IMG/VR virus record: IMGVR_UViG_3300025120_000179
Span: 1-38,760 of that record
Length of the DNA stretch: 38,760 bases
Source of the DNA: a virus
Reading direction: 5' to 3' (one strand)
Part shown: one piece after another, positions 1 through 38,760 of the stretch
Numbering within the stretch: position 1 is the first letter of the stretch
How the letters are laid out: the number at the start of each line of letters is the position of its first letter
Position numbers and translations under genes: made by a program
Notes under the pieces: generated by a model
The model's input: only the letters and a program-made list of their open reading frames with translations
Database searches by the model: none
What the model was told of the DNA's origin: nothing

Positions 1-509
1 TCAAGGATGCCGGTTACCGTTGTTGAGTCCACACCTTTTATAGAAGCAAAAGTAGTTAGCCCTGTAATGGTCAGTGTACCCGCAGACATAGTAACTACAT
101 GGTCTACCGCCTCAACTACATTAGTGCCATCACAAAACAACAACATAGTCTTACCGCTAGGAATAGCAATACCAGAACCAGAAGCTGTTTTAACAGTAAC
201 TATCTGCCCTGCACCGTTTTTTACAATGTAAGTTTTACTTAAAGCCGGGCAAACTACAGTACCTGCGGCACTAAGCTGAGTATTAGTATCAGTAAGAGAG
301 AGCATCGCACAACGAGACTCAGAAGTAAGCCCACTAGCGATAGTTAGCGTATGAGAGTTGCTAGACCAAGTGTTTATTGTCGCTAATCCTGCGATGGCTT
401 GCTCAATCATAGTGGTTATGTTTTCGTTTACTACTGTACCCCACGAACCACTAAGTTCTCCTTGTGTAGGTAAAGCTAGTTTTAAAATTGAAGTAAACTG
501 AGTTGCCAT
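1..509 (-). CDS. Phage appendage/structural protein, N-terminal part only
   Basis: The minus-strand frame is open from an ATG at 509 to the window edge, giving 169 residues beginning MATQFTSILKLALPTQGELS. The Ser/Thr/Gly-rich, Cys-poor composition with short beta-prone repeats suits a tail fibre or other surface structural protein. The opening motif (LALPTQGELSGSWGTVVN) is one I associate with tail-fibre-like proteins of marine phages. It lies about 10 bp downstream of the next structural gene in the same operon. The C-terminus is outside the window, so receptor-binding domains cannot be seen. Structural class is likely; exact function is unknown. Confidence 0.75.
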   Translation of the reverse strand, partial: MATQFTSILKLALPTQGELSGSWGTVVNENITTMIEQAIAGLATINTWSSNSHTLTIASGLTSESRCAMLSLTDTNTQLSAAGTVVCPALSKTYIVKNGAGQIVTVKTASGSGIAIPSGKTMLLFCDGTNVVEAVDHVVTMSAGTLTITGLTTFASIKGVDSTTVTGIL

Positions 510-519
510 TTAATTAACC

Positions 520-975
520 TCAAGCTATCCGTATGATAGCGGTATTGTTGTTTGCTGTTGGAAAAGTTATGTCAAACGAAGATCCGTATCCGCTACCGCT
601 TGTGTAATCTGATTTCTTATCCGCTCCAAAATCTAATACTGCTATCGCAGGATTACCTGCACCTGACGATCTGTATATAAGCGCCCCACGAGCAGTTATG
701 ATAGAATCTGCCCAAGATACTGTAGCGAAACTAACATATGCCGTGGTTTCTGTAGAAGTAGCACTGGTCGATAGGGTTAACGTTTTACCCCCTGCGGTAT
801 ACCCCGTGCCTGAAACTTCATTTGTAACAGCGTATGCGGTAGTATCCGCTCCTAAATCAGCATCGGACGTATATAAAGCTATCTTAAAAGTTTGAGACGT
901 GTCACTACTAAAGTCCATCTCTCCACTAAGAATAGCGACTTTAAAAGATGTACACATTGTCTGCGCTATAGACAT
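520..975 (-). CDS. Small beta-rich virion protein (hypothetical)
   Basis: This is a 151-residue protein rich in Ser, Thr, Ala and Gly, with no catalytic motif, signal peptide or membrane segment. Segments such as FKIALYTSDADLG and YVSFATVSWADS look like alternating beta strands, as in head or tail decoration proteins. It sits between the adaptor-like gene at 986-1618 and the appendage gene at the left edge, with gaps of about 10 bp, so it is co-transcribed with them. The structural role is inferred from position and composition; I do not recognise a named family. Confidence 0.7.
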   Translation of the reverse strand: MSIAQTMCTSFKVAILSGEMDFSSDTSQTFKIALYTSDADLGADTTAYAVTNEVSGTGYTAGGKTLTLSTSATSTETTAYVSFATVSWADSIITARGALIYRSSGAGNPAIAVLDFGADKKSDYTSGSGYGSSFDITFPTANNNTAIIRIA

Positions 976-985
976 TTATATTTCC

Positions 986-1618
986 TTAAGTAACTGGGGT
1001 TCTAAACTGCCCAGAACGATATACGTCTTCGCGTAACTTACCATCGCCAAGATTTTTTAGTAAACTAATAGATAATAAATACATTTTCTCATAGTTAGCT
1101 ATAGTATCCGCCTCCCCTTTCATAAATCGTATTGCTTCTAAAAGCGCCCCGTTTAACAAAGCAGAGTCAAAATTTGTACCCAACCAAGAAGTCCCTGCGG
1201 TTACTATAGATGCGGGGTAGTGTCCATATATATGCTCTAGTTCATAGTTAGCATCAGGAGTGGGAGCAAGCTCTATTTGGGTATCACTATAGTAAGCGTA
1301 AAACTTAGGAAGACCGTAATGAGCCGAAGTATTTATAGGATACGCTTCACGTATAAAATTAACGTCTTTATTGAGTAAATACGTAGAGGTACTGTTACTT
1401 ATGACAGCTATACTATATGTGTACAAAAAATCACTAGGGAGCGTGTATAGTTTGTTTGTCTGTACTAACGGCCCGTCATCTGTTTTACGCAATGCAGGTA
1501 TTTGAACAGAGTTATGTATCTTCTGTTCGGTCTGTTGCGTAAACATAGCAAGTTGATCTGCGGTAAAGGTAGTCTCGCAAACGTCTTGAATATTGGCTTT
1601 TAGCTCAGTATAGTTCAT
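986..1618 (-). CDS. Phage adaptor-like (head-tail connector) protein
   Basis: The 210-residue protein starts MNYTELKANIQDVCETTF and continues with a helical segment, then YTLPSDFLYTYSIAV and PKFYAYYSDTQIELAPTPD. This layout (N-terminal helix, 'LP.D' strand, 'P..D..Y.L...Y' strand, then a helical C-terminus) is typical of phage adaptor proteins that dock below the portal, such as those of short-tailed phages. A second adaptor-like protein is encoded upstream at 2135-2821. I infer a connector role from this pattern and the gene order. No residue is uniquely diagnostic. Confidence 0.6.
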   Translation of the reverse strand: MNYTELKANIQDVCETTFTADQLAMFTQQTEQKIHNSVQIPALRKTDDGPLVQTNKLYTLPSDFLYTYSIAVISNSTSTYLLNKDVNFIREAYPINTSAHYGLPKFYAYYSDTQIELAPTPDANYELEHIYGHYPASIVTAGTSWLGTNFDSALLNGALLEAIRFMKGEADTIANYEKMYLLSISLLKNLGDGKLREDVYRSGQFRTPVT

Positions 1619-1621
1619 GTG

Positions 1622-1759
1622 TTATGCCATCGGGCCACGAGCATACAGCCCTTTAGTCGCTGCACCAGTACCACGAACTTTTATTTTGCGAGACGTATCC
1701 TTCTTGACCTCACCGCCATTTTTATACCCAGTTACTTTTTTCCTAGGTTTCATCTGCAT
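1622..1759 (-). CDS. Tiny Lys/Gly-rich protein with RG-x-G motif
   Basis: This 45-residue ORF starts at ATG 1759, preceded by AGGAG seven bases upstream; a second in-frame ATG lies two codons later. The product is strongly basic and contains 'KNGGEVKK' and a C-terminal 'KVRGTGAATKGLYARGPMA'. A near copy of that last motif ends the 321-residue protein encoded at 3318-4283 (KVRGAGIARKGVRPAKMR), so the two probably share a binding partner. Function is unknown; a minor virion or nucleic-acid-associated protein is possible. Confidence 0.65.
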   Translation of the reverse strand: MQMKPRKKVTGYKNGGEVKKDTSRKIKVRGTGAATKGLYARGPMA

Positions 1760-1772
1760 AGTACTACTCCTG

Positions 1773-2135
1773 TTAAGTTGTGACTGTGACTTGTCCTACA
1801 TTACCTATAGCTAGTAAAGTATTAGGAGTAAGCTCAAACGGGTCTGCTCCACCTCCTACTGGGTTCCAGCCCCACTGTATACCCCTGCTACTATTAACGC
1901 CGGACTCGCCTATACTTCTATCAGGACGAGGATCACGTATAGCTTGAGGATCATCTACAGGAAACTCACCTAACCTTAGCTGCGGGTGGTCAGAATTCCA
2001 ACACTCGTTACACGCTTTTAAGTTAGTATTGTTTCCTTTTACTATTAAGTCTCGTAAAGCCCTCAGTTTATATTGAAACCCGCATATATCGCAATCAGCT
2101 ATAGCTCGTTTGTTTGATGCAAACCTAGCGCCCAT
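1773..2135 (-). CDS. Zinc-finger-containing conserved phage protein
   Basis: The 120-residue product has two CxxC knuckles: CDICGF near residue 15 and CNECW near residue 42, followed by a DHPQ motif. This is a treble-clef or ribbon-like zinc site. The C-terminal half is Gly/Pro-rich and low in structure. It overlaps the upstream adaptor-like gene by one base, which implies translational coupling. The place between two adaptor-like genes suggests a small connector or virion protein, but this is inference. Confidence 0.65.
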   Translation of the reverse strand: MGARFASNKRAIADCDICGFQYKLRALRDLIVKGNNTNLKACNECWNSDHPQLRLGEFPVDDPQAIRDPRPDRSIGESGVNSSRGIQWGWNPVGGGADPFELTPNTLLAIGNVGQVTVTT

Positions 2136-2821
2136 TATACATACCCAATACGTGGTACAAAACGAGCCGAAGCCTTCTCCCTATCTTCACCAGCAGCTAA
2201 TGCAAACTGTTCTTCATATGCTTCTTTTAACATGCCAATTCTAGGTGCAAGGTCTGGGTCTTTCATAGATATATAGTAAGCTAAACCTGCGACTAAACAA
2301 GGTAGGAACCTAAAATTCATGTCCGCTGTTTGTACACCACTTCCCGCGTCTTGTACACGCCGCATACGGTAGTATTTAAATATGTAATCATTATTGTCCG
2401 GTACAGGCCATACGTTTATTGTAGGATGATCACGTAACCGTTCGATCCATACCTGTATGGGTCTGCCTTGTGTTAGCTTGTTAGGTATAGAGGCATAGGT
2501 ACTTACACTAATACGAGATATGTTAAGGTCAGATTGCGTTGCAGTAACTCCGCTATTAGTACGTATTACCTGTTCAAGCAAATCTATAGTGTCTGCGGGT
2601 AAGTTATACTCAGATGTGCCTTTAACAAGGGCTACAGTGCCTTCATCTATAGTCCAAAGATTAATACCGCGATTTTGCCATTCTATAGTCATTAGATTCA
2701 TAGAACGTCTAGCAGTACGTAGGTCGTACCCAGAACGCATTTCTCGCCCCGCACGTTCCCACGCTTCTTCAGCGATCTCCGTAAACTCCATGTCAAATGC
2801 TGTAGTACCTGACGTAGCCAT
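2135..2821 (-). CDS. Adaptor/connector-like phage protein (P22 gp4-like layout)
   Basis: The 228-residue protein opens with EIAEEAWERAGREMRSGYDLRTARRSMN, a helical segment typical of phage adaptor proteins. It is followed by strand-rich sequence (TSEYNLPADTIDLLEQVIR, PTINVWPVPDNNDYIFKYY) and a C-terminal helix (LKEAYEEQFALAAGEDREKAS). The combination 'Y.LP.DT.D..' plus 'I..WP.PD' recurs in head-completion adaptors of marine podoviruses and siphoviruses. It probably attaches to the portal ring. The family assignment rests on pattern resemblance. Confidence 0.6.
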   Translation of the reverse strand: MATSGTTAFDMEFTEIAEEAWERAGREMRSGYDLRTARRSMNLMTIEWQNRGINLWTIDEGTVALVKGTSEYNLPADTIDLLEQVIRTNSGVTATQSDLNISRISVSTYASIPNKLTQGRPIQVWIERLRDHPTINVWPVPDNNDYIFKYYRMRRVQDAGSGVQTADMNFRFLPCLVAGLAYYISMKDPDLAPRIGMLKEAYEEQFALAAGEDREKASARFVPRIGYV

Positions 2822-2830
2822 TATTACCTC

Positions 2831-3160
2831 TTACACATAAAGTGTTTTCTTACGTCTACTTTCCATGACTTGCCCACACCCAGTAGCAATAGAACGCTTA
2901 CCTCTAGCAAGCCCTCCTTTACGTAGCTTTACAGTAGCTGGCTTTGTGTTCTTAACTACCGTCTTACCCTTTGAACCTGCGCGTTTCTTCTTTTTAGCTG
3001 TAGCTGCTCTCTCACCCTTACTAAGCGATTGCGCCTTGCTCCTAGGCAAGCATCTGTCAGGGTTCTTCTTGTCTTTAGACGTTCCACACTTGCCCTTAAT
3101 CTTACCGTCTGTGCCGATACGAACCCAATCTTGGTCTACCCATTTTTTAAGGTCGCCCAT
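2831..3160 (-). CDS. Small basic protein with conserved NPDRCLPR motif (DUF5872-like)
   Basis: The product has 109 residues. Its first half reads WVRIGTDGKIKGKCG, then KKNPDRCLPRSKAQSLSKGE, a conserved cysteine-containing module that I associate with DUF5872-type proteins in phages and some large eukaryotic viruses. The rest is Lys/Arg-rich (KKKKRAGSKGKTVVKN). The start codon shares one base with the stop of the next upstream gene. High charge and late-operon location fit a virion-packaged nucleic-acid-binding protein, but no function is known to me. Confidence 0.6.
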   Translation of the reverse strand: MGDLKKWVDQDWVRIGTDGKIKGKCGTSKDKKNPDRCLPRSKAQSLSKGERAATAKKKKRAGSKGKTVVKNTKPATVKLRKGGLARGKRSIATGCGQVMESRRKKTLYV

Positions 3161-3318
3161 TACTTCTTACCTTTTGATCCCTTCGCATAGTTCGGATCTT
3201 TGCAATACTTGGATGCCGCCATGTTCGCGTATGCAGAAGGGTATGTATCAAAGGTGCGTTTCGCCCACGCTTTGCCTTTAGGACATATCTTCCCACCGGA
3301 CTTATAATACCTACGCAT
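3160..3318 (-). CDS. Small basic protein with YPSAYAN motif
   Basis: A 52-residue ORF starts at ATG 3318 and ends with TAA at 3160. It shares one base with the genes on both sides (TAATG at each junction), so the three are coupled. The sequence reads CPKGKAWAKRTFDTYPSAYANM followed by KYCKDPNYAK. The 'CP.GKA.AKR.F..YPSAYAN..AS..C' pattern is one I recognise as widespread in marine phage proteins of unknown function. Two conserved cysteines could bind metal. The basic charge suggests nucleic acid or capsid-interior contact. Confidence 0.65.
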   Translation of the reverse strand: MRRYYKSGGKICPKGKAWAKRTFDTYPSAYANMAASKYCKDPNYAKGSKGKK

Positions 3319-4283
3319 TATCGCATTTTAGCAGGACGTACACCCTTACGAGCAATACCTGCACCACGTACTTTAGCTTTACTGGTTCTTTTCTTAGCAC
3401 CACCTTTGGTGTTACCTTTGGTAGCCATACCACCACCTTTCATACCACCTTTGGTAGTCATACCACCACCTTTCATACCACCTTTGGTAGTCATACCACC
3501 ACCTTTCATACCACCTTTGGTAGTCATCATGCCGCCACCGGCTTTTAGGTTTACACCACGACCCATCAACACATCCTTTTGAGTTATCTTACCATCACCA
3601 CTTAGGTCTTTCATGCCGCCTTTGGCGTAACCCTTAGTGGTCATACCACCACCTTTCATACCACCTTTAGTACTCATTTTCGTTTTCATAGCGCCACCAC
3701 CTTTCATTTTAGGCATGTCCATACTCATCTCATCTTCACTAGGAGATATAAACTTACCTTTTCGTTTTTTGTTTGTCTTTTCGTTCATATAATCCCGTAA
3801 AGACTGCCCCGGAGCTAGGTCTTCTTTACTGACCGCCGCCATTTTTTTACCATCTTTTTCATAATATAAAGATCCAGCTTTTTTAGCCGCCGCCATGCTT
3901 TTATATTGCTCAAAGCCAGAAGGAGTTTGATTTGATTTTACTTTAGGAGGCGGGGTCATTGGGGTTGCAGGTTTACTAGCTACAACTTTTTTACTAGCCG
4001 CCTTTACTTGATCAGCTTTTTTACCAAGAGCTTTAGCTTCTTGCTCGCTTTTACGTATATTAAACCCTTTACCTACAGGTTTAGCGCTTTGCGCTTTAAA
4101 ATTAGGAGGAGTTTTCTTAGCTACTTTTTTAAAAGGTTTAGTATCTTCCTCCTTCGTCTGTTTTGTAAAAGGCTTAGTATCTTTTTTCTTCGTTTGTTTT
4201 TTAAACTTTGCCTTCCTTTTACTTTCTGCACGACGATTTTTGGCTGTATTATCGGCCTTAAACATATCAAAGATACCCATCAT
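3318..4283 (-). CDS. Lys/Gly-rich repeat protein with an EF-hand-type loop
   Basis: A 321-residue, extremely basic and low-complexity protein. Residues 1-110 are Lys-rich, apparently disordered sequence. The last third holds tandem MTTKGGMKGGG units, interrupted by DLSGDGKITQKDV, which matches a dockerin/EF-hand calcium loop (D-x-S-x-D-G-x-I-x-x-x-D). The C-terminus repeats the RG-x-G motif of the 45-residue protein at 1622-1759. Two adjacent ATGs (4283 and 4280) are possible; the second is better spaced from AGGAG. Function is unknown; a virion-internal or decoration role is inferred from location. Confidence 0.7.
   Translation of the reverse strand: MMGIFDMFKADNTAKNRRAESKRKAKFKKQTKKKDTKPFTKQTKEEDTKPFKKVAKKTPPNFKAQSAKPVGKGFNIRKSEQEAKALGKKADQVKAASKKVVASKPATPMTPPPKVKSNQTPSGFEQYKSMAAAKKAGSLYYEKDGKKMAAVSKEDLAPGQSLRDYMNEKTNKKRKGKFISPSEDEMSMDMPKMKGGGAMKTKMSTKGGMKGGGMTTKGYAKGGMKDLSGDGKITQKDVLMGRGVNLKAGGGMMTTKGGMKGGGMTTKGGMKGGGMTTKGGMKGGGMATKGNTKGGAKKRTSKAKVRGAGIARKGVRPAKMR
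3428..3526 (-). repeat. Three tandem 33-bp coding repeats
   Basis: Three near-identical 33-bp units run head to tail inside the Lys/Gly-rich gene. Each encodes the 11-residue unit MTTKGGMKGGG. Degenerate copies flank them, including one near 3635-3675 beyond the EF-hand-like loop. DNA-level identity implies recent expansion by slippage or recombination rather than ancient protein repeats. Confidence 0.85.
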
Positions 4284-4957
4284 TCTTCTCCTGCATATAG
4301 ATTGTCAAATGTAATACCTGCATCCATATAGCTACTGTCACACTCTGCACTGTGTGTCCACTGACTAGGTCTAAAATCTGGTGGCCCTTCTCCGCACTCC
4401 CAAAGAGCAGGATTTGTAACTCGTACTCGGTTATTAGGTAGGGCTACTATATTACCTGTCCACGCCCCTGCATCAGTCAACTCTATAACGTGACTCTGTT
4501 TATGTTGTGCAGGATCATCTGATATATGACTATCAGTATAATCTACTGTAAACATGTACTTGCCCGTATGAAACTCCCCATCTATCTTACATATCCACGG
4601 ACTAGAGCTAGCTCTGTCGTAGATGTGTACATGATGGTTACGAGAGCTACAATCCCAAGGTTGGCATAACCTTGAAGTCATAGCTTCAGGCCACTCTTCT
4701 AATATAGTGTCCCCTACCAACGCAGTTATGGGCATACGCGCCCACATAGCACCGCCATGTACATTAGGTTCATTGTCATCATCGTATGTCTCTGCCCCAG
4801 TAAACACTACTTGGAAACTAAGAGACCTATCAGGGAGTGAAGTAACGGCTATAGCTAACGCATGGATATACTCACCATGATACTTCTGGTGGTTGTGCGT
4901 GTACTCCCTCCTAACCCAACATTTAAAATGTGGAATATTTGATTGTAAATAAGCCAT
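4280..4957 (-). CDS. Conserved marine-phage protein of unknown function
   Basis: The 225-residue protein starts MAYLQSNIPHFKCWVRREYT. It contains blocks such as HGGAMWARMPITALVGD, QPWDCSSRNHHVHIYDRA, CKIDGEFHTGKYMFTVDYTD and ELTDAGAWTGNIVALPNNRV. These dense, well-ordered blocks look like a strongly conserved globular domain, and I recognise the pattern as common in marine viral genomes, without an assigned activity. Many His, Trp and Cys residues could bind metal, but I see no catalytic signature. It overlaps the neighbouring Lys/Gly-rich gene by about four bases. Confidence 0.7.
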   Translation of the reverse strand: MAYLQSNIPHFKCWVRREYTHNHQKYHGEYIHALAIAVTSLPDRSLSFQVVFTGAETYDDDNEPNVHGGAMWARMPITALVGDTILEEWPEAMTSRLCQPWDCSSRNHHVHIYDRASSSPWICKIDGEFHTGKYMFTVDYTDSHISDDPAQHKQSHVIELTDAGAWTGNIVALPNNRVRVTNPALWECGEGPPDFRPSQWTHSAECDSSYMDAGITFDNLYAGEE

Positions 4958-5269
4958 TTAACAATTCCATTTACGTAAACTTTTATTTATGCGACTGTTA
5001 GGGTCGTTAGCCGTTTTAGCACTTGTATTACGTTTCTTCATCCCCTTCATACGCGCACAAAAAGACTTACGACGTTTAGCGGCCTTAGAACCTTTTTTTA
5101 GCTTACTTGGCTTAGTGGTTACCGCAGTCTTTAGCTCACTACCGGGATTTGCTCGTTTGTAACTGTCTACGCCTTTCTGGTTGAGGCCACCAGACTCACT
5201 CTTGCCTTCCTTTCGTGTCCAAGCAGGGGATTTTTTTACTCCCCCGCCTTCCTTATAATAACTACGCAT
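4958..5269 (-). CDS. Small basic DUF6321-like protein
   Basis: The 103-residue product carries PAWTRKEGKSESGGLNQKG, then KKGSKAAKRRKSFCARMKGM and a C-terminal SLRKWNC. The series 'PAW.RKEGK...GGLN.KG...Y', 'RR.SFCARM.GM' and 'L..W.C' matches a module I know as DUF6321, found in phages and large viruses. It is strongly basic with two conserved cysteines. The start overlaps the end of the upstream structural gene by eight bases. Function is unknown. Confidence 0.65.
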   Translation of the reverse strand: MRSYYKEGGGVKKSPAWTRKEGKSESGGLNQKGVDSYKRANPGSELKTAVTTKPSKLKKGSKAAKRRKSFCARMKGMKKRNTSAKTANDPNSRINKSLRKWNC

Positions 5270-5867
5270 AAAAAACTGTCAAAGAAGATAACGTAGTTTG
5301 CGTGTATAACACATACCCTCCAGACTTAAATAACACACCGTCGTCAGGCACGTCAGGATATTCTGTAGAGTTTGCTGCCGCACAGGTATTAAACTGCATA
5401 CGAATGCCACCAGTAGCGTTAGTCTCTCGAAAGGTAATAGTACCTGCTGTAGCAGTATTTACTGCGTACATGCCTTTAAGCCGCATACGCCCTTGAAACA
5501 TAGGTGCCGCAATAGATGTACCTGATCCTGCACTAACATTACCCGCAGGATTACCAACTGCTGTTATAGAAGCTAACGTAGCGAAATGTTGTGTACCTAC
5601 AGCGGTATCAGCGTTTGCACCTGTAATAGACTCGGTAACCGCCGCACCTGTCTCATCTGTACCAACAACAGTAAAGGATTTACTACTGTCGTTACCAGCA
5701 CTAAGAATAGTTACATTCCTAGGCTGGTCAAAAGTAACAGCACCTCCAGAAGCCAAAGCTCCACCTATTACAAGCGCAGCATTATTACCGACAGAGGCGG
5801 CTGTGGATATACCATCAGGGTCGGCGGCAGCGGCAGTTATAAATGTCGATTCAATATCAGAAGACAT
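5262..5867 (-). CDS. Beta-rich structural protein (hypothetical)
   Basis: A 201-residue protein very rich in Ala, Gly, Ser and Thr, with alternating hydrophobic stretches (AVTFDQPRNVTILSAG, SFTVVGTDETGAAVTESI). This suits a capsid decoration or fibre protein made of beta sandwiches. It has a clear upstream AGGAG and no motif for an enzyme. It follows the capsid genes and the promoter near 6576-6604, and shares an operon with the preceding gene. Confidence 0.7.
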   Translation of the reverse strand: MSSDIESTFITAAAADPDGISTAASVGNNAALVIGGALASGGAVTFDQPRNVTILSAGNDSSKSFTVVGTDETGAAVTESITGANADTAVGTQHFATLASITAVGNPAGNVSAGSGTSIAAPMFQGRMRLKGMYAVNTATAGTITFRETNATGGIRMQFNTCAAANSTEYPDVPDDGVLFKSGGYVLYTQTTLSSLTVFYA

Positions 5868-5891
5868 AAACTACTCCTATAAAGTTAACTA

Positions 5892-6485
5892 TTAAGCTGC
5901 AAACGCAAATACGCCAGTAACACCTGTACCAATAGAACGTAGGTCAGTGGAGATGTTCCAAATACCCGCAGTTGTACAGTAGAAGTAGATACGTGATCCA
6001 GTACTCATGCAGTTAGTAGCAGCATTAGCTGGAGTAAACTTTAAGGCGGTTTCGCCCGCAGTCGATACATCAAACGTCAATGCATTAGTAGCCGTGCTTT
6101 CAATTACAGAGCCTGTGGCAAACGCATCAGTACCTGCACAATCAAACCGCAAGAAGGCCGTACCGCCAGCAGTATCTTTACTCTGAGCGTGAATACAGAC
6201 TACACCTACAGTAGCAGCGGGGAGAGTAGTAATCTGTTGTGCTGCGCCAGTAAACGGGTTGACATTAATTCCAGCGACGTAGGTAATAGTAGCGCCAGTG
6301 GCTTTAGCAGTAACTGTTTGACCAGCTAAAGTGGGTTGAATATTAATACCCAAAACATTAGTGGTAAAGTTACCATTGCTATCTAGATTAAGAGTGGTGG
6401 TCTCTGTGCCAGTGTTGGCTGCTGTTGCTACAATTTGAAAGCCGTTTTCCGAACGAACGGGGCCATTAAAAGTGGTATTCGCCAT
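5892..6485 (-). CDS. Structural protein, first gene after the capsid terminator
   Basis: The 197-residue product starts MANTTFNGPVRSENGFQIVA, an opening seen in surface structural proteins of many marine phages. The body is Thr/Ala/Gly-rich with beta-prone segments (GTAFLRFDCAG, GSRIYFYCTTAGIWNIS). It is the first gene downstream of a terminator and a good sigma-70-type promoter, so its level can be set separately from the major capsid gene. A head fibre or decoration role is plausible but not shown. Confidence 0.7.
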   Translation of the reverse strand: MANTTFNGPVRSENGFQIVATAANTGTETTTLNLDSNGNFTTNVLGINIQPTLAGQTVTAKATGATITYVAGINVNPFTGAAQQITTLPAATVGVVCIHAQSKDTAGGTAFLRFDCAGTDAFATGSVIESTATNALTFDVSTAGETALKFTPANAATNCMSTGSRIYFYCTTAGIWNISTDLRSIGTGVTGVFAFAA

Positions 6486-6575
6486 TAGATTATCCTCACA
6501 TGCGAGTTAAGTAAATCTGTCTGCATGTCGTCAGTCGGGCCTGTCAGATTTACCGGAGTTTCCCGATATAGTGAC

Positions 6576-6604
6576 AATCTAGCTTATGTATTAAGTTAAG
6601 TCAA
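6576..6604 (-). promoter_or_regulatory. Sigma-70-like promoter between capsid gene and downstream structural genes
   Basis: On the minus strand TTGACT (6604-6599) is followed after exactly 17 bases by TAGATT (6581-6576). It lies immediately after the capsid-gene terminator and about 90 bases upstream of the ATG at 6485. The -35 match is 5 of 6 and the -10 match 4 of 6. This suggests re-initiation after termination. Confidence 0.5.
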
Positions 6605-6627
6605 CAAAAAAGGGGCCGAAGCCCCTT
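6605..6627 (-). terminator. Rho-independent terminator after the major capsid gene
   Basis: On the minus strand AAGGGGC, a TTCG loop and GCCCCTT form a 7-bp stem with the very stable C(UUCG)G tetraloop, followed directly by five further T residues. It starts about 20 bases after the capsid stop codon. It would cap the capsid mRNA and limit read-through into the downstream structural genes. Confidence 0.85.
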
Positions 6628-6647
6628 AGATGTACTACATGACGGTG

Positions 6648-7556
6648 TTACGCGCCGGGGCTTCCGAAGATCCCCAAGGGGTCGGATACGCCAAACGAGT
6701 AACGCTCACGAGCTTTATAGCGAGAATTACCAGTGTCAAAGTCTGCATCCATAGATGTAGCCATTGGTGAACGGGTAAAGTGCTTCAAGCCGTTAGGTAC
6801 GTCAGTCATCAAGAACCATGCATCGGTGTCAGTCAGATAGTGGTTAATAGAGAACCCTTCTGGAATTGAACCGTTGTTCCTGATTGCGTTAAGGTCATTG
6901 TCAGCCGTGCCTACACGTCCCTCAGTCTCCAACAAACGAGTTGCAACGAATTGCAAGTTTGAAGGAATAATGAGCTTGCGAGGTTGTGCTGCAATCAACA
7001 AGCCACGCTCGTCAGTCCAGCCTCCAATTTGAATAATAGCGGCTTCTAGAGAAGTCTCATTCAAATCAGCAGGGGTAGCTGGTTCATTAGAGTTAGTGCC
7101 ACCACTTACTAGTGGGTGGTCAGTAGCACAAAGCTCTTTTCCATCACCGTAAGTTGTACCACTGGAGAAAGCATTGTTCAGAATAGACGCTGCTTTAACC
7201 TGCTTGGTGTAAGCCATAGCGCGAGCTAATGCTTTGGTATAACGAGCAGACAGTGAGTCATACAAGTTATCTTCAATCGCTTCTTCAGTGATTGAAAAGC
7301 CCATAGCAACGGTTTCATGCGTGTAGCGTGCAGTGAAAGCCTCTTGCGCGTTGTCATACTCAATTGCTGCACCTTCACCTTTGACAGGGGCAGAACCAAA
7401 GCCTGACAGCTTAGTTTCCTCTTCAAAAGAACGATCAGAAGATTCAGTTTCAAAAATCTCCTTATGCTCTTCGCCATACTTTGCGTACTCTAAACCGAAC
7501 AATGCGTTCAATCCGGGGAGTAACTCTTTTAGTAACTGCGCTCTTGAAATAGCCAT
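6648..7556 (-). CDS. Major capsid protein (HK97-fold type)
   Basis: The 302-residue protein contains HETVAMGFSITEEAIEDNLYD, then ALARAMAYTKQVKAASILN, DGKELCATDHPLVSGG and RKLIIPSNLQFVATRLLETEG. This order (a long N-terminal helix region, an E-loop-like segment, the 'DHPL..GG' stretch and a P-domain helix) is that of HK97-fold major capsid proteins of the Mu gpT-like group common in marine phages. It lies downstream of the scaffold and capsid-associated genes, the usual position. It is followed by a strong terminator, consistent with high, discrete expression. No N-terminal scaffold or protease site is visible. Confidence 0.88.
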   Translation of the reverse strand: MAISRAQLLKELLPGLNALFGLEYAKYGEEHKEIFETESSDRSFEEETKLSGFGSAPVKGEGAAIEYDNAQEAFTARYTHETVAMGFSITEEAIEDNLYDSLSARYTKALARAMAYTKQVKAASILNNAFSSGTTYGDGKELCATDHPLVSGGTNSNEPATPADLNETSLEAAIIQIGGWTDERGLLIAAQPRKLIIPSNLQFVATRLLETEGRVGTADNDLNAIRNNGSIPEGFSINHYLTDTDAWFLMTDVPNGLKHFTRSPMATSMDADFDTGNSRYKARERYSFGVSDPLGIFGSPGA

Positions 7557-7567
7557 GAGTCAACTCC

Positions 7568-8185
7568 TTAGTTAGACACAATGCCAGTACCATAAGCATG
7601 GTACGGGAGGTTAATTTTAATCAACAGATCGGTATATGCATCACCAATAGCTGACCCCGGCTTAGTCACAAATCCAACAATCTTAAACGCTTTAGTGGCA
7701 GTTGCAGTCGTAGAGTTGACCTGCATTGTAGAATTGCCAGTAGTAGTGTCTACAGAAGTTGTAGCGTGTTGTGCCGCTGGAAAGTCAATATTGTGGTTAA
7801 GATCCGTCTGTGTTACTGCTCCATTAGCTTGCGCTTGGAACAAAACATTAGGGTCAGTCACAACATAGGCTTTAGCGTTCAAAGCTCCAGAGGGGTAGTA
7901 CTGTGAGAACGTAGGCTGGTTCTGGTCGTTAATATACTCACAACCAACAAACACGCCAATAGCACCAATGCTAGAACCACCAAGATTATTAGTAGTAGCA
8001 TCTGCGCCAGTTCCAGCAGCAATGTTAACGTACCCATCGGTGTGTAGCTCTACAACAGAACCAAAACCAATGTTTTGCGCGACCCCAGCAGGGTCTAGCA
8101 AGTACGTATCAGATGCACCCGCATAAGCGGTACCATCCTGCCGTCTTACGGGCCGTAACCCGTATCCTGCGCTTGTAGAAGACAT
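7568..8185 (-). CDS. Capsid-associated (decoration-like) protein
   Basis: The 205-residue protein starts MSSTSAGYGLRPVRRQDGTA and continues with LGGSSIGAIGVFVGCEYIN and AKAYVVTDPNVLFQAQAN. 'S.GYGLRPVRH..G' openings followed by 'Y.V..DP..lf..Q' are recurrent in a small beta-barrel protein encoded next to marine phage capsid genes. It lies 11 bp upstream of the major capsid gene in the same operon. A head-decoration role is inferred from order and composition. Confidence 0.65.
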   Translation of the reverse strand: MSSTSAGYGLRPVRRQDGTAYAGASDTYLLDPAGVAQNIGFGSVVELHTDGYVNIAAGTGADATTNNLGGSSIGAIGVFVGCEYINDQNQPTFSQYYPSGALNAKAYVVTDPNVLFQAQANGAVTQTDLNHNIDFPAAQHATTSVDTTTGNSTMQVNSTTATATKAFKIVGFVTKPGSAIGDAYTDLLIKINLPYHAYGTGIVSN

Positions 8186-8212
8186 AGTATGTATCCTTCA
8201 TTAAAAGTTAAG

Positions 8213-8671
8213 TTAGGTTCCCCTACCAAAGGTAACCTTCGTTTTCCGCTCATTAAAGAGCGGCATACGTGGATCGTTATCTCGCATGAAGTTGTTGTCT
8301 ACTGACTGCATCTGATTATCGGTCTGAGATTGATAGTACTCAGTCCTCTCTTCAGCTAGTTCTTTTGGAGCTTTGCATAGCATTAACCCTCCAATTACTA
8401 CATTATCCTTAAACCGTTCTTGCTCGGTAGTGACCATAGTAATTTCGGGATGATCCTCTGCTTTTACAGGCTCCCAACCTTCACGCAACTTTGAAGAGAC
8501 ATTAGTAGCATCAACATTGCCCTGCGTACTCACACGTATCCAACGAAATACATAGCCCGGCTCTTCGTTAGGCGAAGGTAAAACCTCCGGCTTCGACCAA
8601 GCCTTCTTTCGGGCCGTTTTTTCACGGGTATCGAGTTCACGATTTGTACGATTTAGTGCATTCTTAGCCAT
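8213..8671 (-). CDS. Conserved head-cassette protein of unknown function
   Basis: The 152-residue protein holds GYVFRWIRVSTQGNVDATNV, then SKLREGWEPVKAEDHPEI, GGLMLCKAPKELAEERTEYY and a C-terminal DPRMPLFNERKTKVTFG. I recognise this block pattern as a protein regularly found between scaffold and capsid genes in marine phages. The charged helix after LMLCK and the conserved tail suggest a soluble assembly factor. It overlaps the scaffold gene by one base. No enzyme motif is present. Confidence 0.65.
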   Translation of the reverse strand: MAKNALNRTNRELDTREKTARKKAWSKPEVLPSPNEEPGYVFRWIRVSTQGNVDATNVSSKLREGWEPVKAEDHPEITMVTTEQERFKDNVVIGGLMLCKAPKELAEERTEYYQSQTDNQMQSVDNNFMRDNDPRMPLFNERKTKVTFGRGT

Positions 8672-9681
8672 TAGTTACTCCTCATATTTAGTGCAGCTAC
8701 ATTCCTAGCGTATTCCTCAAGTGGGACTCCTAATCTCTTAGCAATAGCCACTTCAGATTTTTTTAGCGTCACCTTCTTAGATGACGTACTTCTTGTAGCG
8801 GGCGCGACGACATTAGATCGTCGTTTAGGTTTTACTACTTCATCGAACTGCTCTGGAAACAATTCACGCATACGAGAGTCTATTTTCTCGTAGTATTCAT
8901 CACTAGAAGGATCTACTCCTTCTGACTCAACAAGTTTCTGATGCAGTCCCATAGCGTACCCAGTCATTTCAGGATTACTAGGGCCAAACCAAGGGTTAGC
9001 TTGCGCCCATTCTGAGGCTCTCTGGTCAACAGAGTGACTAGTTTCTGAGACGGTACTTGTAGGTTCTTGTTGTACAGCAGTTTCATCGTCTTGTAAAGTA
9101 GGGCGTTTAAGATTCTTTAGCTTATCCGCTTTTAAATTAGCCGCTGTTAGTTTTTCTTGCGCCTCAAGCAACTTATCTGCGTCACCTGACTCATACGCAT
9201 CTTTATAAGCGCGTTTGGCTACAAGCATCTCTCCAGCGGTGTTTTTTTTCGCTTGCTCAATTAACGCTATTTGATTCTTATCTACAGTGCCTTTTAGCTT
9301 ATTATTTTCCTCAATAAGCGATTTAGCGTACTTTTCTAACTCTTGCCGTTCTCGTGTTGCTTGTTCTTTGGCTCGTCTCTCATCATGGTAGCCTTTACTG
9401 AAATGTTTAATCCGGTTGCGTACTTTTTCAGAGTAGTCTTCCAACTCCTCATCTGTAACTTCAGCCGGAGGCTCAGAAGGCTTACGGTTACGGTCAGACT
9501 TCGGTACATCGTCAACAACTTCAATTTCAAGGTCATTGTTATTCTCCTCCTCTTTTTTGGGTGGAGCTTCAGATTTTTTACCTGATATATCTACTTCTAT
9601 AGCGCCAGTAGGCTCTATCTCAATATCGGTATTTGTATCTTCCCCATCAGGAAACTCAAACTCAACTTTTTGGAACGGCAT
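8671..9681 (-). CDS. Capsid scaffolding protein
   Basis: A 336-residue protein. The N-terminal third is very acidic and disordered (rich in D/E with KKEEENNNDLEIEVVDD). Then comes a long helical coiled-coil segment (HDERRAKEQATRERQELEKY, IEENNKLKGTV), and a basic helical C-terminus (KKVTLKKSEVAIAKRLG). Acidic N-terminus, central coiled coil and basic capsid-binding tail are the hallmarks of tailed-phage scaffolds. Position between portal/co-chaperonin and capsid genes agrees. There is no visible serine or other protease motif, so maturation proteolysis is not evident. Confidence 0.8.
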   Translation of the reverse strand: MPFQKVEFEFPDGEDTNTDIEIEPTGAIEVDISGKKSEAPPKKEEENNNDLEIEVVDDVPKSDRNRKPSEPPAEVTDEELEDYSEKVRNRIKHFSKGYHDERRAKEQATRERQELEKYAKSLIEENNKLKGTVDKNQIALIEQAKKNTAGEMLVAKRAYKDAYESGDADKLLEAQEKLTAANLKADKLKNLKRPTLQDDETAVQQEPTSTVSETSHSVDQRASEWAQANPWFGPSNPEMTGYAMGLHQKLVESEGVDPSSDEYYEKIDSRMRELFPEQFDEVVKPKRRSNVVAPATRSTSSKKVTLKKSEVAIAKRLGVPLEEYARNVAALNMRSN

Positions 9682-9692
9682 ATATTACTCCT

Positions 9693-10082
9693 TTACACTC
9701 GTGATACGCCACGAGGATCGGCTACAACTGCTTCAATTGAGTCATCGTTCATTAAACGATACTCAACACCACCTACCTTAAATCTCGTACCTGTGTTCAT
9801 ACGAAACATCACGTAGTCGCCCTGTTTACACCACGGGCCAGTAGGGAAACGCCCTTCATCAGTATAGGCTTGCTCACCCATATCTAACACAAGACCGATA
9901 GTAGACATCACTGTGTCTAGATGTACTTCTCTACTAGATTTAAGAATCCCACTGTCACCATAGGTATCTTCTACCTGTGGCATAGCTACTAGTATTCTGT
10001 AGCCAACAGGAGTGGGTAGTTGGGCTTCTAACTCTTCTTCCGTTGTTTCTTCTTGCTTTGGAACTGCACTTAATTCAGTCAT
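9693..10082 (-). CDS. GroES-like co-chaperonin
   Basis: The product has 129 residues from the chosen ATG at 10082. An in-frame ATG at 10088 and a longer start at 10115 exist, but GGAAG sits six bases before 10082 only. PTPVGYRILVAMP (24-36) matches the Cpn10 first strand. GDSGILKSS (42-50) corresponds to the GroES mobile loop with its hydrophobic tripeptide. WCKQGDYVMFRMNTGTRF and EYRLMNDDSIEAVV match the barrel core. The role would be to replace host GroES in folding phage proteins, as T4 gp31 does for capsid protein. Its place beside scaffold and capsid genes supports that. Confidence 0.85.
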   Translation of the reverse strand: MTELSAVPKQEETTEEELEAQLPTPVGYRILVAMPQVEDTYGDSGILKSSREVHLDTVMSTIGLVLDMGEQAYTDEGRFPTGPWCKQGDYVMFRMNTGTRFKVGGVEYRLMNDDSIEAVVADPRGVSRV

Positions 10083-10272
10083 TGTCATCTTCCAAGTAGT
10101 TGCGCGAGAGGTCATTTACGTGGTTCATACAGGAAGTGAGACCTCGGAGCATTCCTGTTATCTCCTTGTACTGAGCGAAGTCTTTAGCTCCACCATTACT
10201 TAGGAAATTACTTGCTGAAGACATATCGTCCTCGATTTTTTCTCGTAGCACGTCAAAGACGGTTTTAGCCAT
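10075..10272 (-). CDS. Small conserved head-cassette protein
   Basis: This 65-residue acidic helical protein starts three bases after the portal stop codon and overlaps the co-chaperonin start. It contains SNFLSNGGAKDFAQYKEITG and LTSCMNHVNDLSRNY, a pattern I have seen as a small protein placed just downstream of portal genes in marine phages. Two helices with a conserved Cys are predicted. No function is assigned; a portal or scaffold partner is possible. Confidence 0.65.
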   Translation of the reverse strand: MAKTVFDVLREKIEDDMSSASNFLSNGGAKDFAQYKEITGMLRGLTSCMNHVNDLSRNYLEDDND

Positions 10273-10275
10273 AAT

Positions 10276-12744
10276 CTATTCCTTTTGCTCCCTCATTAAT
10301 TTAGCTAGCTCTAGATCTATCTTATTGTTGTTCTGCCGCCTACTCGCCGCTAGTTTTACAGCGTCTTTCTCTGTAGACATTCGTAACTCTTCCTTCTCCA
10401 GCTTTAACTCTTCCGCCCCAAGCACTGCATCAGCTTGATCTTTACGTGACTTACGTTTGATCTCTGCTGCCCGAAGCTCTGCATCAAGTCTGTCTTTCTC
10501 AGCCTTGCGCTTAACCTCTTCTTGCTTGATTTGAATGTCAGCTTGTTGCATCTGTACGATTGGGTCTTGAGCTTTTTCTGCGGCTTGTTTCTGCGCTTGT
10601 TCCTGCTTACCTTTCTGAGTAAGTTCAGTTGCAGCTTGACTTACTAGTCGAGAGAGACTTATCTCTATATCTTCAGGTAATTGTGTATTAGGTGTAGGTA
10701 AGTCAGCGCCAATACGTTCTTCTATCTTCTTACGATACATAAACGCTAGATGCTCGGCTATATGCGCCTGTAACGAGGCTAGCATCTGTTTTGCTTGAGG
10801 GTTTTGCTGCAACATACCCCCGATCATGGGGTCTTGTAAAAACGCTTGGTGGGCTGCTATGTGAGCCTCATGGTCTTGGTATATGAATGCTTTTACTGGC
10901 TTTAAGTTCAAGACATCCATGTTCTCACTTAATGGATCTGTGGGCTTTGCGTCATCCTTTATAGGGACAAGTTTGTCAGCATTCTTAATACCTAACACTT
11001 CGATCATCTGACGATGTAGTTGCGGCAGATCGTATATCTGCGGTGCCTGTTGCGCCATCTGCAACACTGCTTGGTACTGTACTACCCTTTGAGCCATTGT
11101 AGAGCTATTAGGATCACTTACAGGTATAACGTCTACCGCCATGTAGTCGTCTTGACGTGCGGTAACTGCTCCCCGCGCAGGTTGATAAGCGTAATCTGTA
11201 GGAGCGTACTCGGACATGATAGCTTTGAGCATTTTAAACTCTTGCTTCATGGCATAGTGGACACGCGCTTGCACTGCTGCCATAGGCTTCAGCGTTCTTT
11301 CTAACAACGCTAGCGTAGTACCCACTGGGGCATTAGCTGACATGTCAGATATGTTCATATCACTAATAGCGCCTAACCTACGACCTTCAGTTGTAATCTG
11401 GTTAAGTAATGCTAACAAAGTTTGACTTGGCTCCTTGTAAGGAAGCGGCATAATATTCTCACGAATACTGCCTGATGGTACATCTACATCCTTAAACTCT
11501 CCCGGCTCTATGGGCGTGTCATCGCCTTTGATCCGCAGTCCACGAGACTTTAGGCCTCCGGGGAGGTTAGAGAGCGTACCAGCGTCCACCAATTGCCGTA
11601 TAAGCGAGGTTCCTGCTTTAGCGTACCCCCCTATGATATGTATCAGTCCAAGGCCGTAGAAGCCAAATCCGGGGACATATACGTAGTGTACAAAATGTTG
11701 ACGCTTTAACATCAACATATCGTCAGGGTTCCAATTACGGCGTATAGATAGTACTTCTCCAGTTCCTCGGTCTAACGTGATAATGTAAGGCTTGGCTATC
11801 TCATCGTCGTCTTCGTCAATCCCCTCAATAGTTATATCAGCGTGTATCTCGTACAACGAGTACCTGTCGTCATCCGTTATAGAGTACCCACTATCTTCAG
11901 CTTTCTTTTCTTCAATATCACTGTGGTAAGGGGTTGGTTCTCCTAACTCAATATCTTTATAAAACCCGCTGGCCTGTAGCTTGCGTATCTCATTCTTAGT
12001 TTTCCGCATAACGTGCGTTACACGCTCTGCTGTTTCTATATGAGACGCTCCATATGGCACGATAACGTCTTCTGCGGTTATGTATATGGCTACCTGTCTA
12101 CCTATATTAGGATCGAAGTAAACCTTCTTAAACGCCGATCCTGCGAGTCCTAGGCTATATAGCATCCGTTCGTGTTCGGGACGATACTCTACCATCACCT
12201 CTGTAAGCTCATAGTTCATATCAGCTTTAACACGTTCCGCCGCTTCTGTTTTCTCCCTAGTTTCTTCCCCTAGTACCTTAACCCGTACTGGGCCAGCCGC
12301 AGGAAAAGTCTCACTCATTGTCTCTGCTTGGAACCGTATTGCAGCTTCGGCTAGAACAGTAGAGTGGACTCCACAGGCTCCTTCCCAAGGCGTTGTACGC
12401 TCCTCATACTTAAACCCTAAAACATCTAACCCTTTAACGTATGTGTCAGCCCACTCCTTACGGCTGTCCATATCGGAGTCTATTAGCCCTATAAGATCAC
12501 TTGATAGCGACTGCAATATACTATCGTCTAGATGCTCTGCTAGGTTGGTATCAAACGGGAGCATATCAGTAGGGGCAGCGTCAGGGATTAAAGTGATCTC
12601 TACGCTACCATCACTCAGGGTAACCATTTCGGGATCTACAATCTCTATCTCTAACGCTTGCTCAACTGGCTCGACCGGCTCATCCCCTTCTATTTCTACA
12701 TCTATACCTTCGGGGGCAGCAAACATGCCTTTTTCAATTGCCAT
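10276..12744 (-). CDS. Portal protein
   Basis: A large 822-residue protein, longer than T7 (536) or P22 (about 725) portals. The first 60 residues are acidic and disordered. The core follows from about residue 70, with blocks DVLGFKYEERTTPWEGACGV, AEAAIRFQAETMSETFPAAG, YVYVPGFGFYGLGLIHIIGG and TLSNLPGGLKSRGLRIKGDD. These match the wing and stem regions of large marine-phage portals. The last 130 residues are a Gln/Lys/Glu-rich coiled coil that could form the barrel. It forms the DNA gate and terminase docking site. The gene follows the terminase by 11 bp. Confidence 0.85.
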   Translation of the reverse strand: MAIEKGMFAAPEGIDVEIEGDEPVEPVEQALEIEIVDPEMVTLSDGSVEITLIPDAAPTDMLPFDTNLAEHLDDSILQSLSSDLIGLIDSDMDSRKEWADTYVKGLDVLGFKYEERTTPWEGACGVHSTVLAEAAIRFQAETMSETFPAAGPVRVKVLGEETREKTEAAERVKADMNYELTEVMVEYRPEHERMLYSLGLAGSAFKKVYFDPNIGRQVAIYITAEDVIVPYGASHIETAERVTHVMRKTKNEIRKLQASGFYKDIELGEPTPYHSDIEEKKAEDSGYSITDDDRYSLYEIHADITIEGIDEDDDEIAKPYIITLDRGTGEVLSIRRNWNPDDMLMLKRQHFVHYVYVPGFGFYGLGLIHIIGGYAKAGTSLIRQLVDAGTLSNLPGGLKSRGLRIKGDDTPIEPGEFKDVDVPSGSIRENIMPLPYKEPSQTLLALLNQITTEGRRLGAISDMNISDMSANAPVGTTLALLERTLKPMAAVQARVHYAMKQEFKMLKAIMSEYAPTDYAYQPARGAVTARQDDYMAVDVIPVSDPNSSTMAQRVVQYQAVLQMAQQAPQIYDLPQLHRQMIEVLGIKNADKLVPIKDDAKPTDPLSENMDVLNLKPVKAFIYQDHEAHIAAHQAFLQDPMIGGMLQQNPQAKQMLASLQAHIAEHLAFMYRKKIEERIGADLPTPNTQLPEDIEISLSRLVSQAATELTQKGKQEQAQKQAAEKAQDPIVQMQQADIQIKQEEVKRKAEKDRLDAELRAAEIKRKSRKDQADAVLGAEELKLEKEELRMSTEKDAVKLAASRRQNNNKIDLELAKLMREQKE

Positions 12745-12755
12745 AATTTAGCCTC

Positions 12756-14309
12756 TTAATAATACCCACTGCTACGCCGTTTAAAGTATCGCTGTTCCTC
12801 TGGTTCATCAGTAGGTAGTCGTATGAACCCACCTTGCCGGAACCGCATTAGAGCCATGACGGTGGAGTCCACCAAGTCATCGTTGCTCATAAACGGAAAC
12901 CCTGCTATTTCTTCTACTACTTCTTCAGCCCAACGTGTCTGGGGAACCCAGCACAGACCAGACGCTACAATATCAGATACTGAGTTTAGACGCGCTAGTT
13001 TATCACCTGACCCTCTATGCGGGGTATATTCTGATACTGGTAGTCCCATCCTACGCATTTCTTGGTAAAGGGCCACACCAGAACTTTTCTTCTCTACAAT
13101 AAACGAGTCAGGCTCCCAGTCCGAATACTCTTCCATAGCAAGCTCTTTTAGCTCTGGAAACTCCATACGTCGTTTAATGCTATTCAACAGTATTATATTA
13201 TACGCACTCTCTTCCTCATTATAGAAGACCCCCCACGTAGTTAACGCGGTATAGTCGGCCCTATTGTGTTTTTCTGCCGCAGCATCGAGGGACATTATGA
13301 TGTATTCGCAAGATGGAGGCTCCTCACTCATCCATAAATTCCACCACTCACGCTTAACTAGGGCGGCTTCTTCTGCGGTAGGCTGTTGTTGGTATTGAGC
13401 ATTCCACTGAAATGTGGGCATAGATGCCTTAGTACGCATCAACGCTTCTAAATCAAAGAACTCAGGCCACAGGGGTTTTTCAATCACCTCCTTAGTCTCT
13501 GAGTCTGCAAACTCTAGTATCGCGGGAAACTCTACTACCTGAAACTGATCAGATCGCTCATTCTGAGCCATATCCTTAATGACACGGCCTGTCAGGTCAT
13601 CCATATGCCATCTAGTCTGTATGATAGCTACACGACCCCCCGGCATCAGACGAGTACGCGCACCGAACGTATACCACTCATATGCCTTCTCAAACACAGA
13701 GAAGTTACCGTTAATCACGTCTTGCTCAGAGTGTGGGTCATCTACCAATAGCAAATCAGCGCCACGACCCGCTAGTGCGGAGCCTACACCACAGGCGTAA
13801 TACTCTCCCCCTGCGCTAGTATTCCACCTACCTGCTGATTTAGAGTCAACAGCTAACTTAGTAACCGGAAATATAGTCTTATATTCGGGGGTAGCGATTA
13901 AATTACGTACTTTACGACCAAAATCTACCGCCAAATCGGTTGTGTGGGACACCATCATCACTTTTTTGTTCGGATTACGCCCCAAAAACCACGCTGGGTA
14001 GAAAATAGACACTAATTGTGACTTGCCGTGGCGTGGTGGGATATTTACGCAGACACGATCCTTATCCCCACGCTCAATCTCCATCAACATGTCCGCCAAA
14101 ATGCGGTGATGTTTCCCAACAATGAAGTCAGGCATCATAGCCTTGCAAAAGTCTATCAGATCATCGTATGCTAGCTTGTTCTGCCGCCGATTTGCTAGCT
14201 CATCCACCATTCTCTCAATCTCAACGACCTCATCTGCCGAATACTCGTCAAGATTATCAAGTAATAGCTGGACTTCTTCTTCAGTAAAGTCTTCAGGCGG
14301 GGTTTTCAT
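12756..14309 (-). CDS. terL: Terminase large subunit
   Basis: The 517-residue packaging motor has a Walker A-like PPRHGKS (91-97), Walker B LLLVDD (186-191) and a coupling-type segment IIQTRWHMDDLTGRV (229-243). In the RNase H-like nuclease domain, LDAAAEK (341-347), VEKKSSG (405-411) and NDDLVDS (476-482) supply the acidic metal ligands. It would package DNA into the prohead and cut it. The start overlaps the upstream small gene by 17 bases. All key residues are present. Confidence 0.93.
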   Translation of the reverse strand: MKTPPEDFTEEEVQLLLDNLDEYSADEVVEIERMVDELANRRQNKLAYDDLIDFCKAMMPDFIVGKHHRILADMLMEIERGDKDRVCVNIPPRHGKSQLVSIFYPAWFLGRNPNKKVMMVSHTTDLAVDFGRKVRNLIATPEYKTIFPVTKLAVDSKSAGRWNTSAGGEYYACGVGSALAGRGADLLLVDDPHSEQDVINGNFSVFEKAYEWYTFGARTRLMPGGRVAIIQTRWHMDDLTGRVIKDMAQNERSDQFQVVEFPAILEFADSETKEVIEKPLWPEFFDLEALMRTKASMPTFQWNAQYQQQPTAEEAALVKREWWNLWMSEEPPSCEYIIMSLDAAAEKHNRADYTALTTWGVFYNEEESAYNIILLNSIKRRMEFPELKELAMEEYSDWEPDSFIVEKKSSGVALYQEMRRMGLPVSEYTPHRGSGDKLARLNSVSDIVASGLCWVPQTRWAEEVVEEIAGFPFMSNDDLVDSTVMALMRFRQGGFIRLPTDEPEEQRYFKRRSSGYY

Positions 14310-14895
14310 TGACTAACCCCAGTTCGGCATCAACATCTATCACTTCACCGTCTACTATTATTGCGTCCTCGGCCTCATACGCAGGATTTACTAGCTTTTC
14401 CAGTTTGCCCCGCAGTTTTGCGCGGAGATCGTCTGTGGATTGGTGGGTGACAGTGATCTCTGACTTCTCAGCGAACAAAGACACGTCTGAAATCTTACCT
14501 AATAACTCTAAAGCACGGATTCTAGTGCGTGGGTCAGGGTTCTCAGTCTCTAATATCAGCTTGTTTGTCACTAGGTGACGTATATGTACGGCAGAAGTGG
14601 CTACTGACTGTCCAAACTCGGTTAATATATTGTTAGTAAGTACTAACGAGGCTGGGGTCATCTTAGCTGTTCGGGCATTGTTTGTTTTCTTAGATGCTTT
14701 CTCTGGGTCTTCTGCATAAGACATAGCCAACTGTGCGGCTACATCCTTATCTTCAGCATTAGGGGTGAGGTCTGCGCCATGCTCCTCTAGCGCAATAGCA
14801 CTAGCGAAGGCGACAGCGGCCCTTTTAGCCAAGTCCATGTGTTTAATATCTGTAGGTACAGGCACACCTAGCTCTGGTTCTAGCATAAAAGTCAT
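14293..14895 (-). CDS. Candidate terminase small subunit
   Basis: This 200-residue, mostly helical protein is the first gene of the late block. It has NNARTAKMTPASLVLTNNIL, then RTRIRALELLGKISDVSLF, a helix-rich segment similar in layout to the small-terminase-type proteins that precede large terminase genes in marine phages, and KSEITVTHQSTDDLRAKL. The gene overlaps the large terminase by 17 bases, the usual arrangement. I do not see a clear classical helix-turn-helix, so the DNA-recognition role is inferred mainly from position. Confidence 0.65.
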   Translation of the reverse strand: MTFMLEPELGVPVPTDIKHMDLAKRAAVAFASAIALEEHGADLTPNAEDKDVAAQLAMSYAEDPEKASKKTNNARTAKMTPASLVLTNNILTEFGQSVATSAVHIRHLVTNKLILETENPDPRTRIRALELLGKISDVSLFAEKSEITVTHQSTDDLRAKLRGKLEKLVNPAYEAEDAIIVDGEVIDVDAELGLVNENPA

Positions 14896-14927
14896 TAATG
14901 CATCGCAGGTTATTCACCGAAGACCCC

Positions 14928-14956
14928 TATATACCAGAAAAAAATTTTTTTAACAA
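14928..14956 (-). promoter_or_regulatory. Late promoter for the structural block
   Basis: On the minus strand TTGTTA (14956-14951) is followed after 17 bases by TATATA (14933-14928). The spacer is a run of A then T residues. The predicted start is about 25 bases upstream of the ATG at 14895, the first gene of the late operon. Each hexamer matches consensus at 4 of 6 positions. A host sigma-70-type enzyme would read it; no phage RNA polymerase gene is in the window. Confidence 0.5.
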
Positions 14957-15160
14957 GCCTTTGGGACTCCTATAGGGGGGTGTTTGCTATATAGGGAACG
15001 GCCTCAACCTTACCCAAAAAATGCGATTTGTTTGTGGGGATTAGTAATATATAGAGAACGGGACTCCGATAGCTGTGGTCGGGGTGGTGGGGGTAAATCC
15101 TCTTGATTCAGGATAAAAACGGCTTTTTTCTGTGTTTTATTGTCTTTTTGTGGGGATTTG

Positions 15161-15190
15161 TTGACATTACGGGTCGTTTTTGATTTTATA
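15161..15190 (+). promoter_or_regulatory. Candidate plus-strand promoter upstream of the GC-rich genes
   Basis: A perfect TTGACA lies at 15161-15166. The best -10 is TTTATA (15185-15190, 18-base spacer) or the overlapping TATAGA two bases later. The -35 is excellent but the -10 is weak, so an activator may be needed. It would drive 15349-16417 after a leader of about 150 bases. Confidence 0.35.
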
Positions 15191-15348
15191 GAGGTGTTCC
15201 AGAGACGGCGACCGAGACAAAAACAGCCGGCCTTGACCCCCAACAGGGGATCGACCAAGGGTAACTCTAGTAGATAAGTACAAGGTCGTACAATCTACAA
15301 CAATGGAACGCTTACACTCAATTCATTTAACTATAGAGGCATTTCATT

Positions 15349-16059
15349 ATGACAGACAAATCAGACGCAACAGTATCACCATTCGCCAAGATCATTGGCG
15401 GGTTAACCACTCTCTCGGTTGCCATCAAGTACGGCGACGATTCGGCAGACTACACCGTAGACAATACGGCGCTGATGGGTAGCTACACCGAGTCACTAAA
15501 GGCGAGCGGCCTACACGGCGCAATGCTCGACGGTGTGATCAAGGGGCTGAGAGAGACGGCGACCGAGGCCGGTGTCACTAGGCTAACCGGCGCGTTCTTA
15601 CTCTCACCCATAGCAGGGCGGACGGATCGAACGTCGACATGCCCTGTTGAACTTTGGGAGCCATTGAAGGCATGGTTTCAAGATGGGCAAGATGATGCCA
15701 CGAAAGCGGCTAGACTAGCCAAATCGGAGGGCGACACGCTCACCCCGATGCAACAGGCTCTACTATCCAATGGCGACAAGAGTGTTGCTACTGTAATGGG
15801 TAACCTTAGCGCGAAGATTGACCGCGAGAATAAAGCGGCCGACGCGCCTAAGAATAACCTTCCTAAGCATTGGACGGCGGCGGCGATTCAACGAAATGTG
15901 AAGTTAATTGCAGGGCTCAAAAAAGAGTCGGAATCAAAGCACTTTACGGCTGAATCACCCGACAGGGACGTGGTCGAAATGATACTCGCGAACCAGCGAG
16001 TTATCACCGAGATCGAAGCCAAGATCAAAATGCTACAAGACACTACTTACGAAGGCTAA
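15349..16059 (+). CDS. Unknown soluble protein in GC-rich accessory segment
   Basis: A 236-residue soluble, largely helical protein starting MTDKSDATVSPFAKIIGG, with no motif I recognise. It has a C-terminal coiled-coil-like stretch (NQRVITEIEAKIKMLQ). The ribosome site is weak (AGG ten bases upstream). Base use differs from its neighbours: one counted 60-base line inside it (15481-15540) has 36 G/C, against 26 in a sample from the helicase gene (28021-28080). It sits alone between the early and late blocks with its own terminator downstream. An early host-takeover or moron-type gene is possible, but this is inference. Confidence 0.65.
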   Translation: MTDKSDATVSPFAKIIGGLTTLSVAIKYGDDSADYTVDNTALMGSYTESLKASGLHGAMLDGVIKGLRETATEAGVTRLTGAFLLSPIAGRTDRTSTCPVELWEPLKAWFQDGQDDATKAARLAKSEGDTLTPMQQALLSNGDKSVATVMGNLSAKIDRENKAADAPKNNLPKHWTAAAIQRNVKLIAGLKKESESKHFTAESPDRDVVEMILANQRVITEIEAKIKMLQDTTYEG

Positions 16060-16100
16060 ACTCACTGCGCCATGGACGGCGCTACCTAATAGGAATCATC

Positions 16101-16268
16101 ATGCACTATTCAGATCCTGATTATGATAAAGAAAGAAAGTTACTTAAACGCCGAGGCAAGCGATTGCTAAAGGCTGGTAGTAACGTACCCCAACCAGCAC
16201 CAGCTAAGGTTCGCGTTCAAAACCTGCGCGATCTAAAAAAACTACTCAATATGGAGACCGACGAATGA
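16101..16268 (+). CDS. Small basic protein (55 aa), unknown
   Basis: The ORF starts at ATG 16101 with AGGAA five bases upstream and ends in TGA overlapping the next ATG (ATGA). The product begins MHYSDPDYDKERKLLKRRGK and is strongly basic with a helical C-terminus (RDLKKLLNMETDE). It is the second gene of the GC-rich trio. Translational coupling to the downstream membrane protein supports that it is real. Function is unknown. Confidence 0.6.
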   Translation: MHYSDPDYDKERKLLKRRGKRLLKAGSNVPQPAPAKVRVQNLRDLKKLLNMETDE

Positions 16269-16417
16269 ACGCAACCGAACGGAACGAACGTGCCGCCAAG
16301 TACATCGCACTGAAGCAATACCAGCGCAGGATGGAACGGCGAGACTGGATCGGGGTGGGCCTTATGTTTGCCCTCTCGGTTTTTCTGGTAACTATAGGAC
16401 TACTCACCTCGGCTTGA
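16265..16417 (+). CDS. Small single-span membrane protein (50 aa)
   Basis: This 50-residue product starts MNATERNERAAKYIALKQYQ. A charged, amphipathic N-terminal half is followed by WIGVGLMFALSVFLVTIGLL (28-47), a clear transmembrane helix, then a short tail. The start overlaps the upstream stop (ATGA). The basic residues before the span predict an inside N-terminus. A strong terminator follows within ten bases. It could be a host-membrane effector or a holin-like protein, but the location away from the late block argues against lysis. Confidence 0.6.
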   Translation: MNATERNERAAKYIALKQYQRRMERRDWIGVGLMFALSVFLVTIGLLTSA

Positions 16418-16423
16418 CCGATA

Positions 16424-16460
16424 CCCCTGTTCACCTTCGGGTGGATGGGGGATTTTTTTT
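16424..16460 (+). terminator. Rho-independent terminator ending the GC-rich gene trio
   Basis: CACC-TTCG-GGTG (16432-16443) forms a stable C(UUCG)G hairpin. It is extended by outer CCCC (16424-16427) pairing with GGGG (16447-16450) and followed by eight T residues at 16453-16460. It lies immediately downstream of the small membrane protein gene and insulates it from the repeat region. Confidence 0.85.
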
Positions 16461-16466
16461 GGCTTT

Positions 16467-16498
16467 GAAACCAGTTCCTCTAGTAGCGTAGCGCATAG
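16467..16498 (+). repeat. Direct repeat copy 1 (GAAACCAGTTCC ... TAGTAGCGTAGCG)
   Basis: This 32-base element begins GAAACCAGTTCC and ends GTAGCGCATAG. It recurs 124 bp downstream with only a few differences. It directly follows the terminator T-run of the GC-rich trio. A shorter 13-base version occurs at 23783-23795. Confidence 0.85.
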
Positions 16499-16590
16499 CA
16501 GATCGTCTTAGCCAAGCGTATCCCCTCTGGCCCTCATATCACCAGTCATCTCTATCTCTCCTGAACAAGGAGTCTTCTCTTACCGTCACA

Positions 16591-16622
16591 GAAACCAGTT
16601 CCCTTAGTAGCGTAGCGTATAG
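16591..16622 (+). repeat. Direct repeat copy 2 (GAAACCAGTTCCC ... TAGTAGCGTAGCG)
   Basis: The second copy of the 32-base element is preceded, about 18 bases upstream, by a TCCT-N5-AGGAG hairpin and a TCTTCTCT stretch. The 23783 copy has the same context of hairpin, TTCTCT and then GAAACCAGTTCCC. Confidence 0.85.
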
Positions 16623-16672
16623 TCCTCGGCAGAGTCATGGCAGGGATTACTCCTGCACAAGGAGTGATTTGT

Positions 16673-16739
16673 AATGTTCCCTTGTAATGTTCCAAATGTT
16701 CCGCAATGTTCCCCTAATGTTCCCTTAGAACGGAACATT
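16673..16739. repeat. Iteron-like cluster of AATGTTCC sites
   Basis: Five direct AATGTTCC octamers start at 16673, 16686, 16695, 16705 and 16716, with start-to-start spacings of 9 to 13 bases. One inverted GGAACATT lies at 16732-16739. Further sites are at 16857 (direct), 16999 and 17059 (inverted), with GGAACA half-sites at 17007 and 17049. Spacing near one helical turn suggests cooperative protein binding. Confidence 0.85.
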
Positions 16740-17130
16740 GTCTAATACTGGCTATTGCTATCAGGCAGGGTCATTCCCTATCTAGAAGTATCGGATTAAG
16801 ACTGTCTAAAACTGTCTAAAAGTATTTAAAAGTATTATATATATATATATATACCTAATGTTCCCTTTTATTGAAATAGTATTTAGTCCCTCAGAGACTT
16901 CCTCAATACTCACCCCCGTCATATAAACCGGTTAACACGATAGTGTGTTCCTTTTTATATTCTCCTTTCTTAGGAGGCATACAAAAACGTCAAATTACGG
17001 AACATTGGAACAGTACTTGTATTTCAGTAACTTAGCCAACTACCCTACGGAACAGTGTGGAACATTATCAATAGACACTATTAACCACTATTAGACAGTA
17101 ACCCCTCCTACTAGGTAGTTTATGACAATA

Positions 17131-17140
17131 TGTGTATAAT
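17131..17140 (+). promoter_or_regulatory. Candidate early promoter -10 element
   Basis: A perfect TATAAT at 17135-17140 is preceded by TGTG. No TTGACA-like hexamer is at the right distance, so it would be an extended -10-like or activator-dependent promoter. It lies 70 bases before the first early gene and just after the last GGAACATT site, so a protein bound to those sites could control it. Confidence 0.4.
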
Positions 17141-17189
17141 ATACGTAGGGTTGAGATTTGACCTGACGCGACATTTACTTACCAACTAG

Positions 17190-17203
17190 TCCTTACCAAG
17201 GAG
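17190..17203 (+). promoter_or_regulatory. TCCT-N5-AGGAG hairpin over a ribosome binding site
   Basis: TCCT (17190-17193), five bases and AGGAG (17199-17203) place the Shine-Dalgarno in the 3' arm of a four-base hairpin, seven bases before ATG 17211. The same layout occurs at 17492-17505, 19232-19245 and 20351-20364, each before an early gene. Confidence 0.55.
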
Positions 17204-17210
17204 AGAAACA

Positions 17211-17501
17211 ATGGAAAGACAAACTGAAGATCCCAAGCTGTTTACCAAGCGTGAGCTAGACTTGTACACAGCACACGTCCTCAAGCACCTTGAAGCGCAC
17301 ATCCTGAGTCACGATACCGCTGACGAGACAGGCGATGAGGTTAAGGCTACTTACCTGCGAATGGTACGCGCATGGCAACGCAATGAAGAACTGCCTACCG
17401 TTCAATGGGCAGAGATGATTGCCGATACTTACGGCACACCAGAACCCATCGTGCTAGACCCAGAACTAGCTAGACCCACCCCCACTTACCATCCTAAATA
17501 A
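17211..17501 (+). CDS. First early gene, unknown 96-aa protein
   Basis: The acidic, helical 96-residue protein starts MERQTEDPKLFTKRELDLYT and ends in a Pro/Thr-rich tail. An AGGAG seven bases upstream gives a strong start. No family is recognised and no membrane or metal motif is present. It heads the operon that encodes the MoxR/VWA cassette, directly downstream of the iteron-like region and early promoter, so it should be among the first phage proteins made. A regulator or host-interacting role is only a guess. Confidence 0.7.
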   Translation: MERQTEDPKLFTKRELDLYTAHVLKHLEAHILSHDTADETGDEVKATYLRMVRAWQRNEELPTVQWAEMIADTYGTPEPIVLDPELARPTPTYHPK

Positions 17502-17511
17502 GGAGTAATCT

Positions 17512-18405
17512 ATGAACACAGCTATTGATATACACAGGCACGTAGCACCCTTGCACGAACGAGTCACGTTGGTTGAGTTGTCCCGATCCCGATGGGGCGC
17601 GACCACCTTAGACAAGGAGGCCACCAAGAAACTGTTGACTGCTAACAATGCGCGTAACGGTGCTGCTAGGGTAAACAAGTCCGTACTAGCAGGTTGCGTA
17701 CAACTCGATCTCGTCAACAAGTACTACCGCGACATCTACAACAAACACGCATACATGACCCAAGCGTTCAACGACAGTGGACTGCGTGTGCTGTGTAACC
17801 TCATGTACGAAGACTACGTGAAGACCATCAGTGGCATGATCACTGAGTTTAATGCTCTGGTTGAGGACTTTGTCATTGCCTATCAGTTTGAGAAGCTAGA
17901 AGCAAAGCACGTACAGGGTGACCTGTATGACCCAGCGGATTATCCAGACGAGGATATTGTCAGGGGCAAGTTTGACATACGCTACAAGCTGTACCCCATG
18001 CCAACCCGTGGGCAGTGGGCATTGGATATGTCGAGCGAGGTGACTGAAGAGATTATGACTCGATTCGATGCAGACATGGCGGACATGGAGACTCGTCTGC
18101 TAGGCGACACATGGGAACACGCACGTAAGGTTCTCACAAACATGTCTACACAACTGGGTAGCTATGACCTGAAAGACCGACCCAAGTTGTATGAGTCACT
18201 CGTCACTAATGTGACTGACGTTGCAGGACTTATGGAGAAGTGTAACCCCACCAACGATCCCAAGATGGAGATGGCGCGGATCGAAATCATGGAAGCTATG
18301 CGCGGTGTGAGCAAGGATGCCCTCAAAGAAGACAGAGGACTGCGTACTGAAACAAAGAAAGCTGTAGATACAATCCTATCCACACTACCAACCCTAGACT
18401 TCTAA
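17512..18405 (+). CDS. DUF3150-like partner of the MoxR/VWA cassette
   Basis: This 297-residue helical protein begins its main domain with VTLVELSRSRWGATTLDKEA. It includes FNALVEDFVIAYQFEKLEAK followed by YPDEDIVRGKFDIRYKLYPM. The 'F..Y..L...-YP..e..r.kF...y...P.P' arrangement resembles DUF3150, a family I know to be encoded with CobS/MoxR-type ATPases and VWA proteins in phages and mobile elements. The C-terminus is charged and helical. It precedes a tail-anchored protein and the ATPase, all same-strand with short gaps. The family match is by pattern only. Confidence 0.6.
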   Translation: MNTAIDIHRHVAPLHERVTLVELSRSRWGATTLDKEATKKLLTANNARNGAARVNKSVLAGCVQLDLVNKYYRDIYNKHAYMTQAFNDSGLRVLCNLMYEDYVKTISGMITEFNALVEDFVIAYQFEKLEAKHVQGDLYDPADYPDEDIVRGKFDIRYKLYPMPTRGQWALDMSSEVTEEIMTRFDADMADMETRLLGDTWEHARKVLTNMSTQLGSYDLKDRPKLYESLVTNVTDVAGLMEKCNPTNDPKMEMARIEIMEAMRGVSKDALKEDRGLRTETKKAVDTILSTLPTLDF

Positions 18406-18415
18406 GGAGAACGAC

Positions 18416-19228
18416 ATGGCTAAGAGAAACTATTTTACTAAAAAAGGCACAAAGCAAGGGGCGCTCGTTGACTGCATCAAGCACTTGAATGAGCATACAA
18501 GAGAGGGCTTCAGCACTATCTGGGATTTGCGCGATCAACTCCCTTACTTTCACGACAATATAGTCCCGAAAGCTGTCCACATTCCTGACCTGTACACCAT
18601 ACTGTACAAGATTGGTGTGTCCACAGGTGTATGCGAGGTGCGGTTCCGGATAAGGGTTTCGACCACGTCCCTGTCGGGTGATTCAGCCGTGATGCTAATG
18701 ACACCGGCAGAGTATAGCGCCTATCGGAAGAACCTTCCAAGGGGTATCGATAAAGCTATGGACTATCGCGCGGCGGTGTTTATATTGGCAAGTGCGGAAC
18801 ACTATCAGAAGCGTATGGACGCTAAGAAAGCATCCGTGGCAAAGAGAAAGAAGAAGCAGGAAGATAAAACCCCCATACCCATGCATGAGAAGTCGTTCTA
18901 TGACCGAGTGGCAAAGCGGTACGATACGCCCGTTGTGGAGGATGGCACGATCAACATGCCGCAACTACCCACAAGCCAAGAAGTATACAACGCCAAGACA
19001 GATGCCGAGGTCGACCAGCAACTAAAAGACTTCTTCACGGACGAGTCCCCTACAACAGAGGACAAGCCGATTATCCCGGTAGAAGAATCCAATTCAGAAC
19101 CTGCCGGGGTGGAACCCCTAAAGGCACTACATATAGACCTGTCCTATACACGACTAGCTATAGGTATTGCCGGCGGTGTCTTCGTCGGTATGATCGTCAG
19201 TAACCTAATCACTCTACTTTTTATATAA
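18416..19228 (+). CDS. Tail-anchored membrane protein of the MoxR/VWA cassette
   Basis: A 270-residue product with a soluble N-terminal domain of about 130 residues (MAKRNYFTKKGTKQGALVDC; YRKNLPRGIDKAMDYRAAVF). A Lys-rich linker (VAKRKKKQEDK) and an acidic disordered region follow. The protein ends in one hydrophobic span (LAIGIAGGVFVGMIVSNLITLLFI, about residues 247-270), so it is anchored by the C-terminus with the bulk in the cytoplasm. The start has AAGGAG upstream. No enzyme motif is visible. It may place the ATPase/VWA complex at the membrane, but that is inference. Confidence 0.65.
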   Translation: MAKRNYFTKKGTKQGALVDCIKHLNEHTREGFSTIWDLRDQLPYFHDNIVPKAVHIPDLYTILYKIGVSTGVCEVRFRIRVSTTSLSGDSAVMLMTPAEYSAYRKNLPRGIDKAMDYRAAVFILASAEHYQKRMDAKKASVAKRKKKQEDKTPIPMHEKSFYDRVAKRYDTPVVEDGTINMPQLPTSQEVYNAKTDAEVDQQLKDFFTDESPTTEDKPIIPVEESNSEPAGVEPLKALHIDLSYTRLAIGIAGGVFVGMIVSNLITLLFI

Positions 19229-19252
19229 CCATCCTAATCAAGGAGCAATATC

Positions 19253-20356
19253 ATGGGACAAGTAAATCCAGAAAGAATGTTCGACGTGGACTTTCAAGAA
19301 GCCACAGATTGTATATGTGCGTATGGCCCTGACATTACAATACTGTTGGAGGGACACATGGGTATCGGTAAGTCTGCTCAGTTGGAAGAAGTAGGCAAAC
19401 GATTCCCCACCTACAAGAAGTATTACTTTGACTGCACCACCAAGATGGATGCCGGTGACGTGATGATCCCCAAGCTAAAGGACATTGATGGTAACGACTT
19501 TGTACGGTTTGCCACCAATGAAGAATTGGGTATCCACCTACAGAAAACCCCTAGCATACTGATGATTGACGAGTACGGCAAAGGTAACAAGAGTCTTACA
19601 AACTCCATGAACCGCCTGTGCTATGAGCGCAAGCTAGGCGCTTACACTATGCACAAAGACTCCATCGTGTTCTTGACCACCAACCTAGGTGCAGAGAACG
19701 TCGGAGATACGTTAGCGCCTCAACAACTCAATCGTATGACGGTCATGCGTGTTCGCAAACCATCCCACACTGATTGGATTGATTGGGGTCTGAAAAAAGG
19801 TCTCAACCACGTAGTGCTAGGCTGTGTGCGTGAGAACCCACACTGGCTCCAACCATTCGATGAGGTGGACAACCCCTCCGACAATCCCTACATCTACCAT
19901 CCGAGAGAGCAACGCCGACACTTTGTCACTGGGCGTAGTCTAGAGAAGGCTTCCATCATCTTTGGTCGCAAGGACGTGATCACGACAAGGGCATTGACTT
20001 GTATGTTGAACGGGACTATCGGTGTCGCCGCTACTAATACATTGATGACCTTCTCTCGACTGACCGAGCAACTACCAACTATGGACTCCATCAAGAACGA
20101 TCCGATGAATGCCAAGGTGCCAGATGATGCGGCGGGTGTCTGTCTTGTGATCTACAGAACGCTACAGACTATTGAGCGTGACTGGGTAGATGCGTGGATG
20201 ACTTATGTGCAGAGACTAGGCAAGGAAGCGCAGGGTATGTTCGGCAAGACTGTGTGCCACAAAGACTATGGTCGCCGCAAGCAAGTGGTGAACACCAAAT
20301 CTTTTATGGCGTGGGCGCGGGCCAACAACTACATGTATGAAGAAGATCAGTCCTAA
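19253..20356 (+). CDS. MoxR/CobS-type AAA+ ATPase
   Basis: The 367-residue ATPase has Walker A GHMGIGKS (34-41), Walker B LMIDEY (103-108) and a sensor-1 region IVFLTTNLG (138-146). This is the short, single-AAA+ MoxR/CobS layout. Such proteins remodel or load partners that carry VWA domains and metal ions. The next gene, 16 bp away, encodes a zincin/VWA protein, the classic partner. The ribosome site lies in a TCCT-N5-AGGAG hairpin. The complex's target cannot be read from sequence. Confidence 0.85.
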   Translation: MGQVNPERMFDVDFQEATDCICAYGPDITILLEGHMGIGKSAQLEEVGKRFPTYKKYYFDCTTKMDAGDVMIPKLKDIDGNDFVRFATNEELGIHLQKTPSILMIDEYGKGNKSLTNSMNRLCYERKLGAYTMHKDSIVFLTTNLGAENVGDTLAPQQLNRMTVMRVRKPSHTDWIDWGLKKGLNHVVLGCVRENPHWLQPFDEVDNPSDNPYIYHPREQRRHFVTGRSLEKASIIFGRKDVITTRALTCMLNGTIGVAATNTLMTFSRLTEQLPTMDSIKNDPMNAKVPDDAAGVCLVIYRTLQTIERDWVDAWMTYVQRLGKEAQGMFGKTVCHKDYGRRKQVVNTKSFMAWARANNYMYEEDQS

Positions 20357-20371
20357 CCAAGGAGAGACATT

Positions 20372-21577
20372 ATGTTTGCACGAGAACTTACAGTTGAGCA
20401 ACGGCTCGACAAGAATATCGTAGCTATTATGGGTAAGGACAGGTACGTGTCTATGACTCAGATACTTATGATCGGCAAGAAAGAAGTGAAGGACGGGGTA
20501 TCCACTGCCTATACCGATGGCAAGAACGAGGTGTATGGCAGAGAGTTCCATGAGCAGTTGACCGACCCTGAGTTTCGGTTTGTCATCCTGCATGAGAATT
20601 ACCACAAGGCGTTTCGCCAGATCACAGTGTGGCATCACCTCTGGTTGATTGATGCCAAGCTAACCAACATGGCCGCAGACTACGTTATCAACATCATCAT
20701 TGTCGACGAGAACAAGGATGACAAGTTTGCAGTCATGCCCAAGGGTGGTCTATATGACGAGCGGTTCCGTGGTATGGATGTACAGCAGGTGTTCGACATC
20801 CTGTACAAAGAGCAGGAGAGCTGCGGTGAAGGAGGTAGTGGTGGGGACGAGCCTCCTAGAGAAGGAGAGGAGGGGGACTTCCGTGACGATCACGACTGGA
20901 CAGCGGGACGTACTGTGGAGGAGGAAGAAGACCTCAAGGTACAGATTCACGAAGCCCTACAGAGCGGTGTGTTACTTGCTAGCAAGACAGGCAGTGGTGG
21001 CAATCGCACAGTGGAGGAACTAGCCAAGCCACGGGTTGACTGGCGGCAAGTGATGAAGGACTTCGCTGTTGACACAATGGCAGGGTCAGACTACACCACA
21101 TATCGCAGACCCAATCGTCGGCACTATGGTGAGGGTTACTACCTACCAAGCGGCATGACTGACGTGGTAGGTGAGATGGTGTCTGCACCAGATATGTCTG
21201 GCTCTATTGGTACTAGAGAGCAAGGTGTGTTTCTTGGTGAGACTGAATCTCTGTGTAAGTTGGTCAAGCCCTCGAAGCTGCACGTTATGTACTGGGATAC
21301 CCAAGTGTGTCAGCACGAACAATACGATCCCGACCAGATGGACACGTTCACCAGTGAGACTACCCCCAAGGGCGGTGGTGGTACGGATGCACGATGCATA
21401 CCAGAATTTATCACGGCAAAAAACCTCAACCCCCAGTGTGTGATTGTCCTCACAGATGGGCATGTGTGGAGTTGGGGTAATTGGACTTGCCCAGTTCTTT
21501 GGGTGGTAGTTGACAACGAGAGTGCCGAGCCACCTATTGGTAAGGTAGTTCATGTTCGATCAGGAGATATGCGATGA
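20372..21577 (+). CDS. Zincin-like and VWA-domain protein (DUF2201/CobT-like)
   Basis: The 401-residue protein has an N-terminal HENYH (74-78) in a metallopeptidase-like helix. An acidic Gly/Glu-rich linker (about 149-190) follows, then a VWA-type domain. The metal-ion-dependent adhesion site is intact: DMSGS (274-278), GGGGTD (334-339) and LTDG (360-363). This two-domain form (DUF2201-like) is a known partner of MoxR ATPases. It follows the ATPase gene, with the ribosome site in the same hairpin type. It may bind or process a protein substrate; the substrate is unknown. Confidence 0.8.
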   Translation: MFARELTVEQRLDKNIVAIMGKDRYVSMTQILMIGKKEVKDGVSTAYTDGKNEVYGREFHEQLTDPEFRFVILHENYHKAFRQITVWHHLWLIDAKLTNMAADYVINIIIVDENKDDKFAVMPKGGLYDERFRGMDVQQVFDILYKEQESCGEGGSGGDEPPREGEEGDFRDDHDWTAGRTVEEEEDLKVQIHEALQSGVLLASKTGSGGNRTVEELAKPRVDWRQVMKDFAVDTMAGSDYTTYRRPNRRHYGEGYYLPSGMTDVVGEMVSAPDMSGSIGTREQGVFLGETESLCKLVKPSKLHVMYWDTQVCQHEQYDPDQMDTFTSETTPKGGGGTDARCIPEFITAKNLNPQCVIVLTDGHVWSWGNWTCPVLWVVVDNESAEPPIGKVVHVRSGDMR

Positions 21578-22482
21578 CTGTATATAGAGTGGCTTTACGT
21601 AGTTTTGAAGAAGTGGAGAGACACTACTGTTCTGTGAAACCTATCCGTGGGACTAGTATACGTCCCATTGGCAAACGAGCCAGAAACCATGAGTATATTA
21701 AGAGAGTATCAGATGATCACTACAACATCATGGGGTGTTTTGACTCTACCCCCGTCGTGACATGGCTACGTTCAGATGGTGATACCTATGTACACATCTA
21801 CAACCACGGGTGTACATCGTCCTATCGGTATCTAGAGCGAGTCATACCGGCAGGGCTTCATTTCGCCGTGGTTCAGTCTGGTAAGCACCGCATAAGTTGG
21901 GTAGAGAGACCCCCGATGAACATGGGGCATAGTGGTGAAGCGTACATTCCCGATATGCACAATTCGGCCTACAAGGGTATTCCTGTGCCACACCTACATT
22001 TCATACGTGATGGGGATCACTGGCGGCAGGTGGGTACTAAGTTTCACCCCCCGCGTAGACGTGTCAGAAAGGAGGCCAAGCAACCCTATCGTAAGGCAAT
22101 AGCTAAGTTCTACGATGACCTGTTGGTTATGATCCCTATGCTACGCGACAGTTTTACGAAACAGGGTGTTGGCTATGCAAACTCAGCCCTTCAAGGAGGT
22201 GGCGGAAGAAATGGTTGGGAAGGATACCTAGCGCACAGCCTTCCTATGGCAAATCTCTATCGAGAGATCCTCCTCGATGAGGAGCATGAGCATAGAGCCG
22301 ACCTTATGATCGCAATCATAGGTAGCTTGGAACAGGTAAGCCTACACCAGTGTGATGGCTATGGTAAGAACGTACCCATATGGAAACGAACCAACCTTAG
22401 AAATTCTTACAATAATTGGATCAATGAGCGACTGTTCTTTACTGAGACAGTCTTTGAACAAGAGGAGATACCTAATGAGTGA
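21574..22482 (+). CDS. Unknown early protein linked to MoxR/VWA genes
   Basis: The product is 302 residues; its ATG overlaps the VWA gene stop (ATGA), and GGAG lies seven bases upstream. The N-terminal half is rich in aromatic residues and His (DTYVHIYNHGCTSSYRYLER; VPHLHFIRDGDHWRQVGTKF). The C-terminal half is helical with a Gly-rich loop (ALQGGGGRNGWEGYL). I recognise no family. Tight coupling to the cassette suggests a shared function, perhaps as substrate or adaptor. Confidence 0.65.
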   Translation: MTVYRVALRSFEEVERHYCSVKPIRGTSIRPIGKRARNHEYIKRVSDDHYNIMGCFDSTPVVTWLRSDGDTYVHIYNHGCTSSYRYLERVIPAGLHFAVVQSGKHRISWVERPPMNMGHSGEAYIPDMHNSAYKGIPVPHLHFIRDGDHWRQVGTKFHPPRRRVRKEAKQPYRKAIAKFYDDLLVMIPMLRDSFTKQGVGYANSALQGGGGRNGWEGYLAHSLPMANLYREILLDEEHEHRADLMIAIIGSLEQVSLHQCDGYGKNVPIWKRTNLRNSYNNWINERLFFTETVFEQEEIPNE

Positions 22483-23530
22483 TCTATTCGCACGTAACCA
22501 CCTAGTGAGTGAGCTAGGTTTTCTTTCCTACAAAGAGGGCGATGACGTGTACGCACGTAATGAGCCTTTCGAGGTTCTCCCTCATTCTAATCTACTGGAT
22601 GATTTTATTGCTATGGTATTCAGATCTATACGAGGATGCACCCTGCATCAGGAAGACCTTGCGGTAACCTTTCACACCGACGGTAAGGACGCTATTAGGG
22701 GGAAGTGGTGGGTTAGTTTACCTGATGACCCGTTTCCTATGGGTAAGATCGAGCTAAGAATGAAGGAGATCCCTCGTCGTAAAGACTACAAACGACACTT
22801 ACATTTCTTTATAGCGTCACCACAGATTAGTGCTGAACGATCTAATGGCAGTGTGTCTGGTTGGCTTTCTCGATGCACTAAGCAGACTACCGACTGGAAG
22901 GTAGCAGAGCGCCATATCCGTAAGTACATACGCAAGCGTTCGGTGCTTCAATGTGCTAATCACATGGCAGACATAACCTCAACTGATGCAGAGAGGGACA
23001 CGGATGCTATGGCAAGAAAGTTTACTGATCACTTAGATAGTATTATGGAGTACAAAAATAACTACTCAGTTAGTTCCCCAGACAGGATAGAGTCACCCCT
23101 GTTAGACGAGTTATCCATCCTGCACAAGGAGGGCTATCAGTTCAAGAATGAAGCCTTTCAAACTGCTGTTGACAACTACATGGCGTACCGAGAAGAGGTA
23201 GCAAGTACGCCCACAAATACAGACAACGTGGCGTATGTGAAGGTGGTCAAACCGACACCTCCCTACCAACATACACGCATTGATGTAGTCCCTATGAGTA
23301 ATACTCAGTCTTATTCTAATAAATGGAAGCCTATAGCTAGTCCTGATAATAGGGACGAGTTTATAGTGTATCGATATGACAACCGCAACGGCTGGGATAA
23401 CGCCGGTGTACCCGAACACATACAGGACAAGACTGCCGCCCTTGACTGCTGTGATGTCGGTGAGTGGGTGACTGGGTTGGGTGTCAAGCTAGGAGAGGGG
23501 ACATATTGTGTCATATGGGACGTGGTATAG
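22475..23530 (+). CDS. Unknown 351-aa early protein
   Basis: I start this at ATG 22475, not at an upstream in-frame ATG (22352). GAGGAG lies eight bases before 22475, and the upstream codons overlap the previous gene. The product begins MSDLFARNHLVSELGFLSYK and continues with beta-prone sequence and two charged helical stretches (ERHIRKYIRKRSVLQCANHM; TDHLDSIMEYKN). No motif, membrane span or metal site is recognisable. It overlaps the previous gene by eight bases and the next by 23 bases. Confidence 0.65.
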   Translation: MSDLFARNHLVSELGFLSYKEGDDVYARNEPFEVLPHSNLLDDFIAMVFRSIRGCTLHQEDLAVTFHTDGKDAIRGKWWVSLPDDPFPMGKIELRMKEIPRRKDYKRHLHFFIASPQISAERSNGSVSGWLSRCTKQTTDWKVAERHIRKYIRKRSVLQCANHMADITSTDAERDTDAMARKFTDHLDSIMEYKNNYSVSSPDRIESPLLDELSILHKEGYQFKNEAFQTAVDNYMAYREEVASTPTNTDNVAYVKVVKPTPPYQHTRIDVVPMSNTQSYSNKWKPIASPDNRDEFIVYRYDNRNGWDNAGVPEHIQDKTAALDCCDVGEWVTGLGVKLGEGTYCVIWDVV

Positions 23531-23738
23531 CGTAGTAACAGACAGAAAAACGTTCATTGTACAACCCATTGGTAGGGAATATGTTGACAACACACTATCT
23601 GGTAATTATGATACTTTTGAGTCACTACCTGACAGTATTCAATCGAAACTGTCAGTTCTCAGGATACTAGAGGATGAGGACGAGATTGATGGTATAGGTA
23701 AACGCCATAACTCTGAATCGTATTGGGTCTACATTTAG
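23508..23738 (+). CDS. Small unknown protein with GTG start
   Basis: This 76-residue protein starts at GTG with GGAGAGGGG upstream and overlaps the preceding gene by 23 bases. It contains SVVTDRKTFIVQPIGREYV and a C-terminal DGIGKRHNSESYWVYI. Composition is acidic. The strand-rich N-terminus and helical middle suggest a compact soluble domain. It ends the run of unknown genes after the MoxR/VWA pair and is followed by a hairpin. Confidence 0.55.
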   Translation: MSYGTWYSVVTDRKTFIVQPIGREYVDNTLSGNYDTFESLPDSIQSKLSVLRILEDEDEIDGIGKRHNSESYWVYI

Positions 23739-23756
23739 TCTAAATCGGAGGGAATT

Positions 23757-23795
23757 ACTCCTTACTCAGGAGGGTTCTCTCCGAAACCAGTTCCC
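23757..23795 (+). repeat. Hairpin plus GAAACCAGTTCCC element, distal copy
   Basis: ACTCCT-N5-AGGAG (23757-23772) is followed by GTTCTCTCC and GAAACCAGTTCCC (23783-23795). The same order of hairpin, TTCTCT and GAAACCAGTTCCC occurs at 16558-16603, more than 7 kb away. It lies in the 69-bp gap before a small gene. It could be an RNA processing or protein-binding site, but that is inference. Confidence 0.7.
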
Positions 23796-23807
23796 ACAAG
23801 GAGTCAA

Positions 23808-23948
23808 ATGAAGGTAAAAATAGAGATAGAGATTGAGGACGCACAGATACACGAACTTGTGCGCGAACTTATTTATACAATAGAGGACGTAGCTGATGTC
23901 ATCGACGCCAGAAAAGAAAGTGAAGCAACAGGTAATGCAAGCTCTTAA
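23808..23948 (+). CDS. Small acidic helical protein (46 aa)
   Basis: The ORF starts at ATG 23808 with AAGGAG four bases upstream, and overlaps the nuclease gene by 53 bases in another frame. The product begins MKVKIEIEIEDAQIHELVRE, one beta strand then a helix, and ends with KESEATGNASS. A strand-helix peptide of this size could be an antidote-like or regulatory partner of the downstream nuclease, but there is no direct evidence. Confidence 0.5.
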   Translation: MKVKIEIEIEDAQIHELVRELIYTIEDVADVIDARKESEATGNASS

Positions 23949-24243
23949 ACATATGGGGGCATACTACTTCTACCCTGTCACAGGAGGGTATGGTCGCAGT
24001 GGTGTACCGGACATAGTGGGGTGCTGGGAGGGTAGATTCTTTGGTATTGAGTGCAAGGCTGGTAAAAACTTACCCACAGCACTGCAACTTAAAAACCTAA
24101 AAGAGATCACAGACTCAGGCGGTATCGCCCTAGTCATCAACGAAGAGAATGTGAGTAGCACCGCGTCACTCATCACAGGGCAGATACAAACTAACCCTAA
24201 TGAACGAGTGCCAGAGCAACTTGAATTTGATTTCGGAGAGTAA
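23896..24243 (+). CDS. VRR-NUC family nuclease
   Basis: The 115-residue protein has the stand-alone VRR-NUC layout. Glu6 lies in the first helix, followed by GGYGRSGVPDIVG (30-42, with Asp39) and GIECKAGK (50-57), which gives the PD-x(n)-ExK core (Asp39, Glu52, Lys54). LQLKNLKEITDSGG forms the last core helix. Such nucleases cut branched or junction DNA in phage replication. It lies just upstream of the polymerase genes. It starts inside the small gene at 23808. Confidence 0.88.
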   Translation: MSSTPEKKVKQQVMQALKHMGAYYFYPVTGGYGRSGVPDIVGCWEGRFFGIECKAGKNLPTALQLKNLKEITDSGGIALVINEENVSSTASLITGQIQTNPNERVPEQLEFDFGE

Positions 24244-24244
24244 C

Positions 24245-24511
24245 ATGGATGACGACTATGCGCGTATGGCTATGGGTATGATGGGTACGTCAACCTCCGT
24301 TAGTGACGGAAGCACCGCATCTTATTACGAGTTACCCACAGGTTGTACAGAATTACAACACTTGATAAGCCACAAGGATATGAACGCACAGATCGGTGAG
24401 ATATTCCGCAGTTGTTACCGTTATGGGGAGTCGTCTCACAGTAACAGGCTACGTGACGCTAAGAAGATCAAGTTCTATATCGACGCGGAAATCGCACGGC
24501 TAGAGCCATGA
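24245..24511 (+). CDS. DUF3310-like small protein
   Basis: This 88-residue product uses ATG 24245, which has GGAGA five bases upstream; an earlier in-frame ATG at 24200 lies inside the nuclease gene. The C-terminal half, MNAQIGEIFRSCYRYGESSH then LRDAKKIKFYIDAEIARLE, follows the DUF3310 pattern (GN..KY..R-x-G-K ... DL.KA.wYl..ei), a small phage family linked to nucleotide metabolism. The N-terminal 40 residues are unrelated and Met/Ser-rich. The assignment is moderate. Confidence 0.55.
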   Translation: MDDDYARMAMGMMGTSTSVSDGSTASYYELPTGCTELQHLISHKDMNAQIGEIFRSCYRYGESSHSNRLRDAKKIKFYIDAEIARLEP

Positions 24512-24693
24512 TGTTCACTGATCACGGTGCGGCTGTGGAGGAGGCTGACTACCTTGCTAACAAGGATAAGAGTGAGATAGTTGTGGTAACCAATGAAGAC
24601 GCTGAGTGCTTGTGGGTTATCGATGCCAAGCAACTCAACACAATAGCATACAAACATATGGAAGTACTGGAGAGGTTTAAGCCGTGGATTTAA
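24508..24693 (+). CDS. Small acidic protein preceding the polymerase
   Basis: The 61-residue ORF starts with ATGATG overlapping the previous stop and ends ten bases into the polymerase gene. It contains AECLWVIDAKQLNTIAYKHM and EVLERFKPWI. No motif is recognised. Overlaps on both sides imply coupled translation with polymerase. There is no clear ribosome site of its own. Confidence 0.55.
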   Translation: MMFTDHGAAVEEADYLANKDKSEIVVVTNEDAECLWVIDAKQLNTIAYKHMEVLERFKPWI

Positions 24694-26531
24694 TTACACT
24701 GGACTTTGAGACCTATTATGATAAGGATTACTCCTTACGTAAGAGGAATGTAACCTTGGAGTCTTACATTCGTGATCCTCGCTTTGAGGTGATTGGTGTG
24801 GGACTTAAAGTTAATGACGGAGATACGGAGTGGGCCAGTGGAACACATGAGCAAATCAAAGAATACCTACACACCTTTAATTGGAAGAATTCTGTTTTGT
24901 TGGCTCACAATACCATGTTTGATGGGGCTATTATTAGTTGGCTGTTCGATGTTCATCCTCGCCTCTATGCCGATACTCTTTGCATCGCCCGTGCTATATA
25001 TGGGAGCCAAAGTAGCCTCTCTCTCGATGCACTGGTTAAAAAGCATAATATTGGAGTTAAGGGCAAAGAGGTACTCGACGCTATCGGGAAACGCCGTGGA
25101 GATTTCACCGAAGAAGAACTAGATAGGTACGGTGACTACTGCGTAAATGACGTGGAGCTAACCTATCAGTTGTTTAAGAAGTTATCTCGCAAGTTTCCGC
25201 GACAAGAGCTTCGTATCATAGACGCATCCTTACGAATGTTTACCGAGCCTATGTTGGACTTAGACCTTGGTAAGTTAGAGCAACACTTAGAGGACATACG
25301 CGACAAGAAAGACCTTATGTTAGCGGAGTCGGGGGTCACTAAGGCGAATCTTATGAGTAACTTCAAGTTTGCCGAACTATTAGAGAAGCTAGGTGTATCA
25401 CCACCCATGAAGACTAGCCCTGCCACCGGCAAGGAAACTCATGCTTTTGCTAAGACTGATGAGGGGTTCAACAACCTGCTTGAGCATGAAGACCCAAAAG
25501 TACAAGCACTAGTAGCGGCTAGGTTGGGCAACAAGAGTACCTTGGAGGAGACACGTACACAGCGTTTCATAGATATAGCTAAACGCGGGTTGTTACCTGT
25601 CCCTGTTAAATACTATGCCGCGCACACTGGCAGGTGGGGAGGTGATGATAAGATCAACATGCAAAACTTACCCTCTAGAGGGGAGTACGGCAAGGTGCTG
25701 AAGGGTAGCATTATTGCTCCCAAGGGACACACCCTCATTGATTGCGATTCCTCTCAGATTGAGGCGCGTGTACTCGCGTGGTTGGCTGAACAAGATGACT
25801 TACTGCAAGCCTTTACCAATGGTGAGGACGTGTATGTGAAGATGGCGGCAGTTATATACGGCGTACCAGAAGAGAAGGTTACCAAGCAACAGCGGTTCGT
25901 TGGTAAGACCACGATCTTGGGCTGTGGTTATGGCATGGGTGCGGCAAGGTTTAAGGATCAGCTACAATCTTTTGGCTTCGACATAGACTTGGCTGAAGCA
26001 AAGCGTATCGTGCAGATATACCGAAACGAAAATGGGGCCATATATAGTCTATGGCGTAAGGCTCAAGATATGTTGGCAGACATGACTAAGAATACCGCTA
26101 CCCCATTTGGTCGTGGAGGTGTGATCATACCAACCTCAACTACTTTTACTCGTGCAGCCATAAGATTACCTTCTGGGCTAAACATACTGTACTCCAGTTT
26201 ACAGTGGGTTCAAGAAGAGGAGCGCATACAGTATAGTTTTATAAAAGGCCGCAAGCGTGTAGGGATATACGGAGGGAAGGTCATAGAGAACGTGTGTCAG
26301 GCTCTTGCTCGGTGTATTATTGGGGAGCAGATACTAGATGTGGCTAAGAAATACAGAGTAGTTTTAACTGTCCACGATTCAATTATCTGCTGTGTGCCTG
26401 ACGAAGAGTTAACCCAAGCTAGAGGATATGTGGAGGCTTGTATGCGGATAGCTCCCAAATGGGCTGAAGGTATACCCCTTGATTGTGAGAGCGGGTACGG
26501 TAAATCATATGGAGAATGTAGCGATGGATAA
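24684..26531 (+). CDS. polA: Family A DNA polymerase with 3'-5' exonuclease, Leu762-type
   Basis: The 615-residue polymerase starts at GTG. The exonuclease has LDFETYY (6-12) and NDVELTYQLF (155-164). The polymerase has motif A DSSQIEAR (355-362), an O-helix R404/K408/Y416 with TTILGCGYGMG, ENVCQALAR (535-543) and motif C VHDS (563-566). The residue equivalent to E. coli Phe762 is Leu412. It has no 5'-nuclease domain, as in most phage forms. It replicates the phage genome with the primase-helicase at 31055. All catalytic residues are present. Confidence 0.93.
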   Translation: MDLITLDFETYYDKDYSLRKRNVTLESYIRDPRFEVIGVGLKVNDGDTEWASGTHEQIKEYLHTFNWKNSVLLAHNTMFDGAIISWLFDVHPRLYADTLCIARAIYGSQSSLSLDALVKKHNIGVKGKEVLDAIGKRRGDFTEEELDRYGDYCVNDVELTYQLFKKLSRKFPRQELRIIDASLRMFTEPMLDLDLGKLEQHLEDIRDKKDLMLAESGVTKANLMSNFKFAELLEKLGVSPPMKTSPATGKETHAFAKTDEGFNNLLEHEDPKVQALVAARLGNKSTLEETRTQRFIDIAKRGLLPVPVKYYAAHTGRWGGDDKINMQNLPSRGEYGKVLKGSIIAPKGHTLIDCDSSQIEARVLAWLAEQDDLLQAFTNGEDVYVKMAAVIYGVPEEKVTKQQRFVGKTTILGCGYGMGAARFKDQLQSFGFDIDLAEAKRIVQIYRNENGAIYSLWRKAQDMLADMTKNTATPFGRGGVIIPTSTTFTRAAIRLPSGLNILYSSLQWVQEEERIQYSFIKGRKRVGIYGGKVIENVCQALARCIIGEQILDVAKKYRVVLTVHDSIICCVPDEELTQARGYVEACMRIAPKWAEGIPLDCESGYGKSYGECSDG

Positions 26532-26886
26532 TGTACTAGACTTTGTGGAGCATAAGATAAATAAGTCCTCTATGAGTAAACGTAATATGTTGTCTAAGAC
26601 AGAGTTAAAGCTGTGCGATAAGTTAGGTATAGATCCAGAGAGATACCTAAAAACACTTAAAGATGGCCCATACGGAGGGGTACGACAGAGTTCCACAGTC
26701 TCCCCAAATACAGCGTTTAATGTGGCTATAGTATCTAAAGGTGAAAGTTTAGATAGACTAGGTGTCCTCATAACTGGTACAGAGGACAATAGTGACTCGG
26801 TATATTTTAGGTACGATAAGGTGTTCGACCTGATGGAGGCTTTAAAATATGCCGCAGACTGTATGAAAGAAATGAGAGGTGAGTAA
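26524..26886 (+). CDS. Unknown 120-aa protein after the polymerase
   Basis: I start at ATG 26524, which has GGAG nine bases upstream and overlaps the polymerase stop by eight bases; an in-frame ATG at 26479 is deeper in the polymerase. The N-terminal half has KRNMLSKTELKLCDKLGIDP and a conserved-looking LKTLKDGPYGG; the C-terminal half is beta-rich and acidic. A small DNA-binding or polymerase-associated protein is possible. No family is recognised. Confidence 0.55.
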   Translation: MDNVLDFVEHKINKSSMSKRNMLSKTELKLCDKLGIDPERYLKTLKDGPYGGVRQSSTVSPNTAFNVAIVSKGESLDRLGVLITGTEDNSDSVYFRYDKVFDLMEALKYAADCMKEMRGE

Positions 26887-27155
26887 TGCCATATAAGAAC
26901 AAGGCAGATCGGAAGAAACAAAAGAATCCACCTGTGGGTAGTGCCGCACATGAGGCACGGATGGAGAGGCAAAGAGCCAGACGCGCAATGGATAAGAAGG
27001 GTAAGGACGCTAACAAAGATGGCCGTGCGGACAAGCGCGAGGGTAAAGACGTTAGCCACAATAAGGCACTGAGCAAGGGCGGTAGTAACGCGGACGGTGT
27101 ACGGGTAGAAAGTAAATCCGCTAACAGAAGTAGAAACTATAAAAGGAAAAACTGA
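26886..27155 (+). CDS. Tiny HNH-like basic protein
   Basis: The 89-residue, highly basic product has an Arg/Lys-rich N-terminus and then DVSHNKALSKGGSNADGVRV followed by ESKSANRSRN. This matches the core of HNH (beta-beta-alpha-metal) domains: (D)-x-H, then '..LSKGG..N...vrv.s.s.N'. There is no zinc-binding CxxC pair. It could be a minimal nicking enzyme or only a DNA-binding relic. It shares one base with both neighbouring genes. Confidence 0.55.
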   Translation: MPYKNKADRKKQKNPPVGSAAHEARMERQRARRAMDKKGKDANKDGRADKREGKDVSHNKALSKGGSNADGVRVESKSANRSRNYKRKN

Positions 27156-27373
27156 TGGAAGAAGTGACTATACGAGTAGAGCATAACACGTTAGGGGAAG
27201 CCAAGCCCGAAGTATTAGCGCGAGTCAAGATGAGGGACTACCACCACGACACAAACAAGTTTAACGCTGACTGCCAAGCAGTAATAGAGGCACTCCGCAC
27301 AGCATACAGTGTCTACGGTGATGGTGATATAACACTAACCTCTACGGCTAAAATAGAGAATCTGAACATATGA
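27155..27373 (+). CDS. Small unknown protein (72 aa)
   Basis: A 72-residue product with a strand-turn-strand start (MEEVTIRVEHNTLGEAKPEV), then a His-containing KMRDYHHDTNKFNADC and a helix. Its start overlaps the HNH-like gene's stop by one base, and its TGA overlaps the next ATG. No function is recognised. Confidence 0.5.
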   Translation: MEEVTIRVEHNTLGEAKPEVLARVKMRDYHHDTNKFNADCQAVIEALRTAYSVYGDGDITLTSTAKIENLNI

Positions 27374-27501
27374 ACGAGATCAAAAAGAGATCAGCGGCTA
27401 ACAAGCGTCGAGCCAACGCTGAGAAGAAAAAGAAGACTACGTTACAACAGTTTAACGACAAGTGGCTACGTACAAAATTGGGTGTGGTAGACGGTGCTTA
27501 G
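27370..27501 (+). CDS. Tiny Lys/Arg-rich protein (43 aa)
   Basis: The ORF begins with ATGA overlapping the previous stop and ends at TAG 27501. The product MNEIKKRSAANKRRANAEKK then KTTLQQFNDKWLRTKLG is a single basic helix. Four coupled small genes precede it, and a terminator follows about 60 bases later, so it closes this operon. It may be a nucleic-acid-binding peptide. Confidence 0.5.
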   Translation: MNEIKKRSAANKRRANAEKKKKTTLQQFNDKWLRTKLGVVDGA

Positions 27502-27516
27502 ATCCGTCTTTAAATG

Positions 27517-27584
27517 ATGCAGTATCTCTCTCCTATTGAGTGTAACTACACTGCATAAAATCTAGGAAGCCTAGGGTTTTTTAT
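27517..27584 (+). terminator. Attenuator-like terminator between two early operons
   Basis: TCTAGG-AAG-CCTAGG (27561-27575) forms a short stem followed by six T residues (27577-27582). Upstream, ATGCAGT (27517-27523) can pair with ACTGCAT (27550-27556), or AGTGT (27539-27543) with ACACT (27548-27552); the two are mutually exclusive. The stem is short, so efficiency may be partial or regulated. Confidence 0.5.
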
Positions 27585-27679
27585 TTTCTTTGTCCCAATG
27601 ACCCGACTTGACCCCATCGGGAGGCGAAGCGGGGTTCTAAAAATATCCTATTTGAGTCCCTTGCACTAGAGTACAAAGC

Positions 27680-29155
27680 ATGCTTACAGCTAAACAACAA
27701 GACATTATAGACGAAGCCTTTGGTAAGTGTAGGGGACTCGTACATACTAACTACACCGAAACGAATGCTAACACCACTGCATCTAACAACACAGCAGTTG
27801 GCACAAAAGAGTCTGGATATAAACCTTTCGCTCACCAAATAGTCACTACTGACTTCCTAGTAACTCACAAGAAAGCGTTCTGTTTTAATGAACAAGGCAC
27901 GGGTAAAACTGCTGCTGCTTTATGGGCTGCTGAGAGGCTTATACAAAGGGGTACAGTGAGACGAGTCCTAGTGATATGCCCCCTCTCTATTATGGACTCT
28001 GCGTGGCGAGAAGATATAAAAACTTTCATTTCTCATCGAACTGTTAGCATAGCCTATGGCACGGCCAAGGTTAGGTCAAAAATACTAAGTAGTAAGACCG
28101 ACTTTGTAATAATTAACTATGATGGTATGAAGATTGTTGAAGACGATATTCGTACTAGTGAATTCGACCTTATCATTGTTGATGAGGCTACTCATTATAA
28201 GAACGCTCAGACCGTTAGGTGGAAGACGCTAAACAGGATTATGACTGATGATACACGGCTGTGGATGCTGACTGGTACACCTGCCGCACAGAGTCCTGTG
28301 GATGCGTTTGGGCTAGCCAAGTTAGTAAACTCTGCTAACGTACCCAGATCCACTAGTGTATTTAGGGATCAGACAATGCGTAGAGTTACCAACTTTAAGT
28401 GGGTTCCAAGAGACTACGCAAACAAGATTGTACATAAAGCACTGCAACCTGCCATAAGGTTTACCAAGGAGGAATGCCTAGACCTACCCCCTATGGTATA
28501 TGTAAAGCGCGAGGTCGAGCTTACCCGACAGCAGAAGAGGTACTATGCGGAGCTAAAGACCGAGATGATAGTACAGGCAGGTAGTGAAGAGATTACCGCG
28601 ATAAACGCGGCGGTTAGCATTAACAAGCTACTGCAAATATCCGCAGGTGCGGTCTATACAGACAACAAGGTTGCACTAGAGTTCGATATAAAGAATAGGT
28701 ACAACGTCCTACGTGAAGTTATAGATGAATCCGATAAGAAAGTAATTATCTTTGTACCATATAAACACGTTATACAGGTGCTATCTCAAAAGCTGATAGC
28801 TGACGGTATTAATTCAGCAGTTATAAGTGGGGACGTGTCCTCGACTGACAGGACAGACATATTCAAGCGGTTTCAGACTACTCCTAACCCAAGAGTACTA
28901 GTGATTCAACCACGTACAGCGGCACATGGGGTAACACTTACGGCGGCTAACACGATAGTGTGGTGGTCTCCCACAAGTTCATTAGAGATTTACGCACAGG
29001 CTAACGCTAGGATACACCGAGCAGGTCAAGACCATAAATGTACGATTGTTAAGTTACAGGGGTCAGACGTAGAGAGCCGTTATTGGTCTCTCTTAGACAC
29101 TAAAACAGACATTCACACAGCTATGATAGATTTATATAAAGAAATGATTGACTAA
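27680..29155 (+). CDS. SNF2/DEAD-box type helicase
   Basis: The 491-residue superfamily-2 enzyme has PFAHQ (49-53), Walker A EQGTGKT (71-77), DEAT (168-171) as motif II, LTGTPAAQSP as motif III, and a C-terminal RecA domain. That domain has TAAHGVTLTAANTIVWWSPT and QANARIHRAGQ as motifs V and VI. This is the compact phage form of SNF2-like translocases. The first 45 residues are Thr/Asn-rich. It probably acts in replication or recombination with the RecE-like protein encoded next. Confidence 0.88.
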   Translation: MLTAKQQDIIDEAFGKCRGLVHTNYTETNANTTASNNTAVGTKESGYKPFAHQIVTTDFLVTHKKAFCFNEQGTGKTAAALWAAERLIQRGTVRRVLVICPLSIMDSAWREDIKTFISHRTVSIAYGTAKVRSKILSSKTDFVIINYDGMKIVEDDIRTSEFDLIIVDEATHYKNAQTVRWKTLNRIMTDDTRLWMLTGTPAAQSPVDAFGLAKLVNSANVPRSTSVFRDQTMRRVTNFKWVPRDYANKIVHKALQPAIRFTKEECLDLPPMVYVKREVELTRQQKRYYAELKTEMIVQAGSEEITAINAAVSINKLLQISAGAVYTDNKVALEFDIKNRYNVLREVIDESDKKVIIFVPYKHVIQVLSQKLIADGINSAVISGDVSSTDRTDIFKRFQTTPNPRVLVIQPRTAAHGVTLTAANTIVWWSPTSSLEIYAQANARIHRAGQDHKCTIVKLQGSDVESRYWSLLDTKTDIHTAMIDLYKEMID

Positions 29156-29205
29156 GATAGAAAAACATCTTAAAGTTCATATTTCGACCTATGAGGAAAT
29201 GTAAG

Positions 29206-29481
29206 ATGCAAGAAAATAGTGAACCCTTAGTACCAATGGAGGATGTTGCGAAGCACTTTGCCGTATCTACTTCATGCCTTCGCTCATGGTTTCGTAGAGG
29301 TCAAATACCTCCGCACACCTATATCAAGGTAGGTAACACTAAACGGTTTCGTCTGAAGGCGTTAGAAGAAGCTCTGCGCGGTACTACCCCCCTTAAACCA
29401 TCGGCGTTAGAAGGGGTAGATGATACTCCTAGAGAAGATCCAACCAACTTTGATATTGATGATCTTCTTGAGGACATATAA
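29206..29481 (+). CDS. Excisionase-type helix-turn-helix protein
   Basis: The product is 91 residues from ATG 29206, which has GAGGAA six bases upstream; the in-frame ATG at 29191 has none. VPMEDVAKHFAVSTSCLRSW followed by FRRGQIPPHTYIKVGNTKRF is a MerR/excisionase-like winged helix-turn-helix. The tail is acidic. There is no integrase in the window, so a regulatory or DNA-bending role is more likely than excision. It is one base from the nuclease gene. Confidence 0.75.
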   Translation: MQENSEPLVPMEDVAKHFAVSTSCLRSWFRRGQIPPHTYIKVGNTKRFRLKALEEALRGTTPLKPSALEGVDDTPREDPTNFDIDDLLEDI

Positions 29482-30968
29482 TGCTAGTTGATGACATGAC
29501 GAATGAGGACTACCACGCGCTTAAAGCTATATCAAGTTCGGCGGTCAAGACCATACATGCGAAGTCATTACTACATTGGAAGACCGCAGTATTCAAAGAA
29601 AACCCTGCATTTGCTCTTGGCACTGCTGTACACGCATTACTATTAGAGCCAGAGAAAGACTTAGTAGTATGCGGCCCTGAGACTAGACGTGGTAGTGCAT
29701 GGGCAGATGCTAAAGAGTTGGCAGAGGCGGAAGGTAAGACCCTTTTAGTAAAGTCTGACTACGATACGTGTGTAGCTATGGCAGAGAGCGTATTGCGGAA
29801 TAGTAATGCCGCTAGTTTGTTGCAAGACTCATGCGGAATAACAGAGGTTAGTATCTTTAACAAAGATCCTGAGACAGGGTTAAAGTTAAAAGCACGTCCA
29901 GACTTGTTTATACCAGAGCAAGGGATAATACTGGATGTAAAGACCACCAAGGATGCGAGTCCTAAGAACGGTGGGTTTGAAAGGCAGTTCTTCAGTTTAG
30001 GGTATCACGTACAAGCGGCGTTCTATAAGCATGTCCTTGAGCTAGATGGGTACCCAATTGAAGAGTTTATCTTCTTGGCAGTGGAGAAAGAACCACCCTA
30101 CGCTGTCCAGATGCATTATCTGCACAAAGAAGTTCTTGAGTTTGGTCTGGTACAAGTAAAAGAAGTCTTAGAGCAGATAAAGAATGTGGAGGACAGAGGT
30201 ATAGACGATACTGGCTGGCCTTCACGTAACTTAATACTTCTTCCGAAATGGATGAAAGCGACTAACAGGATAGATGATATGACAGATTATACTATAACAG
30301 GTGTTGAGGCTCTGTGGCCTCGTATAAACCGAACATACAAGTTCGACCAAGCGGAGAAAAGGTCAGTGCCTTGTGATGCATTTGATGATGGGGCGGCTTA
30401 CAACATTCAGTTCCGCATGACTAAAGAGCAAGCTAAAGAACTCTTTACTGAGATGGCGAAGGCTTATTTAGAAGCCCGTGAAGATTCTTGGCCTGACAAG
30501 ATTGAGATACCCTTCAAGCGCGACGAAGACACAGGTACGTTTACAGGGAAAGCTACGATCAAGGGTGCATATGGCAAAGAAGCCACCAAGAAGCCTATGC
30601 AAGTAGATGCTCAAGGTAATAAACTACCAGAAGATTTTCTCTTGACTACGGGCAGTACAGTAAACATTGCTATCGCATTCTTCCCATACAATATGCGCGA
30701 TGCAGGTGTGTCTCTACGACTACGCGCTGTTCAAGTTATTAAGTACGCTGAGTTGGAAGAGCGTAACCCCTTCAGTGCTGTGGAAGGATACGTACATGAC
30801 CGTGATGACAACCCCTTTAAACCCGAACCTCTTATAGAAGAGAGCGAAGTAACAGAAGAAAGTCCTCCCCCGCTTACCGTTGTGAAGTCCAAGGCAAGGG
30901 CGAAATCAAAAGCCGAGCCTACCAAGGTAGACGACGAGTTAGCTAGTATTATCGGTAGCTTCGACTAA
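29481..30968 (+). CDS. RecE-like exonuclease fused to a gp2.5-type SSB domain
   Basis: The protein has 495 residues. Residues 1-240 are RecE/PDDEXK: NEDYHALKAISSSAVK, FALGTAVHALLLEPE (44-58) and Asp141 followed by Asp152-x-Lys154 (PDLF...DVK), then Gln178/Tyr182. Residues about 275-440 form an SSB-like barrel (INRTYKFDQAEKRSVPCDAF; NIAIAFFPYNMRDAGVSLRL; NPFSAVEGY). The end DELASIIGSFD resembles an acidic SSB tip. A Pro/Lys linker joins barrel and tip. In most phages these are two genes. It would resect double-strand ends and hold the strand for annealing. Confidence 0.8.
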   Translation: MLVDDMTNEDYHALKAISSSAVKTIHAKSLLHWKTAVFKENPAFALGTAVHALLLEPEKDLVVCGPETRRGSAWADAKELAEAEGKTLLVKSDYDTCVAMAESVLRNSNAASLLQDSCGITEVSIFNKDPETGLKLKARPDLFIPEQGIILDVKTTKDASPKNGGFERQFFSLGYHVQAAFYKHVLELDGYPIEEFIFLAVEKEPPYAVQMHYLHKEVLEFGLVQVKEVLEQIKNVEDRGIDDTGWPSRNLILLPKWMKATNRIDDMTDYTITGVEALWPRINRTYKFDQAEKRSVPCDAFDDGAAYNIQFRMTKEQAKELFTEMAKAYLEAREDSWPDKIEIPFKRDEDTGTFTGKATIKGAYGKEATKKPMQVDAQGNKLPEDFLLTTGSTVNIAIAFFPYNMRDAGVSLRLRAVQVIKYAELEERNPFSAVEGYVHDRDDNPFKPEPLIEESEVTEESPPPLTVVKSKARAKSKAEPTKVDDELASIIGSFD

Positions 30969-30983
30969 CCACCACTTAAAATT

Positions 30984-31029
30984 CTGCGGCTAGATTTATC
31001 GAAAAGGGTGTACCTCACCCCTGCCGCAG
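30984..31029 (+). promoter_or_regulatory. Nested hairpin in the gap before the primase-helicase gene
   Basis: CTGCGGC (30984-30990) pairs perfectly with GCCGCAG (31023-31029). Inside, GGGTG (31006-31010) pairs with CACCC (31016-31020) around a five-base loop. The structure ends 25 bases before the ATG at 31055, which has only a weak GGGA ribosome site. It could control translation or stabilise the mRNA. It does not match any riboswitch I can recall. Confidence 0.5.
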
Positions 31030-31054
31030 TGACTTTTGTATTCATGGGACTTCT

Positions 31055-33838
31055 ATGGAAACTAGACTATTTTTAGATAGCGTATTAGGTGGTGAAGGTA
31101 GGTACTGTCTCTTTGGGGCAAGGAAGTCTGCTCCTCGTATAGTTCAAAATTTTTATTCCTCAGTAGGGGAGCTTTTACAAGCCGCTGACGAACTAAATGC
31201 AATTAACTATGACACCTACTTTGCATTAGGTACATTCGATGAAAACGACTCTCGTAAGGCTACTAATGTTTTAAGTTTAAGCTCGCTATTCCTAGACTTA
31301 GACTGTGGGCCGTCTAAAGACTATGCCACTCAGAAGGACGCAATTATAGGGTTACAGTCCTTTTGCAAGAAACTATCCTTACCAAAACCCACCGTAGTAA
31401 ATTCTGGTCGTGGTATACACGTATACTGGGCCTTACATGAGCCAATAACACCAGAGGAGTGGTTGCCTGTAGCTCAATGTTTGAAGAGCGCATGTAACCT
31501 TCACGGACTTAGAGCCGACCCTGCCGTAACCGCAGATGTAGCGAGAGTACTGCGCGTACCCAACACTCACAATTATAAGACCGATCCTCCCAGTGAAGTT
31601 GTCTGTATGACTATGGGGGAACCAGTTAATCTTGATGTGTTTTATGAACTACTTGGTGGGGAGGAGTTAACACCACCAACAGAGATAGTGTCTTCGCCGG
31701 AAGACAAGTACGCGCACCTAGAGAGTAGCTTTAAAGATGTACTTGTAAAGAGTAGCAAGGGGAATGGGTGTGAGCAAATACGGATAGCCTTGACTGATAA
31801 AGACAACGTGTCTGAACCAACATGGAGAGGCATTCTATCTATACTGAAAGCGTCCGTGGATGGTAGCAGGGACAAAGCCCACGCTATATCTAAAGGGTAC
31901 AGCGGGTACAGCGAGTACGAGACCAATGCGAAATGGGACAACCTATCCCCCTCTATGCCGTATAGCTGTGTAAGGTTTAATGAACATAATCCAGACATCT
32001 GCCTTAAATGCCCTCATTGGTTGAAGGTAGGCTCTCCAATAACACTAGGTAATAGGACTAAGGAGGCATCAGAAACCACTGTAGAAGCTCCTGCGGCAAG
32101 TATACCTACCTCTCCTATAACCACATACACAATACCGGCATACCCCAAACCTTATTTTAGGGGGGTGAACGGTGGAGTATATCTAAGGACTACAGACAGA
32201 GAAGGTGACCCCATAGAAGTAAACATATACCACAATGACCTATATGTGGTTAAGCGTATAAATGATATAGAGACAGGTGAGTCCATAGTCTTACGTTTAC
32301 ACTTGCCCAAGGACGGGGTAAAAGAGTTTACCATGCCATTAACGGCAGTCACAGCTAAAGAAGAGTTCCGTAGGCAAATGTCCATGATGGGCGTGGCCTT
32401 AATGAGGATGGATGATTTAATGCAGTACATAACAACTTGGGTTAATGAACTACAAGCATCGGGAGGTGCAACTATGGCGCACAAACAGTTTGGGTGGGTT
32501 GGTGAAGACTGTAAGTCTTTTATTCTAGGTAACCAAGAAATATTCGCAGACAGGATAGAGTTTAACCCTCCATCTAACCAGACAATAGGGCTTATGCCCG
32601 CTTTTGAACCTAAAGGCACGTTGGAGGGGTGGAAGGAAACAATAAACTTTTATAACCGCGAGGGCTTTGAACTGCATCAGTATGTAGTCGGCGCAGGATT
32701 TGGCTCTATCCTTATGAAGTTTATGGGGGAGATAAGTTGTGCCGCGCTTCACTTGCACAGTAAAGAATCTGGGGTAGGTAAAACTACCGCTTTACTAGCC
32801 GCTTTATCTGTATGGGGTAGGCCCGACGAACTTCTCTTGCAAGAGAGGGACACGTACAACAGTAAAATGAACCGTGGTGAGGTTATGCATAACTTACCCC
32901 TGTGTATGGACGAGCTAACCAACTCATCAGGCAAACAGCTTAGTGACATAGCGTATCAGTTTACTAGTGGTAAGCAACGTATGCGTATGTCTGGAGGTAG
33001 TAATGCGGAAAGATACAGGGGCGAGCCTTGGAACTTAATCGCTATAACCACAGGTAATACAAGTATGGTAGAGCTTATAGGGACATATAAGTCTATGCCA
33101 AAAGCAGAAGCACAGCGTATATTTGAGGTTAAGGTTAAGCGTATATTTAATAGTTCAAACGATAAAGGTATGACAGACGAGTTCGCACGGAACCTACTGG
33201 CAAACTGTGGTTGGGCGGGAGTCATTTTCGTACAGCACATACTAAATAACTTAGATGCTGTTAAAGACCTTATAGGTCAAGTACAAGAGCGCGTGGACAA
33301 ACTTGCCAACCTCGTAGCTGAAAACAGGTTCTGGTCAGCGCAAGTAACGGGCAGTATATGTGGGTTGATTTTAGCTAGACAAGCGGGCCTTCTGGACTTT
33401 TCCATAGAGCATGTATTTAACTGGGCTATCGAAGAAGCCAAGGGTAACAAGTTACGTTCTGACGATATGGGTTCTTCGGCTCAACAGATACTAAACGATT
33501 ATATTAACGAGCATTGGGGCAACGTACTGTGGATTAAAAGTACAGACGATGCACGTAGTAAGGACGGGACTGACCCATTGGTTATAGCGGAGTCTATGCC
33601 TAAAGGTAAGCTGATCGCTAGATATGAGGTTGACACTAAAAAGGTTTACTTAGTACCTAAGCCCTTGAAGGAGTGGTGTGGTAAACAGCAGATAAACTAC
33701 GAGTCTCTTATAGAGGATTTTATAAACGACATGGAGGGTGTGCGAGGTAATACGCGGTTAAGTAAGGGTACGCACGTAGTCCTACCTAAGAGCCGTGTAA
33801 TCATAGTTAAATGCGATCTAGATGTTAAAAATAGGTGA
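31055..33838 (+). CDS. AEP primase-DUF927 helicase fusion
   Basis: The 927-residue replication protein has an N-terminal primase-polymerase of the archaeo-eukaryotic type: DLD (81-83), SGRGIHVYW (117-125, with His122) and RVLRVPNTHNYK (164-175). A zinc-like CLKCPH (316-321) follows. The C-terminal DUF927 ATPase has Walker A ESGVGKTT (571-578), Walker B LCMDE (616-620) and sensor IAITTGN (662-668). It would prime and unwind the genome and replaces DnaG/DnaB-type proteins, of which none are seen here. The last 100 residues may form a winged helix. Confidence 0.85.
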   Translation: METRLFLDSVLGGEGRYCLFGARKSAPRIVQNFYSSVGELLQAADELNAINYDTYFALGTFDENDSRKATNVLSLSSLFLDLDCGPSKDYATQKDAIIGLQSFCKKLSLPKPTVVNSGRGIHVYWALHEPITPEEWLPVAQCLKSACNLHGLRADPAVTADVARVLRVPNTHNYKTDPPSEVVCMTMGEPVNLDVFYELLGGEELTPPTEIVSSPEDKYAHLESSFKDVLVKSSKGNGCEQIRIALTDKDNVSEPTWRGILSILKASVDGSRDKAHAISKGYSGYSEYETNAKWDNLSPSMPYSCVRFNEHNPDICLKCPHWLKVGSPITLGNRTKEASETTVEAPAASIPTSPITTYTIPAYPKPYFRGVNGGVYLRTTDREGDPIEVNIYHNDLYVVKRINDIETGESIVLRLHLPKDGVKEFTMPLTAVTAKEEFRRQMSMMGVALMRMDDLMQYITTWVNELQASGGATMAHKQFGWVGEDCKSFILGNQEIFADRIEFNPPSNQTIGLMPAFEPKGTLEGWKETINFYNREGFELHQYVVGAGFGSILMKFMGEISCAALHLHSKESGVGKTTALLAALSVWGRPDELLLQERDTYNSKMNRGEVMHNLPLCMDELTNSSGKQLSDIAYQFTSGKQRMRMSGGSNAERYRGEPWNLIAITTGNTSMVELIGTYKSMPKAEAQRIFEVKVKRIFNSSNDKGMTDEFARNLLANCGWAGVIFVQHILNNLDAVKDLIGQVQERVDKLANLVAENRFWSAQVTGSICGLILARQAGLLDFSIEHVFNWAIEEAKGNKLRSDDMGSSAQQILNDYINEHWGNVLWIKSTDDARSKDGTDPLVIAESMPKGKLIARYEVDTKKVYLVPKPLKEWCGKQQINYESLIEDFINDMEGVRGNTRLSKGTHVVLPKSRVIIVKCDLDVKNR

Positions 33839-34037
33839 CATAAATCCCGATGGGATAAGGGTAATAATTAACTGGGAGCGGATGGTCGTGGGGGCATCCG
33901 TTTTTGTTTTGTGCGTCAACACTGAGAAAGCTATATCGCAGTTAACTAAGATAACTCAGGCAAAAGGTTGGGACTCAACCATACGAACAGTTACAGAGGA
34001 CGGTAAGCTAGGGGTGCGTATATGGCGGGTTACTTAA
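33822..34037 (+). CDS. Small unknown protein after the primase
   Basis: The 71-residue product starts within the last codons of the primase gene (17-base overlap). It has MLKIGDINPDGIRVIINWER, then AISQLTKITQAKGWDSTIRT and a C-terminal GVRIWRVT. This reads as a small alpha-beta domain. Its stop overlaps the stop of the convergent giant gene by four bases. Function is unknown. Confidence 0.55.
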   Translation: MLKIGDINPDGIRVIINWERMVVGASVFVLCVNTEKAISQLTKITQAKGWDSTIRTVTEDGKLGVRIWRVT

Positions 34038-37000
34038 AGCTGATTCTTTCTACGCTCTGCCTCGTCAAGTACCATGTTCATAGTCACGTTAACGTACTCA
34101 TCGTTGTGGTCATCTAGGGCGGCTCTAAACTGAGGCTGAACTCTTAGTCCATTCACAGTCTCGTTTCTTGCTTGCATATCGCCTTTTGCTGAACGCCTCA
34201 ACACTGCGTTAGTTATTGCAGGGTAGTCTATATGACGGTCATTCCACTTATCCATCCTATCGAAGTAGTTATCTACTAACTCATAATCCCCCATGTAGTT
34301 ACCTAGGTTTATATTACCTAAGATAGTATCTCGTTCTTGCATTATGGCATCTTGCTTTCTCTTAAACGAGGAGTTCCGCTGTTGTTGTGTAGCATACTCA
34401 TTGGGCTGAAACCCTAGGAATAGTCCCGCAGTGTCGCCAAACGATAGGTCGTCCATTATGACGGACTGCTTACGAGTCAGAAGCCCTTCATCTCTAGGTA
34501 CTCTAACGGCAGCGCGGTATGCGTTCCGTACAGCCGCTGGCATCATTGCCTCTCTCCCCCGCTCTACTTGCACACCGTTCTCAGCTTCAATAACTTCCTT
34601 TGCCCCTTTGTAGAACTGTGAACCTACACTCCATGCAGGGCCACCGAATGCATATGCAAATTCTTCTTCGGGAGTGGGGTCGTTGTTAAACTTGTTAGCC
34701 CGGAATACAAGGTTAGTAAGTGCTATTCTAGTGGATGTGTCTACACCAGTGAGTGCTACTAACGGCCCTTTATATCCAAGATCCCCAAGGTATTTTTGAG
34801 TTAACGTCTCGGCATCATCCTCTTGATCGTCTAAGAAGAACATATCTGCCATAGCAGTAACCATCCCGTATATAGGTATACCTTGCACACCCGCAAAGAA
34901 TAAACCTGAGAGATGCACCCCCACCAACTGCCCAAAGGCCTCGTTACGCAGTCTTATGTTTTCAGCGGTGTTGTTTGAGAATTTAATATTTTTAAGTAGC
35001 TGTTTGCCAGACTTGAACATGGTGTAGTACATCTGGATGCCATAGTTCTTATACATAAGAGCGACTCGCCCGATACCTTTTTGGGCTAGCCTAGAACCAG
35101 TCTCTAATGTAGAGCCTCCGTTTATTTCTTGCGTAGAGTACATAGCCGCATCTGCCGCTTTGTTCATCTGTTCTGTTGTAGGGTTAGCCCCATACTGCGC
35201 CAGTTCAAGTTTGTACGCCGCCATCATTGTAATCTGACGGTTAAACTGTTCCGCTTGGTGAAACATAATCGCGGACACACCTGTTAGTCGGTCAGCTACT
35301 GAATTAGTTCGCCCAGACTCGTCTATACCAAGACTGTCTGATATTATGGATGTGTTGAGTTGCCCTTGACCAGAGGCTGTAGTATACAAAGGCAGGAGAA
35401 GCTCTAGCTCTCTTTTTAGTTCAGCCGCTTTCTTCTTGTCTTTGGGATACTGCATATCGTCGCGTATCTTATAGTTACCATCAACATCTAACTCGTAATA
35501 GTTAACCATTGAGGGAGCTACAAACCCACTGGCTATAGAAGTCTCTCCTCCATACCCTACGCCATGAGATAGCCTACGATCAAACCCACTACCTGCAAAT
35601 ATCTTACCTGCATCACGCAAGGCCGCTGAAGTTTTTGTAAACCCGTACTTACCACTTAACATAGGTAGTGCAAACAGGGGTATTTGAGATGTATTAACTA
35701 ATGCGGAAGACACGTTTGCACCAAGAGTCCACATAAACGCCATGCGATTATATGGTTGCGCCCAGTCTCGCGTAGAAGAGCCTTTAGCAAAATCAGCACG
35801 TTTGCCCAATTCTGCTAAGTAAGCTGCTTTTTTAGGGTCATCTCCTGATAGGGGGTTGTTTTCTATCAACTCATCCATAGCCCTACTTATGTTTTCGGAA
35901 CCTTTGATCCGCTCTATCTGCCTAGCTAAGTCATAGGACTTAGTTTGCATAGCCCCTAATGCATCCCTGTCAAAGCCCGCTACGTTGTCTCGTTTTGTTA
36001 ACGACTTAGCGATTGAAGACTCAGGTAAAGCCTGTAAGAATATGTTAGTAAGTTCTTCCTTTATCTTTTTGTCTTTGACATTGGCTGCATCTAAGGCGGC
36101 TAAAACCTCTCCCATAAACGATTGAGAAGGGGCGTTATTTAATGACTTCCCCATCCCTGCTAGTTCGTCTGGGTTGTTGGCAAAGGGCTTAATGCTTTCT
36201 TTTACTACGTCAGAATCACCTTCTAACTCTTTCATAAACCTTTTTCTAGCGTTATTAGAGTCAAAGGTTGTTACTACATAGTCAGTGCTTGTACTGTAAG
36301 CCAACCAATAATCACCACTTCGTGTTAAGGGGAAGTAAGGTCGAATCTCGTTCCTAGCAAACAACTCGTTATATATTCTCAGCTTAATTCTGGCCCTACT
36401 ATCTTTGGACTTCTTATCTGTTCCAATTATTGTGTTGTCTATTCTTTTGTACAACACGCTCCTGAGATCGGCAAACTGGTTCTTATAGAACTCGCGTAAG
36501 AATATGTAGGTATCTTGTCCTTCTTTGCCAAGTCCTTTCCAATCCTCTTGCAGGAGCCGCCATACATCTGCTTTGTCTGGGTCAGGGTTCTTCTCAGGCA
36601 CAGCTTTTTTAACGGGCTTACCTTTGTTTATAAGCTCTACCGCTTTATCCCTTGCTACTAGTGTGTCGTGAGAACTTCGTACTTCTTTAAACTCAGGGTT
36701 AGTTTCTGGAGATGTCTCTTTATTGGGATTGTAGGTAGGGTTTTTGACGTACCTAATCAACCAGAATTTAGTGTATTCTTTTATATCATCAGTAGGGTCT
36801 ACACTGTTTGTAGTGCTGTCATACACGACTTTATCGAACAACTCTTTCTTCTTAGGGTTAGCCTTTAAGTACCGCGCTAAACGAAGTACAGCCGCATTTA
36901 CTTTGTTTTCAGCTTTACTTAACGCCCCACGTTGCTCTGTTATAGATTCCTGCACCTTTATAGCTCCCTTGATGTCCCCATACTCAGCGGACATATCTAC

Positions 37001-38760
37001 AATGGCTTGTAGTGGAGGTGCGCCCAACAAGAACTCGGTCACTTTCTTATAAGCATCTTTAGGTAGGTCAACCAACCTATCCATAAAGCTAGATACGTCT
37101 TTGGAGTACTTATTTAAGTTATCGTTGGGGTTAAGGTCTTTTACAGCCTTAGCTAGGGTATTCATAACAGGCACTTGTTGGCCTGTCTTTGATGCCATAA
37201 GCAAGTCCCCAGCATTACGATACTTTGGTGCTGGAGCCAGTGCTAGTTTGATGGCATCGTTGAGTTCAGTTATCTTTTTGTTAGCTGTAATCTGCATTGC
37301 TTCAGCTAAGGGTATTGTGGGCTTCCCTCGTAGCTTACGAAACCAGTTCCCTATAATGTTACGAACAACCGCTGTCACGGGTACGTTTGTACCTTTGCTA
37401 TAGATAGTGGCTAACTGCTGAACAAACTTAGGGTTACTAAGGAACTCTGATACAAACTCGTCTACATCAGTAGCACCGTATGAGCTGCCTAACGCTTCTC
37501 TCACACTGTTAAATTCTTTGGTTAGCTTCTTGGTAAGAGGATGGCTAGGGTTAGCTAACGTAGCTGATATACCGGCATGGGTCATCTCATGTATAAGGGT
37601 GTGTACGTTTAGCCCCTCTTTACCTAGGGTAATAGTGTTTGTTCTAGGGTTAAACTGCCCCGCTGCCGAGAGTTTATCTGATATCTTTACTACCGTAGTG
37701 CCTACTACTTTAGCAAGGGCTAAGGCGATCTCACGCAGTTCTTTAGGGCCACTCTTTGCTATCGTGTCTAATGCTTCTTTCAGAGAGGCTGGATCACCAT
37801 CACGAAGGATCGTAACCGTGGCACCGTCTAACGGAGGGGACGAAGCCTCCACCATAGCAGAAGGTAAAAATGGTAAATCCTCCGCATCTGCATTGCCAGA
37901 TAAATTTTCATTGTCCGCTAGGTCAACAGCGTCCTTTACCTCGTTAGGGTCAACAACAGCTTTTTTCTTTCCTGCCTTTTTTGTTGTTCTCTCGTCCTCT
38001 ATAAGTTTATTTAACTTTTTACGTTGAGTGGCATCTAGCTTTGAAGTTAAATTATCATAGACCTCAGTCGCTTTGATCTCATTGCCCTTGCCTTCTTGGA
38101 CTGCAACGTCAACCTTATCTTTCCCTAATAATTTTTCTAAAGCTCGTTGCCTCTGCCCTATTGTAGTTTTAGTAGCACCGCCTTTAACTTGAGTAGCACC
38201 GTCTGTAGCTTCAGTAGCACCGCCTGTAGTTGTAGCAGGTAATACCCCATCTTTAACATAAGAAGTAACTATAGACTCAGTACGTAACCCTTCAAGACCT
38301 TCAAGATTTAGTAACTGATCACGAAAAGCAGCTAGACGTTGTTTTTTAATTTTTGGTGAAAGTTTAGGGTTTTTAAGTACACCTACCACACCCTTGTATC
38401 TTTCTTCTGTTTGCAAGTTAGAAGGAATAAATAAATCAACAAGACTTCCTCCTCCCTCTATGTACTGACCTACTGTAAGGTCAGCCTCATTAGTAGCAGC
38501 TAGATCAGGGTTAACATTAGCCGCATCTTTTTTAGCCTTTATATAATTTACTACATCTTGTTTAAGAATTTTACCGTCTTTACCTGTACCAGTAACATCA
38601 GTTAACTCTATGTTATTTTTTGCGGCTAATTCACCGGCAATGGGAGTAGCATTAACAACAGCAGTTCTAGGTTTTATATCAGCAGTAGTAAGATCGTCTA
38701 GATCTACTTGTGGGGCAGCAGTAGCACCAGCAGTAGCACCAGCAGTAGCACCAGCAGTAG
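34034..38760 (-). CDS. Giant virion/ejection-type polyvalent protein, zincin and E3-binding-like domains, N-terminus missing
   Basis: At least 1574 residues; the frame is open to the window edge, and TTG 38416 is not a needed start. In order it has GATA tetrapeptide repeats (38714-38760) and an E3-binding-like module at 38528-38653 (ATPIAGELAAKN; GTGKDGKILKQDV). Charged linkers follow, then a zincin HEMTH (37577-37591) with a downstream DEFVSEF as possible third ligand. Next are long helices and two hydrophobic stretches (SALVNTSQIPLFALPML; LSGLFFAGVQGIPIYG), then a charged C-terminus. This layout fits polyvalent/internal virion proteins ejected with DNA. Peptidase activity and ejection are inferred. 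Confidence 0.75.
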   Translation of the reverse strand, partial: TAGATAGATAGATAAPQVDLDDLTTADIKPRTAVVNATPIAGELAAKNNIELTDVTGTGKDGKILKQDVVNYIKAKKDAANVNPDLAATNEADLTVGQYIEGGGSLVDLFIPSNLQTEERYKGVVGVLKNPKLSPKIKKQRLAAFRDQLLNLEGLEGLRTESIVTSYVKDGVLPATTTGGATEATDGATQVKGGATKTTIGQRQRALEKLLGKDKVDVAVQEGKGNEIKATEVYDNLTSKLDATQRKKLNKLIEDERTTKKAGKKKAVVDPNEVKDAVDLADNENLSGNADAEDLPFLPSAMVEASSPPLDGATVTILRDGDPASLKEALDTIAKSGPKELREIALALAKVVGTTVVKISDKLSAAGQFNPRTNTITLGKEGLNVHTLIHEMTHAGISATLANPSHPLTKKLTKEFNSVREALGSSYGATDVDEFVSEFLSNPKFVQQLATIYSKGTNVPVTAVVRNIIGNWFRKLRGKPTIPLAEAMQITANKKITELNDAIKLALAPAPKYRNAGDLLMASKTGQQVPVMNTLAKAVKDLNPNDNLNKYSKDVSSFMDRLVDLPKDAYKKVTEFLLGAPPLQAIVDMSAEYGDIKGAIKVQESITEQRGALSKAENKVNAAVLRLARYLKANPKKKELFDKVVYDSTTNSVDPTDDIKEYTKFWLIRYVKNPTYNPNKETSPETNPEFKEVRSSHDTLVARDKAVELINKGKPVKKAVPEKNPDPDKADVWRLLQEDWKGLGKEGQDTYIFLREFYKNQFADLRSVLYKRIDNTIIGTDKKSKDSRARIKLRIYNELFARNEIRPYFPLTRSGDYWLAYSTSTDYVVTTFDSNNARKRFMKELEGDSDVVKESIKPFANNPDELAGMGKSLNNAPSQSFMGEVLAALDAANVKDKKIKEELTNIFLQALPESSIAKSLTKRDNVAGFDRDALGAMQTKSYDLARQIERIKGSENISRAMDELIENNPLSGDDPKKAAYLAELGKRADFAKGSSTRDWAQPYNRMAFMWTLGANVSSALVNTSQIPLFALPMLSGKYGFTKTSAALRDAGKIFAGSGFDRRLSHGVGYGGETSIASGFVAPSMVNYYELDVDGNYKIRDDMQYPKDKKKAAELKRELELLLPLYTTASGQGQLNTSIISDSLGIDESGRTNSVADRLTGVSAIMFHQAEQFNRQITMMAAYKLELAQYGANPTTEQMNKAADAAMYSTQEINGGSTLETGSRLAQKGIGRVALMYKNYGIQMYYTMFKSGKQLLKNIKFSNNTAENIRLRNEAFGQLVGVHLSGLFFAGVQGIPIYGMVTAMADMFFLDDQEDDAETLTQKYLGDLGYKGPLVALTGVDTSTRIALTNLVFRANKFNNDPTPEEEFAYAFGGPAWSVGSQFYKGAKEVIEAENGVQVERGREAMMPAAVRNAYRAAVRVPRDEGLLTRKQSVIMDDLSFGDTAGLFLGFQPNEYATQQQRNSSFKRKQDAIMQERDTILGNINLGNYMGDYELVDNYFDRMDKWNDRHIDYPAITNAVLRRSAKGDMQARNETVNGLRVQPQFRAALDDHNDEYVNVTMNMVLDEAERRKNQL
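38714..38760 (-). repeat. 12-bp tandem repeat at the window edge
   Basis: About four copies of a 12-bp unit (plus strand GCAGTAGCACCA) run off the right edge. On the minus strand they encode the tetrapeptide Gly-Ala-Thr-Ala in the giant gene. A contig break inside a short tandem repeat is a common assembly artefact, so the true number of copies is unknown. Confidence 0.85.

Follow-up and report, generated by a model that had tools for sequence, protein, structure and literature searches.

A conserved octamer array around an AT-rich tract very probably marks where DNA replication begins in a large but scarcely studied group of aquatic phages

What is the function of a dense cluster of short repeats at the point where the two main operons of a viral genome diverge? 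The window analyzed here comprises all 38,760 bases of a virus record and is evidently part of a longer tailed-phage genome, because its right end cuts a large gene. Leftward from about 14.9 kb it carries the genes for the large terminase, the portal, and the major head protein. Rightward from 17.2 kb, where the replication operon starts, it carries those for an AAA protein, a vWA-metallopeptidase, a VRR-NUC-type endonuclease, and a family-A DNA polymerase, together with an SNF2 helicase, an HTH_17 protein, a DUF3799 nuclease, and a 927-amino acid DUF927 primase-helicase. The repeats occupy the divergent junction between this replication operon and the terminase/structural operon, after a terminator (Table 1). 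A preliminary description offered two functions for them, replication origin or master operator. Judged from sequence comparison, they very probably mark the point from which DNA replication starts in an extensive group of aquatic phages that has received little study.

The octamer AATGTTCC is present in nine exact copies, each where the preliminary description had placed it, six on the plus strand (starting at 16673, 16686, 16695, 16705, 16716, and 16857) and three on the minus strand (16732, 16999, and 17059). All nine are confined to this one locus with none elsewhere in the 38.8-kb window, in which 1.04 would be expected, and nine or more were found in 0 of 100 shuffled windows. Three additional copies retaining the TGTTCC core had been missed, one direct (16944–16951) and two inverted (17007–17014 and 17049–17056), giving a total of 12. 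Successive direct iterons of the left arm are spaced by 13, 9, 10, and 11 bp. The layout, which had been called symmetric, is so in outline, with direct copies on the left and inverted copies on the right. The reported tandem of ACTGTCTAAA was seen at about 16801–16820, and TTAGACAGT lies inverted near 17091. The reported (TA)n tract is also there, with a length of 18 bp (16836–16853) instead of 20.

Table 1. Coordinates of the features at and around the array and of the two candidate array-binding proteins
Feature	Position	Strand	Remarks
Intrinsic terminator of the short rightward genes to the left of the origin	16424..16451	+	
Upstream element, copy 1	16467..16498	+	Consensus GAtaCCAGTTCC-n4-5-GtaGCG-nn-GaGCc
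Upstream element, copy 2	16591..16622	+	Consensus GAtaCCAGTTCC-n4-5-GtaGCG-nn-GaGCc
Left arm, five direct AATGTTCC iterons	16673..16723	+	Position and layout kept in relatives
Inverted iteron closing the left arm	16732..16739	-	Equivalent copy in several relatives (layout +++++-+---)
Predicted AT-rich unwinding element, least stable 40 bp near the array, including (TA)9	16815..16854		Tract identical in L012
Lone direct iteron immediately right of the AT tract	16857..16864	+	Many relatives arranged alike
Degenerate iteron TGTGTTCC, TGTTCC core kept	16944..16951	+	Changed along with the other sites in L012
Right arm, first inverted iteron pair, GGAACATT and GGAACAGT adjoining at 8-bp pitch	16999..17014	-	
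Right arm, second inverted iteron pair, GGAACAGT (17049) and GGAACATT (17059)	17049..17066	-	
Candidate -10 (TATAAT) of a rightward early promoter, without a good -35	17135..17140	+	Good sigma-70 promoters at this place in relatives
HTH_17 protein, a BldC/Xis-like winged helix carrying an acidic tail	29191..29481	+	Conserved replication-module partner; no iteron covariation
Proposed initiator primase-helicase, 927 amino acids	31055..33838	+	AEP-like DLD near residues 85–90; DUF927/SaPIbov1-Rep-like helicase with SGVGKT Walker A
C-terminal winged helix, about residues 805–926, proposed iteron reader	33467..33832	+	Fold, covariation, and branch-specific replacements

Searches of the window for Rfam and tRNA matches gave none, and blastn of the region against phage records returned no match. 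Among viral contigs, an exact 24-mer from the flank matched only the contig L012. The host is hinted at only by one Rhodobacterales MAG contig, the terminase of which is 77% identical. Several observations concern other parts of the window. A giant leftward protein (34034–38758), cut at the contig end, has matches to giant phage protein families that include the DarB-like antirestriction one. The N4-like AAA/vWA genes had raised the possibility of N4-like vRNAP hairpin promoters, which was dropped because this large right-end protein matches DarB-like models. The structural region contains a gene (4280–4957) matching a phage "ferredoxin" family (PHROG 3704), and a leftward gene contains 3.5 copies of a 33-bp unit at 98% (3414–3527). 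An early 270-amino acid protein with a C-terminal membrane segment (18416–19228) is the product of the fastest changing early gene, with 67% identity to L012 compared with 84–99% for most of its neighbors.

To place the array in a wider context, about 160 relatives were collected in two scans with AAA-protein and large-terminase alignments. These are metagenomic fragment contigs, and matches from the collection may miss the records closest to the window. Conservation was counted in the 60 non-redundant relatives for which 3 kb or more of the region was available, with a threshold of at least seven sites, direct and then inverted. The array reaches this threshold at the same divergent junction in 53 of the 60 relatives compared with 1% of Markov controls, indicating conservation of the octamers at this locus, and 44 of the 60 have at least eight sites (0.3% of controls). 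Seven fall below the threshold, and some of those inspected by eye show arrays that are weaker or altered. Same-strand neighbors in the relatives are 8–12 bp apart (13 bp in two cases) with further values near two turns, and a pitch of 5–7 or 14–15 bp was found in none of their arrays. The usual motif is AATGTTC followed by C, G, or T; in single genomes the whole array consists of a variant (AAAGTTCC, ACTGTTCG, AATGTTAC, TGTACC, AAAGTACG, or ATGTTTC). The dense cluster is found once per genome in eight long relatives. Other relatives have CACTAAC or TTCGGGC repeats near the array. In L015 a palindrome, GTGTTAGGGAATTCCCTAACAC, recurs in intergenic stretches (7400, 7952, 8257, 8901, 9922, and others), at least one copy lying between a sigma-70 promoter and the ribosome site, and looks like a dispersed operator.

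The AT-rich tract is conserved as well. When each array was searched together with margins of 100–150 bp, its weakest 40-bp duplex fell within the weakest 0–0.85% of the surrounding 1–6.5 kb in 47 of 47 arrays. This tract typically lies 120–250 bp from the first iteron, often with the lone direct iteron immediately after it, and the AT content of the arrays is 64% compared with 52% for the regions. The letters of the tract differ from one relative to the next, but it keeps both its place and its weakness, which is how a DNA unwinding element should behave. Immediately to the left of the iterons, a 28-bp element is present in two to four same-strand copies in 39 of 47 arrays (2.5% of control stretches), with 82 matches within 420 bp left of the arrays, all on the same strand, and seven elsewhere in 260 kb; origin accessory site, packaging site, and promoter are its candidate roles. 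On the right, the early promoter described just after the array is convincing in the relatives, 38 of 47 having, within 300 bp, a sigma-70 match that scores 10/12 or better (control, 10%), while in the window itself only the TATAAT at 17135 is clear. Cumulative GC skew, proposed earlier as an indicator of an origin, proved uninformative; it does turn near 17 kb, but the turn only tracks gene strand because the coding-strand skew of complete relatives is similar in both arms. The origin reading is instead upheld by the array, the AT-rich unwinding element, the position conserved in the phage group, and a helicase of replication-initiator type.

This helicase is the best candidate for the protein reading the octamers. 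No matching initiator had been recognized at the outset and a new binding protein was expected, yet the 927-amino acid protein encoded at 31055 is a relative of SaPIbov1 Rep and Cch. It is one of three proteins named as possible binders; of the other two, the one at 29206 (HTH_17, 29191–29481) does not covary with the array and the one at 17211 is not implicated. The helicase is encoded by 24 of 25 long relatives. The protein matches SaPIbov1 Rep (8tch, E 4.9e-11), Cch (5dgk, E 4.5e-5), and Pfam DUF927 (E 3e-25), as well as NCBIfam Cch1 with an E of 4.6e-5 that is under the curated cut-off. Its N-terminal DLD is one that we take to be typical of archaeo-eukaryotic primases. For a template-free model of residues 700–927 the top matches are again SaPIbov1 Rep and Cch (Foldseek 5e-5; VIA Z 7.3 and 8.2, values of 7–8 being little above those of common arrangements), and the last 120 residues of the helicase model resemble winged helices; the sequence profile of the C-terminal domain alone found no match in the PDB. 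The C-terminal domain of SaPI Rep recognizes the origin iterons (PMC7581432), and in the window, too, the octamers appear to be recognized by the C-terminal end of the primase-helicase.

Covariation between arrays and helicases points to the same domain. Across 21 genomes, iteron distance follows the distance in helicase residues 805–927 after correction for the rest of the protein, with a partial r of 0.47 (p 0.0005) in a partial Mantel test, a type of test that can be too liberal. In a scan of 14 helicase segments of 122 residues, only residues 794–915 stand out (r 0.43, p 0.001), and the signal is retained when the most divergent genomes are removed (r 0.32, p 0.008).

The closest comparison is that with L012, which is 91% identical to the window over 11.7 kb. 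All 12 sites of the L012 array have A instead of C at position 7 (TTAC compared with TTCC). The enrichment of window/L012 differences in sites over spacers is not significant (p 0.08) because the spacers vary too; what stands out is that each of the 12 sites underwent the same change. Arrays of the TTC type are the commoner ones in the family at large, and the more distant L119 and L122 are also of the TTAC type. L004 and L012 share 98% identity where they overlap, so TTAC is most likely the earlier state in the subclade of the window. On the branch leading to the window, codons for helicase residues 1–730 have 17 synonymous changes and one replacement, compared with three and six for residues 731–927 (p 0.002; p 0.03 in a looser count). 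This test is indirect because the iteron states of L002, L004, and L005 were deduced, that of L004 from its identity to L012.

A different reader of the array was initially favored, namely the HTH_17 protein, a small MerR-like winged helix of the BldC fold whose acidic C-terminal tail (DxDED-like) is conserved across the family and reminiscent of an SSB-type partner-binding tail. As a BldC/Xis-like protein it would form a head-to-tail polymer on the octamers and act as initiator or origin remodeler. BldC, its best PDB match in both sequence and fold, forms a filament on 9-bp direct repeats, AATTXXXX(C) (PMC5859096). The 8–12-bp pitch would suit a small monomer, and the protein is found in 24 of 25 long relatives that likewise carry the gene of the 927-amino acid helicase. 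Against these points, iteron sequence shows no covariation with the DNA-binding domain (r -0.14; partial r -0.35), and that domain acquired no change on the window's side in comparisons with L001, L002, and L004, of which L004 belongs to the TTAC-type lineage. Moreover, L146 and L154 have almost identical HTH_17 domains and yet carry AAAGTTCC and AATGTTCC arrays, respectively. The covariation and branch tests led to the demotion of this protein, and we now consider it unlikely to be what the array binds.

That the array is mainly a transcriptional operator, a master switch for divergent early and late promoters with origin function absent or secondary, is in our judgment very unlikely. Its location between divergent operons, adjoining the rightward early promoter, would suit an operator, and the concerted site change in L012 resembles repressor/operator coevolution. 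However, a weak-duplex tract conserved inside the array and covariation with a replicative helicase domain would not be expected of an operator, and both are left unexplained by the master operator first proposed. The sites are also not dispersed to other promoters, and the operator-like palindromes of L015 are separate from its array. Even less probable is a packaging (pac/cos) or genome-end region, formed by the array and the upstream 28-bp elements and bound by the small terminase. The constant orientation of the elements fits such a region, as does the distance of about 1.8 kb to a gene beside the large terminase that is possibly the small subunit; iterons that covary with a helicase do not. 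The isolates HTVC027P, HTVC023P, 023Pt_psg01, DSL-LC04, and Pag-Yong1 have related large terminases with other replication genes and without HTH_17, and the 25-kb stretches read from them contained no upstream element and nothing comparable to the array, 023Pt_psg01 having eight scattered TGTTC/GAACA pentamers. The terminal-repeat or packaging reading was rejected because these isolates lack the conserved pieces.

The best reading of the locus, and one that we consider likely, is thus a replication origin whose octamers are bound by the C-terminal winged helix of the primase-helicase, with forks leaving both ways. The direct octamers on the left and the inverted octamers on the right would position two oppositely facing helicase assemblies around the AT-rich tract. 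These assemblies would melt the tract, load, and prime, and forks would then depart from the array in both directions. The adjoining rightward early promoter may aid opening or be regulated by the same binding. It is also possible, at somewhat less than an even chance, that the phages of the window and L012 have mutually incompatible replication specificities, the octamers and the helicase winged helix of PICI-type origins coevolving quickly across an abundant lineage of aquatic tailed phages. If so, all 12 sites and a handful of residues would have switched together, a replication counterpart of repressor heteroimmunity, and satellites and phages may have exchanged, or may share, a PICI-type origin system. 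The dozens of paired origins and readers constitute a natural experiment in origin recognition, and a pair of near relatives with the same base changed at every site makes the protein-DNA code of this helicase class directly testable.

Among known systems, the lambda origin also has iterons adjoining an AT-rich tract, but these are longer, partly palindromic, bound by the O protein, and located inside gene O, whereas the octamers of the window are intergenic; no lambda O homologue was identified among the window proteins searched. Iteron plasmids (Rep_3/RepA/TrfA) have iterons of 17–22 bp compared with 8 bp at an 8–12-bp pitch here, and a scan of 20 window proteins gave no Rep_3-type Pfam match. 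BldC/RdfS/Xis proteins bind small direct-repeat sites and are closest in sequence and fold to the HTH_17 protein, which differs in that the array does not covary with it. The alpha protein of satellite phage P4 likewise combines primase and helicase in one chain and has a C-terminal winged helix for binding short iterons, as is proposed for the window. The likeness drawn here is one of architecture; P4 differs in having two separate cis sites, ori and crr, and another helicase family. In Pseudomonas phage Rollin (OR577172.1) the helicase is homologous to that of the window over most of its length (29% identity), but its origin-like stretch (1–700), before the rightward genes, has TATGCAA iterons, three direct and then three inverted beside an AT tract, and the palindromes AAAAGGTAGCAAGTTACTACCTTTT.

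The closest likeness is to the origins of PICIs and SaPIs. In every PICI origin an AT-rich region lies between two sets of iterons, an arrangement described in 2018 as common to PICIs and "no other known bacterial replicon" (PMC6092414). The layout in the window matches this description, and its DUF927 helicase is homologous to SaPIbov1 Rep and Cch, with the C-terminal domain as the likely iteron reader. In contrast to PICIs, where the origin is immediately 3' of rep, the origin of the window lies at 16.7–17.1 kb and the gene at 31.1–33.8 kb; the primase is fused to the helicase, as in some PICIs, and the lone iterons and upstream 28-bp elements are additions. The window encodes a large terminase, portal, and major head protein and is therefore not itself a PICI, which is a phage satellite lacking structural genes of its own. 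The locus is best classed as a putative origin of the PICI type in a new setting, namely ordinary tailed phages, with 14 kb separating it from the initiator gene. That this layout and its cognate helicase family are present across a large group of tailed phages of aquatic habitats has implications for the ancestry of satellite replicons.

Follow-up and report, generated by a model that had tools for sequence, protein, structure and literature searches.

Gene content of the locus

Eight open reading frames, designated A to H, follow one another on the plus strand between positions 17211 and 23738 of virus record IMGVR_UViG_3300025120_000179, whose full 38,760 nucleotides are referred to below as the window. 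The original prediction that these genes are consecutive and tightly spaced or overlapping was confirmed: the intergenic gaps are 10, 10, 24 and 15 bases, and the genes overlap from E on. The core of the locus consists of B (17512–18405, 297 aa, DUF3150 family), D (19253–20356, 367 aa, a MoxR-type AAA+ ATPase) and E (20372–21577, 401 aa, a DUF2201 protein in which a zincin metallopeptidase-like and a VWA domain are fused). The leader gene A (17211–17501, 96 aa) and gene C (18416–19228, 270 aa) are lineage-specific. Three accessory genes complete the cassette: F (21574–22482, 302 aa), which is conserved within this group of phages, G (22475–23530, 351 aa from an ATG start) and H (23508–23738, 76 aa), the last mostly corresponding, in its residues 24–76, to the C-terminal domain of G.

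Genes for a nuclease, DNA polymerase, helicase, exonuclease and primase lie downstream in the window, and both here and in relatives the cassette runs divergently to the head genes and connects with the replication genes. Assignment of the cassette to early expression rests on this divergent layout and on the replication genes downstream. A promoter directly ahead of the cassette, which had also been proposed, is not borne out, since the number of promoter-like matches (15) equals the shuffle mean (14.3). Scanning the window for Rfam families and tRNAs returned no matches, NCBIfam models matched none of the five window and three plasmid proteins scanned, and a DNA-level search of phage isolates with the cassette found no match.

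D contains a Walker A motif (residues 34–41, positions 19352–19375) and a Walker B motif LMIDE (residues 103–107, 19559–19573). It scores 22.1 bits against Pfam AAA_5, barely above the cut-off of 22, and matches phrog_1297 (“ATPase”) at 5e-33; its closest solved sequence is midasin. The GK of Walker A and N144 are each kept in 118 of 118 homologues, and D106 of Walker B in all 62 viral ones. By sequence, D is a MoxR/AAA_5-type AAA+ ATPase with both Walker motifs intact, in agreement with the original prediction.

The adjoining gene E matches DUF2201_N (4.9e-20) and DUF2201 (5.3e-17) in Pfam and phrog_1314 at 2.9e-78. Its zinc motif HENYH occupies residues 74–78 (20591–20605), and its MIDAS, with DMSGS at residues 274–278 (21191–21205), is complete. 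The predicted zincin/VWA protein with an intact metal site is thus present next to the ATPase, in the form of an N-terminal metallopeptidase fused to vWA and homologous to proteins of phages LUZ7 and CBB. Relatives of E were found in 668 phage records. HExxH, N99, D103 and the MIDAS are intact in 77/77 viral E sequences, and the MIDAS residues D274, S276, S278 and D362 are kept in all 132 E sequences. H74 is changed in 5 of 55 bacterial sequences, indicating that peptidase activity is not universal.

Window B matched no Pfam family, PF11348 (DUF3150) included, at E values up to 1. It is nevertheless DUF3150-like through its relatives, family matches and predicted fold: PF11348 is matched by 8 of the 11 members of the B family (best 9.7e-7), B shares 28.5% identity with the DUF3150 protein of MinM2 (1e-10, tblastn), and its predicted fold resembles that of a viral DUF3150 protein (TM 0.80). 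The original description of B therefore holds by this indirect route, the direct Pfam match being absent. The AF2 model (pLDDT 92.1) has a small beta sheet and two antiparallel helices of ~43 residues (96–138 and 175–217). A sequence search of the PDB with B gave nothing better than E 0.07, and Foldseek gave no confident match (best E 0.095). A second look with VIA retrieved generic four-helix bundles only (Z 10.6, 97 aligned, 3.0 Å), a score range that the tool classes as common. For G (AF2 pLDDT 80), Foldseek likewise found no confident match in the PDB (best E 0.15), and the VIA hit (4h62_Q, Z 7.2, 95 aligned, 3.4 Å) also falls in the range classed as common; this lack of confident matches does not show that B and G have new folds.

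Lineage-specific and accessory genes

Among 92 loci, A and the full C protein are present only in the window and its near relative L005. A has no Pfam or PHROG match. C had been described as a tail-anchored membrane protein of the operon, and hydropathy analysis did reveal one hydrophobic segment, the only one in the protein, at its C-terminal end (residues 247–265, positions 19154–19210). Since C is limited to these two loci, a membrane anchor falls outside the core; ORFs with transmembrane segments occur in 24 of 77 cassettes and have no common form. The C proteins of the window and L005 are 68% identical, compared with 98.6% for D.

F occurs in 43 of 87 IMG/VR loci and has no Pfam match in any of 30 members; its relative from locus L038 found no match among phage isolates. 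G may start at GTG 22352 (the longest frame) or at ATG 22475, and G/H-type genes are present in 70/87 loci. Reciprocal profiles showed that the C-terminal domain of G (residues 311–346, 23405–23512) is common to H. We considered whether this tail is a general tag on phage proteins; only one ORF outside G and H matched (a 211-aa gene in the G position of L091), and it is therefore a domain of G and H. MinM2 MM2_63 was compared as a possible G homologue and rejected. F and G diverge fast, with mean distances of 0.70 and 0.77 against 0.45 for D.

Linkage and co-divergence of B, D and E

Of 87 related IMG/VR loci, 84 contain D and 76 contain B, and every locus without B or D has a contig end within 493 bases. 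When loci fetched by the B search alone are excluded, the counts are 78/81 and 70/81, respectively. The gene order recurs across scores of divergent contigs, and the linkage of the cassette genes is far beyond chance. The original prediction had named two outcomes that would speak against it, genes that rarely travel together and an ATPase and VWA protein from separate known pathways. Since the genes travel together, the first did not occur; neither did the second, both proteins belonging to one pair.

Most IMG/VR loci have the same backbone as the window. The trio also occurs in another order, D-B-E, in MinM2 and in loci L009–L013, and consecutively in this order on plasmids (Burkholderiales, Rhodovastum); in one further plasmid the ATPase gene lies ~3.2 kb upstream. 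The trio is therefore not phage-specific. Type IV secretion genes flank it on plasmids, VirB11 and VirB4 types accounting for 7 of 59 flanking proteins each. A DUF3150 search of bacteria and plasmids retrieved 83 loci, of which 57 have B, D and E side by side in the same locus. E is absent from 24 of the 83, including planctomycete and delta-proteobacterial ones, and DUF3150 is therefore not bound to zincin-VWA everywhere. In 12 of those DUF3150 loci that were listed, a P-loop ORF lies upstream of B in four, three of which were scanned and proved to be PF00004 AAA proteins; a pattern search found no P-loop in the other eight.

Pairwise distances within the trio are strongly correlated (r = 0.90 for B-D, 0.90 for B-E and 0.91 for D-E), values that were reached in 0 of 2000 permutations. 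The trio's correlation with TerL is 0.04–0.20, in a test in which 4 of the 14 TerL sequences were fragments, and that with DNA polymerase is 0.52–0.68. Since the polymerase correlation extends to B (0.52), the co-divergence is partly due to shared descent.

Of 12 isolate loci with both D and E, 11 had no detectable B, which is therefore not needed in every version. No DUF3150 homologue was found in the genes preceding the ATPase gene in LUZ7 (ORF36) and SABI (278 aa), or in those between ATPase and VWA genes in SCTP-2 (285 aa) and PhAER-4 (417 aa); these were single sequences, which makes for a weak test. Examination of 49 kb from each of the terminase relatives HTVC023P and DSL-LC04 revealed no B, D or E. 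The DUF3150 protein is a third core member, in phages as well as plasmids, which is new relative to the original prediction.

Relation to known systems

NorQ/NorD, RavA/ViaA and CbbQ/CbbO resemble the window in pairing a MoxR-type ATPase with a VWA partner. To our knowledge, they have neither a zincin domain nor a DUF3150 partner. The plasmid ATPase-DUF3150-VWA genes share the same three families, consecutive, but differ in order (D-B-E instead of B-D-E), and F, G and H were not seen in the plasmid annotation.

A MoxR AAA+ ATPase with a metallopeptidase-vWA protein is reported in group 2.2 jumbo phages (Iyer et al. 2021, PMC7824862). These are the same two genes, with the N-terminal metallopeptidase fused to vWA, and D and E profiles found them in CBB and pEa_SNUABM_50. 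A DUF3150 partner was undetected there, and the neighbours are structural genes rather than the replication genes of the window. D and E also match the “N4 gp24-like” and “N4 gp25-like” proteins of LUZ7, at 20–24% identity and with no adjacent DUF3150 gene detected; in LUZ7 and Vibrio phage D471, genes for a helicase and a DNA polymerase come after the pair. N4 gp24 and gp25 are described as middle genes and as 2 of 14 core genes of 25 N4-like phages (PMC4193335), and as Schitoviridae core genes (PMC4193335, PMC2784036). Phages and archaeal viruses also have a pair labelled cobS/cobT (PMC8651126, PMC11288001), in which an AAA+ protein adjoins a vWA/MIDAS protein; by model, however, window E is not CobT, and with an intact peptidase motif it is probably labelled correctly as a peptidase. 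VMAP/FtsH ternary MoxR-vWA conflict systems (PMC7159879) would differ from the cassette in their third component, VMAP or FtsH-like instead of DUF3150.

An undescribed system, as originally proposed, is thus only partly what we found: the MoxR and zincin-VWA pair is already known (PMC7824862, PMC4193335, PMC8651126), while no description of the DUF3150 third member or of the fast-evolving F, G and H was found in the literature consulted.

Possible function

The reading that we tentatively prefer, a possible rather than a probable one, is that B, D and E form a three-subunit AAA+ machine for remodelling and proteolysis. It would work in the early or middle phase of infection, and its likeliest target would be a complex engaged in replication or transcription. 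D would form a MoxR-type AAA+ ring, on which E would dock via its VWA/MIDAS domain, presenting its zinc peptidase; a precedent for MoxR-VWA docking is NorQD (PMC13036017). Delivery of the target to the ring may be the dedicated task of B, as an adaptor or scaffold. In the early to middle stages of infection, the trio would dismantle, and probably cleave, a protein belonging to a complex bound to nucleic acid. The likeliest such complex would be the replication/transcription apparatus of the phage or a host complex replaced by it. F, G and H could serve as substrates or confer specificity, in either case in a manner particular to the lineage. Complex formation, an adaptor function for B, proteolysis and the identity of the target are what we infer. 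What we observe are the genes themselves, their intact motifs (ATPase, zinc and MIDAS), their linkage both in phages and on plasmids, the correlated divergence of the three core proteins and the location of the cassette before replication genes. The structural genes beside D-E in CBB and pEa_SNUABM_50 count against this machine, as does the plasmid trio near type IV secretion genes, not only replication genes.

The same structural neighbours fit a chaperone of virion assembly that also processes structural proteins by proteolysis, a doubtful but not far-fetched alternative. An assembly role has been proposed for the jumbo-phage pair (PMC7824862), and four virion proteins of roseophage RPP1 are encoded close to its gp24/gp25 homologues (PMC4193335). 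The divergence of the cassette from the head genes and its junction with replication genes, in the window and relatives, argue otherwise, as do the middle-gene status of N4 gp24/gp25 (PMC4193335) and the occurrence of the trio on plasmids, which make no virion.

It is unlikely that the locus encodes a host-directed or counter-defence machine dismantling a host complex early, as the original prediction suggested. The early or middle gene position and the sharing of the set by phages and plasmids speak for it, and the fast evolution of F, G and C would fit an arms race, but fast divergence can have other causes. PADLOC models (2023 library) matched no family in six window and three plasmid proteins at E up to 0.01, the trio is not confined to phages, and N4 gp24/gp25 belong to the core set of 25 N4-like phages (PMC4193335), whereas counter-defence genes are mostly accessory.

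Quite unlikely, in our estimate, is a self-contained, mobile, three-subunit AAA+ protease, a new type of regulated Clp-like protease that phages and plasmids would spread. DUF3150 would then be the substrate adaptor, and the G/H C-terminal domain a recognition handle on the system's own phage-encoded substrates. Very unlikely is that D and E are simply the known two-part pair, with B, F, G and H mere neighbours held by the phage-group backbone. The isolate loci lacking a detectable B, the N4-like gene before gp24, which is not DUF3150 by profile, and the backbone common to most IMG/VR loci are in keeping with it; D-B-E, however, recurs in a different order on plasmids and other phage backbones, and B tracks D and E, not TerL.

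Vitamin B12 auxiliary metabolism, with D as cobaltochelatase CobS and E as CobT hijacking host CobN, has been claimed for phage cobST (PMC8651126, PMC11288001) and is highly improbable here: TIGR01651 CobT had no match in the window while the Caulobacter control matched, TIGR01650 CobS scored 12.9 bits against a cut-off of 558.55, CobN (PF02514) had no match within the window record (though the host may carry one), viral E keeps the zinc-peptidase motif throughout, and the linked partner is a DUF3150 protein instead.

Relatives of E occur in hundreds of phage genomes and D-E is a core pair of N4-like phages, variously read as B12 metabolism, HNH endonuclease, virion chaperone or unknown. The three-part reading would correct annotations spread through public databases, and the retention of DUF3150 as third member, in phages as well as on plasmids, offers a way into the machine's role through a small, cloneable three-gene set.

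A Zincin-VWA Cassette Ahead of the Replication Genes

The window (38,760 bases) spans an entire IMG/VR virus record. All eight genes of the original prediction, here A to H (17211-23738), were found on the plus strand, separated by 10, 10, 24 and 15 bases and overlapping from E on. Terminase and portal genes lie to their left on the opposite strand; to their right are a nuclease-like gene and genes for DNA polymerase, helicase, exonuclease/annealing and primase. The product of 23896-24243 is presumably nuclease-like, a label that we carry over from such proteins. Between positions 16269 and 17210 (~940 bases), the plus strand has no ORF of at least 50 aa starting beyond 16417, and a terminator-like hairpin of 12 pairs followed by a T run is located at 16424-16451. 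This is probably a regulatory region separating divergent arms. The early promoter claimed in front of the cassette was not supported: the 15 promoter-like matches were not above chance (shuffle mean 14.3).

As predicted, E consists of the Pfam domains DUF2201_N and DUF2201, i.e., a HENYH-bearing zincin-type domain and a VWA domain that contains a MIDAS. Among 132 homologues (77 viral and 55 bacterial or plasmid), MIDAS residues D274, S276, S278 and D362 are invariant, and H74, E75, H78, N99 and D103 are found in every one of the 77 viral sequences and in 49-52 of the 55 bacterial ones. The family of E, phrog_1314, bears the label “HNH endonuclease”, a name also found on many phage records; since Pfam assigns a zincin-VWA protein, it looks like a propagated error.

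D also proved to be a MoxR/AAA_5-clade ATPase (AAA_5 barely above the cut-off; phrog_1297, 5e-33). Its Walker A GK is present in 118/118 homologues, and midasin is its best solved relative by profile. A Pfam scan of B itself gave no match; its DUF3150 identity was established through its relatives, 8 of 11 of which matched, and through its fold. B matches a DUF3150-annotated protein by tblastn, and its predicted model (pLDDT 92.1, pTM 0.82), two antiparallel helices of ~43 residues with a small sheet, superimposes on a viral DUF3150 protein with a TM of 0.80. F and G have no known-family match in Pfam or PHROG, with the sole exception of phrog_32141 for 1 of 40 G members. A C-terminal domain is common to G and H: the H-tail profile retrieved 44 G proteins (E < 1e-3) and the G-tail profile 51 H proteins. 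NCBIfam gave zero matches for these cassette proteins.

B, D and E Travel and Diverge Together

The survey comprised 87 IMG/VR loci: the best 80 of 252 E relatives from an alignment scan of viral contigs plus loci from two other searches, L008 and L014 being one contig. The proposed neighbourhood check showed that the genes do travel together, with D in 84/87 and B in 76/87 loci; when six loci fetched by B alone (L009-L014) are omitted, the counts are 78/81 and 70/81. In the three loci lacking D, the sequence upstream of E is no longer than 317 bases; in the 11 lacking B, no more than 493 bases precede D or E. Of the 87 loci, 43 contain F and 70 contain G/H-type genes. The commonest order is B-D-E-(F)-G-H; L009-L013 have D-B-E. 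Many contigs share the backbone of the window (terminase relatives in 46 and DNA polymerase relatives in 48 of 91 loci, the window left out), so linkage within this group could be plain descent.

Distances were compared across 14 dereplicated loci with B, D, E, TerL and DNA polymerase. The trio correlated at 0.90 (B-D), 0.90 (B-E) and 0.91 (D-E), values reached in 0 of 2000 permutations, versus 0.52-0.68 with DNA polymerase and 0.04-0.20 with TerL, four of whose 14 sequences are incomplete (106-434 aa). With the window omitted, the trio gave 0.89-0.90, and correlations with TerL rose to 0.13-0.32. Mean distances are lowest for E and D (both 0.45), higher for B (0.60) and F (0.70) and highest for G (0.77), which indicates that the outer partners change fastest.

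The D-E Pair Without B and the Trio on Plasmids

E relatives occur in 668 of 50,697 phage records. Of 12 isolate loci with E (one fetched by a B match, two by D matches and nine by E alone), all have D and one, that of Synechococcus phage MinM2, has B; in the nine fetched by E alone, D was detected in 9/9 and B in 0/9. Two vequintavirus-type loci have D on the opposite strand, ~4 kb from E. In the N4-like phage LUZ7, the counterparts of D and E are the genes resembling N4 gp24 and gp25; helicase and DNA polymerase genes come next, as in Vibrio phage D471. N4 gp24 and gp25, middle genes, belong to the 14-gene core shared by 25 N4-like phages and are listed there as “unknown” and “vWFA domain” (PMC4193335).

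In MinM2, the ATPase comes first; one small gene separates it from DUF3150, and three more lie between DUF3150 and VWA. The MinM2 DUF3150 protein retrieved 42 plasmid records. ATPase, DUF3150 and VWA genes are consecutive on Rhodovastum and Cupriavidus plasmids; on a Simplicispira plasmid DUF3150 adjoins VWA, with the ATPase ~3.2 kb upstream. Searching with DUF3150 yielded 83 loci from plasmids and bacteria: the whole trio is present in 57, 2 have B and E, 1 has B with a weak D, and 23 have only B. Most of the 24 lacking E are contigs of Planctomycetota and delta-proteobacteria, and in some of them DUF3150 adjoins another AAA protein (PF00004); the constant partner of DUF3150 may thus be an ATPase rather than the VWA protein. 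Genes near DUF3150 in E-less loci (L153-L176) include PF00004 AAA, SWIM zinc-finger, Prok-JAB-like and SprT-like ones. In plasmid and Burkholderiales loci (L094, L096, L102-L130), VirB11-like and VirB4-like type IV secretion genes lie near the D-B-E trio (7 of 59 flanking proteins each), and several have a protein of ~550 aa upstream; the two scanned had no Pfam matches.

Possible Function

Phage “cobS/cobT” genes are commonly termed B12 genes in the reports consulted (PMC8651126, PMC11288001). In the window, CobT and CobN gave no match (the CobT control was positive) and CobS reached 12.9 bits versus a cut-off of 558.55. Because the zinc motif is intact in every viral E examined, “peptidase” is likely the better label.

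In known MoxR-VWA systems, the ATPase ring is the docking site of the VWA partner, as described for NorQD (PMC13036017). By analogy, E would dock on D through its VWA domain, B would recruit the target, and the zincin would cut or bind whatever the ring pulls. Virion assembly has been proposed for the jumbo-phage pair (PMC7824862), and the pair adjoins structural genes in two such phages, CBB and pEa_SNUABM_50, whereas in the window it adjoins replication genes. The jumbo-phage setting points away from a nucleic-acid-bound target; we nevertheless favour such a target over a virion part, because the cassette stands ahead of replication genes, N4 gp24/25 belong to the middle genes and the trio also occurs on plasmids.

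The cassette had been put forward as a possible undescribed system. Its kind is already known: open-access PMC literature on MoxR/VWA, CobS/CobT and DUF2201 in phages, as far as accessible, describes the pair. The three-part variant was not found described there, and DUF3150 is named in none of the open-access PMC papers searched.

Other Features of the Genome

The terminase (12756-14309) is nearest to those of HTVC023P-type pelagiphages (46.8% to HTVC027P); B, D and E were not found in HTVC023P or DSL-LC04 (49 kb searched of each). ORF 29481-30968 combines exonuclease VIII-like residues 3-262 with Gp2.5-like ssDNA-binding/annealing residues 262-457 (PHROG matches), a putative fused exonuclease-annealase. 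A 1460-aa ORF on the minus strand (34034-38416) resembles C-terminal parts of giant phage proteins, one of which is labelled DarB-like antirestriction (phrog_10089, 2.3e-47); its product is possibly a large polyvalent or injected protein.
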